Assembly (NCBI GenBank): GCA_021205245.1
Contig: JAJPXZ010000004.1
Span: 1-35,931 of the forward strand
Length of the DNA: 35,931 nucleotides
Direction: 5' to 3'
Origin: Planctomycetaceae bacterium
GTDB lineage: Bacteria > Planctomycetota > SZUA-567
The notes beneath the pieces were generated by a model. It did not search any database, was not told the origin of the DNA, and saw only the letters and a list, made by a program, of their open reading frames with translations. Below, piece after piece: positions 1 to 35,931 of the stretch (positions are counted from its first letter, which is position 1; each line of letters begins with the position of its first letter). The position numbers were made by a program, and so were the translations under genes.

Positions 1-1694
1 CGCCCACCCCGCCCGGCTGGAACCAGGCCTGGCGCGGACCGCTCCGCAACGCCCTCGCCAGCCTGCGCGACCGGGTGCGCTTTGTCGCCCGACGGGAACT
101 CGGCCATCTGGTGTGGGATGCCGACGACGCGCTCGCGGATTATATCACGGTTGTCCTCGATCCCGGCCTTGCATCGCGGCGCGCGTTTCTGGACACGCAT
201 GCCCAACGCCGCTTGGACCAGGACGAGGTCGAACGTTTGTGGCGGGTACTCGAAGCCGAACATATGGCCATGCTCATGTACACCTCGTGCGGCTGGTTCT
301 TTGACGAGATATCCGGCCTCGAGCCGGTGCAGAATATGCGCTATGCCCTCCGGGCGGCCGAACTGGTCCAGCCCCTGCACGACGAAGACCTTATCGCGCT
401 CCTTGAAGGCCCTCTCGCCGACGCGATCCCGAACATCCGCCGCTATGCCGACGGCAAGGCGGTGTTTCGTCAATTGGCGATGCCGGGCCGCCACGACAAC
501 CGCGAACTCGCCGCCGCCATGGCGGTGTGTCTGGCGGCGAATTTCCCGATCGACTGCCTGTCGTGGAAGCTGCTGGACAAGACGGAAACGGTCAACTACG
601 CCGACTCGAGCGGCAGCCATGTGTCGTGGGGATCGTTTGTCTGCCACGACGAGCGGCTCGACCGCTTTATCCGCGCTTCATGGCTGGTACGGCTGGATGA
701 CGGCGACAACACGGCCGTCGGCCTGCACGGCTACGAAGAGGTGCAGGGGGATCCCTACCGCGAGCACGGCGCGCTCCCCTTCAAGGCTGAAGAGGATTTT
801 ACCTGGTTGCGGGAAATCCCCAACGCCTTCAAAGACCTGAACCGCGAAGAGATGATGGAAAAGCTGGGCGATATCCTTGTCCGCTATGACCGCCTGCCGG
901 AATCGGTACGCGCCATGATCTACAGGACGTCGGCAAGCGATGTCGAGAACACCCTCCTGGCCGAAACGGTATCCATGGGCATGCGGTCGGTGCCGTTCCT
1001 CGACCGCGCCAACAAGCATGGCGCACGCGCGCCCGAGTACCTGGTGCGCACTGTCGTCGGCTCGTTCGAACTACAGATGGCGGACGCGGTGTTCGAAGCC
1101 GCGGCGGCCATGGAATTTGGCGACGACGCGGCCGAGGCTGTCGAAAAACCGCGCGGCGCGGCGGTGGATTTGGGGCTGACTCCGTCCCTCGACGTCCCCT
1201 ATAGGTCGGTGCATTCCATCGGGCTCGAGTTGCTGCGCTGGTACGGCGGCGTGGGCGAGGCGGGGTGGCTGGACGGGCTTCGAACCCGCGATCTGGACGA
1301 CGGACGCGCCTGGCTCGCACCGACCGCGGCGGCCAACCACGCGTTCCGCTACCCCGCCGCCGGCGGCTTTGCCCATGCCCTGGGCCTCGGCCTGGCAAAG
1401 CTGCGGCACCGGCTGTTGGCCAGTAGCGACGTCGCGACGGCGGCCCTGACGCAGATTCCTTTTACCGAACTCCTCAGCTATGCCCAACGGCTCCGCCTGG
1501 AACCGCGCGGCATGGTGGCCCTGGGCATAGCCTATTGGGATTTCCTCGGCGCGCCCCTGCGGCGATTGATCCGCCGTGACCCGACAGGCATCATGGACGG
1601 CGAGGCCGGGGTGCGGATACGAGTGGCCGGAACCCTCTTGGGCTTTTCCGACGAAGCGCTGACGAGGCGCATCGACGAGACGGTAAAAGGGTGA
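1..1694 (+). CDS. DUF3536 domain protein (GH57-like), C-terminal part, cut by the window edge
   Basis: The open frame is already running at base 3 and ends with TGA at 1692-1694, so this is the 3' part of a longer gene. The first visible residues read WNQAWRGPLR, and MLMYTSCGWFFDEISG follows about 95 residues in. Both are hallmarks of DUF3536, which in known family members sits C-terminal to a glycoside hydrolase 57-like catalytic domain. The catalytic domain itself would lie left of the window. A GTG at 75 could be taken as a start, but the DUF3536 match begins upstream of it, so I reject that start. Substrate is unknown; family members are presumed alpha-glucan or polysaccharide enzymes. 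A hairpin terminator follows at 1736-1770. No neighbour here suggests a carbohydrate operon. Confidence 0.85.
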   Translation, partial: PTPPGWNQAWRGPLRNALASLRDRVRFVARRELGHLVWDADDALADYITVVLDPGLASRRAFLDTHAQRRLDQDEVERLWRVLEAEHMAMLMYTSCGWFFDEISGLEPVQNMRYALRAAELVQPLHDEDLIALLEGPLADAIPNIRRYADGKAVFRQLAMPGRHDNRELAAAMAVCLAANFPIDCLSWKLLDKTETVNYADSSGSHVSWGSFVCHDERLDRFIRASWLVRLDDGDNTAVGLHGYEEVQGDPYREHGALPFKAEEDFTWLREIPNAFKDLNREEMMEKLGDILVRYDRLPESVRAMIYRTSASDVENTLLAETVSMGMRSVPFLDRANKHGARAPEYLVRTVVGSFELQMADAVFEAAAAMEFGDDAAEAVEKPRGAAVDLGLTPSLDVPYRSVHSIGLELLRWYGGVGEAGWLDGLRTRDLDDGRAWLAPTAAANHAFRYPAAGGFAHALGLGLAKLRHRLLASSDVATAALTQIPFTELLSYAQRLRLEPRGMVALGIAYWDFLGAPLRRLIRRDPTGIMDGEAGVRIRVAGTLLGFSDEALTRRIDETVKG

Positions 1695-1735
1695 TTGATC
1701 CCGACCCGCGTTTTTGCGATGATACTACTTGAGGG

Positions 1736-1770
1736 CGGCCGGCGGATTCCGCGCCGGCCGTATTTTCATT
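1736..1770 (+). terminator. Rho-independent terminator after the DUF3536 gene
   Basis: A perfect 9-bp stem (CGGCCGGCG at 1736-1744 and CGCCGGCCG at 1752-1760) with a 7-base loop is followed directly by the T-rich tail TATTTTCATT. It ends the upstream gene 42 bases past its stop and separates it from folE2. Confidence 0.8.
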
Positions 1771-1795
1771 ACTAACCGTCAAAAGCGAATGCAGC

Positions 1796-2608
1796 ATGGA
1801 AGATGTCCAAAATCAGTCCGATAGCCGCGAACAGCCGATCGATCTCGTCGGCGTTTCAGGGCTTCGTTATCCCATAACCGTCCGCGACCGCACCCGGCAG
1901 CGCCAGTCCACCGTCGCCGACATGACCCTGTCCGTGTCCCTGCCGCACCACTTCAAGGGCACGCACATGTCGCGGTTTATCGAGGTGGTCCACCTCCATC
2001 ACCAGCATATCGACATGGAGACGCTGCCGGAAATCATCACCGCCCTTCGCGCCAAACTGGAGGCGGAACGGGCGCGCATCGAGGTGGCGTTCCCGTATTT
2101 TGTCGAAAAGACAGCCCCGGTATCGCGGCAAAAGTCGCTGATGTCCTACGAGTGCCGCTATGCCGCCGAAGTCAGCCCCGACGGCGACGACTTCGTGGTC
2201 GGGGTGCGGGTGCCGGTCACCACCCTTTGCCCCTGCTCGAAGGCGATTTCCGACTACGGCGCGCACAACCAGCGCGGCTATGTCGATATCGAGGTGCGGG
2301 CCAGCCGTGGTCCGAGCGGCCTGCCCCGGATGGTGTGGATTGAAGAACTTATCGAAGTGGCGGAGAGCGCCGGGTCGGCCCCTGTTTATCCGCTCCTGAA
2401 GCGCGAGGACGAGCGCGAACTGACCATGCGCGCTTATGACAACCCGGCTTTTGTGGAGGATGTCGTGCGCCAGGTGGCAGCCGGCCTGCGGGACGACAAC
2501 CGCATCGCCTGGCTGCATGTGCGGGTCGAGACACTGGAAAGCATCCACGACCATAGCGCCTTCGCGGAAATCTATTGGCCGGACAAGCGCCCTGTCTATG
2601 ACAGATAA
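1796..2608 (+). CDS. folE2: GTP cyclohydrolase I, FolE2 type
   Basis: FolE2 converts GTP to 7,8-dihydroneopterin triphosphate, the first step of tetrahydrofolate (and queuosine) synthesis, in the cytosol. The protein has 270 residues, within the usual range. The N-terminus reads MEDVQNQ, then GLRYPITV near 22-29 and LPHHFKGTHMSRF near 49-61, all typical of the family. The signature CPCSKAIS followed by YGAHNQRG (145-161) holds the conserved active-site cysteine region; FPYFVEK lies near 99. FolE2 is unrelated in sequence to FolE1 and is known for tolerating zinc scarcity because it accepts other metals. The ribosome-binding site is weak (AAAAGCGAATGCAGC before ATG), but the start is fixed by the family N-terminus. 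It stands alone behind a terminator, 44 bases before the next gene. Confidence 0.93.
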   Translation: MEDVQNQSDSREQPIDLVGVSGLRYPITVRDRTRQRQSTVADMTLSVSLPHHFKGTHMSRFIEVVHLHHQHIDMETLPEIITALRAKLEAERARIEVAFPYFVEKTAPVSRQKSLMSYECRYAAEVSPDGDDFVVGVRVPVTTLCPCSKAISDYGAHNQRGYVDIEVRASRGPSGLPRMVWIEELIEVAESAGSAPVYPLLKREDERELTMRAYDNPAFVEDVVRQVAAGLRDDNRIAWLHVRVETLESIHDHSAFAEIYWPDKRPVYDR

Positions 2609-2652
2609 GTGAAACGGGTTATACTCTGGATTAGCTTTGCGGGAGGCTGGAT

Positions 2653-2859
2653 ATGGACGAAAAACCCTTTAAACCTGGTCAGCGGCGGCCCAATCTGGGC
2701 ATACATTTTCGCTGCTGCAACGCGTACGGGTATATTTACAAAAACAAGACGGGGGACGCCTACGTGGGCGGCTGCCCTCGCTGCGGCAAACAGTTGCGCG
2801 TCCCTATCGCCAAGGACGGCACCGGCACCAATCAGCGGATTTTCCAGACAAGGGGATAA
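2653..2859 (+). CDS. Small zinc-ribbon-like protein, 68 residues
   Basis: A 68-residue protein preceded by a clear ribosome-binding site (GGGAGGCTGGAT before ATG). Cysteines come in two pairs, C21-C22 and C41/C44 (CPRCG), which suggests a small metal-binding ribbon. The core GIHFRCCNAYGYIYKNK followed by AYVGGCPRCG resembles, from memory, a family of uncharacterised short proteins common in Planctomycetota and related phyla. Function unknown. A longer open frame starting at 2609 overlaps it in another frame. I prefer this frame because of the RBS, the cysteine pattern, and because it stops (2857-2859) 4 bases before the GTG start of the next gene, implying translational coupling. Confidence 0.75.
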   Translation: MDEKPFKPGQRRPNLGIHFRCCNAYGYIYKNKTGDAYVGGCPRCGKQLRVPIAKDGTGTNQRIFQTRG

Positions 2860-2863
2860 CGGC

Positions 2864-3373
2864 GTGGCTGAAGCATGGCATATTGGTCGCAGCACCCGGA
2901 CCTGCGCCAAAACGGGCGAGGAGATTCCGCCCGAGGTTCCCTTTTATTCCGCCCTTTTGGAGACAGACGAAGAGGGCTGGACCCGGCGCGATTATTCGGC
3001 CGAAGCCTGGCCGGAGGTGGACACCGCCGAATTCTTTTCCTTCTGGAAAAATAAGGGCTATTCGCCCAAGGCCGACAAGCGCCCGCCGGTGGATTACGAC
3101 CGCATGCTCGACTTCTTCGACGCCCTGGGCGAATCGGAGGAACGCGGCAAGCGGCTCCTTCGCTACGTCATCGCCTTGGTGCTTGTTCGCCGCCGCCGCC
3201 TGCGGCTGGAAGACATGAGCCGCACCGAGACCGGCGACCGGCTGGTGGTGTATGATAGACGCCACGAAAAGACGCTGGAGATCATATCGCCCGACGCGAC
3301 GCGCGAAGACCTCGAGAAGACGCAGGAACAACTAAATCACCTCTTCGACAGCGACTTCAGCTCGGATCTTTAG
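2864..3373 (+). CDS. Conserved hypothetical protein, 169 residues
   Basis: The start is GTG at 2864, preceded by AAGGGG 8 bases upstream and just after the stop of the zinc-ribbon gene. The same frame is open back to 2609, but that stretch duplicates the coding space of the ribbon gene and lacks an RBS. Near the N-terminus there is CAKTGEEIPPEVPFYSALLE, then an acidic middle with EFFSFWKNKGYSPK, a helix DRMLDFFDALGESEERGKRL, a hydrophobic arginine-rich stretch RYVIALVLVRRRRLRLEDM, and a C-terminal part rich in D and E ending in a predicted helix (LEKTQEQLNHLF). There is no signal peptide and no catalytic motif I recognise. The layout resembles a PVC-group hypothetical family. Its 3' end overlaps the convergent acetyltransferase by 17 bases. 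Confidence 0.75.
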   Translation: MAEAWHIGRSTRTCAKTGEEIPPEVPFYSALLETDEEGWTRRDYSAEAWPEVDTAEFFSFWKNKGYSPKADKRPPVDYDRMLDFFDALGESEERGKRLLRYVIALVLVRRRRLRLEDMSRTETGDRLVVYDRRHEKTLEIISPDATREDLEKTQEQLNHLFDSDFSSDL

Positions 3374-3953
3374 ATTCGATAAACCGTTCCTTCTCTTCCT
3401 CGCCTATTTCCCTGACGACGTTGCAAGGATTCCCTACCGCCAGCGTCCCGGCGGGGATGTCTTTCGTCACCACGCTGCCTGCGCCGATGACGCAGTTGTC
3501 GCCTATCGTCACGCCGGGCATGACGCAGACGTTGCCGCCGAACCAGACATTCGCGCCGACCGTGATCGGGCTGGCGAATTCGAGCCCTGCGTTGCGGCGT
3601 TCGACATCCAATGGATGGCCGGCCGTATAGAAGGAGCAGTTCGGACCAATCATGACGTTATCGCCAAAGGTTACCGGCGCGCCATCGAGGATGACCAGGT
3701 TGTGATTGGCGGCGAAGTTTTCGCCCAGGGTAATGTTGTACCCATAGTCGCAATAAAAGGCCGGTTCGATAAGAAAAACGTCGCCGCTCCGCCCGATCAA
3801 CTTTTTCAGGATCGCCCGCCGCTCAGCCGTTTGCCTCGGCCGCAAATGATTATAGTCGTAGCAAACTTCTTTAGCGTCGGTGCGTTCATTCACCAGTTGG
3901 TCGTCGTTGGCGTTGTATAGTTTTCCCGCCAGCATTTTCTCTTTTTCAGTCAT
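3357..3953 (-). CDS. Sugar O-acetyltransferase, maltose/galactoside (LacA/Maa/NodL) family
   Basis: A 198-residue hexapeptide-repeat acyltransferase that moves an acetyl group from acetyl-CoA to a hydroxyl of a sugar or glycoside. The N-terminus MTEKEKMLAGKLYNANDDQL is the Mac domain found in maltose acetyltransferases. The C-terminal half is a left-handed beta-helix with repeats such as ITLGEN, VTFGDNVMIGPN, ITVGANVWFGGN, VTIGDNCVIGAGSVV and KDIPAGTLAVGNPCNVVREI. TAGHPLD near residue 113 carries the catalytic histidine region of this family. The exact sugar acceptor cannot be told from sequence. It converges on the 169-residue unknown, overlapping it by 17 bases, and is not in an operon. Confidence 0.9.
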   Translation of the reverse strand: MTEKEKMLAGKLYNANDDQLVNERTDAKEVCYDYNHLRPRQTAERRAILKKLIGRSGDVFLIEPAFYCDYGYNITLGENFAANHNLVILDGAPVTFGDNVMIGPNCSFYTAGHPLDVERRNAGLEFASPITVGANVWFGGNVCVMPGVTIGDNCVIGAGSVVTKDIPAGTLAVGNPCNVVREIGEEEKERFIESKDPS

Positions 3954-4116
3954 ACCGTCCCCAGTTGCCCCTCGAACCGCTTATACTGTTCTGTCCATCA
4001 TACCAACCCGCCACTCCGCCGCCAAGGCTGACGGGCCGCCCTCAACGTCCCCTGCACGTCACCCCGGCGCGGACCTCCACCAGCGCGGTAGGCGGGCGGT
4101 ATCACAGAATATTCCC

Positions 4117-4150
4117 AAATAACAACCCCCCGCTTATGCAAGCGAGGGGC
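4117..4150 (-). terminator. Terminator at the 3' end of the catabolic locus
   Basis: Read on the minus strand, CCCCTCGCTT - GCAT - AAGCGGGGGG forms a stem with one bulged base, followed by TTGTTATTT. It lies 24 bases past the stop of the alcohol dehydrogenase gene, the last gene of the locus. The rest of the gap 3954-4173 shows nothing else I can support. Confidence 0.7.
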
Positions 4151-4173
4151 CTACGCCGGGACGGAACTGCGTT

Positions 4174-5181
4174 TTAGTTGTTCGGTTCAATAGCGATTTT
4201 AAAGCCGATGCCCCTGGTCGCGAGGTCGAGGGCTTCATTCGCTTCAGCAAGCGAAAAACGGTGGGTGACGAGGTCGCCTATGCCCAGGGTTGGCAGCATC
4301 TCGACAGCGCGGTAGTGGGTAAAAGGATTGATGGTCGAACCGAGAATGGTCAGTTCCTTCAGGAAAATCTGGTTCGGCTCAATCGACACCTTTTTGCCCG
4401 GAGGAGCGACGCCGAAGACGACAACATTCGCGCCCCGACCCGCCATCTCGATAGCCTGTTCGGTCACCGCCGGCACGCCCGAACATTCGATGACGACATC
4501 GGGACCAAGTCCGCCGGTCAGTTCCTTAAGGGTCTCGGGCAAATCTTTCGGATGCACCGCCCGGTCGGCTCCGAAAGCGAGACTGGCTTCGCGGCGCTCC
4601 TGACTCGGTTCAGAGATGACGATCCGCGCCGCACCGGCGCGGCGCGCCAGTTTGACGAACAACATACCCACCGAACTACAGCCAAGGATGGCGACGATAT
4701 CGCCTTGGCGAATGCCGGACCGGTCAATACCGCGAATGCAGCACGCCAGCACCTCGGTGAGGGCGGCTTCGTGCGGCTTCACGCCGGCGGGAACAGGGTA
4801 GACGGTGTTTTCGGGCACCACGACATACTGGGCAAAACCACCGTTGTAGTACGAGCCATAAGCGCGCTTATCGAGGCAAAGGTGCTCGCGGCCGGTCTTG
4901 CAAAACTTGCAGACGCGGCAATATTTGTGCGGCTCGACCGTCACCAGGTCGCCCAGCCGGGCGGCGGTGACGCCTTCGCCCAGCTTCGATATGATACCGG
5001 AGAATTCGTGCCCGAGGATAACCGGCGGGCGCGAGAAATACTCGCCAGCCACGATATGCACGTCGGTGCCGCAGATGGTGGCGCACTCGACCTTAATCTG
5101 CACCTCGCCCGGTCCCGGTTCGGGATTCGGGACTTCGCGGATGTCCAACAACTTCGTGCCGGTGTAGAATGCTCCCAGCAT
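4174..5181 (-). CDS. Zinc-dependent medium-chain alcohol/polyol dehydrogenase
   Basis: A 335-residue NAD(P)-dependent dehydrogenase of the sorbitol/threonine dehydrogenase branch, oxidising a secondary alcohol to a ketone. Catalytic zinc ligands are C37 and H58-E59 (CGTDVH and LGHEFSG). The structural zinc site is C88, C91, C94 and C102. The Rossmann segment GCSSVGMLFVKLARRAGA follows, then a GLGPDVVIECSGV segment. The frame extends upstream to 5268, but ATG 5181 is preceded by AAGGGG at a good distance and begins the family N-terminus MLGAFYTGTKLLDIREVP. It is the last gene of the minus-strand operon, 19 bases after the transaldolase-like gene. In context it probably oxidises, or reversibly reduces, an intermediate with a secondary hydroxyl; the substrate is unknown. 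Confidence 0.88.
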   Translation of the reverse strand: MLGAFYTGTKLLDIREVPNPEPGPGEVQIKVECATICGTDVHIVAGEYFSRPPVILGHEFSGIISKLGEGVTAARLGDLVTVEPHKYCRVCKFCKTGREHLCLDKRAYGSYYNGGFAQYVVVPENTVYPVPAGVKPHEAALTEVLACCIRGIDRSGIRQGDIVAILGCSSVGMLFVKLARRAGAARIVISEPSQERREASLAFGADRAVHPKDLPETLKELTGGLGPDVVIECSGVPAVTEQAIEMAGRGANVVVFGVAPPGKKVSIEPNQIFLKELTILGSTINPFTHYRAVEMLPTLGIGDLVTHRFSLAEANEALDLATRGIGFKIAIEPNN

Positions 5182-5200
5182 GATTTCCCCTTCTATCGCC

Positions 5201-6253
5201 CTATGTCCAGCGGGTGGATTTGCGGGTGGAGCCGTATTCCTCAAGGAATGACCAGCCGGATTCGACAAACTGGCTCAGCACCTTCTGCACCCCGCCGTAG
5301 GTAATGAACTCCCGTTCCGACAAGCCGTCCGGCTCGTAGGCGCGGACAAACTCACCCACCCGGCTCAGCCTGTCGATAACGTCGGCCGGAATTGGCTCGT
5401 CTATACCGCATTCGCGCGGCAGGTCGGCTTCTATCGCCATCTGCTGGGTTCGGACGGGCAAGGTGAGGATAAAGTCGCCGCCCGCAACCTGGGCAATCTG
5501 CCGTGGGAAGCGGTATGCGCAGGGCATCATCACCGAGTTGAAGCCTTCCTTTTGGAAGATCGAATAAGTGCGCTTACACACTGCCAAGCCTGCCTGCTGG
5601 ATGTCGGACTCGCTCACGCCAGCCCTCATGTCCTTGGCGACGTCGCGGAGATAGTCGTCGAGGCGGCCCATCTGCTGGACGACGATGCAGAGGCCGGGCT
5701 TGACGCCGTTTTTAATCGCCTTCTCGCGGCCGCGTTCGTAGGCGCGCGCGGTCGCGAGGGCCTGCGAAACGGTGATGTTGACGCTGGCGCAGACCGGCAC
5801 GCCCTGCTCCGCCATTTTCTCCACCACCTCCATCCCCGCGCCCGTGGCGGCGAGCTTGACGCAGACGTTTTTGCCCCACGTCCTGACCCGTTCGGCCTGG
5901 GCGAGCATAGCTTCAGCGTCTCCGGCCTGCTTGGGATTGAGTTGGCCAAGCGCGTAGCCGAGTTTGCCGTTCGTCTTTTCGTAGATTGGCAGGCAACGCT
6001 CGGCAGCGTAGGTTGCGACCAGCTTCAAGAGCGCCTCGGCCCGGTCGTCCGGTTCCATATCGTCGCCGAGGGCGGCGACACGGGGATTCCAGAAGTCGGG
6101 GCGCGCTTTGAATGTGTTGGCGGTCAGGACCGGGTTGGTGGTGACGCCGGTTGCGCCGATGGCGAAGGCGGCGTCGATTTCATCCGGGCTGCCTGAGTCG
6201 TGCCACCACTGCGTCGGCGTCTCCTGCGCCAGCCATTCGAGGTAATTGGCCAT
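5201..6253 (-). CDS. Transaldolase-family protein (shorter paralogue)
   Basis: A 350-residue class I aldolase-fold protein. The family forms a Schiff base between a lysine and a ketose and cleaves or transfers a dihydroxyacetone-type unit. Here K133 in VCVKLAATGAG aligns with the lysine of classical transaldolase (K132 in E. coli TalB). Other family positions are visible: D in WWHDSGSPDEI near 19, TTNPVLT near 37-43, E in IYEKTNGKLGY near 91, the NIT-SQA segment near 158-164, and VQQMGRLDDYL near 193. The C-terminal half departs from ordinary transaldolase. RBS AAGGA precedes the ATG. It sits between the SDR and the alcohol dehydrogenase, and a second, longer relative is the first gene of the locus. 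Substrate unknown; a housekeeping pentose-phosphate role is unlikely given this operon. Confidence 0.82.
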   Translation of the reverse strand: MANYLEWLAQETPTQWWHDSGSPDEIDAAFAIGATGVTTNPVLTANTFKARPDFWNPRVAALGDDMEPDDRAEALLKLVATYAAERCLPIYEKTNGKLGYALGQLNPKQAGDAEAMLAQAERVRTWGKNVCVKLAATGAGMEVVEKMAEQGVPVCASVNITVSQALATARAYERGREKAIKNGVKPGLCIVVQQMGRLDDYLRDVAKDMRAGVSESDIQQAGLAVCKRTYSIFQKEGFNSVMMPCAYRFPRQIAQVAGGDFILTLPVRTQQMAIEADLPRECGIDEPIPADVIDRLSRVGEFVRAYEPDGLSEREFITYGGVQKVLSQFVESGWSFLEEYGSTRKSTRWT

Positions 6254-6277
6254 GATGCGGTTCCTTTTTAAAGAAAA

Positions 6278-7021
6278 CTATGCGCGCATGTAGTAGCCGC
6301 CGTTGACGTCGATGGTCGCGCCGGTGACGTAGTCGGACAGGCTGGTGGCGAGGAAGAAGACAGCCTTGGCTGCATCGAGGGCGGTGCCGAGGCGCTTCAG
6401 CGGCACGATTTCCGGGTAGTTTTCGCGGTCCTTCGTCATATCGGTCAGCATAAAGCCGGGCGCGACGCAGTTGACATTGATTTGGTGTTCGGCGCAGTAC
6501 CGGGCATAGGCCTTGGTCAGGGCGATGATACCGCCCTTGGCTGCCGTGTAGTGGACACCGGCGAGGAAGCCGCCAAGCTGGCCGCCCTGCGACGACATAT
6601 TGATGATGCGACCGCCGCCGCCCTTGGTCATGAGGGGAATCGCGTGCTGGGAGCACAACTGTACGCCACGCAGGTTGATAGCCAGCATCCGGTCCCACTT
6701 CTCCACCGTCATTTCGGGGATGGAGGTGGGGTCGAGGATACCGGCGTTGTTGACCAGGATGTCAATCGTACCATTCAGCTTCGCCGCTTCGGCAAGCATG
6801 GCCTTGACCGAATCTTCCTTCGACACGTCGCAGGCGATCGCGACGGCGTCGAGGCCATCGGCGCGCATGGCGGCGGCGGTCTTTTCAGCGCCTTCGGCGT
6901 TGATGTCGGAAATAACCACCTTCGCGCCGACCTCGGCCATCATCTTGGCGCTCTCGTAGCCAATGCCCCTGGCGCTTCCCGTCACAACTGCAACCTTGCC
7001 GGTCAGATCAATGTATTTCAT
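6278..7021 (-). CDS. Short-chain dehydrogenase/reductase (FabG-like SDR)
   Basis: A 247-residue classical SDR. The nucleotide-binding motif is TGSARGIG (15-22), the adenine-pocket segment CDVSKED near 64, and NNAG near 92. The catalytic set is S in NMSSQGG, Y158 and K162 (YTAAK). The acidic residue after beta-2 (VISDINAEGAE) suggests NAD(H) preference. The family oxidises secondary alcohols or reduces ketones, and the fit to sugar-acid or polyol dehydrogenases is at least as good as to fatty-acid FabG. An RBS (GGAG) precedes the ATG. It lies between larA (20 bases) and the transaldolase-like gene (24 bases) in the same operon, so it probably handles the oxidised partner of the LarA substrate; that is inference. 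Confidence 0.9.
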   Translation of the reverse strand: MKYIDLTGKVAVVTGSARGIGYESAKMMAEVGAKVVISDINAEGAEKTAAAMRADGLDAVAIACDVSKEDSVKAMLAEAAKLNGTIDILVNNAGILDPTSIPEMTVEKWDRMLAINLRGVQLCSQHAIPLMTKGGGGRIINMSSQGGQLGGFLAGVHYTAAKGGIIALTKAYARYCAEHQINVNCVAPGFMLTDMTKDRENYPEIVPLKRLGTALDAAKAVFFLATSLSDYVTGATIDVNGGYYMRA

Positions 7022-7041
7022 AGCGTTCTCCAGTAAGAAGG

Positions 7042-8292
7042 TTATTTCACGCTCGGCAGCGTCGACCCGCCATACGGCATAACGATGATGCGTGCATCAT
7101 TGCCAAGCTTGGTCCTGGCGGCTGCCAAGGCGTCGTCAACGGTGGCGAAGGGCTTGAAGAAAATCGACTCCACAAAATCGGCAGCCATGTCGCTGACGAG
7201 ATAGACGTCGGCCCGCTCCAGAACCATGGCGATGGCGGCAGCCTTGTGGCCGCCGAGTTCGAAATTCTTCTGGATGTCGTCGATCATCTGGGCGCTGGTA
7301 CCCGCACCCACCATCCAGCGTTCGAACACGTCCTCCCCCAAACCCTCCTTGCACGATGCCACCAAGACCACCACGCCGCCGTCGCGGACGGCGTTCTTGG
7401 CGTTATCGAGCGCCTTTTGCGCCTGGTAGAGGTTGATGTCCTTGGGGAAGCCGCCGGACGAGACAAGCACGATATCGGCCGGGGCATCGATTTCGACCTT
7501 GTAGAGGGAGTCGAGGAACTTCGCTCCCGCCCGATGGGCTTGGATATAGTCGCCGGCGACGGCACAGACGATACGTTTCTTTTCGTCCAGCACCACGTTC
7601 AGGATAAAGTCGATGCCGACCATGGCCGCTGCCGCGTCGATGTCCTCCCGCACCGGGTTGCCATCGATTTGACCGGCGCGCGAGCCGTCCCGTACCATTT
7701 GCGAGTGATTGGCCTGGATGGAATCGCGCGAACACACGCCAGGCATAATCGCCTTGCCGCCACCGGAGTAACCGGCGAAATAATGGTATTCGATGTTGCC
7801 GAGGCAGATTCGGCGGTCGGCCTTGGCAACGGTTTCGAATACATCGACCGGTGTGCCGTTCTTTGCCGTCTTGCCCATGCGGACGATGTTGTCCGGGTCG
7901 GAGTCGGTACACTTCACCCGCTCGTAGACAGCGTCGCCGACGAGGGCGCGTTTTTCCTCCTCGGTGTGGCCCCGATGGATGCCGAGGCCGAAGACCACTT
8001 CGATGTCGTCGTCCTCCACGCCGGCCGCCGATAGCTCGTCGAGAATAAACGGCAGCACCACCTTGCTGGGCATGGGCCGGGTAATATCGGAGGTGACGAT
8101 AACCACCTTCTCGCCCGGCTTGGCGATTTCGCGGAGGCGCGGGCTGGCGATTGGGTTCATGAGCGCGTCGGCGACCAGCTTTTCCGGATCGCCCGACGTC
8201 TCCACCGGGTTCGGGGTGATGACAGCGGCGATTTTTGCGTCGTCCAGCGTCACACTCACCTTTTCCTTGCCGAGTCCAAGACTGATGTCCAT
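7042..8292 (-). CDS. larA: LarA-family nickel-pincer 2-hydroxyacid racemase/epimerase
   Basis: A 416-residue protein of the lactate racemase family, which inverts a 2-hydroxy-acid carbon by hydride transfer on a nickel-pincer nucleotide. Key positions match: SDITRP with D69 and R72, GIHRGH with H106, H170 in EYHYFAGYSGGGK, and K180 as the likely cofactor-tethering lysine (K184 in L. plantarum LarA). GGFPKDINLYQAQKA holds the later conserved lysine region. LarA homologues act on lactate, malate, phenyllactate and aldonates, so the substrate cannot be read from sequence. The frame extends to 8445, but ATG 8292 has a purine-rich RBS and lies one base after the sucD-like stop, giving tight coupling. 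The cofactor-making genes larB, larC and larE are not in the window. Confidence 0.88.
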   Translation of the reverse strand: MDISLGLGKEKVSVTLDDAKIAAVITPNPVETSGDPEKLVADALMNPIASPRLREIAKPGEKVVIVTSDITRPMPSKVVLPFILDELSAAGVEDDDIEVVFGLGIHRGHTEEEKRALVGDAVYERVKCTDSDPDNIVRMGKTAKNGTPVDVFETVAKADRRICLGNIEYHYFAGYSGGGKAIMPGVCSRDSIQANHSQMVRDGSRAGQIDGNPVREDIDAAAAMVGIDFILNVVLDEKKRIVCAVAGDYIQAHRAGAKFLDSLYKVEIDAPADIVLVSSGGFPKDINLYQAQKALDNAKNAVRDGGVVVLVASCKEGLGEDVFERWMVGAGTSAQMIDDIQKNFELGGHKAAAIAMVLERADVYLVSDMAADFVESIFFKPFATVDDALAAARTKLGNDARIIVMPYGGSTLPSVK

Positions 8293-8293
8293 C

Positions 8294-9166
8294 CTAAACC
8301 CCCAGCTTCTTGATGATCTCAACGATGTCGACCGTGCTCTCGGCGATGTGGACACCGGCTTCGCGAAGCACTTCTTCCTTCTTCTCGGCCGAGCCGCTGC
8401 CGTCGGCGCCGATGATGGCGCCGGCGTGGCCCATGCTCCTGCCACGGGGCGCGTTCTTGCCGGCGATGAGGGCGACGACCGGTTTCTTCACATTGTCCTT
8501 GATGTAAACAGCCGCGGTTTCTTCTTCGCCGCCGCCGATTTCACCGATGATAATGATGGCCTTGGTCTCGTCGTCCTTGTTCATGAGCGGGAGGATGTCG
8601 GCGAAGACCGAGCCGGGGATGGCGTCGCCGCCATTGCCGACGCAGGTGGATTGGCCAATGCCTTCCCGGCTGAGCATAAACACGGTCTCGTAACAATTGG
8701 TGGCGGACCGGGACATTATGCCCACGTTGCCGGGCGTAAAGATGCGGTGGGCCATAAAGCCCGCCTTCGCCTTGCCGGGCGAGATGATGCCGAACGAATT
8801 GGGGCCGATGACCCGACAGCGTTTCTTCAGGCTGGTGTGGTAGACGCCCATCATGTCCTGGACCGGCACGTGCTCGGCAATGGTCATGACAAGCGGCAGA
8901 TCCGCGTCCATGGCCTCGTAGGCGCTCTGCGCCGTGAACTTGGCCGGGACAAAGATAATCGACGCGTTCGCGCCGGTGGCTTCGACCGCTTCGCGGACCG
9001 TGTTGAACACCGGCACGCCGTGGACTTCCTGCCCGCCCTTGCCGGGCGTCACGCCCGCAACGACCTTGGTGCCGTATTCAAGCATCTGCTCTGTATGGAA
9101 CGAGCCTTCGCGCCCGGTAATGCCCTGGACGATGAGGCGGGTGTTTTGGTCGACAAGAATGCTCAC
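8294..9166 (-). CDS. Acyl-CoA synthetase (ADP/GDP-forming) alpha subunit, divergent SucD-like
   Basis: A 290-residue protein close in length and layout to succinyl-CoA synthetase alpha. The N-terminal CoA-binding part MSILVDQNTRLIVQGITG and GVTPGKGG are normal, and the phosphorylated histidine is H247 in GHAGAII. Several active-site motifs differ from canonical SucD: GPNSFG in place of GPNCPG, SRSATNCYETV in place of SRSGTLTYEAV, and GNGGDAI in place of GIGGDPI. The family couples acid + CoA + NTP to acyl-CoA + NDP + Pi through phosphohistidine. With these changes and the operon context, a hydroxy- or otherwise substituted acid is more likely than succinate; this is inference. It overlaps the beta gene by 4 bases. 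A malate-CoA ligase is one alternative. Confidence 0.85.
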   Translation of the reverse strand: MSILVDQNTRLIVQGITGREGSFHTEQMLEYGTKVVAGVTPGKGGQEVHGVPVFNTVREAVEATGANASIIFVPAKFTAQSAYEAMDADLPLVMTIAEHVPVQDMMGVYHTSLKKRCRVIGPNSFGIISPGKAKAGFMAHRIFTPGNVGIMSRSATNCYETVFMLSREGIGQSTCVGNGGDAIPGSVFADILPLMNKDDETKAIIIIGEIGGGEEETAAVYIKDNVKKPVVALIAGKNAPRGRSMGHAGAIIGADGSGSAEKKEEVLREAGVHIAESTVDIVEIIKKLGV

Positions 9167-10308
9167 AGCGTCGCCCTCCTTTCCTTGATAGCGTCAACTC
9201 CTTCATAAAGCCCGTCGGCGAAGACCACATTCGCCTTGCCGATGGACTCGAGGACGGCGATGCCTTTTTCCTTGTTGGTGCCTTCGAAGCGGATGACCAC
9301 CAGCTTGTCCGAACCGTACTCGTCGATAAAGCCTTTAACGCCGGCGGCGATTTCGTCGCAGCGGGTGATGCCGCCGAAAATGTTGATGAACAACGCCTTG
9401 GTTTTGGGTTCCGACAGACAGATGCGGATGGCTTCCTTCACCCGGTCGCCGGTCGCGCCGCCGCCGAGGTCGAGGGCGGCGACCGTCTTCATGCCGTTTT
9501 TGCTGAGGACGTCGATGCAGGACATAATCATGCCGGACCCGTTGGAAATGACCGCGACCTCGCCCTCGGGATCGCAGGGGATGAAGAGGAAGCGGAACTT
9601 GCGCGCCTCAAGAATAAGTGGATGCGATTCCATTTCGTCGCGGAGTTCGATCAGTTCGGGATGACGGTACAAAGCGGCGTCATCGACCGTGACCTTGGCG
9701 TCAAGGGCCTGAAGTTCGCCCGCCGGGGTGACGGCGAGGGGATTGATTTCGCACAGCAGGCAGTCGCCTTCCCGGAACAGGGTGTAGAGCTTGTCCAGCA
9801 TGTCGGCGAGCTGGGTGGTATAGGACGCGTCGATGCCGCTCTTACTGACCAGGTACGTCGCCACATAGGCGCGAATCCCGACAATGGGGTCGATATTGAC
9901 GCGGATGATCTTGTCCGGATCGGTCTTGGCCGTTTCTTCGATGTCCACGCCGCCGACAGAAGAGAAGATGACCACCGGGCATTTTTTGACCCGGTCGAGG
10001 GCAATGGCCAGATACCATTCCGACGCAACCTCGACCTGACGGGTAACGAGGAGGCGTTTGACCAGGTGGCCCTTGATGTCCATCCCGAGGATAGCCTTGC
10101 AGGCCGCTTCGAGTTCGGTTTTATTCTTCGCCGGTTTGATGCCGCCGGCCTTGCCACGGCCGCCTATTTGCACCTGGGCCTTGACCATGCAAGGGTATTC
10201 GACCTCCAGCCCATCCAGGTCCGAGAGGGAATTAACGACAAATCCCCGTGGCCCGGCGATGCGGTACAGGTCGAAATACTCCTTTGCCTTGTATTCCATT
10301 AAATCCAT
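9163..10308 (-). CDS. Acyl-CoA synthetase beta subunit, divergent SucC-like
   Basis: A 381-residue ATP-grasp protein with SucC layout: MDLMEYKAKEYFDLY at the start, VKAQVQIGGRGKAGG near 43, EINPLAVTPAGEL near 195, a GGGATGDRVKEA power-helix region near 288 and NIFGGITRCDEIA near 318. Deviations lie in the CoA/acid-binding domain: SNGSGMIMSCID replaces the usual NGAGLAMGTMD, LDLGGGA replaces LDVGGGA, and the preceding ARKFRFLFIPCDPEGEVAV differs from the housekeeping form. The RBS GGAGGA precedes the ATG. It is the first gene of the second half of the locus, behind a 130-base leader with palindromes, and forms a heteromer with the overlapping alpha subunit. A typical TCA role is unlikely in this operon. 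Confidence 0.85.
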   Translation of the reverse strand: MDLMEYKAKEYFDLYRIAGPRGFVVNSLSDLDGLEVEYPCMVKAQVQIGGRGKAGGIKPAKNKTELEAACKAILGMDIKGHLVKRLLVTRQVEVASEWYLAIALDRVKKCPVVIFSSVGGVDIEETAKTDPDKIIRVNIDPIVGIRAYVATYLVSKSGIDASYTTQLADMLDKLYTLFREGDCLLCEINPLAVTPAGELQALDAKVTVDDAALYRHPELIELRDEMESHPLILEARKFRFLFIPCDPEGEVAVISNGSGMIMSCIDVLSKNGMKTVAALDLGGGATGDRVKEAIRICLSEPKTKALFINIFGGITRCDEIAAGVKGFIDEYGSDKLVVIRFEGTNKEKGIAVLESIGKANVVFADGLYEGVDAIKERRATL

Positions 10309-10347
10309 TGCTCTATTCCTCCGCGTCGTGTAACGCTCCTGCGCCTT

Positions 10348-10358
10348 ACATAGTATGT
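10348..10358. promoter_or_regulatory. Palindrome in the sucC-like leader, possible operator
   Basis: ACATAGTATGT is symmetric about its central base and lies 40 bases upstream of the sucC-like ATG. Further upstream are GGAATATTCC (10380-10389) and GGTGAACC (10391-10398, a GGT-N2-ACC inverted repeat resembling FadR-type sites). A weak promoter is possible on the minus strand: TTGCGT at 10404-10409 and AATATT at 10382-10387. None of these is proven. Confidence 0.35.
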
Positions 10359-10441
10359 GACCGTTCCTCTGCGCTTTTCGGAATATTCCAGGTGAACCGT
10401 AAAACGCAATAAGGATCCAAATACCATGTAAAAAGCGCTAT

Positions 10442-10474
10442 ACAAAAGGCCGCGCCCGCGTGAACGGGCGCGGC
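10442..10474 (-). terminator. Rho-independent terminator after gntR
   Basis: A perfect 10-bp GC stem (GCCGCGCCCG at 10449-10458 paired with CGGGCGCGGC at 10465-10474, 6-base loop) is followed on the minus strand by CTTTTGT. It lies just past the gntR stop and divides the locus into a transport/regulator unit and an enzyme unit. Confidence 0.85.
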
Positions 10475-10480
10475 GGATTC

Positions 10481-11206
10481 CTACTGTGCCGTGCCCCGGC
10501 CGGAGATGAACTTCGTCCGGTCGATGGCGCGTTTGATGTGGGCGTGCATGATGCGTTCCGCCTCGGTACCGTCGCCTTCCTCGATGGCGTCGTACATCTT
10601 CTGGTGTTCCGCTATGATGTCGGCGGCATGGACATGGGCGTTGGCAACCGCTATGGACGACCCGAGCGCCTCGGCGAAAGCGCCGAGAATACCGATAAGG
10701 ATGCTGTTGCCGGCCGATTCGGCGATAGCGCCGTGAAAGCGGATATCGCCGCGCTGACCGCGCTCGCCCAGGGTGATTTCGTCACGCATCGATTCGATGG
10801 CGTGGCGCATTTCACGAAGCTGGGACTGGGTGCGCTTTTTCGCCGCCACCCGCGCGGCGTATGGTTCCAGCAGCACCCGCACCTCGTACATTTCGAGGAC
10901 GCGGCGCTCGTCGGGGACGCCGCCGGTAACGCGCAGAATCGCCTCGTCGATGCCGCTCGATTTGATATATGTGCCTTCGCCGACCTTCGATTCGATAAGG
11001 CCGACCAATTCCATCGCCCGCAGCGCTTCGCGGACCGAAGTCCGGCTGACGCCCAGTTGCTCCACCAGTTCGCGCTCGGTGGGCAGCTTGTCGCCGGCGC
11101 GAAGCTCGCCGTCTTCTATTTTCTTTTTAAACAACTCGACGATGTCTTCGTATAACCGCGTCTTTTTCTTCAGCGGATGCATCGTCATTTTCGAGTGGGT
11201 CGTCAT
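10481..11206 (-). CDS. FadR-family (GntR/FCD) transcriptional regulator
   Basis: A 241-residue DNA-binding regulator. An N-terminal winged helix-turn-helix (about 15-80) reads LYEDIVELFKKKIEDGEL, then LPTERELVEQLGVSRTSVREALR and EGTYI, typical of GntR. The C-terminal all-helical FCD domain carries the metal/effector set D-x-x-x-H in DIRFHGAIAE, H in AEHQKMYDAI, and H in MHAHIKRAI. FCD regulators usually bind small carboxylates or sugar acids and repress the genes that degrade them. ATG 11206 is chosen over an upstream ATG at 11233 because GAGAGGAA lies just before it. It lies between dctM and the enzyme operon and most likely controls both promoters; a GGT-N3-ACC site lies by the first promoter. 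Confidence 0.9.
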   Translation of the reverse strand: MTTHSKMTMHPLKKKTRLYEDIVELFKKKIEDGELRAGDKLPTERELVEQLGVSRTSVREALRAMELVGLIESKVGEGTYIKSSGIDEAILRVTGGVPDERRVLEMYEVRVLLEPYAARVAAKKRTQSQLREMRHAIESMRDEITLGERGQRGDIRFHGAIAESAGNSILIGILGAFAEALGSSIAVANAHVHAADIIAEHQKMYDAIEEGDGTEAERIMHAHIKRAIDRTKFISGRGTAQ

Positions 11207-11218
11207 GAGTGTTCCTCT

Positions 11219-11248
11219 CCCGGCCATACCCATGCGGGTACGGCCGGG
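11219..11248 (-). promoter_or_regulatory. Long GC-rich inverted repeat between dctM and gntR
   Basis: CCCGGCCATACCC and GGGTACGGCCGGG pair over 13 positions with one mismatch around a 4-base loop (ATGC). It fills the gap between the dctM stop and the gntR RBS, and there is no T-tract. It may stabilise the dctPQM message, limit read-through into gntR, or act as an operator. Confidence 0.5.
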
Positions 11249-11263
11249 CGGCAGGAATTGCCT

Positions 11264-12547
11264 CTAGCGGGTCAGATACTGCGGAATCCACAACGAAAGG
11301 CCCGGGACATAGGTAATGAACAGCAGCACGATGATCATCACAAAAAGCGGAAGCAATATAGATTTACATATTTCTTCCAGCGATATCTTTCCGATACCGG
11401 CGGCGACGAACAGGTTCACGCCGAGTGGCGGGGTGATAAAGCCGATGGCCAGATTGACAATCATAACGATGCCGAAGTGAATCGGGTCGACGCCCACCGC
11501 CTTGACGACCGGCAGGAGAATCGGCGCCAGGATAAGAATAGCCGCCAGCGTCTCCATAAAGCAGCCGACAATCAGCAGGAGCACGTTGATCATCAGGAGA
11601 ATATAGATCTGGCTGTCGGTCATGGAGGTGATGAAGTTGGCGACCGTGGTCGGCACCTGCAGCATGGTCAGGATTCGGCCGAAGATAGCGGCGGTCCCCA
11701 TGATAATCATCGCCGTGGCGGTGGTGAGGCCGGCCTGGCAGAAGATGTCGTAGAGGTCGCGGAACTTGATGTCTCGATAGACAAACAGTCCAACGACAAT
11801 GCCGTAGATAACGGCGACGGCCGCGGCTTCGGTGGGGGTGAAGATACCGCCGTAGATGCCGCCAAGAATGATGAAAGGCACGAGGAGCGACCATTTGGCT
11901 TCCCAGGCGATGCGGAGCTTTTGGCCTGTGGTGAAGACTTCACGTTCGCCGCCGTACCCATTCTTTTTCGAAATGAAATAATTCATGGTCATCAAGGCGA
12001 CCCCGATTATGATGCCGGGGATAATGCCTGCCATGAACATACTGCTGATCGACGCCCCGACCGCGACCGAATACACCACCATCGGAATGCTGGGCGGGAT
12101 AATAACGCCGATAGACCCGGACGCCGCGACGATGGCGGTCGAGTACCCTTTTGAATAACCCTTCTCAATCATGGACGGGATCATCAGGGAGCCGATTGCC
12201 GCAACGGTGGCGGGGCCGGAGCCGGAGATGGCGGCGAAGAACATGCACGCTGCCACCGTCACCAGGCCGAGACCGCCGGTGAAGTTGCCGAAGAAAGCCC
12301 TGGCAGTCCCGAGGAGACGTTGCGAGATACCGCCCCGGCCCATGATTTCGCCGGCGAGGATAAAGAACGGAACCGCCATCAGCGGGAACGAGTCGATAGC
12401 GGTCACCAAGCTCTGGGTGAGGTGGGTGTACTGCATCCTCGGGCTTAGGTGGATGGCGACAACCGAAGCGAGACCAAGCGACACGCCGATGGGGACGTTG
12501 ATGACAAGAAACACGACGAAGGACAGGAACAGTGCTGTGGTTACCAT
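11264..12547 (-). CDS. dctM: TRAP transporter large permease (DctM)
   Basis: A 427-residue, highly hydrophobic inner-membrane protein, the ion-coupled channel subunit of a TRAP transporter. Family signs include ALFLSFVVFLVINVPIGVSLGLAS at the start, SFPLMAVPFFILAGEIMGRGGIS near 52, SGSGPATVAAIGSLMIPSMIEKGY near 109, GVIIPPSIPMVVY near 148, and GFITPPLGVNLFVAAGI near 370. It works with DctQ in the membrane and DctP in the periplasm to import an organic acid using a sodium gradient. It starts 2 bases after the dctQ stop. The TRAP type, together with the FCD regulator and LarA, points to a hydroxy-acid or sugar-acid substrate. Confidence 0.95.
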   Translation of the reverse strand: MVTTALFLSFVVFLVINVPIGVSLGLASVVAIHLSPRMQYTHLTQSLVTAIDSFPLMAVPFFILAGEIMGRGGISQRLLGTARAFFGNFTGGLGLVTVAACMFFAAISGSGPATVAAIGSLMIPSMIEKGYSKGYSTAIVAASGSIGVIIPPSIPMVVYSVAVGASISSMFMAGIIPGIIIGVALMTMNYFISKKNGYGGEREVFTTGQKLRIAWEAKWSLLVPFIILGGIYGGIFTPTEAAAVAVIYGIVVGLFVYRDIKFRDLYDIFCQAGLTTATAMIIMGTAAIFGRILTMLQVPTTVANFITSMTDSQIYILLMINVLLLIVGCFMETLAAILILAPILLPVVKAVGVDPIHFGIVMIVNLAIGFITPPLGVNLFVAAGIGKISLEEICKSILLPLFVMIIVLLFITYVPGLSLWIPQYLTR

Positions 12548-12549
12548 GG

Positions 12550-13044
12550 CTATTCCCCTCCTTCCGTGGTCGAGGCGAGTTCCTTGACCGAGTGATAAAG
12601 ATTCTGCAGCAGACGAATCGCGACGAGAATAAAGCAGAACGGCAAGGTGCCGTACACATAGCCCATGCGGATTTCCAGCGCGGGCGAGGTCTGGTTCAGC
12701 CGGAAGATGCGTCCGGCGGTAACAAAGCCGTAATAGATAATGAAGAGGGCGAACGCCAAGAAGAGAATGTCCGAGACAAGCTTGATGATAGCTTGCTTAC
12801 GCGGCGACAGCCACATGGTGAATGCTTCAACCCGGACGTGGCGCTTCATCTTGACGCCGTAACTAATGCCGGCATAGACGAAGAAGATGAACAGGTAGCG
12901 GGCCAACTCCTCCGACCAGGACAGGGAGGCTTGCACCACATAGCGCATAAAGACTTGCAAACCGATGGAAATGGTCATCACGCCGAGACAGGCGACGATG
13001 ATGATTTCCTCGATACGTTTGTTAAGGAATTGCAATACTTTCAC
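12550..13044 (-). CDS. dctQ: TRAP transporter small permease (DctQ)
   Basis: A 164-residue membrane protein with four predicted helices: IIIVACLGVMTISIGLQVFMR, LARYLFIFFVYAGISYGV, LVSDILFLAFALFIIYYGF and MGYVYGTLPFCFILVAIRLL. The segment LSWSEELARYLFIF is a family hallmark. It pairs with DctM in the inner membrane. The start is GTG 13044, with AAGGGGGTGTAGA upstream; the longer frame to 13089 would begin inside the dctP-dctQ hairpin. It is separated from dctP by 84 bases holding a strong hairpin and touches dctM, so dctQM form a coupled pair. Confidence 0.93.
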   Translation of the reverse strand: MKVLQFLNKRIEEIIIVACLGVMTISIGLQVFMRYVVQASLSWSEELARYLFIFFVYAGISYGVKMKRHVRVEAFTMWLSPRKQAIIKLVSDILFLAFALFIIYYGFVTAGRIFRLNQTSPALEIRMGYVYGTLPFCFILVAIRLLQNLYHSVKELASTTEGGE

Positions 13045-13081
13045 TCTACACCCCCTTTTTCCTGGGTGACGCCGAACGCCT

Positions 13082-13110
13082 CCGCACACGGCCGTGTAAA
13101 CCGTGTGCGG
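13082..13110 (-). promoter_or_regulatory. Intercistronic hairpin between dctP and dctQ
   Basis: CCGCACACGG (13082-13091) and CCGTGTGCGG (13101-13110) form a perfect 10-bp stem with a 9-base loop and no T-tract after it on the minus strand. Binding-protein genes often carry such a hairpin after them, protecting the 5' message and allowing more binding protein than permease. Confidence 0.65.
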
Positions 13111-13128
13111 GGCGAGGTGGCAACCATA

Positions 13129-14097
13129 CTAATTAAGGAACGCGTCCATGATTTTGTCGTTCTTCACTTCTTCACGGACCATGTCGTAAACCGGTCCCAT
13201 CTTGTCGCGGAAAAGTTTACGCTGTTCGGGGGTCAGGTCGATAATTTCGATACCGCCCTTGATGGCTTCGATGGACTTTTCTTCGTTGGCCCGGGCAACG
13301 CCGCGCTGGAAGTCGATGGAGTCCTTGGCGGCCTTGTTGACGATGGCCTGCTGTTCGGGGGTGAGGTCGTTGTAGAACTCGAGGTTCATGAAGATCGGCA
13401 TCGGGGTATAGATGTGGTTGGTGGTCATGACGTAGTTCTGCACTTCGTAGAACTTGTTGGTGTAGATGAGTTCAAACGGGTTTTCCTGGGCGTCGACGGT
13501 GCGCTGCTGCAGGGCGGTGAAGAGTTCGCCGAACGAGACCGGGGTCGGGTTCGCGCCGAGGGTGCGCCAGGTGGCCATCTGAATTTTGTTTTCCATAACG
13601 CGGAGCTTGATGCCGGCCAGGTCTTCGGGCTTCAGGATCGGCTTGTTGGCGGTGAGCTGACGAAAGCCGTTTTCGGTATAGCCGAGGCCCTTCAGGTTGA
13701 TCTTTTCCATGGCGGCGAGGAGCATCTTGCCGGGTTCGCCGTCGAGGGTGGCGTACGCTTCCTCGCGGGTGGCGAACATGAAGGGGGCGTCAAGGACGTA
13801 GAACTCGCTGGCAAAGCCCGCGATGGGGGAGCCGGAGGAGTGTCCGACCTGGACGTTGCCGAGCTGGCAGCCTTCGACAACTTCGCGGTCGCCGCCGAGC
13901 TGCTGGTTCGGGAAGATTTCGACTTCCATGGTGCCGTTCGATTCGGCCTCGATCACTTCCTTGAACTTGAGCCAGCCTTCATGGCTCGAGTGGTCCTCGG
14001 TCGCGCCATGGGCGACGGTGATATGGACATCGGCCGCGTAGGCGGCGCAACCAAGCGTGAAAAGGCACACAATAGCGAGTAGCGCGGATTTCTTCAT
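13129..14097 (-). CDS. dctP: TRAP transporter periplasmic substrate-binding protein (DctP)
   Basis: A 322-residue exported binding protein. The start MKKSALLAIVCLFTLGCAAYA is a signal peptide with probable cleavage after AYA (about residue 21). The mature protein begins ADVHITVAHGATEDHSSHEGW and has the family segments GTMEVEIFPNQQLGGDREVVEGCQLGNVQ, LKPEDLAGIKLRVMEN (the arginine here usually contacts the substrate carboxylate), VSFGELFTALQQRTVDAQENP and PEQQAIVNKAAKDS. ATG 14097 has a strong AGGAGA site; the frame extends to 14262 but that part lacks a signal. The arginine implies a carboxylate-containing ligand; its identity is unknown. It lies 94 bases after the long transaldolase-like gene. 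Confidence 0.94.
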   Translation of the reverse strand: MKKSALLAIVCLFTLGCAAYAADVHITVAHGATEDHSSHEGWLKFKEVIEAESNGTMEVEIFPNQQLGGDREVVEGCQLGNVQVGHSSGSPIAGFASEFYVLDAPFMFATREEAYATLDGEPGKMLLAAMEKINLKGLGYTENGFRQLTANKPILKPEDLAGIKLRVMENKIQMATWRTLGANPTPVSFGELFTALQQRTVDAQENPFELIYTNKFYEVQNYVMTTNHIYTPMPIFMNLEFYNDLTPEQQAIVNKAAKDSIDFQRGVARANEEKSIEAIKGGIEIIDLTPEQRKLFRDKMGPVYDMVREEVKNDKIMDAFLN

Positions 14098-14191
14098 ACC
14101 AGTTCTCCTGTAACGGGTGCGGTCCCCTCCGCCGCCCTGTTCGGCTCCGAACTCCGGGGCGGCCGGGATGATCGTTGTTTCTTCAGCCTGA

Positions 14192-15556
14192 TTAAGCAAG
14201 GCTCTTTTCGATATCGGTATAGGCTTCGGTAAATACCTTCGACACGGCCTGGAGCGGAACAAAGTCGTGGACGCTGTCCATGTCCAGCTTGTCGCGGTTG
14301 TAGGCCTTGACGAAGATGGTCGACTTGTTCAGGACTTCCATGACGTCGGCGGGAGTGCTGTCTTCCATCTCCGACTTGAGGGCGCGCGGCTCCTGATCGA
14401 ATTCCTTGATCTTTTCGGTCATGGTGGTGAAGACGACCGGCGCGTCGGCGTGGTCGGTGAGGCAGGCTTCGATGGTGTAGGGTCCGCGAATGGCGGCGGC
14501 CATGATGGTCGCCTTGTCAAGGCCCTTGGCGCGCAGGTTGGCGTAGGATTTCCGCAGCACCGAGACGCCGGCCCATTTGGAGTACTGCTTGGGATTTTCG
14601 ATACCCATCGCTTCCAGTTCCTTCGCGACGTTATCGTCCAGGAAGCCGGCCATGATGACGACAAAGCCCTTCTTTTCGCCCTTCTGGATGATTTCGGCGA
14701 AGATCTCGTGCTGGCTGACCGAGAAGTTTAGGGTCATGCAGATGCGGATACCCTTGGCGACCAGCGCTTCGGCAGCCTTCACCGCGCCCTTGACGGCGGG
14801 CAGCTTGTAGACCACGTTGATGGGTTGATACCCGAGTTCCTTGACATACGCTTCCTGCCAATAGAGGACTTCATCCACCATCTTCTGGTCGTCGTCGGGT
14901 CCGATGTTTTTCGGGTTGGTCTGGACGCAGACAAAACCGTACTGACCGTCCGTCGCGTCATAGATGGGCTTGAGGACGCGGGCGTTGATGGCGGTGACCT
15001 TGACGAACATGGCGGAAATGATTTTCTCAACCGACGCGCCGGGATTCTCGGCCTTGGCTTCGCCCAGGAGCTTGGCCCAGATTTCCGCGTTTTCCTTGCG
15101 GAAGAGGTTAATTTTGGCCGGATTGGAGGTCACGAATCGCGCACCGCGACGGAGCGAGTGATCCATGCCGGTGCAGTAGTCGTGGCCCCAGAAGTCGAAC
15201 AGCTTGCCTTCGCGGGTGTGCTGGCACATCTTCATGGTCTGGCTCGCGGCGATGGATTCCTTCTCCGCCGTGTAGGCCGCAACAATGTCAGCGGCACCAT
15301 TGGCCTTGACCACCTCTTCGAAGCGCGCCTGCATGGCGGCGACGGCGTCTTTTCCGACCAAGTCTTCCAGCACCCATACGGACAGGTAGGAACCGAGGTC
15401 GAGGGCGAGGTCGGCGGCAAGTTGAACAGCGGCAGTCTTGTCGGACTGGGTGGCGGCGTTAATCTCGTAGAGGACCGCATCAGCCGCTTTGGTGAAATCA
15501 CTGGCGGTGGCGGGGAAGAGAACAGCATTTCTCGCGTCATTGAGGGAGCGAAGCAT
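14192..15556 (-). CDS. Transaldolase-family protein, long divergent paralogue
   Basis: A 454-residue protein, about 100 residues longer than typical transaldolases. An N-terminal extension of about 145 residues precedes RRGARFVTSNPAKINLF, which corresponds to the TTNP motif. K251 in INVVYKLPAVKGAVKAAEAL is the likely Schiff-base lysine, followed by GIRICMTLNFSVSQHEIFAEI, which aligns with the N-T-S segment, and VVIMAGFLDD in place of the usual GR-D strand. The C-terminal part (YTIEACLTDHADAPVVFTTM) is unlike common transaldolases. ATG 15556 follows TAGGAG; upstream in-frame ATGs lie in the leader. It is the first gene behind the best promoter of the locus. It may be an aldolase for an unphosphorylated or unusual sugar, but that is inference. 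Confidence 0.75.
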   Translation of the reverse strand: MLRSLNDARNAVLFPATASDFTKAADAVLYEINAATQSDKTAAVQLAADLALDLGSYLSVWVLEDLVGKDAVAAMQARFEEVVKANGAADIVAAYTAEKESIAASQTMKMCQHTREGKLFDFWGHDYCTGMDHSLRRGARFVTSNPAKINLFRKENAEIWAKLLGEAKAENPGASVEKIISAMFVKVTAINARVLKPIYDATDGQYGFVCVQTNPKNIGPDDDQKMVDEVLYWQEAYVKELGYQPINVVYKLPAVKGAVKAAEALVAKGIRICMTLNFSVSQHEIFAEIIQKGEKKGFVVIMAGFLDDNVAKELEAMGIENPKQYSKWAGVSVLRKSYANLRAKGLDKATIMAAAIRGPYTIEACLTDHADAPVVFTTMTEKIKEFDQEPRALKSEMEDSTPADVMEVLNKSTIFVKAYNRDKLDMDSVHDFVPLQAVSKVFTEAYTDIEKSLA

Positions 15557-15637
15557 CGTACGACTCCTAGGGATAAAAACAACCGGGTATAGGCAGCCTG
15601 CGCGCAATCCCCCTTGGACGTGCGGCGAGGCGTCATT

Positions 15638-15647
15638 ATTATATAAT
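15638..15647. promoter_or_regulatory. AT palindrome, possible second -10 element
   Basis: ATTATATAAT is a perfect palindrome and includes a consensus TATAAT on the minus strand, 82 bases before the long transaldolase-like ATG. No good -35 lies 17 bases upstream of it, so it is only a weak promoter candidate. Confidence 0.25.
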
Positions 15648-15764
15648 AGCAACGGGGTGGAGCCGGTCCGACAGCAAAAGAGTGGGAGCGGCTCGTAGGG
15701 ATTATTTTACGTTAGCGGAATAGGAAGGCGTCAAGCCTACAATGCAGCGAAGCATATGATCTGT

Positions 15765-15775
15765 TGGTCATACCT
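15765..15775. promoter_or_regulatory. Candidate FadR-type operator at the locus promoter
   Basis: TGGTCATACCT contains GGT-CAT-ACC, an inverted repeat of the GGT-Nx-ACC form known for FadR-subfamily GntR regulators. It lies just downstream of the -10 element, where a repressor would block initiation. The locus encodes exactly such a regulator at 10481-11206. Confidence 0.5.
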
Positions 15776-15777
15776 TC

Positions 15778-15806
15778 ATACTATACTATCAACCAGGCTT
15801 TGTCAA
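15778..15806 (-). promoter_or_regulatory. Strong sigma-70-like promoter of the catabolic locus
   Basis: On the minus strand, TTGACA (15801-15806) and TAGTAT (15778-15783) are 17 bases apart. Transcription from here leaves a leader of about 210 bases before the first ATG. The gap 15557-15970 also holds an AT-rich inverted repeat at 15846-15867. It lies within a stretch noticeably richer in A+T than its surroundings, and I see no gene in it. Confidence 0.7.
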
Positions 15807-15845
15807 ATCGCTTTTTTCTTTGATGGGGCAACAATTCCGCAACAG

Positions 15846-15867
15846 ATAAATATGTGCTGATATTTAT
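15846..15867. repeat. AT-rich inverted repeat upstream of the locus promoter
   Basis: ATAAATAT and ATATTTAT form perfect 8-base arms around GTGCTG, about 40 bases upstream of the -35 box. It could bind an activator or be a weak end signal for the methyltransferase gene on its other side; it lacks a T-tract. Confidence 0.4.
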
Positions 15868-15970
15868 GATTGCATTATGTAACCAATAATACTATTGTGC
15901 GTTGATATGGTGGTGGTTATGGAATAAGAATGGCACCCGACATAAGAGCAGCCGATGCGGGAAAATGTCT

Positions 15971-16480
15971 TCACTGTGGTCCTAAAACCGGCCTGCGCTT
16001 CTCATGCATCAGCAGCCACGCCTTCTTGTCCAACCCGCCGGCAAAGCCGGTGAGCGAGCCGTCGGCGCCGATAACGCGGTGACACGGGATGATAATGCCG
16101 ATGGGATTGTGGCCGATCGCCCCGCCCACCGGCCGGGCCGGCACCTGCCTGCCAAGCTCCTCCCCGACGCCCGCAGCAATTTCACTATAGGTGCGGGTGC
16201 GGCCATACGGGATTGTCTCGAGGGTCTTCCACACCACGAGTCGAAATGGCGTCCCGGCAGGCGCGAGGGGGAAATCGCGGACCGGCATCTCGCCCGCGAA
16301 ATAGCGGTCGAGCCACGTGGTCGCGGCCTCGAAGACGGGAAGGTCGTGTCGCAGGGCCTTGCCGGTTTCGCCCATTTCGCAAAAATCCCGCTCCCCCATC
16401 CATAAACCGGTGAGACTGTGGCCATCGCTCGTCAGGGTGAGGATGCCGATGGGTGAAGCGTACTCGTGGAGGTAGGTCAT
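15971..16480 (-). CDS. ogt: Methylated-DNA--[protein]-cysteine S-methyltransferase
   Basis: A 169-residue suicide DNA-repair protein that moves the alkyl group from O6-alkylguanine to its own cysteine. The active site is IPCHRVIGADGSLTGFAGG with acceptor C133. Upstream is the DNA-binding helix region IPYGRTRTYSEIAAGVG (90-106) and GGAIGHNPIGII, which is the usual G-x-A-x-x-x-N-P segment. The N-terminal half (SPIGILTLTSDGHSLTGLWM) is the ordinary RNase H-like domain. ATG 16480 follows AAAGGGATACGCA; an ATG at 16510 would add ten lysine-rich residues and has no better RBS. It diverges from the DUF1638 gene across 86 bases. It has no Ada-type regulatory domain. Confidence 0.94.
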   Translation of the reverse strand: MTYLHEYASPIGILTLTSDGHSLTGLWMGERDFCEMGETGKALRHDLPVFEAATTWLDRYFAGEMPVRDFPLAPAGTPFRLVVWKTLETIPYGRTRTYSEIAAGVGEELGRQVPARPVGGAIGHNPIGIIIPCHRVIGADGSLTGFAGGLDKKAWLLMHEKRRPVLGPQ

Positions 16481-16566
16481 TGCGTATCCCTTTGCCTTTT
16501 TCGGCCGCATCCATTAAATAGCAGAGTGGAATGGAGAGAAACGTTATTCTCGGCAAGGAGGGTGGT

Positions 16567-17376
16567 ATGGCAACGCGGAAGTTGCTGTCGTGCGAGGTCA
16601 TGCGGGACGAAGTGGAATGGCTGCTTGGCCAAACCGGTCTCCGGGACAGCATTGAGGTTGAATTCCTCGAAATGGGCCTGCATCAGCGGCCCGAACGTCT
16701 CAAAGCCGAGCTGGAGCGGCGCATCACCGCGTGCGAAGGGCTGGGATACGACGCCATCATGCTGATGTTTGGCCTGTGCAGCAATGCTGTAACGGGGCTG
16801 AGGGCTCCGGCCGACAGCCGCTTGGTGTTGCCCCGCGTCCACGACTGCATTTCGGTCTATCTCGGTTCGACGCGTCGCTACATGACCGAACACGCGGCCG
16901 AGCCTGGCACCTACTGGTTCAGCCGAGGCTTTCTCCACCGGTCCGACGGCGTCGCCTGGGAGGACGGCGGGCTGGGCGCCGATTTCGGCGGCGTGGATGA
17001 GGACGGCCAGCGTTTATCCGTCCCCGAACTTCGCGCCCGCTATATCGAGGAATACGGCGAAGACAATGCGGATTATCTGATTGAGGTGTTGGTCGACTCG
17101 TGGAAGGCGAATTACAAACGCGCCGTCTATCTTGAATGGAGCGACTATCCGGGACGGGCCGAAGACCGCGACACGGTGCAGCGGCACGCCGACAAGAGCG
17201 GGTGGGAATTCTACTCGATGCCGGTGGATTTGCGCCTGCTGGAGGGCCTTCTTGCCGGTCGCTGGTCGCCGGAGGAATACATGGTGGTCGGGCCGGGCGA
17301 ACGGTTGATCGCCAGCAATGACGAACAAATTTTCTCCGTCGTGCATAACGGCGGACACACGACCGAAAAGGAGTGA
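16567..17376 (+). CDS. DUF1638 domain protein
   Basis: A 269-residue cytosolic protein. The start MATRKLLSCEVMRDEVEWLL, then EFLEMGLHQRPERLKAELERRI, AIMLMFGLCSNAVTGLRA, LVLPRVHDCISVYLGS and GTYWFSRGFL, match the DUF1638 family. DUF1638 proteins are uncharacterised. Conserved cysteines at C9 and in GLCSN (near 75) and the H-D-C of VHDC suggest a bound metal or a thiol-based active site. ATG 16567 has a near-perfect AGGAGG; an ATG at 16531 would add twelve residues without an RBS. Its stop almost touches the nitroreductase gene, so the two are probably co-translated. Some DUF1638 genes occur near corrinoid methyltransferase genes; nothing of that kind is adjacent here. Confidence 0.85.
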   Translation: MATRKLLSCEVMRDEVEWLLGQTGLRDSIEVEFLEMGLHQRPERLKAELERRITACEGLGYDAIMLMFGLCSNAVTGLRAPADSRLVLPRVHDCISVYLGSTRRYMTEHAAEPGTYWFSRGFLHRSDGVAWEDGGLGADFGGVDEDGQRLSVPELRARYIEEYGEDNADYLIEVLVDSWKANYKRAVYLEWSDYPGRAEDRDTVQRHADKSGWEFYSMPVDLRLLEGLLAGRWSPEEYMVVGPGERLIASNDEQIFSVVHNGGHTTEKE

Positions 17377-17378
17377 CA

Positions 17379-17924
17379 ATGGAACTGAAACAATGCGTAG
17401 AAGGGCGGCGCAGCATCCGCAAATTCACAGACGAGGCGGTAAGTGACGAATTGCTGAAGAAGATCGTCGATGTCGCCACGCTCGCGCCAAGCTGGAAAAA
17501 CTCGCAGACGACCCGCTACATCGCCATTTCCAGCGAAGCGGTAAAAAAGGAATTGGCCGAAAAGTGCGTCCTGGGATTCGAGTTTAATAAAAAGTCCATC
17601 CTGGCCGCGCCGACGGTGATCCTGGTCACCACCGTCTCCCCGCGTTCCGGCTTCGAGCGGGATGGCTCGCCGTCGACAAGCAAGGGCACGCATTGGGAAA
17701 GCTTCGACGCCGGCATCGCCACACAAACCTTGTGCCTCGCGGCGTATGCGGAAGGACTGGGGACGGTGATTCTCGGAGTCTTCGACGAAGCGAAGGTAAT
17801 CGAAACAGCCAAGGTTCCGGAAGGGCAGAAGGTCTCGGCGATAATCGCCATCGGCCACCCGGACGAAGCGCCCGCAATGCCCAAACGCAAAAGCAGCGAC
17901 GAAATTCTCAGCATTGTGAAATAG
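17379..17924 (+). CDS. Nitroreductase-family flavoprotein
   Basis: A 181-residue FMN-dependent oxidoreductase-fold protein. The FMN-phosphate motif is GRRSIRKFTDEAVS near the N-terminus, followed by LAPSWKNSQTTRYIAI (the S and N-S-Q contact flavin) and AGIATQTLCLAAYAEGLGTVILGVFDE near 107-133. The C-terminal part ends IIAIGHPDEAPAMPKRKSSDEILSIV, as usual for the family. It may use NAD(P)H to reduce quinones, nitro compounds or enones; the natural substrate is unknown. ATG 17379 has AAGGAG at 5 bases and is preferred to an overlapping GTG at 17373. It follows the DUF1638 gene directly. Confidence 0.92.
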   Translation: MELKQCVEGRRSIRKFTDEAVSDELLKKIVDVATLAPSWKNSQTTRYIAISSEAVKKELAEKCVLGFEFNKKSILAAPTVILVTTVSPRSGFERDGSPSTSKGTHWESFDAGIATQTLCLAAYAEGLGTVILGVFDEAKVIETAKVPEGQKVSAIIAIGHPDEAPAMPKRKSSDEILSIVK

Positions 17925-17953
17925 ATGCGCCTTTATCCATTAGCCATGGTACA

Positions 17954-17985
17954 GACGCCAGCGGTGGCGAAACGCCGCTGGCGTC
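17954..17985. terminator. Strong hairpin between convergent nitroreductase and yoeB genes
   Basis: GACGCCAGCGG (17954-17964) and CCGCTGGCGTC (17975-17985) form a perfect 11-bp stem with a 10-base loop. A T-tract is lacking on both sides, so it is a probable but not classical terminator. The rest of 17925-18164 shows nothing clear. Confidence 0.55.
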
Positions 17986-18164
17986 CATTGTAGTGTCCTA
18001 CTTCCCTATCGGTTATGGTGCTGGAAAACCTGATCGGAAAAAACAGCTATCACCATCATGCAGGCGCGCCTTTACAATGGCATTAAGGCGAATGCATCGG
18101 TGATGTGGATGAATGTAAATAATTATCCCGAAGTATACTTTTCAGATTACAGTATAGGCCTGTG

Positions 18165-18425
18165 TCATTTTCCGTAGTGATACCGACACGCGACCACGAT
18201 CACCTTGTCGCCATCCACCTTATACACAAGCCGATGTTCCCTATCGATTCTCCTCGACCAATAGCCCTGCAAATCGAACATCAATGGTTCCGGTTTGCCG
18301 ATTCCAGTAAAAGGCGTCTCAAGAATATTTTCAAGCATCGCCTTGATTTTCGCCGCCTTGTGTGGTTGGTTGGACTTCCAATACTGGTAATCCTCTACGG
18401 CGGCGGCGGTGAACTCGAGATTCAC
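18165..18425 (-). CDS. yoeB: YoeB-type toxin, mRNA interferase
   Basis: An 86-residue RelE-superfamily toxin that binds the ribosome and cuts mRNA in the A site. The start VNLEFTAAAVEDYQYWKSN, the middle NILETPFTGIGKPEPL, and the end GYWSRRIDREHRLVYKVDGDKVIVVACRYHY closely follow YoeB, including the conserved E, R and terminal H-Y residues used in catalysis. The start is GTG 18425, overlapping the antitoxin stop as GTGA. An upstream ATG at 18446 gives a longer N-terminus than the family has. Toxin and antitoxin form the usual coupled pair on the minus strand. Confidence 0.93.
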   Translation of the reverse strand: MNLEFTAAAVEDYQYWKSNQPHKAAKIKAMLENILETPFTGIGKPEPLMFDLQGYWSRRIDREHRLVYKVDGDKVIVVACRYHYGK

Positions 18426-18676
18426 AGCGAATCCAGACTGACGCAAACGGTTTTGCCAGCCTCGGCGTCGGCAACGGAAGCACGTAGCCGTTCGGCATTG
18501 GCCGGGTTGCCGAGAAGGTATGCCGTCTCCTGCATTTGGTTATAGTCCTCGAGGGATATAAGCACAACCGGCTCATCGTCCTGGCGGGTTATGATGACCG
18601 GCATATGATTTTTGCAGACAGCGTCAAGGGCCTCATCAAATTTGGCCTTTACCGTCTTGTCAGAAACAGCGTCCAT
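18422..18676 (-). CDS. yefM: YefM/Phd-type antitoxin
   Basis: An 84-residue antitoxin and DNA-binding repressor that neutralises YoeB. The N-terminus MDAVSDKTVKAKFDEALDAVCKNHMPVIITRQDDEPVVLISLEDYNQMQET is the Phd/YefM fold that dimerises and binds DNA. The C-terminal part (residues about 55-84), ending in KTVCVSLDSL, would be the flexible toxin-binding tail. ATG 18676 is preceded by AAAGGAGG and is preferred to an upstream in-frame ATG at 18733, which lies upstream of the promoter -10. The last four bases overlap the toxin start. The pair sits between two unrelated loci with no other mobile genes. Confidence 0.92.
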   Translation of the reverse strand: MDAVSDKTVKAKFDEALDAVCKNHMPVIITRQDDEPVVLISLEDYNQMQETAYLLGNPANAERLRASVADAEAGKTVCVSLDSL

Positions 18677-18704
18677 TTGGTTCGCCTCCTTTCCTTTCTT
18701 ATTT

Positions 18705-18733
18705 ATTGTACACTTGTCGATGGCGGAGGGCAA
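18705..18733 (-). promoter_or_regulatory. yefM-yoeB promoter with TGTACA operator core
   Basis: On the minus strand TTGCCC (18728-18733) and TACAAT (18705-18710) are 17 bases apart. TGTACA (18707-18712) overlaps the -10 box. The E. coli YefM operator palindromes have a TGTACA core, so autorepression by the complex is likely. The remaining gap up to 18892 shows nothing else clear. Confidence 0.65.
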
Positions 18734-18892
18734 ACCCCTGTTATTGGGTGCGGCATTGTTCAGCTGGGGTGTAAACCTGTCTACTGTGGGGCAGACTCAC
18801 GGGAAGACTCTGGAAAAAAGCTCAACATGAAGCGCCAGCGGACTCCTCAGGCCATCACTCGCCGTCAGCGCTTCTACCAGCGAAAAATAGGG

Positions 18893-19990
18893 TTACCGCT
18901 CTGACTCAAACGGGACGCATTTCCCGGTGCTGTAGCATGCCAGCGCCCCATCCCAAATTTTCCGCATGGAAAAGGAATACCGCTTCCCGTCCGGCATAGT
19001 CTGCACCGACTCGATATCGGGTTCCTGACGCGGCGGTGTCCAGTTCCTTACCACAACCGAGGCGAGGGAAAACAACAGTATCCCGTACAGTGCCAGCCGC
19101 ACCCGTCTCCCCATACGAGGCAAAAAAGCCGTATCGCCGGTAATGACGCCGATGCGCGCGCGAACGCCTTCGCTCCCAGCGGAAAAATACGGCAGCGGAC
19201 CGGAAAGGCGCACCTGCGCTTTCAGGACAAGCCGGGCGTACTGGAGGGCGGTCACACCGCGTCGCTGCAGGGTGGCCGTGTCGCAGGCGTGTTCGATATC
19301 GTCGGTCGCGGTGGCGGCGGCGGCGTGCACCACCGGGTGGAACCAAAAAAACGTCTTGGCCGCTGCTGCGATGAGAAAGCCGATGCTGTCCCGACGGCGA
19401 ATGTGCAGCAGTTCATGCAGGTAAATGCAGTATCGTTCCGCGTCCGTAAAGTCTGCCGTGAAGTCGTCCGGAATCAGGACCACCGGGTTACGCAATCCCC
19501 ACGAACACGCGCCGGACACCGCCGGGGTTGCCATCAGGGAGACGCTGCCGGGCTTGATTGCCAACTCTGCGCATGCCTCCAGATATGCCTGATCGTCTGT
19601 CAGGACGACAGCGTCTCGTAGTTCCCGCCGGAGCGCCACACTCTTCACCACCAGGCGCAGGCTCAGCATCGCCGCGCCCGCCAGCCACAGAGTCACCGGC
19701 AGCGAGGGAAAGAATTCCGGCGTGCGAAGCACCGCGCCGAGTCCATCCTGCCATATAGCGGCCACAAATGATCCGACCGGGGTGAACACAGCGGGAATGC
19801 ACAGGGAAAAAAGGAGTGGCAATGTCGCGGCATGCCATGGCTGATGTCGTCTCGAGGGACGACAGCCACGCCACACCATAGAGGCGGCATAGACGACGAT
19901 GAAGAGGGTGGACGCAATCAGGAGGATGTCCAACAGAATAACAAGAGTAATTTGGAGAGAGGAAAGAATAATACGGAGTAAATCGATCAC
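18893..19990 (-). CDS. BlaR1/MecR1-type membrane zinc protease (M56) without sensor domain
   Basis: A 365-residue protein with N-terminal helices (about 5-40, 57-80 and 98-120), then a cytosolic gluzincin domain. H192, E193 and H196 (YLHELLHIRRRDS) are the zinc motif, and DIEHACD near 230 supplies the third ligand. WFHPVVH is also conserved. A last helix (about 305-320) leads into a short C-terminal part of about 50 residues. In BlaR1 that position holds a penicillin-binding sensor of about 250 residues, which is missing here. The family cleaves or triggers release of the partner BlaI repressor. It overlaps the repressor gene by 4 bases. The inducing signal is unknown, and beta-lactam sensing is not supported. 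Confidence 0.88.
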   Translation of the reverse strand: MIDLLRIILSSLQITLVILLDILLIASTLFIVVYAASMVWRGCRPSRRHQPWHAATLPLLFSLCIPAVFTPVGSFVAAIWQDGLGAVLRTPEFFPSLPVTLWLAGAAMLSLRLVVKSVALRRELRDAVVLTDDQAYLEACAELAIKPGSVSLMATPAVSGACSWGLRNPVVLIPDDFTADFTDAERYCIYLHELLHIRRRDSIGFLIAAAAKTFFWFHPVVHAAAATATDDIEHACDTATLQRRGVTALQYARLVLKAQVRLSGPLPYFSAGSEGVRARIGVITGDTAFLPRMGRRVRLALYGILLFSLASVVVRNWTPPRQEPDIESVQTMPDGKRYSFSMRKIWDGALACYSTGKCVPFESER

Positions 19991-20391
19991 CGCCGATCCC
20001 TCTTTTCCTTTTCATCAAGGAGTTCGCGCAGTTGGGCGATGTCGTCCGGCTGAAGGCGTGCGTGGGTGACAAAGCTGGCCAGCAGGTCGAGCGCGTTGCC
20101 GCCCACCATGTCCAGGACGGCGTGGGTGCGCGACCGCATCGCTTCTTCCCGGGTGATGGCGGCGCTGTAGTGGTAGACGCGCTGGTCACGATCGTCACGG
20201 GTGAAAACGACAGAGCCTTTGGTGATGAGGCGGTTCAGAAGGGCCTTGAGGGTTCGCTTGGTGACGTCCCGCCGAGCCATCACCGTGTCGATTATCTCCG
20301 CCGAGGTGACAGTGCCTTTTTCCCACAACACTGCCATGATCGGCCATTCGGCCTCGGTTATGGTGTTTCGCTTGGCCATCGCAGTATCCAT
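19987..20391 (-). CDS. BlaI/MecI/CopY-type transcriptional repressor
   Basis: A 134-residue winged-helix repressor. TITEAEWPIMAVLWEKGTVTSAEIIDTV begins the DNA-binding domain. DVTKRTLKALLNRLITKGSVVFTRDDRDQRVYHYSAAIT contains the recognition helix and wing. The C-terminal helices (LDMVGGNALDLLASFVTHARLQPDDIAQLRELLDEKEKR) would mediate dimerisation. The partner protease probably inactivates it by cleavage. ATG 20391 is chosen because GGGA lies 7 bases before it; an ATG four codons later is possible. The frame is open to 20538, but that part is arginine-rich and runs into the next gene. No target gene such as a beta-lactamase is in the window, so the regulated genes lie elsewhere. Confidence 0.9.
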   Translation of the reverse strand: MDTAMAKRNTITEAEWPIMAVLWEKGTVTSAEIIDTVMARRDVTKRTLKALLNRLITKGSVVFTRDDRDQRVYHYSAAITREEAMRSRTHAVLDMVGGNALDLLASFVTHARLQPDDIAQLRELLDEKEKRDRR

Positions 20392-20458
20392 GAGATATCC
20401 CGCCAAAACGTGACGGCGGCCGCGACTGCGACCGTCGTCAAGTATACCGAATTCGACC

Positions 20459-20833
20459 CTAGGCGTACACCCCCGGCGTCTTGCCTTCACCCGAGGCCAC
20501 CACCCGATGGGTCGCAGCGGCGATATTGTCCGGATCATCCGGGTCGGGAATCGCCTCCATTATCGTCCAGGCACCCGTTTCGGCCTCGTCGTCGGCGATC
20601 GATTTCTCCTCCGCCGTAGTCTGCTCTTCTTCCTGCGCCTCGCGCACTTCCCGTGCCGCTGCGGCCAACTCCCTGGCGCGTTCGGAGATGTCGACCGTGT
20701 CCTTTGGAGTGAGGCTCTCTCGCAGCTTCTCCGAGGTTGATTTCAGTTCCTCATCCTCACCACTTTTCCCGACCCCACCGGGCCGCAATCCGCTCGACAG
20801 CCCGCCTATGGTGTTCCCACTGATGGCATCCAT
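20459..20833 (-). CDS. Small charged protein of unknown function, 124 residues
   Basis: The protein is hydrophilic and acidic, with glycine-rich N-terminal residues (MDAISGNTIGGLSSGLRPGG), a segment PKDTVDISERARELAAAAREVREAQEEEQ that should form a helix or coiled coil, and an acidic end. The DTVDIS-x-x-A-x-x-L pattern recurs in FlgM-like and flagellar or secretion-associated proteins from several phyla. That is only a resemblance and I assign no function. Start ATG 20833 is preferred over 20839 because AAAGGA is 7 bases from the former and 1 base from the latter. There are no cysteines, membrane segments or signal peptide. It stands alone downstream of a leader with repeated GATAACA motifs. 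Confidence 0.7.
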   Translation of the reverse strand: MDAISGNTIGGLSSGLRPGGVGKSGEDEELKSTSEKLRESLTPKDTVDISERARELAAAAREVREAQEEEQTTAEEKSIADDEAETGAWTIMEAIPDPDDPDNIAAATHRVVASGEGKTPGVYA

Positions 20834-20879
20834 ATCCATATCCTTTCATTCCAGTTTCCGACGCCCACGCCGGAATAAA

Positions 20880-20903
20880 GATAACAACTGCTATCTTGTT
20901 ATC
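20880..20903. repeat. GATAACAA inverted repeat upstream of the small charged protein
   Basis: GATAACAA (20880-20887) and TTGTTATC (20896-20903) are perfect 8-base arms 8 bases apart. Another GATAACA half-site follows at about 20913. They lie about 50 bases upstream of ATG 20833 and could be operator sites. Confidence 0.45.
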
Positions 20904-21040
20904 GGCGGAATGGATAACAGCTTTAATCCTTATTGCGATTTTTCTTCGCCATCAGAAATAAGTGGCAACGTGGCTGTTTTACCGTTGGATTATGCGAATT
21001 TACGGAAAAGGATGAGGGGTTGGGATTTGAGGGTTGTCGC

Positions 21041-21081
21041 CAAAAAACTAAGTCCGCCAAGGCATCAGGCCGTTGGCGGAC
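21041..21081 (-). terminator. Rho-independent terminator of the tRNA-Glu gene
   Basis: GTCCGCCAA (21052-21060) and TTGGCGGAC (21073-21081) form a perfect 9-bp stem with a 12-base loop. On the minus strand it is followed by TTAGTTTTTTGG. It starts 16 bases after the tRNA 3' end. Confidence 0.85.
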
Positions 21082-21096
21082 GTTAGCGTTGTAAGA

Positions 21097-21171
21097 TGGC
21101 ATCCCCTAGGGGACTCGAACCCCTGTTCTCAGACTGAGAATCTGATGTGCTGACCGCTGCACTAAGGGGAC
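21097..21171 (-). tRNA. tRNA-Glu (anticodon CUC)
   Basis: A 75-base cloverleaf with encoded CCA. The acceptor stem is GTCCCCT with AGGGGAT (one G-U at the end pair). The D stem is GTGC/GCAC. The anticodon stem TCAGA/TCTGA carries loop TTCTCAG (anticodon CTC, reading GAG), and the T stem AGGGG/CCCCT carries TTCGAGT. It is single, with its own terminator. Confidence 0.95.
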
Positions 21172-21238
21172 ATATAATCATTTGGACAGAGACTACTAAA
21201 TGATTTTGTCCTTTATTTGCCGCGCGTGACGGGTTATT

Positions 21239-22276
21239 ATGCCGAATCGACCCATTTTGTCAATGCCGAAACAGAACGACGCCGCCGTTTTCCAGGACCA
21301 TTACGCCTCCATGACCAGACCCCACTTTGCCCCCGGTTCCACCGTGACCATGACGGTCAAGAATCGCTCCGGAAAACAGCCCTTGGCCCAATATCTCGCC
21401 GCCCGCCTTGGCGTCGTCGAACCCTGGGCGCTCGACCTTCTCGGGAACGGCCATATCAAACTGAACGGCGCGACCGTCAGAACTGACGACTGCATCAACC
21501 TCTCCGACGGACCGCACGAATTGGAGATCCATTTTCCCATCGCCTGGCCCAGGCACATGGCCGCGACCGAAATGCCGCTGGACATACTGTACGAAGACGA
21601 GGATCTCGTCGTCCTGAACAAGGCGGCCGGTATCGTCGTCCACCCCGCGCGCGGCCACCTCAACAATCAAACGCTGCAAAACGGCATGCGCTACCGCTAC
21701 CGCCACCTCCTGGCCAGCGAGGCCACCACCATCGGCTCGCCGCACCGGCTCGACAAAGATACATCCGGTGCCATTGTTTTTGCCCTCAACCGTGCCGCCT
21801 ACACCCATTTGGTGAACCAGTTCAGCGCCGCCACACCCCACAAACGCTACCTCGCCGTGCTGGACGGTACCGTCGACTTAGATGAATACTCGTGTCTCTC
21901 GCCCATCGGTCCCGACCCGGAGCGAAAAGGCGTCGGCACCATCGTCCCGGTGGAAGCCGGCGGCAAAACCGCACGCAGCGATTTCCGCATTCTCGACCAT
22001 GGCGACGGCTGGACCCTCGCGGAAGTCACGCCCCACACCGGCAGGCCGCACCAGATTCGCGTCCATGCCGCCAGCCTGGGTGTTCCCCTGGCGGGCGACC
22101 GCGATTACAACCCGTCGCCGGATCGCCTCGGCTTTTCCCGCCAGGCGCTCCACGCCGTATCCCTCGCCTTCGACCACCCGACCAGCGGCTCCCGGCTCGA
22201 AATCCACGCACCCTTGGCGGATGATATGGCGGCAGGTCTCGCCCGGTTAAGGGAGGCTCACCCATGCCTGGACTGA
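21239..22276 (+). CDS. RluD-type pseudouridine synthase
   Basis: A protein of up to 345 residues that isomerises uridine to pseudouridine in RNA, most likely rRNA. Residues about 48-95 (LAQYLAARLGVVEPWALDLLGNGHIKLNG) look like an S4 RNA-binding domain. LDILYEDEDLVVLNKAAGIVVHPA (near 115-138) starts the catalytic domain. The active-site motif is HRLDKDTSG (near 168), whose first aspartate is catalytic. TPHTGRPHQIRVHAASLGVPLAGDRDY (near 262-288) is the usual C-terminal signature. The start is uncertain: ATG 21239 has a poor RBS, and later in-frame ATGs at 21263 and 21311 are possible. It overlaps the AddB-like gene by 13 bases, so the three genes 21239-28514 form one operon. Confidence 0.92.
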   Translation: MPNRPILSMPKQNDAAVFQDHYASMTRPHFAPGSTVTMTVKNRSGKQPLAQYLAARLGVVEPWALDLLGNGHIKLNGATVRTDDCINLSDGPHELEIHFPIAWPRHMAATEMPLDILYEDEDLVVLNKAAGIVVHPARGHLNNQTLQNGMRYRYRHLLASEATTIGSPHRLDKDTSGAIVFALNRAAYTHLVNQFSAATPHKRYLAVLDGTVDLDEYSCLSPIGPDPERKGVGTIVPVEAGGKTARSDFRILDHGDGWTLAEVTPHTGRPHQIRVHAASLGVPLAGDRDYNPSPDRLGFSRQALHAVSLAFDHPTSGSRLEIHAPLADDMAAGLARLREAHPCLD

Positions 22277-25200
22277 CCTTCCTTCAAGCCGCGGCCGAAG
22301 CGGCCCGTCTCGACCCATTGGGCGAAAAGATTCTCCTCGCCCCGTCGTACCGTATCGGCCGACAGTGGCTCGACCGCCTGGCTGAAACAACCGGCGGCGT
22401 CATCAACATGCGGATCTGCCCACTGCGACGACTGATGCTCGATTATGCCGAACCGGTTTTGCGCGCGCGCGGCCAGCGCCTGCCAACGCCGGAGGAAAAA
22501 ACTCAGCTCATGGGCCAGGCATTGGCCGAAGTCCGGGCCATGCGGTCCGGGGCAGAAGGCTATTTCACCCGCCTCCCCCCTTCCCACACGCTGGCGACGA
22601 CGATGTTGGCTTCAGTCGAAGAGTTGGAGGCAGCTGGTGCCGACAGGCTGCACGACAATCTCGGCTCGAATGAAAAGGCGGACGAACTCACTGCACTGTG
22701 GCGCAGTTACCGCATACACAAAAACGCGCTCGGCCTCGTCGGACCGGATGACGTCGGCGAAGCGGCGGTTTTGTCCCTGCGGCGTGCCGACGGCGTACCG
22801 CCGACATTATTGGTGCCGTCATCGTTATGGAACGATGCCGACCGTCCGGGCCAATCGTTCTTGCGCGCCTGGCCGGAGGAACGGCGGCGCATCCTTCCCG
22901 AAGAAGAGGCACCGCCTTCTGCAACGCTGCGCTTTAGCGTCGCCGATTGCGTTGCCGATGAGGCGCGTGCGGTGTTCCGTCATATCCAGGCCGACGGCCT
23001 GACGCTGGACGCGGTCGAGGTGGTGTGTGCCGACACGGACGGGTATCTTCCCGCGTTATGCGCCGCCGCCCTCGAGACGTTCGGCGGCAAACTCGAGGAC
23101 GCGCCCATTACCTCCACCGCCGGGTTGCCTGGCATGTATTCCCGGCCGGTGCGGCTGCTGACCGCCTGGCTGGCGTGGCTGGACGGCAATCTGCCGCCGG
23201 GCGGCATGGCCGACATGATTGAATCCGGCCTGCTGGGCGAAGCCTGGCGGAAGGACGCGCCAAAGCTGTCAAGCTCGCGCCTCGCGTCGCGGCTCCGCGC
23301 CCTCCCGATCAACGCCGGCCCGGGCGACTACCGCGTCGTCCTCGGCCAGGGCGACGATGAGGCCGAGTTGACCCGGGGCGAGGCCTGGCTGGCTCGGCTC
23401 CTCCCGGAAATCCTTCCCCTCGCCAACGGCGGCAACGATCTCGACAGAACCGACGCCCGCCTGGTGCTTGAAGCTGCCGCAAAGCTCCTGCGCCTGGGCG
23501 AGGAATGCGACGGCAAACTGGACGCCTACGCCCGCGTAGCCCTGCGCGAGTCAGTCCTCGCCTGGTTGCCGCACTGCGATTGGCCCGGCTTCGACGCCAC
23601 CGCGTGGTTGGGCGAACTGGCTTCGTCGCTCCGCGTCATGGGCCTGGGTCCAATGCCGGGCCGCCTCCACATCACCGACATCCACGGCGGCGGACACAGT
23701 GGCCGTAAACATACCTTTATACTCGGCCTCGACGACGGCCGTTTTCCCGGCGGGACCAGACAGGATCCGGTTTTGCTGGATAAGGAACGCGGTGGCTTGT
23801 CCCGTCACCTGCCGGTATCCCGCCAACGGCGCGAACGGCGTGAAGCAGCCATGCGGCGGCTTCTCGCCCGGGTCGACGGCACGCTGTGGTTGTGCCGATC
23901 CGCCCGCGACAGCGGCCGTGGCCGGGAGTTGTTCCCGGCGGGAATCCTCCTCGATTTGCATAAGAGCGAAGACGCCAAGGCGGAGTCGATTTACCTCCGC
24001 CCACGTCGTGCGGCGGAATGTTTAACCCATCGCGACGACTGGCTCCACGCCTTACTGCCGCCTACGGTCAGGCAAGCGGGCGAAGCCACTCTTGAGCGCT
24101 GGTATCCGCATCTCGAACGCGGCAATCAGGCGCGGGCGGCACGGCTGTCCACCGCTTTCACCGCCTGGGACGGCCGTGTCCCAGCCGCAGGCGACGATTT
24201 CCGCCGCGACAATCCCGTGTTGTCACCCACGGATCTTGAACTCCTCGCCGCCTGCCCGCTGGAATTTTTCTTCAAAAAGATGCTGGGCATCGTTGCGCCC
24301 GACCGCTACGAACCAACGCCCGGCCGATGGCTTGAAGGCAACGAGCGCGGCAGTCTCCTGCACGACGTGTTCCAGACATTCCTCGAAGAAGCCGTCGAGC
24401 AGGAAGCGAGCGTCACCGAGGCGGCATTACCGACGCACGAGAAACGCCTCTCACGGCTTCTTGATCTCGCGGTCCGCCGTGAGCGCCGGCGCAAGCCGCC
24501 TCGCGACGAACTCGCCTTCCTCCGCGACCGCAACGACCTGATGGACGCGTGCGTCATTTTTCTGACGACCGAGATCGGCAGGCAACAATCCATGCGCCCA
24601 CTCTGTCTCGAAGCGGCACTGGGCGGGGCGAAGGCGGACGCGCCGCCGTGGCGTCGAAGCGAACCGATTGCCCTTTCCCTCCAGGACGGCGCTGTCCTGC
24701 GCCTGAAGGGCAGGGTCGACCGTATCGACCGCCTCCACGACGGCGGCGGGCTACGCATTTGGGACTATAAAACCACCGTCTCGACAAAGTTCTCGCCCAG
24801 GGATCCCTTTGACGGAGGTCGGCACCTGCAGCCGTTGTTATACAGCGCCATGGTGGAACAGGCTGCGGCTGAAGCAGGCAGTCCCGAACCGGTGCGCGCC
24901 TTCTCCTACTTCTTCCCCATGCCCCGCGACGAAGGCCGCGAAATCGCCTACGAGCGCGCCGAGTTGCGTGAAGGCATGTGGATCGTCTCGGCGCTATCCG
25001 ACCTGCTCCACCACGGCTATTTTCCTTTTTCCACCGACAAGGAAGACGTGCGCTTCTCCGATTACAGCGCGGTCTACGGCGATGTCACGGCATTGGCGGC
25101 GGCGATGCGACGGAAGGCCGTATCCGACCCCGCGCTTGAAGGCTGGGCGCGCCTGCGCAGCCTTGGTGTCGACGATGAAAAAGAAACGGACGCGGAATGA
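22264..25200 (+). CDS. addB: AddB-like helicase-remnant/nuclease subunit for double-strand-break repair
   Basis: A 978-residue protein. The N-terminal two thirds are a degenerate UvrD-like helicase fold (start TFLQAAAEAARLDPLGEKILLAPSYRIGRQW; THE-like segment HSGRKHTFILGLDDGRFPGG near 478). C663 lies in LELLAACPLEFFFKKMLGI, the usual cysteine before the nuclease domain. The PD-(D/E)XK nuclease is at about 810-870: GRVDRID, then IWDYKT and HLQPLLYSAMVEQ. AddB pairs with AddA to resect broken ends for RecA. The triad of C-terminal cysteines that holds an Fe-S cluster in B. subtilis AddB is not seen; the last 190 residues have no cysteine. RBS AGGGAGG precedes the ATG inside the rluD-like gene. 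It overlaps addA as ATGA. Confidence 0.85.
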   Translation: MPGLTFLQAAAEAARLDPLGEKILLAPSYRIGRQWLDRLAETTGGVINMRICPLRRLMLDYAEPVLRARGQRLPTPEEKTQLMGQALAEVRAMRSGAEGYFTRLPPSHTLATTMLASVEELEAAGADRLHDNLGSNEKADELTALWRSYRIHKNALGLVGPDDVGEAAVLSLRRADGVPPTLLVPSSLWNDADRPGQSFLRAWPEERRRILPEEEAPPSATLRFSVADCVADEARAVFRHIQADGLTLDAVEVVCADTDGYLPALCAAALETFGGKLEDAPITSTAGLPGMYSRPVRLLTAWLAWLDGNLPPGGMADMIESGLLGEAWRKDAPKLSSSRLASRLRALPINAGPGDYRVVLGQGDDEAELTRGEAWLARLLPEILPLANGGNDLDRTDARLVLEAAAKLLRLGEECDGKLDAYARVALRESVLAWLPHCDWPGFDATAWLGELASSLRVMGLGPMPGRLHITDIHGGGHSGRKHTFILGLDDGRFPGGTRQDPVLLDKERGGLSRHLPVSRQRRERREAAMRRLLARVDGTLWLCRSARDSGRGRELFPAGILLDLHKSEDAKAESIYLRPRRAAECLTHRDDWLHALLPPTVRQAGEATLERWYPHLERGNQARAARLSTAFTAWDGRVPAAGDDFRRDNPVLSPTDLELLAACPLEFFFKKMLGIVAPDRYEPTPGRWLEGNERGSLLHDVFQTFLEEAVEQEASVTEAALPTHEKRLSRLLDLAVRRERRRKPPRDELAFLRDRNDLMDACVIFLTTEIGRQQSMRPLCLEAALGGAKADAPPWRRSEPIALSLQDGAVLRLKGRVDRIDRLHDGGGLRIWDYKTTVSTKFSPRDPFDGGRHLQPLLYSAMVEQAAAEAGSPEPVRAFSYFFPMPRDEGREIAYERAELREGMWIVSALSDLLHHGYFPFSTDKEDVRFSDYSAVYGDVTALAAAMRRKAVSDPALEGWARLRSLGVDDEKETDAE

Positions 25201-28200
25201 TAGGGCAGTTACCAGACCAAGCAGCGCGCGACGCCATCCTCACCGATCTCGACCACAACCTGGTGGTCGAGGCAGCCGCCGGCACAGGCAAAACCACCTG
25301 CCTTGTCGGCCGCCTCGTCAACCTGTCGAAGGCGGGCGCGCTCGCCGGCAGCAGCCGTCTGGCCGCCGTTACCTTTACCCTGAAGGCTGCAGCCGAATTG
25401 CGCGAACGGTTGGCAAAACAGCTGGCCGAAAGTTTAGCCGAACCCGGCCTCGATGGGCGTGAGCGCCGCAACCTCGAGCTCGCGGCCCAAAATCTGCCCG
25501 ACTGCCACATCGGCACCATCCACTCGTTCTGCGCCAAGCTGCTCCGCGAACGACCGGTCGAGGCCGGCGTCAGTCCCGATTTCCAGGAACTGGAGGAGGA
25601 CGACGACACCCTCTTGCGTCGTCGCGCGTGGGAAGAGTTCGCGCGCGAACTCCACAGCGAAGCGGGTCGCGAAATGCGCACCGCCTTCGAAATCTTCGGC
25701 CTCGATCTCGACACCATGGGCGAAGGGTTTCTCCGTTACGCCGAGTATCCCGATATCGCCGACTGGCCCGGCATCGACGCCTCCCTCGACCAAATCAACG
25801 TGGCCGGTTTTATGCAGGGCGTCCATGCCTACCGGGGCACGCTGGCGAACCTACGTCCCCTTCTCGACGGGGCCGATTGCGGCACCGACAAGCTGCTCCC
25901 CATCCTGCAGGTGCTGGATCGGCGCTGCACGCGGTTGCCGCCTGTTCTCACCCTCGGCGTCGCGTTCAATCTCTGTCGCCTCTTGAAGGATGTGGACAAA
26001 CCGGTCCAGACCTGGTGGAAACAGTTCGGCGTCACCGGCCCGGAAGCAAAGGAGCTGGTCGAAGCCTACAGCAAATTCTGCGAAGACCGGGTCAAGCCAT
26101 TCCGGAACGCCTGCCTGGCGGCGGTCTATGCCCAGGCGCTCCAGGCCTACCGCCACGCCAACGACATCTACGACAGGCTGCGCCGCGAGAACGGCGTCCT
26201 CAATTTCCAGGATCTCCTCATGACCGCCGCCGGGCTGGTGCGGGATTTCCCCGAAGTCCGGGACGATCTCGCCAGCCGTTACGCGCGGCTGTTGGTGGAC
26301 GAGGTCCAGGACACCGACCCGGTCCAGGCGGAACTGATGTTCCTGCTCGCCTCCGCCGACGCGGGCGAACGCAATTGGCGACGCTGCCGTCCGCGCCCGG
26401 GCGCATTGTTTATCGTGGGCGATCCAAAGCAGTCGATCTACCGTTTCCGCCGCGCCGATATCGTCGTCTATCAGGAAATCAAAAACCGCATCGTCGCAAG
26501 CGGCGGGCAGGTGCTGGGCCTGAGCGCCAATTTCCGCAGCCAGCCGTGTCTGCTCGATTGGGTCAACACCACCTTTAGCCACCACGACGACACGGAACGC
26601 ACGCCCGAAGCCGTCGCTCGAAGCGGCAAATTCGCGTCAGACGAGAGCGAATACAGTCCCGCCTACGTGCCGCTCCAACCCGGCCGTGAACCTGCAGGCG
26701 ACGACGCGTTTCGGGGCGTCTACAGTTTGGACACGGTGCCTGTCAAAAAGGGCAAGACCACCGAGGCGGATGTTGTCCGCGACGAAGCCCTGCGCATCGC
26801 CTCGTTCATCCGCCACGCCGTCGATACCGGCTTGCCGATTCCCGACGGCGACGCGACCCGCCCGGCCCGTCCGGGCGACTTCCTCATCGTCACCTACCGG
26901 AAGTCGGCGGGCGCAACCTATGCCGACGCAGTGCGCCGCATGGGTCTTGACGCTCATCTCTCGAGCGGCGGCACTCTGATCGGCTCGGACGAACTCGCGC
27001 TCCTCGCCGATTACCTCGACGCGCTCGCGCAACCCGACGACGGCATCAAACTACTGGTCGTTCTCCGTGGCGGTCTCTTCGGCGTGTCTGACGAGGAACT
27101 CTACGCGTGGAAAAAGGCCGACATGGCATTCAGCTTCCTCGCACCGCTGTCTGCCGCACCGGCGGGACCGGTGGCTGACGCCCTCGCCCTGATGCGCCGC
27201 CATTATGGCGAGGTCAGGAACACCGTGCCCGCACAGGCGCTCGACGCCATAGCCGCCGATCTCGGCCTCTGGGCGCGTGCTGGATTGGCCGATGACGCGC
27301 CGCGCCGCGCCGGCGTGCTGGCGACGGCGATGGAGTTGGTCAAGACCGAGCGCGAAGCCATCCCCACCCTGGGCAAGCTGGCGGAGCGGCTCCGCTGGCA
27401 CCTCCAGACATTCGAGGACGAACCGCTCACCGCCGCCGCGACGCAGGGCCAGGCGGTACGGGTCATGAATCTGCACAAGACGAAGGGGCTTGAAGCGCCG
27501 GTGGTGTTTCTCACCAGCACCCGAACGGTTCGCACCAAATCTGCCGATTTCGCCATCCGCCGCGAGGGCGACCGCACCCTGGGCGGCATGTGCCTAAAGC
27601 AGGGCGAGCACGGCAATGTCGTCCTCGCCAGACCGTATGAATGGGACGACCTCGCCGCAAAAGAAGATCTCTTCCTCGCCGCCGAGCGCACCCGTCTTAA
27701 CTACGTCGCCGCTACCCGCGCGGGTGCAGCGCTCGTCGTGTCTGTCCACAAAACAACCAAGGGATGGAAAACAGCGTTCCTGCCCGAATACCAACCAGGC
27801 GTCACAATCGAACAGGCGTTACCGGAGCCGTCGGCGGAATGGCGCGGCGAACGCCTGGCCGAGCTTGAGGGAGAAAAAGGCGGCAGCGTCGACGCTGCCG
27901 CGTTAGCGGAGGCCGAACAACTACGCCGACAGGCGCGCCTGGCCATGACCGCCCGCAGCTACGCGGTGGAGCGGGCCAAACCAGACAGCGGCGGGCTCGG
28001 CGGGTTGTTCGCGCCGCCGCCGGTCACGCCGTGGGAGGCTGAGGCGGACCGCGATATGGGCGAAGTCGTCCACCGTCTGCTTGCGCTGGGCGGCAACGCA
28101 CAAGAAATGGAAGACGAAGCCGCGCGACTCCTTCGCGACCACGGGCTCCCCGCCGCCGACGCGGCCGATGTGGCCCACCTAGCTGCGACGGCGCGGCGGT

Positions 28201-28514
28201 CAACTCTATGGCAGCGTGCCGAAGCGTCGGAAAAACGCCTACGCGAAGCACCATATGCAGTGTGGCTGGATGACGATCACGGCGGCAGGCTGCAGCGCGG
28301 CGTTATCGATCTCGTTTTCAAGGAGGCGGACGGATGGGTCGTGGTCGATTACAAGACAGACTCGTTGCCGCACGCGTTGCCGATCAACGAGGCGGCGGCG
28401 CGGCATGCCGATCAGGTGCGGCAATACCGCGCCGCCTGGGAACAACTCACCGGCGAGCCGGTGAAGGAAGCGCTCGTCTACTTTATCCGCCGGGACGTTG
28501 CGGCGTCGGTGTGA
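25197..28514 (+). CDS. addA: AddA-like UvrD/Rep-family helicase-nuclease
   Basis: A 1105-residue superfamily 1A helicase with a C-terminal nuclease. Walker A is AAAGTGKT near 26-33. Motif Ia is VTFTLKAAAELRERL. DEVQDTDPVQAEL near 367 is motif II. GDPKQSIYRFRRAD near 407 is motif III, LSANFRSQP motif IV, and VRVMNLHKTKGLEAPVVFLT near 755 motif V. LNYVAATRA near 835 is motif VI. The PD-(D/E)XK domain reads GVIDLVFKEADGWVVVDYKTDSLP near 1035-1057, followed by HADQVRQYRAAWEQL. Together with AddB it unwinds and degrades DNA ends in recombinational repair. Its start overlaps the addB stop (ATGA). The 3' end converges on the URO-D-like gene with only 10 bases between and a hairpin across the stop codon. 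Confidence 0.93.
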   Translation: MIGQLPDQAARDAILTDLDHNLVVEAAAGTGKTTCLVGRLVNLSKAGALAGSSRLAAVTFTLKAAAELRERLAKQLAESLAEPGLDGRERRNLELAAQNLPDCHIGTIHSFCAKLLRERPVEAGVSPDFQELEEDDDTLLRRRAWEEFARELHSEAGREMRTAFEIFGLDLDTMGEGFLRYAEYPDIADWPGIDASLDQINVAGFMQGVHAYRGTLANLRPLLDGADCGTDKLLPILQVLDRRCTRLPPVLTLGVAFNLCRLLKDVDKPVQTWWKQFGVTGPEAKELVEAYSKFCEDRVKPFRNACLAAVYAQALQAYRHANDIYDRLRRENGVLNFQDLLMTAAGLVRDFPEVRDDLASRYARLLVDEVQDTDPVQAELMFLLASADAGERNWRRCRPRPGALFIVGDPKQSIYRFRRADIVVYQEIKNRIVASGGQVLGLSANFRSQPCLLDWVNTTFSHHDDTERTPEAVARSGKFASDESEYSPAYVPLQPGREPAGDDAFRGVYSLDTVPVKKGKTTEADVVRDEALRIASFIRHAVDTGLPIPDGDATRPARPGDFLIVTYRKSAGATYADAVRRMGLDAHLSSGGTLIGSDELALLADYLDALAQPDDGIKLLVVLRGGLFGVSDEELYAWKKADMAFSFLAPLSAAPAGPVADALALMRRHYGEVRNTVPAQALDAIAADLGLWARAGLADDAPRRAGVLATAMELVKTEREAIPTLGKLAERLRWHLQTFEDEPLTAAATQGQAVRVMNLHKTKGLEAPVVFLTSTRTVRTKSADFAIRREGDRTLGGMCLKQGEHGNVVLARPYEWDDLAAKEDLFLAAERTRLNYVAATRAGAALVVSVHKTTKGWKTAFLPEYQPGVTIEQALPEPSAEWRGERLAELEGEKGGSVDAAALAEAEQLRRQARLAMTARSYAVERAKPDSGGLGGLFAPPPVTPWEAEADRDMGEVVHRLLALGGNAQEMEDEAARLLRDHGLPAADAADVAHLAATARRSTLWQRAEASEKRLREAPYAVWLDDDHGGRLQRGVIDLVFKEADGWVVVDYKTDSLPHALPINEAAARHADQVRQYRAAWEQLTGEPVKEALVYFIRRDVAASV

Positions 28515-28524
28515 CGCCGCAGCG
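28496..28524. terminator. Hairpin between convergent addA and URO-D-like genes
   Basis: CGTTGCGGCGTC (28496-28507) and GACGCCGCAGCG (28513-28524) form a 12-bp stem with one G-U pair and a 5-base loop. It includes the addA stop codon and ends at the base before the opposite stop codon. No T-tract follows, so termination is probable but unproven. Confidence 0.55.
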
Positions 28525-29850
28525 TCATCCCCACATGCGGTCGACTTCTTCCTTGGCGATGCGGCACCAGTTGACGGCGTTGTCCGGATTGCCGCCGAGG
28601 GTGTGGTTGTCCTTCATGATGAATTCGACCCGGCAGTTGTTTGGCTTGGTGATTTCCAGCGTCTGACGGATGTCCTTGCGGATAGCGTCCTGATCCACAT
28701 TGCCATACGAGAGCGGCGTGGGCGAAGGCTTCCGCGAGTAGACGAATTTGTCGCCCAGCATTTCGGCCATCGCCTTTTCGTCGGCCCAGGCCGAAACGGA
28801 AACGCGGCGCAGGCGCGGAATTTTCTGAATAACGTGCCAGCGCGTGTCCAGCGGTTCGCAGCAGCCGTAGCAGTTGAGGCCAAAGCGTTCCATGATGGGG
28901 AGCTGGTACTGGAAAATGAATTCCTCAAACATATCGGGGCTGATGCCGAGGGTCTCCTGGCTTTCGCAGAATCCCCACATATCCATAAGCCGCACCCGGT
29001 CGGGATCGAAGCCGTCGGCAGGCAACTGTTCGGTCCAGCCGAAGCCGCCGGAGCCGACATAGGTTCCCTCGTGGTTTGGCCAGAGATAACCGTTCTTCTC
29101 CAGCCATTCCATCTTGGCGATGTTGCCGTCCGACATCAGCTTCATAACCTTATGAACGTATTCCGGATAGTCGTAGAAATCCATCAGGAAGTTGTCCATG
29201 TCGCGGAGACCGATATAGTCCGAGGTCATGCCGAGTGAATGCCACCACGGCGTAAAGCGGCGAACGCGAAGCGTGCCGTCGAAAAGTTCGTGGGCCAGGG
29301 CGATGGTGCGCGCCGACATCTCCTTGTCGACGTCGATGACAGGGAACTTCAGCTTCTCGAAATCCTCGTCGTAGTCCTTCAGTCCCGCCTTCCAGGTATA
29401 GGCGCCACCGTCCTCGCCGCCGACGCGTTCCTCCTGCAAACCCCATTTGCTATCCGTGTAGTGATAGGGAACGTTGAAGTAATCTTCTATCACCTTGTCG
29501 TCGCGCATGCGCGTCCCCCAGAAGATTTCTTTCCTGAGGCTCATTTCCCACACCCGGGCAAGCGGGTCGCGGGTCTGGAGGTGATCCTGCGGGATAACTT
29601 CGTTCCAGCCGAATTCCGGATCGCAAAAGACGACCGGCCGGTCGGACTTCAGGTCGTTATGGGCAATCCACGCGGCGCGGCGCGCGGCCTGTTCGGGACG
29701 TGCGGCGAGGTCGGCAACCTGCTTGGCGAGGTCACGCAGGACGGCTTTTTCATCGGCGGCAAAAACGAGCGTCGTCTCGATGCCGGCGGTATTCGGGAGG
29801 CTATCGGGGATCTGGTTATACGAAGGGCACGAGAATGTCTGGTGTTCCAT
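28525..29850 (-). CDS. Uroporphyrinogen decarboxylase-like (URO-D superfamily) protein
   Basis: A 441-residue protein resembling the URO-D/methylcobamide methyltransferase superfamily rather than true HemE. Segments include RPVVFCDPEFGWNEVI, WGLQEERVGGEDGGAYTW, PWWHSLGMTSDYIGLRDMDNFLMDFYDYPEYVHKVMKLM, GFGWTEQLPADGF, LMDMWGFCESQETLGISPDMFEEFIFQYQLPIMERFGLNCYGCCEPL and VNWCRIAKEEVDRMW. The FCESQE and YGCCEPL segments carry cysteines and acids placed like the zinc site of corrinoid-dependent methyltransferases. It could therefore demethylate a small methylated compound or act on a related substrate. No corrinoid-binding partner is adjacent, so function is open. RBS AAAGGA precedes the ATG. It is the last gene on this strand after the MoxR-VWA pair. 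Confidence 0.75.
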   Translation of the reverse strand: MEHQTFSCPSYNQIPDSLPNTAGIETTLVFAADEKAVLRDLAKQVADLAARPEQAARRAAWIAHNDLKSDRPVVFCDPEFGWNEVIPQDHLQTRDPLARVWEMSLRKEIFWGTRMRDDKVIEDYFNVPYHYTDSKWGLQEERVGGEDGGAYTWKAGLKDYDEDFEKLKFPVIDVDKEMSARTIALAHELFDGTLRVRRFTPWWHSLGMTSDYIGLRDMDNFLMDFYDYPEYVHKVMKLMSDGNIAKMEWLEKNGYLWPNHEGTYVGSGGFGWTEQLPADGFDPDRVRLMDMWGFCESQETLGISPDMFEEFIFQYQLPIMERFGLNCYGCCEPLDTRWHVIQKIPRLRRVSVSAWADEKAMAEMLGDKFVYSRKPSPTPLSYGNVDQDAIRKDIRQTLEITKPNNCRVEFIMKDNHTLGGNPDNAVNWCRIAKEEVDRMWG

Positions 29851-29930
29851 GGCAAATATCCTTTCACTCGGGCAATCTCCGTAGGCGATACGTTCTATTG
29901 CTTACCGCATGAGGGCATACAATGCAACCA

Positions 29931-29948
29931 GGATTTTCCAGAAAATCC
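29931..29948. repeat. Near-perfect inverted repeat upstream of the URO-D-like gene
   Basis: GGATTTTCCAGAAAATCC has perfect 8-base arms separated by CA. It lies about 80 bases before the URO-D-like ATG and 46 bases after the VWA gene end. Its tight spacing suits a protein-binding site better than a terminator; there is no T-tract. Confidence 0.45.
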
Positions 29949-29993
29949 AAGCTGCATGCAATTTGCACTCTTTGTGAAATAGTTCGAAGTGAT

Positions 29994-31218
29994 TTACCGC
30001 GCGACCATCAGCGTCTTCACCTTTTCCGCCAGGTTCTCCACTGTCAACTGGCAGGTGTCGACCTCGTTCTTGATCATGAAATAGGTCTGTCCCCAATAGC
30101 CGCCTTCGAGGTATTCGTTGTCCTCGGGGGTAAACCAGACCATGCGCTTATATTTCTGCTTGAATACGCGCAGCCAGGTCAAACCGGTATTGGCGATTTC
30201 CTTGCCGGGGTAATAGCCGCCGGTAAACTCGCGCGGGCTCATGAGCGCGTCGCCGACGACGATGACCTTGTACTCCGAGTCGATGTTGGCAAGAATCCAT
30301 TCGGTCGGCACGGCGTCGCGGTCGTGCAGGGTGGGGCTTTTGTAAAAACGCCGCCGGAAGCAGTTTGTGGAAATAATAGACCTTCAGGTCTTTGAAGTGG
30401 TTCGACTTGTTCACCGCCCCGAACAGGGTGGCGCAGAGCCGGGCATAGGGATCCATCGAGCCGCCGGAATCCATCAGCAGCAACAATTTAACCGTGTTCT
30501 TGCGCGGCTTCGCAAACACCAGATCGAGGAGTCCGCCCCGGTCGCCGGTGGCGCGGATGGTGGCGTCGATGTCCAATTCGGTGCGCGGCGCATCGACCCG
30601 GTTTGAATTTTGCCGCAGCCGACGCAGCGCCAATTGGAACGAGCGGGTGTTCAGCTCGGCATCGCGGCGAAAATCGCGGTATTTGCGCTCGCCCGCCACT
30701 TCCATGGCAAGGCGCTTCCGGCTCTGCCCGCCGACGCGGATGCCGTTGGTGGTTTCCCCGGCATTGCCAAATGGGCTGGCGCCGTGGGTTCCAATCCAAT
30801 AGGTGCCGCCGTTGTGTTCATCCCTTTGTTCGGCCAGACGCTCCCGGAACATGCGCTCAATCGCTTCGTCGGAAAAGTTCTTGAATAGTTCACCTCTGCC
30901 CAGGTCCTTGGCATCGGCAGGAAATATCGCCGGATTGTTGAGCCATTCCAGCAATTCCTTCGGCAACTGATTGGAATCGTCGGCGATGTCTTTGAAGTAT
31001 TCCAGGAAGACGCTGTCGTACTTGTCGTAATCGACTTCACTCTTCACCAGGATGGAGCGGGAGAGATAATAGAATTGGGTGAAGTTGGCATCCACCAACC
31101 CCTTGTCCATGGCTTCGACAAAGGTGAGCCATTCCGACAGCGTCACATCCAGCCCGCGCGCGCGCAGCAGCGTGAAGAACGGCGCAAAGACAAACCCTTC
31201 CTTATGCGGGATGGTCAC
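29994..31218 (-). pseudogene. CoxE-like VWA domain protein, interrupted by a one-base frameshift
   Basis: The first part (31218 to about 30365) encodes MTIPHKEGFVFAPFFTLLRA, a CoxE-type N-terminal region, and KLLLLMDSGGSMDPYARL (residues about 244-261), the metal-binding VWA strand of this family. After YYFH (residue 284) the frame breaks. Reading on one base over restores the expected FHNC, then FYKSP, RDAVPTEW, YKVIVVGDALMSP and GLTWLRVFKQKYKRMVWF, ending at 29994. One extra A in the minus-strand run CACAAACTGC (plus 30364-30366) explains it. Repaired, the protein would have about 407 residues. It overlaps the MoxR gene by 4 bases; such pairs act as chaperone-like machines for metalloenzyme or complex assembly. 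The shift may be real or a sequencing error. Confidence 0.85.
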
Positions 31219-32063
31219 ACCAATTCCCCTCGCGACATATGGCGTTCGAGAACGGCGATGTCCTCATCCTTCTTCAACAGGACGCCGGTGAACGGCAGGT
31301 CGCGGAAGATGTTCTCCACCGGCACGCCGCTGACCCGCAGGGCCTGGACCCAGTCGAGAAGTTCCGAAGTGCTGGGCTTTTTCTGAATCGCGGCGATCTG
31401 CCGGATTCGGTAAAAGGCCTGCAACACCTGCGCCAGGAGATGTTTTTCCACGTCGGGATAATGCACCCTGACAATCTCCTCCATCATGTCTTCATCGGGG
31501 AAATCGATGTAGTGGAAAATGCAGCGGCGCAGGAAGGCGTCGGGCAGTTCCTTTTCGGCGTTGGAGGTGATGATGACGACAGGCCTGGTGGCGGCCTTGA
31601 CCGTCTCTTTCGTCTCCGGGATGTGGAATTCCATCTGGTCCAGTTCCCAAAGGAGGTCGTTGGGGAATTCCAAATCCGCCTTGTCGATTTCGTCAATCAA
31701 TAGCACCACCTGATCGGATGCGGCAAAGGCTTCGCCCAGTTTGCCCAGCTTTATGTACTTCGCGATATTGTCCACGCCTTCGCCACCGAACTGGCTGTCG
31801 TAGAGGCGCTGCACCACGTCATAGACATACAAACCGGCCTGGGCCTTGGTGCTGGAGTTGATGCTCCAGACGATCAGGCGTTTTTCCAGGGCGGCGGCGA
31901 TCGACTGGGCCAACATGGTCTTGCCGGTGCCTGGCTCGCCTTTGATGAGGAGCGGCTTCTGCAAGGCCATGGAAATATTGACGACATTAATCAGTTCCTG
32001 CGACGCGACATACTCGGACGATCCGCGAAACGACGTCTCGCCGGCGAACAGGCTGTTTTTCAT
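31215..32063 (-). CDS. MoxR-family AAA+ ATPase
   Basis: A 282-residue ATPase. Walker A is GEPGTGKT (42-49), Walker B LLIDEIDKAD near 121-130, sensor 1 IITSNAEKELPDAFLRRC near 167-184, with the arginine finger at the end of that segment. The C-terminal lid helices follow (STSELLDWVQALRVSGV). Members work with a VWA partner to remodel or insert metals or cofactors into client proteins; the partner here is the next gene, overlapping by 4 bases. An RBS (GGAG) precedes the ATG. No client enzyme (for example a molybdenum hydroxylase) lies nearby, unless the URO-D-like protein is one. The resemblance is closest to the CoxD-like group. Confidence 0.92.
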   Translation of the reverse strand: MKNSLFAGETSFRGSSEYVASQELINVVNISMALQKPLLIKGEPGTGKTMLAQSIAAALEKRLIVWSINSSTKAQAGLYVYDVVQRLYDSQFGGEGVDNIAKYIKLGKLGEAFAASDQVVLLIDEIDKADLEFPNDLLWELDQMEFHIPETKETVKAATRPVVIITSNAEKELPDAFLRRCIFHYIDFPDEDMMEEIVRVHYPDVEKHLLAQVLQAFYRIRQIAAIQKKPSTSELLDWVQALRVSGVPVENIFRDLPFTGVLLKKDEDIAVLERHMSRGELV

Positions 32064-32138
32064 GCGTTCTCCACAGTTGGGTTAGGAATTCATTCTACCG
32101 GCGGGCAATGGAGAAAAAAAGGATAATTTCGGACGCGC

Positions 32139-33452
32139 CTATTTCCCAGCCGCCTCGGCCGGTTCCGGCATGCGGCTCGCCAGCACCTTGTCGATGCGAT
32201 TCCCGTCGAGGTCGACGACTTCGAAGCGCCAATTGTTCCACACGCAGGCGTCGCCGGTGCGGGGCATATTGTCGAGAAGCCACATGATCATCCCGCCCAA
32301 AGTATTGTAGTACCCCCGGTGTTCCTCCGGCACCGGCTTAAGGCCAAGGCGGTCTTTCAATTCGGGAATGGGGATAAGCCCGTCCAGGAGCCACGACCCG
32401 TCCTCCCGCTGCACCGCCCACAAATCTTCGGGATCGCGCGGCTTGAATTCGCCCGCCAGGGCTTCAAGTAAATTCTGGATCGTCACAATCCCCACCACCT
32501 CGCCGTATTCGTCAGCCACAAACACCATCTTGACGCCTGAATCGCGGAATTGTTCCAGCAGCCGCATGCCGCTCATCGTCTCCGGCACGTAGACAGCGGG
32601 TTGGAGGATGTCGTCCAGTTCGGGGCTGCCTTTGCGGCTTGGGTCGAGGTATCGTTTCAGCAGGCGCTTCGCCGAAGTAAAACCAAGCACCTCACCCCAC
32701 CCACCCCGACAAACGGGGAAGCGGGAGTGGTTGGAATTCATAAGCGTCTGAATCGACTGCTCCAGCGGTTTGTCGACATCGAGAAACACCGCTTCCGAAC
32801 GCGGCGTCATCAGGGTCGATATTTGCCGGTCGTCGAGGCGGAAGACGTTTTTGAGCATCTCGTGCTCGCTCTTCTCAATAACCCCGGCTTCGGACCCGTC
32901 GGCGATGAGAGCGTGGATGTCTTCTTGGGTGATGTCTTCGGTGGGCAGGGTTTTTTCACCGATCAGCCTAAGAATGGCGTTGGTGAGGCCGGACAGCAGG
33001 AACACAAAAGGCGTCGCGATTTTCGACAAGACGGCGATGGGCCTGGCCATGAGCCGGGCGACTGATTCGGCATTGGACTGGCCGATGCGCTTCGGCACCA
33101 GTTCGCCAATGATGATCGAGAAAAGGGTAATGCAGGCCACGACGATGGCGGTGGCGAGGATACCGGCTGTGCGAACCGACAGCCCGAAGTCGGTCAATGT
33201 GGCAGCCAGCGGCACCGACAGCGCCGCCTCGCCAAAGATACCGCTGAGGATGCCGATGGCGGTAATGCCGATTTGAATGGTGGAGAGAAAATTGGTCGGG
33301 TCTTCGCCCAGCTTCACCGCGGTGGCGGCGGCTTTGTCGCCCGCCTCGGCCATGCGTTCCAGTCGGCTTTTTCGGGCGGTGACGAGGGCAATCTCCGACA
33401 TGGCGAAAATGCCGTTCAGGAGGATAAGGGCGGCTAACAGGGCTATTTCCAC
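32139..33452 (-). CDS. CorC/HlyC-type membrane protein with DUF21 and CBS domains
   Basis: A 437-residue inner-membrane protein. The DUF21 (CNNM) domain spans about residues 1-190 with helices such as VEIALLAALILLNGIFAMSEIAL, FLSTIQIGITAIGILSGIFGEAAL, GILATAIVVACITLFSIIIGELVPKRIG and PFVFLLSGLTNAIL. Two CBS modules (about 200-320) follow, including ISTLMTPRSEAVFLDVDKPLEQ and VKMVFVADEYGEVVGIVTIQNLLEAL. A CorC_HlyC transporter-associated domain (about 345-430) reads WLLDGLIPIPELKDRLGL and DACVWNNWRFEVVDLDGNRIDKV. The family is tied to magnesium or cobalt export and resistance. The GTG start at 33452 follows GGAG, and begins exactly at the first helix; the frame to 33524 adds a non-family segment. 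It lies 75 bases upstream of moxR on the same strand. Confidence 0.9.
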   Translation of the reverse strand: MEIALLAALILLNGIFAMSEIALVTARKSRLERMAEAGDKAAATAVKLGEDPTNFLSTIQIGITAIGILSGIFGEAALSVPLAATLTDFGLSVRTAGILATAIVVACITLFSIIIGELVPKRIGQSNAESVARLMARPIAVLSKIATPFVFLLSGLTNAILRLIGEKTLPTEDITQEDIHALIADGSEAGVIEKSEHEMLKNVFRLDDRQISTLMTPRSEAVFLDVDKPLEQSIQTLMNSNHSRFPVCRGGWGEVLGFTSAKRLLKRYLDPSRKGSPELDDILQPAVYVPETMSGMRLLEQFRDSGVKMVFVADEYGEVVGIVTIQNLLEALAGEFKPRDPEDLWAVQREDGSWLLDGLIPIPELKDRLGLKPVPEEHRGYYNTLGGMIMWLLDNMPRTGDACVWNNWRFEVVDLDGNRIDKVLASRMPEPAEAAGK

Positions 33453-33615
33453 GCGAGGTCTCCATGCGGGTCCGGGTTGGGACGAGTATACACTATAACC
33501 TCTCCCCAGCATCGACAATTTCACGCGGAGGCTGTCTGAAATTTACGCGCAATTCCACGGGGGATCGTCTGGCCGACGCGGCCATATATAGACGGGGGAT
33601 AGTAGGAGACATTCC

Positions 33616-34161
33616 ATGAAATCCACACTTACCGTCGCCGCCTTTATGGCTGCGTTCGCTGTCTTTGCCGCCGCTCCGGCGTTTGCCGCTTCAACCACGG
33701 TGGATATGCACCGCGCCACCTTGCAGGGAGCGGGCGATAAGATCGGTACCGTCACCATTGACGAAACAAAGTACGGCCTTGTCTTTACGCCGAAGCTCAC
33801 CGGCCTCCGCGCTGGCGGTCACGGCTTCCACGTCCACCAGAACGGCAATTGCGGCCCCGGCCCCGATGCCAGCACGGGCGAGATGATTCCCGCCGGTGCA
33901 GCCGGTCCGCATTATGATCCGCAGAACACCGGCCGCCACGGCCACCCGTGGGAAGACACCGCCCACCTGGGCGATCTGCCGCTCCTCTACGTCACCCCGG
34001 ACGGCAAGGCCACGACGCCGGTCCTCGCCCCGCGCCTCAAGTCGCTCGACGAAATTCGCGGCCGCTCCCTGATGATCCACGAAGGCGGCGACAATTACTC
34101 CGACCAACCCGAAGCCAACGGCGGCGGCGGCGGCAGGATGTCGTGCGGCGTGATTCGCTAA
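33616..34161 (+). CDS. sodC: Periplasmic Cu,Zn superoxide dismutase
   Basis: A 181-residue exported enzyme converting superoxide to oxygen and hydrogen peroxide. The N-terminus [24 protein letters not shown] is a signal peptide, probably cut after AFA (residue 24). Copper and zinc ligands are in [33 protein letters not shown] and [15 protein letters not shown]. Two cysteines (in HQNGNC and near the end in RMSCGVIR) form the family disulfide. The length and the glycine run GGGGGR are normal for bacterial SodC. RBS AGGAG precedes the ATG, and a TATATA-like stretch lies about 25 bases upstream. It is a single gene ending at a strong bidirectional terminator. It implies some exposure to oxygen. 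Confidence 0.95.
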
Positions 34162-34190
34162 CGCGTCCCGAAATACCCCATCTTCGCATG

Positions 34191-34224
34191 AAAAAAAGAC
34201 CGCACCCTGAAGGTGCGGTCTTTT
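34191..34224. terminator. Bidirectional rho-independent terminator of sodC and gltS
   Basis: GACCGCACC (34198-34206) and GGTGCGGTC (34212-34220) form a perfect 9-bp stem with loop CTGAA. It has a T-run after it (plus strand) and seven A's before it, so it can stop both sodC and the convergent gltS. Confidence 0.9.
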
Positions 34225-34258
34225 CCATGGTGGCTTCTTTTATCGGGAAGCCCTCCCG
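34191..34258. repeat. Two-hairpin repeat, copy 1
   Basis: The terminator hairpin is followed by TGGTGGCTTCTT, then a small hairpin GGCTTC/GAAGCC and CTCCC. The same order with similar bases recurs at 35863-35930 on the other side of gltS. Confidence 0.6.
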
Positions 34259-34324
34259 AACCGGCGGATCGGGAGGACTTCAACGCCCAGCAGGCAACCA
34301 TCATACCGGTAGCGCACAAATCTT

Positions 34325-35506
34325 CTACTGATACCAATTCATGATCAACGATATAATGAGGGGATTGAAAATGTTCAGGAAAATAACAGTTATGACCGGC
34401 AGCATAAACCACGCGTTCGGCGCCGGTCCGTAACGCTGTATCAAAGTCGCCATGTTGGCGACGGCGTTTGGCATTTGCCCGAGTCCGACTCCGCAGTAGC
34501 CCGAACTCATTACCGCCGATTCGTAGTCCTTGCCAAGAGCGCGGAAAACCACGTAGTAGGCCACGATGCCCAAGACAATCGTTTGCACCGCGAGGATGAC
34601 GAGCATCGGTACCGCGAGGTTCAGCAATTCCCAAATGCGTAGAGTCATGAGGGATAGCGCCAAAAACAGGCCGAGGGCGACATTGGCGATACCGTCGATT
34701 TCACGGCTTCGCACGGAGAACAAACCCGCGTCTGCCACATTTCGCACAATTGCCGCAGCAAAAACACCGCCCACATAATACGGGAAGGCGATACCGGTCT
34801 TGTTCATGAGGAGGACCAAGTAGGAACCGAGTGCCATGGTAATAAGGAGCAGGAAAAAACTCCCAGCCACGCTTTTGGCCGTGGACGGTTCCGCCGTGCC
34901 GATGCCGAGATCGACGGTTTTTTGTTCTCCCACCGTGGCGAGAGAGTTCTTCTCGATAAGCCGTTTGGCGATGGGCCCGCCGATTATACACCCTAAAACC
35001 ATGCCGAAGGTGGCGGCGGCAACGCCGACGGTCGTCGCACCGGTTGCGCCCAACCCTTCCAGCGTCGGGCCAAACGCTGCGGCGGTCCCCAGTCCGCCCA
35101 CCAGCGGGGCAGAACCAATGTTGATGCCAAGGAGTGGGTGCAGGCCGAAAGCCTGACTGAGGCCGACCCCGATAACGTTTTGGATGATAACTGTCCCGAT
35201 TGCAATAAGCGCGAGAAATACGCCTTGCCTGCCACTTCGCTTGAACACAGCGACACTGGCAAGGAAGCCGGTACTGGTAAAGAACATAACAAGCAGGAAA
35301 TTGACCAGGCTGTTGTCCAATTTCACCGTAAACGCACCTGTCTGGTTACCCAGAAAGGTGATGAAACAGAACAATAACCCGCCCACAACCGGTGACGGGA
35401 TGCAGTATTTCTGCAGTGCCGGAATCTTTGCGTTCACCTTCTGCCCAACGAATAGGACGACAACCGCCAGCGCGAGAGTCTGAATAAGATCGAATTGGAA
35501 TGCCAT
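34325..35506 (-). CDS. gltS: Sodium/glutamate symporter
   Basis: A 393-residue inner-membrane transporter importing glutamate with sodium. The GltS fold shows as an N-terminal part FDLIQTLALAVVVLFVGQKVNAKIPALQKYCIPSPVVGGLLF, a pore-lining segment GLHPLLGINIGSAPLVGGLGTAAAFGPTLE, then ATTVGVAAATFGMVLGCIIGGPIAKRLI. A second half repeats the pattern, with the segment SGYCGVGLGQMPNAVANMATLIQRYGPAPNAWFMLPVITV near the end. RBS GGGGA precedes the ATG. It is a single-gene unit with its own promoter (35595-35623), tandem repeats that may be operators, and a shared terminator with sodC. Length is typical of GltS (about 400). Confidence 0.95.
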   Translation of the reverse strand: MAFQFDLIQTLALAVVVLFVGQKVNAKIPALQKYCIPSPVVGGLLFCFITFLGNQTGAFTVKLDNSLVNFLLVMFFTSTGFLASVAVFKRSGRQGVFLALIAIGTVIIQNVIGVGLSQAFGLHPLLGINIGSAPLVGGLGTAAAFGPTLEGLGATGATTVGVAAATFGMVLGCIIGGPIAKRLIEKNSLATVGEQKTVDLGIGTAEPSTAKSVAGSFFLLLITMALGSYLVLLMNKTGIAFPYYVGGVFAAAIVRNVADAGLFSVRSREIDGIANVALGLFLALSLMTLRIWELLNLAVPMLVILAVQTIVLGIVAYYVVFRALGKDYESAVMSSGYCGVGLGQMPNAVANMATLIQRYGPAPNAWFMLPVITVIFLNIFNPLIISLIMNWYQ

Positions 35507-35564
35507 GCTCGGTCCCCAGATGGATTATGAAAGTGAAGGGCGAGGAGTTCACCACTTTGTTCTG

Positions 35565-35598
35565 CTTAGAGGAACTTAGGTTTGCCTTAAAGGAACTT
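35565..35598. promoter_or_regulatory. Tandem direct repeats in the gltS promoter/leader
   Basis: CTTAGAGGAACTT (35565-35577) and CTTAAAGGAACTT (35586-35598) differ at one base and are exactly 21 bases apart, two helical turns. The second copy overlaps the -10 box, as expected for binding sites of a repressor or a dimeric regulator. Confidence 0.5.
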
Positions 35599-35623
35599 TA
35601 CACCACGATCGATACTTAGTCAA
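35595..35623 (-). promoter_or_regulatory. gltS promoter
   Basis: On the minus strand TTGACT (35618-35623) and TAAAGT (35595-35600) are 17 bases apart, about 90 bases before the gltS ATG. No gene was found in the rest of 35507-35931; apart from this promoter and the terminal repeat it shows only a short CCACTG/CAGTGG inverted repeat near 35696-35714. Confidence 0.6.
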
Positions 35624-35860
35624 ACGAGGATGTAATTTTTCTATTGCCACAGTGATTTCAGATAATGGATGCAATGGATGGTGGGATGCAGGGAGCCACT
35701 GGGATGGACAGTGGAGGCACAAACGTAAACGAACCGTTGGCACGACTTATTCTGTAGCCAACGTTTAGGGCGTGGACCCCGGCCAAACCGCCCGTTATTT
35801 TCGATAATGCACGTTCTGACGCCGGGTGACGTGAGGACGTGTAAGCAACGAAATAGTCAA

Positions 35861-35895
35861 AACAAAGACCGCAACCCAAGGCTGCGGTGTTTTTG
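35861..35895. terminator. Hairpin terminator at the right window edge
   Basis: CCGCAACC and GGCTGCGG pair with one mismatch around CAA, with GTTTTT after it on plus and CTTTGTTTT on minus. It probably ends a gene lying to the right of the window and isolates gltS from it. Confidence 0.65.
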
Positions 35896-35930
35896 CGTGG
35901 TGGCTTCTTACTCCGTAAGCCCCCCCCCGC
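35863..35930. repeat. Two-hairpin repeat, copy 2
   Basis: AAAGACCGCA with its paired arm, then GTGGTGGCTTCTT and AAGCCCCCC, repeats the element at 34191-34258 in the same order and orientation. It runs to the last bases of the window and may be cut short. Confidence 0.6.
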
Positions 35931-35931
35931 C

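Follow-up and report, generated by a model that had tools for sequence, protein, structure and literature searches.

Gene content and conservation of the locus

The window, meaning the whole stretch of 35,931 nucleotides analyzed here, comes from the genome of a Planctomycetaceae bacterium (G000; contig JAJPXZ010000004.1). Its minus strand carries a run of 11 genes in the order TAL1, DctP, DctQ, DctM, GntR/FCD, SucC-like, SucD-like, LarA, SDR, TAL2, and Zn-ADH; TAL1 is the first gene of this same-strand run, as the first-pass annotation had claimed. The genes and the regulatory elements that accompany them are as follows.

15778..15806, minus strand: promoter-like site TTGACA-17-TAGTAT (10/12), overlapping the conserved 40-base run
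15754..15793, minus strand: 40-base run identical in genome G197, found by comparison with G197, containing the palindrome GGT-ATG-ACC
14192..15556, minus strand: TAL1, transaldolase-like, 454 aa (open reading frame and PF00923)
13129..14097, minus strand: DctP, TRAP substrate-binding protein
12550..13044, minus strand: DctQ, TRAP small permease, start set by comparison with locus L045 of G197
11264..12547, minus strand: DctM, TRAP large permease
10481..11233, minus strand: GntR/FCD regulator
10449..10474, minus strand: terminator-like hairpin between GntR and SucC
9163..10308, minus strand: SucC-like CoA-ligase beta subunit, GIT replacing GIV
8294..9166, minus strand: SucD-like CoA-ligase alpha subunit, RSATNCYE replacing RSGTLTYE
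7042..8292, minus strand: LarA-type nickel racemase, LarAH6 over cut-off, GHK motif
6278..7021, minus strand: short-chain dehydrogenase (SDR)
5201..6253, minus strand: TAL2, transaldolase-like, 350 aa, Arg197 at the R181 place (37-row alignment)
4174..5181, minus strand: zinc alcohol dehydrogenase (Zn-ADH)

The earlier call of a gene at 14192-15556 holds insofar as the frame is intact and encodes 454 aa, but its strand had to be corrected to minus, as the plus frame contains a stop. The start codon is supported by the corresponding open frame in G197, which begins just 8 codons upstream, and by a GGAG that precedes the window's ATG by 7 nt. The promoter-like site upstream of TAL1 is the best in its region, and 241 of 320 upstream positions are identical between the window and G197, the 40-base run included. 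The palindrome in this run is operator-like, of a kind typical of GntR regulators, and may be bound by such a regulator; because TGGTNNNACC as a bare pattern occurs in the window no less often than expected by chance, this operator reading rests on conservation. The terminator-like hairpin after GntR is a strong one, and a second lies 3' of Zn-ADH. As a class such sites are not above chance (14 found versus 11.9 expected), and the hairpin at 10449..10474 may split the run, giving one or two transcripts.

Elsewhere in the window, positions 16531-17924 of the plus strand hold an unassigned 281-aa gene, which also lies near TAL1 in G197 (L045, 8861-9679), and then a nitroreductase-like gene; the two are directed away from the locus. 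Rfam detects a tRNA gene at 21100-21171 on the minus strand (62.9 bits), and two adjacent very long frames of 978 and 1105 aa occupy 22264-28514 on the plus strand.

TAL1 is carried by three MAGs, all of one genus. A full-length 454-aa copy, 91% identical, is present in G197 (a Planctomycetaceae MAG), and G286 (a Planctomycetota MAG) retains the C-terminal 47 aa of a 70% identical copy, the rest being lost at a contig end. Between the window and G197, TAL1 as a whole has a dN/dS of 0.103, with 0.056 over residues 121-454 and 0.22 over residues 1-103, indicating that both the barrel and the N-terminal domain described below are under purifying selection; a 91% copy with a dN/dS of 0.10, together with the G286 fragment, argues that the open reading frame is not a chance one. 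In a search of 294 genomes of the phylum and 18 of the order, the best full-length match after the G197 copy scores 71.5 bits at 27% identity. No TAL1 locus was found in viral contigs, a plasmid search yielded 17 records of which none (0/17) covers 80% of the query, and a contig search of small reach, using patterns from the C-terminal 47 aa alone, returned the two known copies and no others.

The gene order of the G197 locus is identical to that of the window, with DctP, SucD, and TAL2 each split into two matches, as frame breaks would produce. One G286 contig carries the end of TAL1, a sugar-binding-type protein, DctPQM, GntR, a CoA-acylating aldehyde dehydrogenase, SucCD, LarA, and a cut SDR, and another opens with an SDR end (95% identity over 38 residues) followed by TAL2 and Zn-ADH. 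On this second contig (L073, 2515-5894; G286:C279), TAL2 and Zn-ADH are followed by a further TRAP system unlike the first (DctP 25%) and by part of another SDR. The tie of TAL1 to LarA and TRAP genes, which the first-pass annotation had proposed to look for, is thus seen in three genomes. LarAH6 exceeds its cut-off in three of eight genomes, exactly those that carry TAL1, and these three also encode the ligase beta subunit, at 65-100% identity over at least 377 residues; G298 holds a ligase beta as a 142-residue contig-end fragment, and G000 also has a 36% relative elsewhere. Neither the window nor G197 has the CoA-acylating dehydrogenase within the locus; G000 and G197 carry other copies, set among different genes. 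The acylating-dehydrogenase model NF047625 matches everywhere and is over cut-off nowhere.

Two further loci resemble parts of this set. The SDR/transaldolase-like/Zn-ADH trio recurs at a second locus in G286 (L067, 5354-8325; G286:C143), where the transaldolase-like protein is 52% identical to TAL2. Locus L097, on a contig without TAL1 (G298:C74), encodes between 104 and 6706, in this order, a CoA-acylating aldehyde dehydrogenase, acetoin-dehydrogenase-like E1a/E1b/E2/E3, and the SucC fragment of G298, 59% identical to the SucC of the window; with the acetoin-dehydrogenase-like genes called by eye, it may represent a related acyl-CoA pathway.

Fold and lineage of TAL1

We modeled TAL1 with AlphaFold from an alignment of four sequences (TAL1 itself, its copy from G197, the fragment from G286, and TAL2), obtaining a mean pLDDT of 69 and a pTM of 0.62. 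In the model, a helical domain (residues 5-103) precedes eight strands in barrel order (121-125, 141-143, 208-210, 248-250, 272-276, 297-302, 351-355, and 374-379). All 38 Foldseek matches at E<=0.001 are transaldolase-family entries, the best being 3r5e (E 7.8e-8), and VIA aligns 317 residues within model range 104-454 (Z 23.9, rmsd 3.5). The same C. glutamicum transaldolase, 3r5e, is also the nearest PDB sequence (E 1.2e-7). By this moderate-confidence model, TAL1 has a beta/alpha barrel of the transaldolase type, and the lysine singled out by the first-pass annotation, Lys251, falls within it, directly after the predicted fourth strand (248-250). The chain divides into two parts:

15248..15556, minus strand: N-terminal all-helical domain, residues 1-103 (model, dN/dS, phylum search)
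14195..15247, minus strand: transaldolase/FSA barrel with its leading helix, residues 104-454 (Pfam, model, Foldseek, VIA)

The N-terminal extension had previously been put at 145 residues, a count that ran up to the TSNP motif. We place its length at about 103 instead: the model helices end at 103 and structural matches to transaldolases begin at 100-108. Modeled alone, residues 1-118 form a predicted six-helix array (pLDDT 83.6). Foldseek finds nothing under E 1.2 for this domain, and the best VIA match (Z 9.8, to designed repeats) is within the chance range for helical bundles; the predicted domain therefore has no confident fold relative, and we do not claim a new fold. Of 392 phylum genomes, it appears in two, the window's own and G197, the start of the G286 gene being unassembled at the contig end.

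Pfam assigns residues 140-449 to PF00923 (TAL_FSA; E 3.5e-19, 69.7 bits versus a cut-off of 27). The scores for the characterized subfamilies all fall far short: 49.7 bits for PRK03343, the best NCBIfam score (cut-off 367), 39.1 for tal_mycobact (233.75), 19.5 for talAB (396.2), and 16.4 for fsa_talC_mipB (245.95). These equivalog cut-offs, Gln212 for Glu96, and Phe305 for Arg181 speak against a classical transaldolase (EC 2.2.1.2). Against an FSA, TAL1 is under that cut-off, is 454 rather than ~220 aa long, and matches Gln59 but has Met302 for Tyr131. As to a sulfofructose transaldolase, TAL1 has Phe305 and Gln212 where W138 and E61 are given in PMC11659671, a comparison by published residue positions. 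TAL1 is a divergent member of the transaldolase/FSA superfamily, outside every characterized subfamily tested.

Trees were built from 37 rows, a set from which L017, L021, and L031 (broken reading) had been dropped, with bifunctional rows trimmed to 400 residues; close kin L036, L037, L039, and L043 and loci L027 and L028 are absent from them. TAL1 and its copy form a separate clade, supported at 100/100, on a stem of ~2.8-3.0 changes per column; a well-supported clade of its own, tied to LarA/TRAP genes, was what the first-pass annotation had named as a sign of a new function. With TalB and FSA included, the pair (stem 2.8) joins a 12-row set with TAL2 at 97/92, separated at 96/94 from TalB, FSA, and the plant-type transaldolases. 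Without TalB and two FSAs (34 rows; stem 3.0), the TAL1-TAL2 grouping drops to 87/81. In AU tests on 34 rows, neither a placement of the TAL1 clade with Ile-type rows (p 0.343) nor a plant-type grouping (p 0.174) was rejected. A sure place for TAL1 in the TAL2 group was consequently not sustained. TAL1 falls outside the classical equivalog families, but in the tree it may still join the plant-type transaldolases. The clade on its long stem is a separate lineage.

Active site of TAL1

To compare active sites, we used a 37-row table with TalB and FsaA as anchors, read in two alignments. Three codons are referred to below:

14921..14923, minus strand: Gln212 (TalB Glu96 / FSA Gln59 place; 37-row alignment)
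14804..14806, minus strand: Lys251, Schiff-base lysine (TalB K132, FSA K85; 37-row alignment)
14642..14644, minus strand: Phe305 (TalB Arg181 / FSA Arg134 phosphate place; alignment, with the role of R181 from PMC3962226)

Both motifs reported earlier are present: both alignments match K251, within VVYKLPA, to TalB K132, and TSNP spans residues 143-146. Retained in TAL1 are Asn145 and Thr275, at the places of TalB Asn35 and Thr156, along with Lys251 and Arg357. The TalB D17 column holds Asp126 in one alignment and His125 in the other. The first-pass statement that other conserved residues are replaced is true, but only one replacement is peculiar to TAL1. In the TalB Glu96 column, all 21 non-classical rows and FsaA have Gln and the remaining 15 Glu, and at the TalB Phe178/FSA Tyr131 place, where TAL1 has Met302, the 21 non-classical rows carry Met, Gln, or Ile. 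We therefore rejected Gln212 and Met302 as unique to TAL1. The Arg181 column, by contrast, reads Arg in 32 of the 37 rows and Ile in three from planctomycetes, Phe305 being confined to TAL1 and its copy. The Ile rows (L005, L015, and L024) also have Asn in the D17 column and constitute another changed-site lineage; its member in the window's genome precedes a methionine sulfoxide reductase-like gene, as judged by eye.

With Tyr131 replaced by Met302 and Glu96 by Gln212, neither known proton relay is complete in TAL1. On the donor side, Cys273 and Val300 replace TalB Asn154 and Ser176 and are less polar, so the donor may not be dihydroxyacetone. On the acceptor side, Phe305 and Ala355 occupy the places of FSA Arg134 and Ser166. 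R134X variants of FSA accept broader acceptors, and Arg134/Ser166 variants have been used for other acceptors, according to PMC13259622; the R134V/S166G structure 7qxf is among the VIA matches of the TAL1 model. TalB R181 is a tested phosphate contact whose variants gain affinity for unphosphorylated D-glyceraldehyde (PMC3962226), and on this basis a changed acceptor specificity is likely in TAL1. Our literature search on E96Q and on transaldolase subfamilies found no paper.

Set against known enzymes, TAL1 has in common with TalB and the plant and mycobacterial transaldolases (3r5e, 3clm) the barrel, the Schiff-base lysine, and the Asn35 and Thr156 places, but differs in Gln for Glu96, Met for Phe178, Phe for Arg181, and the added helical domain of ~103 residues, with ~15-20% identity in structural alignments. 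E. coli FsaA resembles it in the Gln at place 59, the lysine, the Asn and Thr, and, in one of the two alignments, the Asp; TAL1 is twice as long, lacks Tyr131, and has Phe for Arg134. A further group is made up of unnamed Gln-type members of the family (TAL2, other Planctomycetota proteins, and proteins from Clavibacter and Shinella plasmids), which like TAL1 have Gln at E96, Met, Gln, or Ile at F178, and catabolic gene surroundings. They differ from it in lacking the N-terminal domain, in that most retain the phosphate arginine, and in their low identity to TAL1 (19-31%). All six PF00923 genes over cut-off in G000, TAL1 included, are of the Gln type, and six per genome seems many. On two Shinella plasmids (L050, 8809-10029, and L051), a Gln-type protein lies inside an acetoin-dehydrogenase-type E1a/E1b/E2/E3 operon that also holds phosphoglycolate phosphatase and triose-phosphate isomerase.

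Candidate pathway and alternative readings

TRAP systems carry acids, and the third best PDB match of DctP is an isethionate receptor. LarA scores 574.6 bits against NF052593 (LarAH6 malate racemase; cut-off 500), and PMC7583248 associates its GHK motif with malate or a near relative. In the ligase, the catalytic histidine region and the tyrosine are conserved, but GIT stands for GIV, RSATNCYE for RSGTLTYE, GPNSFG for GPNCPG, and GNGGD for GIGGD. The window and G286 have these changes in common, and E. coli SucCD has none of them; roles for the tyrosine and the GIV motif are described in PMC11489063. The other ligase pair in the window's genome (GIL, RSGTLTYE) looks canonical, and two plasmid malate-CoA ligases (GIN, RSGTLGYE) are unlike both the window ligase and SucCD. 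The GIT and RSATNCYE changes speak against a canonical succinyl-CoA ligase (8294-10308), although PRK00696 (beta) and both alpha models were passed and TIGR01016 was just missed; a PRK14046 score of 266.8 bits versus 604, and GIT versus GIN, speak against a malate-CoA ligase (9163-10308).

With these neighbors in mind, we tentatively favor, at slightly short of an even chance, a reading in which TAL1, a class I aldolase/transaldolase, cuts an acidic ketose that bears no phosphate, and the aldehyde half is then oxidized via acyl-CoA with a gain of ATP. The loss of the phosphate-gripping residue is what makes an unphosphorylated acidic sugar the probable substrate. The TRAP carrier would import the acid, which TAL1, working in the aldolase direction, would split; TAL2 perhaps acts on a related or epimeric substrate. 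Lys251 would hold the three-carbon donor half, with Asp126, Asn145, Gln212, and Thr275 completing the usual site, and the acceptor pocket would present Phe305 where Arg181/Arg134 of relatives grip phosphate, the second arginine, Arg357, being kept. The helical N-terminal domain would probably serve assembly or partner binding. The acid-bearing aldehyde would then be oxidized to a CoA ester, a step for which only the G286 locus holds a CoA-acylating dehydrogenase; the remodeled SucCD-type ligase would free the acid with ATP gain, and LarA would racemize the released 2-hydroxy acid. TAL1 would then take the first step of an unstudied breakdown pathway, and it may be the key step with a new aldolase specificity that the first-pass annotation had supposed.

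A precedent that counts for this reading is the E. gilvus sulfofructose transaldolase locus (PMC11489063), in which an acylating dehydrogenase accompanies a SucCD-type, ATP-forming ligase, a pair that was assayed there for a sulfonate. Counting against it are the thin four-sequence model, the incomplete proton relays, the less polar donor side, and the D17 ambiguity, as well as the dehydrogenase missing from the window and G197 loci, the GntR-SucC hairpin, the tree placement, and the restriction to three MAGs of one genus.

The same precedent speaks for a sulfonate pathway, in which TAL1 would cut a sulfo-ketose (e.g., 6-deoxy-6-sulfofructose) to sulfolactaldehyde, which would pass through sulfolactyl-CoA to sulfolactate with ATP and be racemized by LarA. 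The isethionate receptor match of DctP points the same way, sulfolactate is malate-like and would suit LarA, and the SauS model gives 413.8 bits on the G286 dehydrogenase, though under its cut-off of 600. Like TAL1, sulfofructose transaldolases (SqvA, BmSF-TAL) have an aromatic residue for the phosphate arginine, Trp138 (S133+5) in the B. megaterium enzyme (Borusak et al., PMC11659671). That enzyme pairs the Trp with Glu61 on a small FSA-type chain, where TAL1 has Phe and Gln212, and the ligase here has Tyr and Thr rather than the His160 and Asn312 reported for HpfYZ in PMC11489063. No sulfoquinovose genes were seen beside TAL1, and no sulfoquinovosidase exceeded its cut-off in eight genomes, with the E. 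coli control likewise under it. Given a ligase without the HpfYZ signature and a TAL1 without the Glu and Trp, we treat the sulfonate pathway as a rival, and an improbable one, rather than as the lead. Neutral substrates seem to us similarly improbable: TAL1 and TAL2 would cut unphosphorylated ketoses to dihydroxyacetone and glyceraldehyde, the ligase would yield glycerate, and LarA would racemize it. A sugar-binding-type periplasmic protein does adjoin TAL1 in G286, but the carrier is a TRAP system, of an acid-taking kind. The D-glyceraldehyde affinity of R181-changed TalB (PMC3962226) would suit such a route; LarA passing a malate-type model, with a GHK motif tied to malate or a close relative (PMC7583248), would not.

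Two readings that deny TAL1 a new reaction strike us as very unlikely. A drifted, ordinary pentose-phosphate transaldolase would share the fold and lysine, and the plant-type grouping (AU p 0.174) leaves room for it; set against this are scores far under all transaldolase equivalog cut-offs, the loss of both the phosphate arginine and Glu96, neighbors that form an acid catabolic set, and five other PF00923 genes over cut-off in the genome. That TAL1 might be catalytically dead, a structural or regulatory partner bound to TAL2 via the helical domain, is suggested by two TAL genes in one locus, the added domain, and the incomplete known proton relay, but is at odds with strong purifying selection on the barrel (0.056) and with the retention of the lysine, Asn, Gln, and Thr.

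Returning to the acidic-ketose reading, its fullest form is doubtful as a whole: the locus would be an undescribed ATP-yielding pathway for a carboxy- or sulfo-ketose, with TAL1 a natural aldolase whose phosphate pocket is rebuilt as engineers do in FSA and TalB and which bears a new helical assembly domain, and the product would exit as a malate-shaped 2-hydroxy acid via the ligase and the nickel-pincer racemase. Our literature search found no paper combining a transaldolase, LarA, and a TRAP transporter. What we describe is a conserved, unexplained catabolic locus of one planctomycete genus. Transaldolase-type enzymes are workhorses of sugar synthesis, and much engineering aims at phosphate independence; if the reading is true, an enzyme that became phosphate-independent in nature, complete with an additional domain and a defined set of genes, would offer an engineering template. 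Gln-type relatives occur in several phyla and in catabolic clusters, where they are met as unnamed proteins, and one characterized member would help to read many loci. For the organisms themselves, the reading, if true, would name a substrate class on which some Planctomycetota live.
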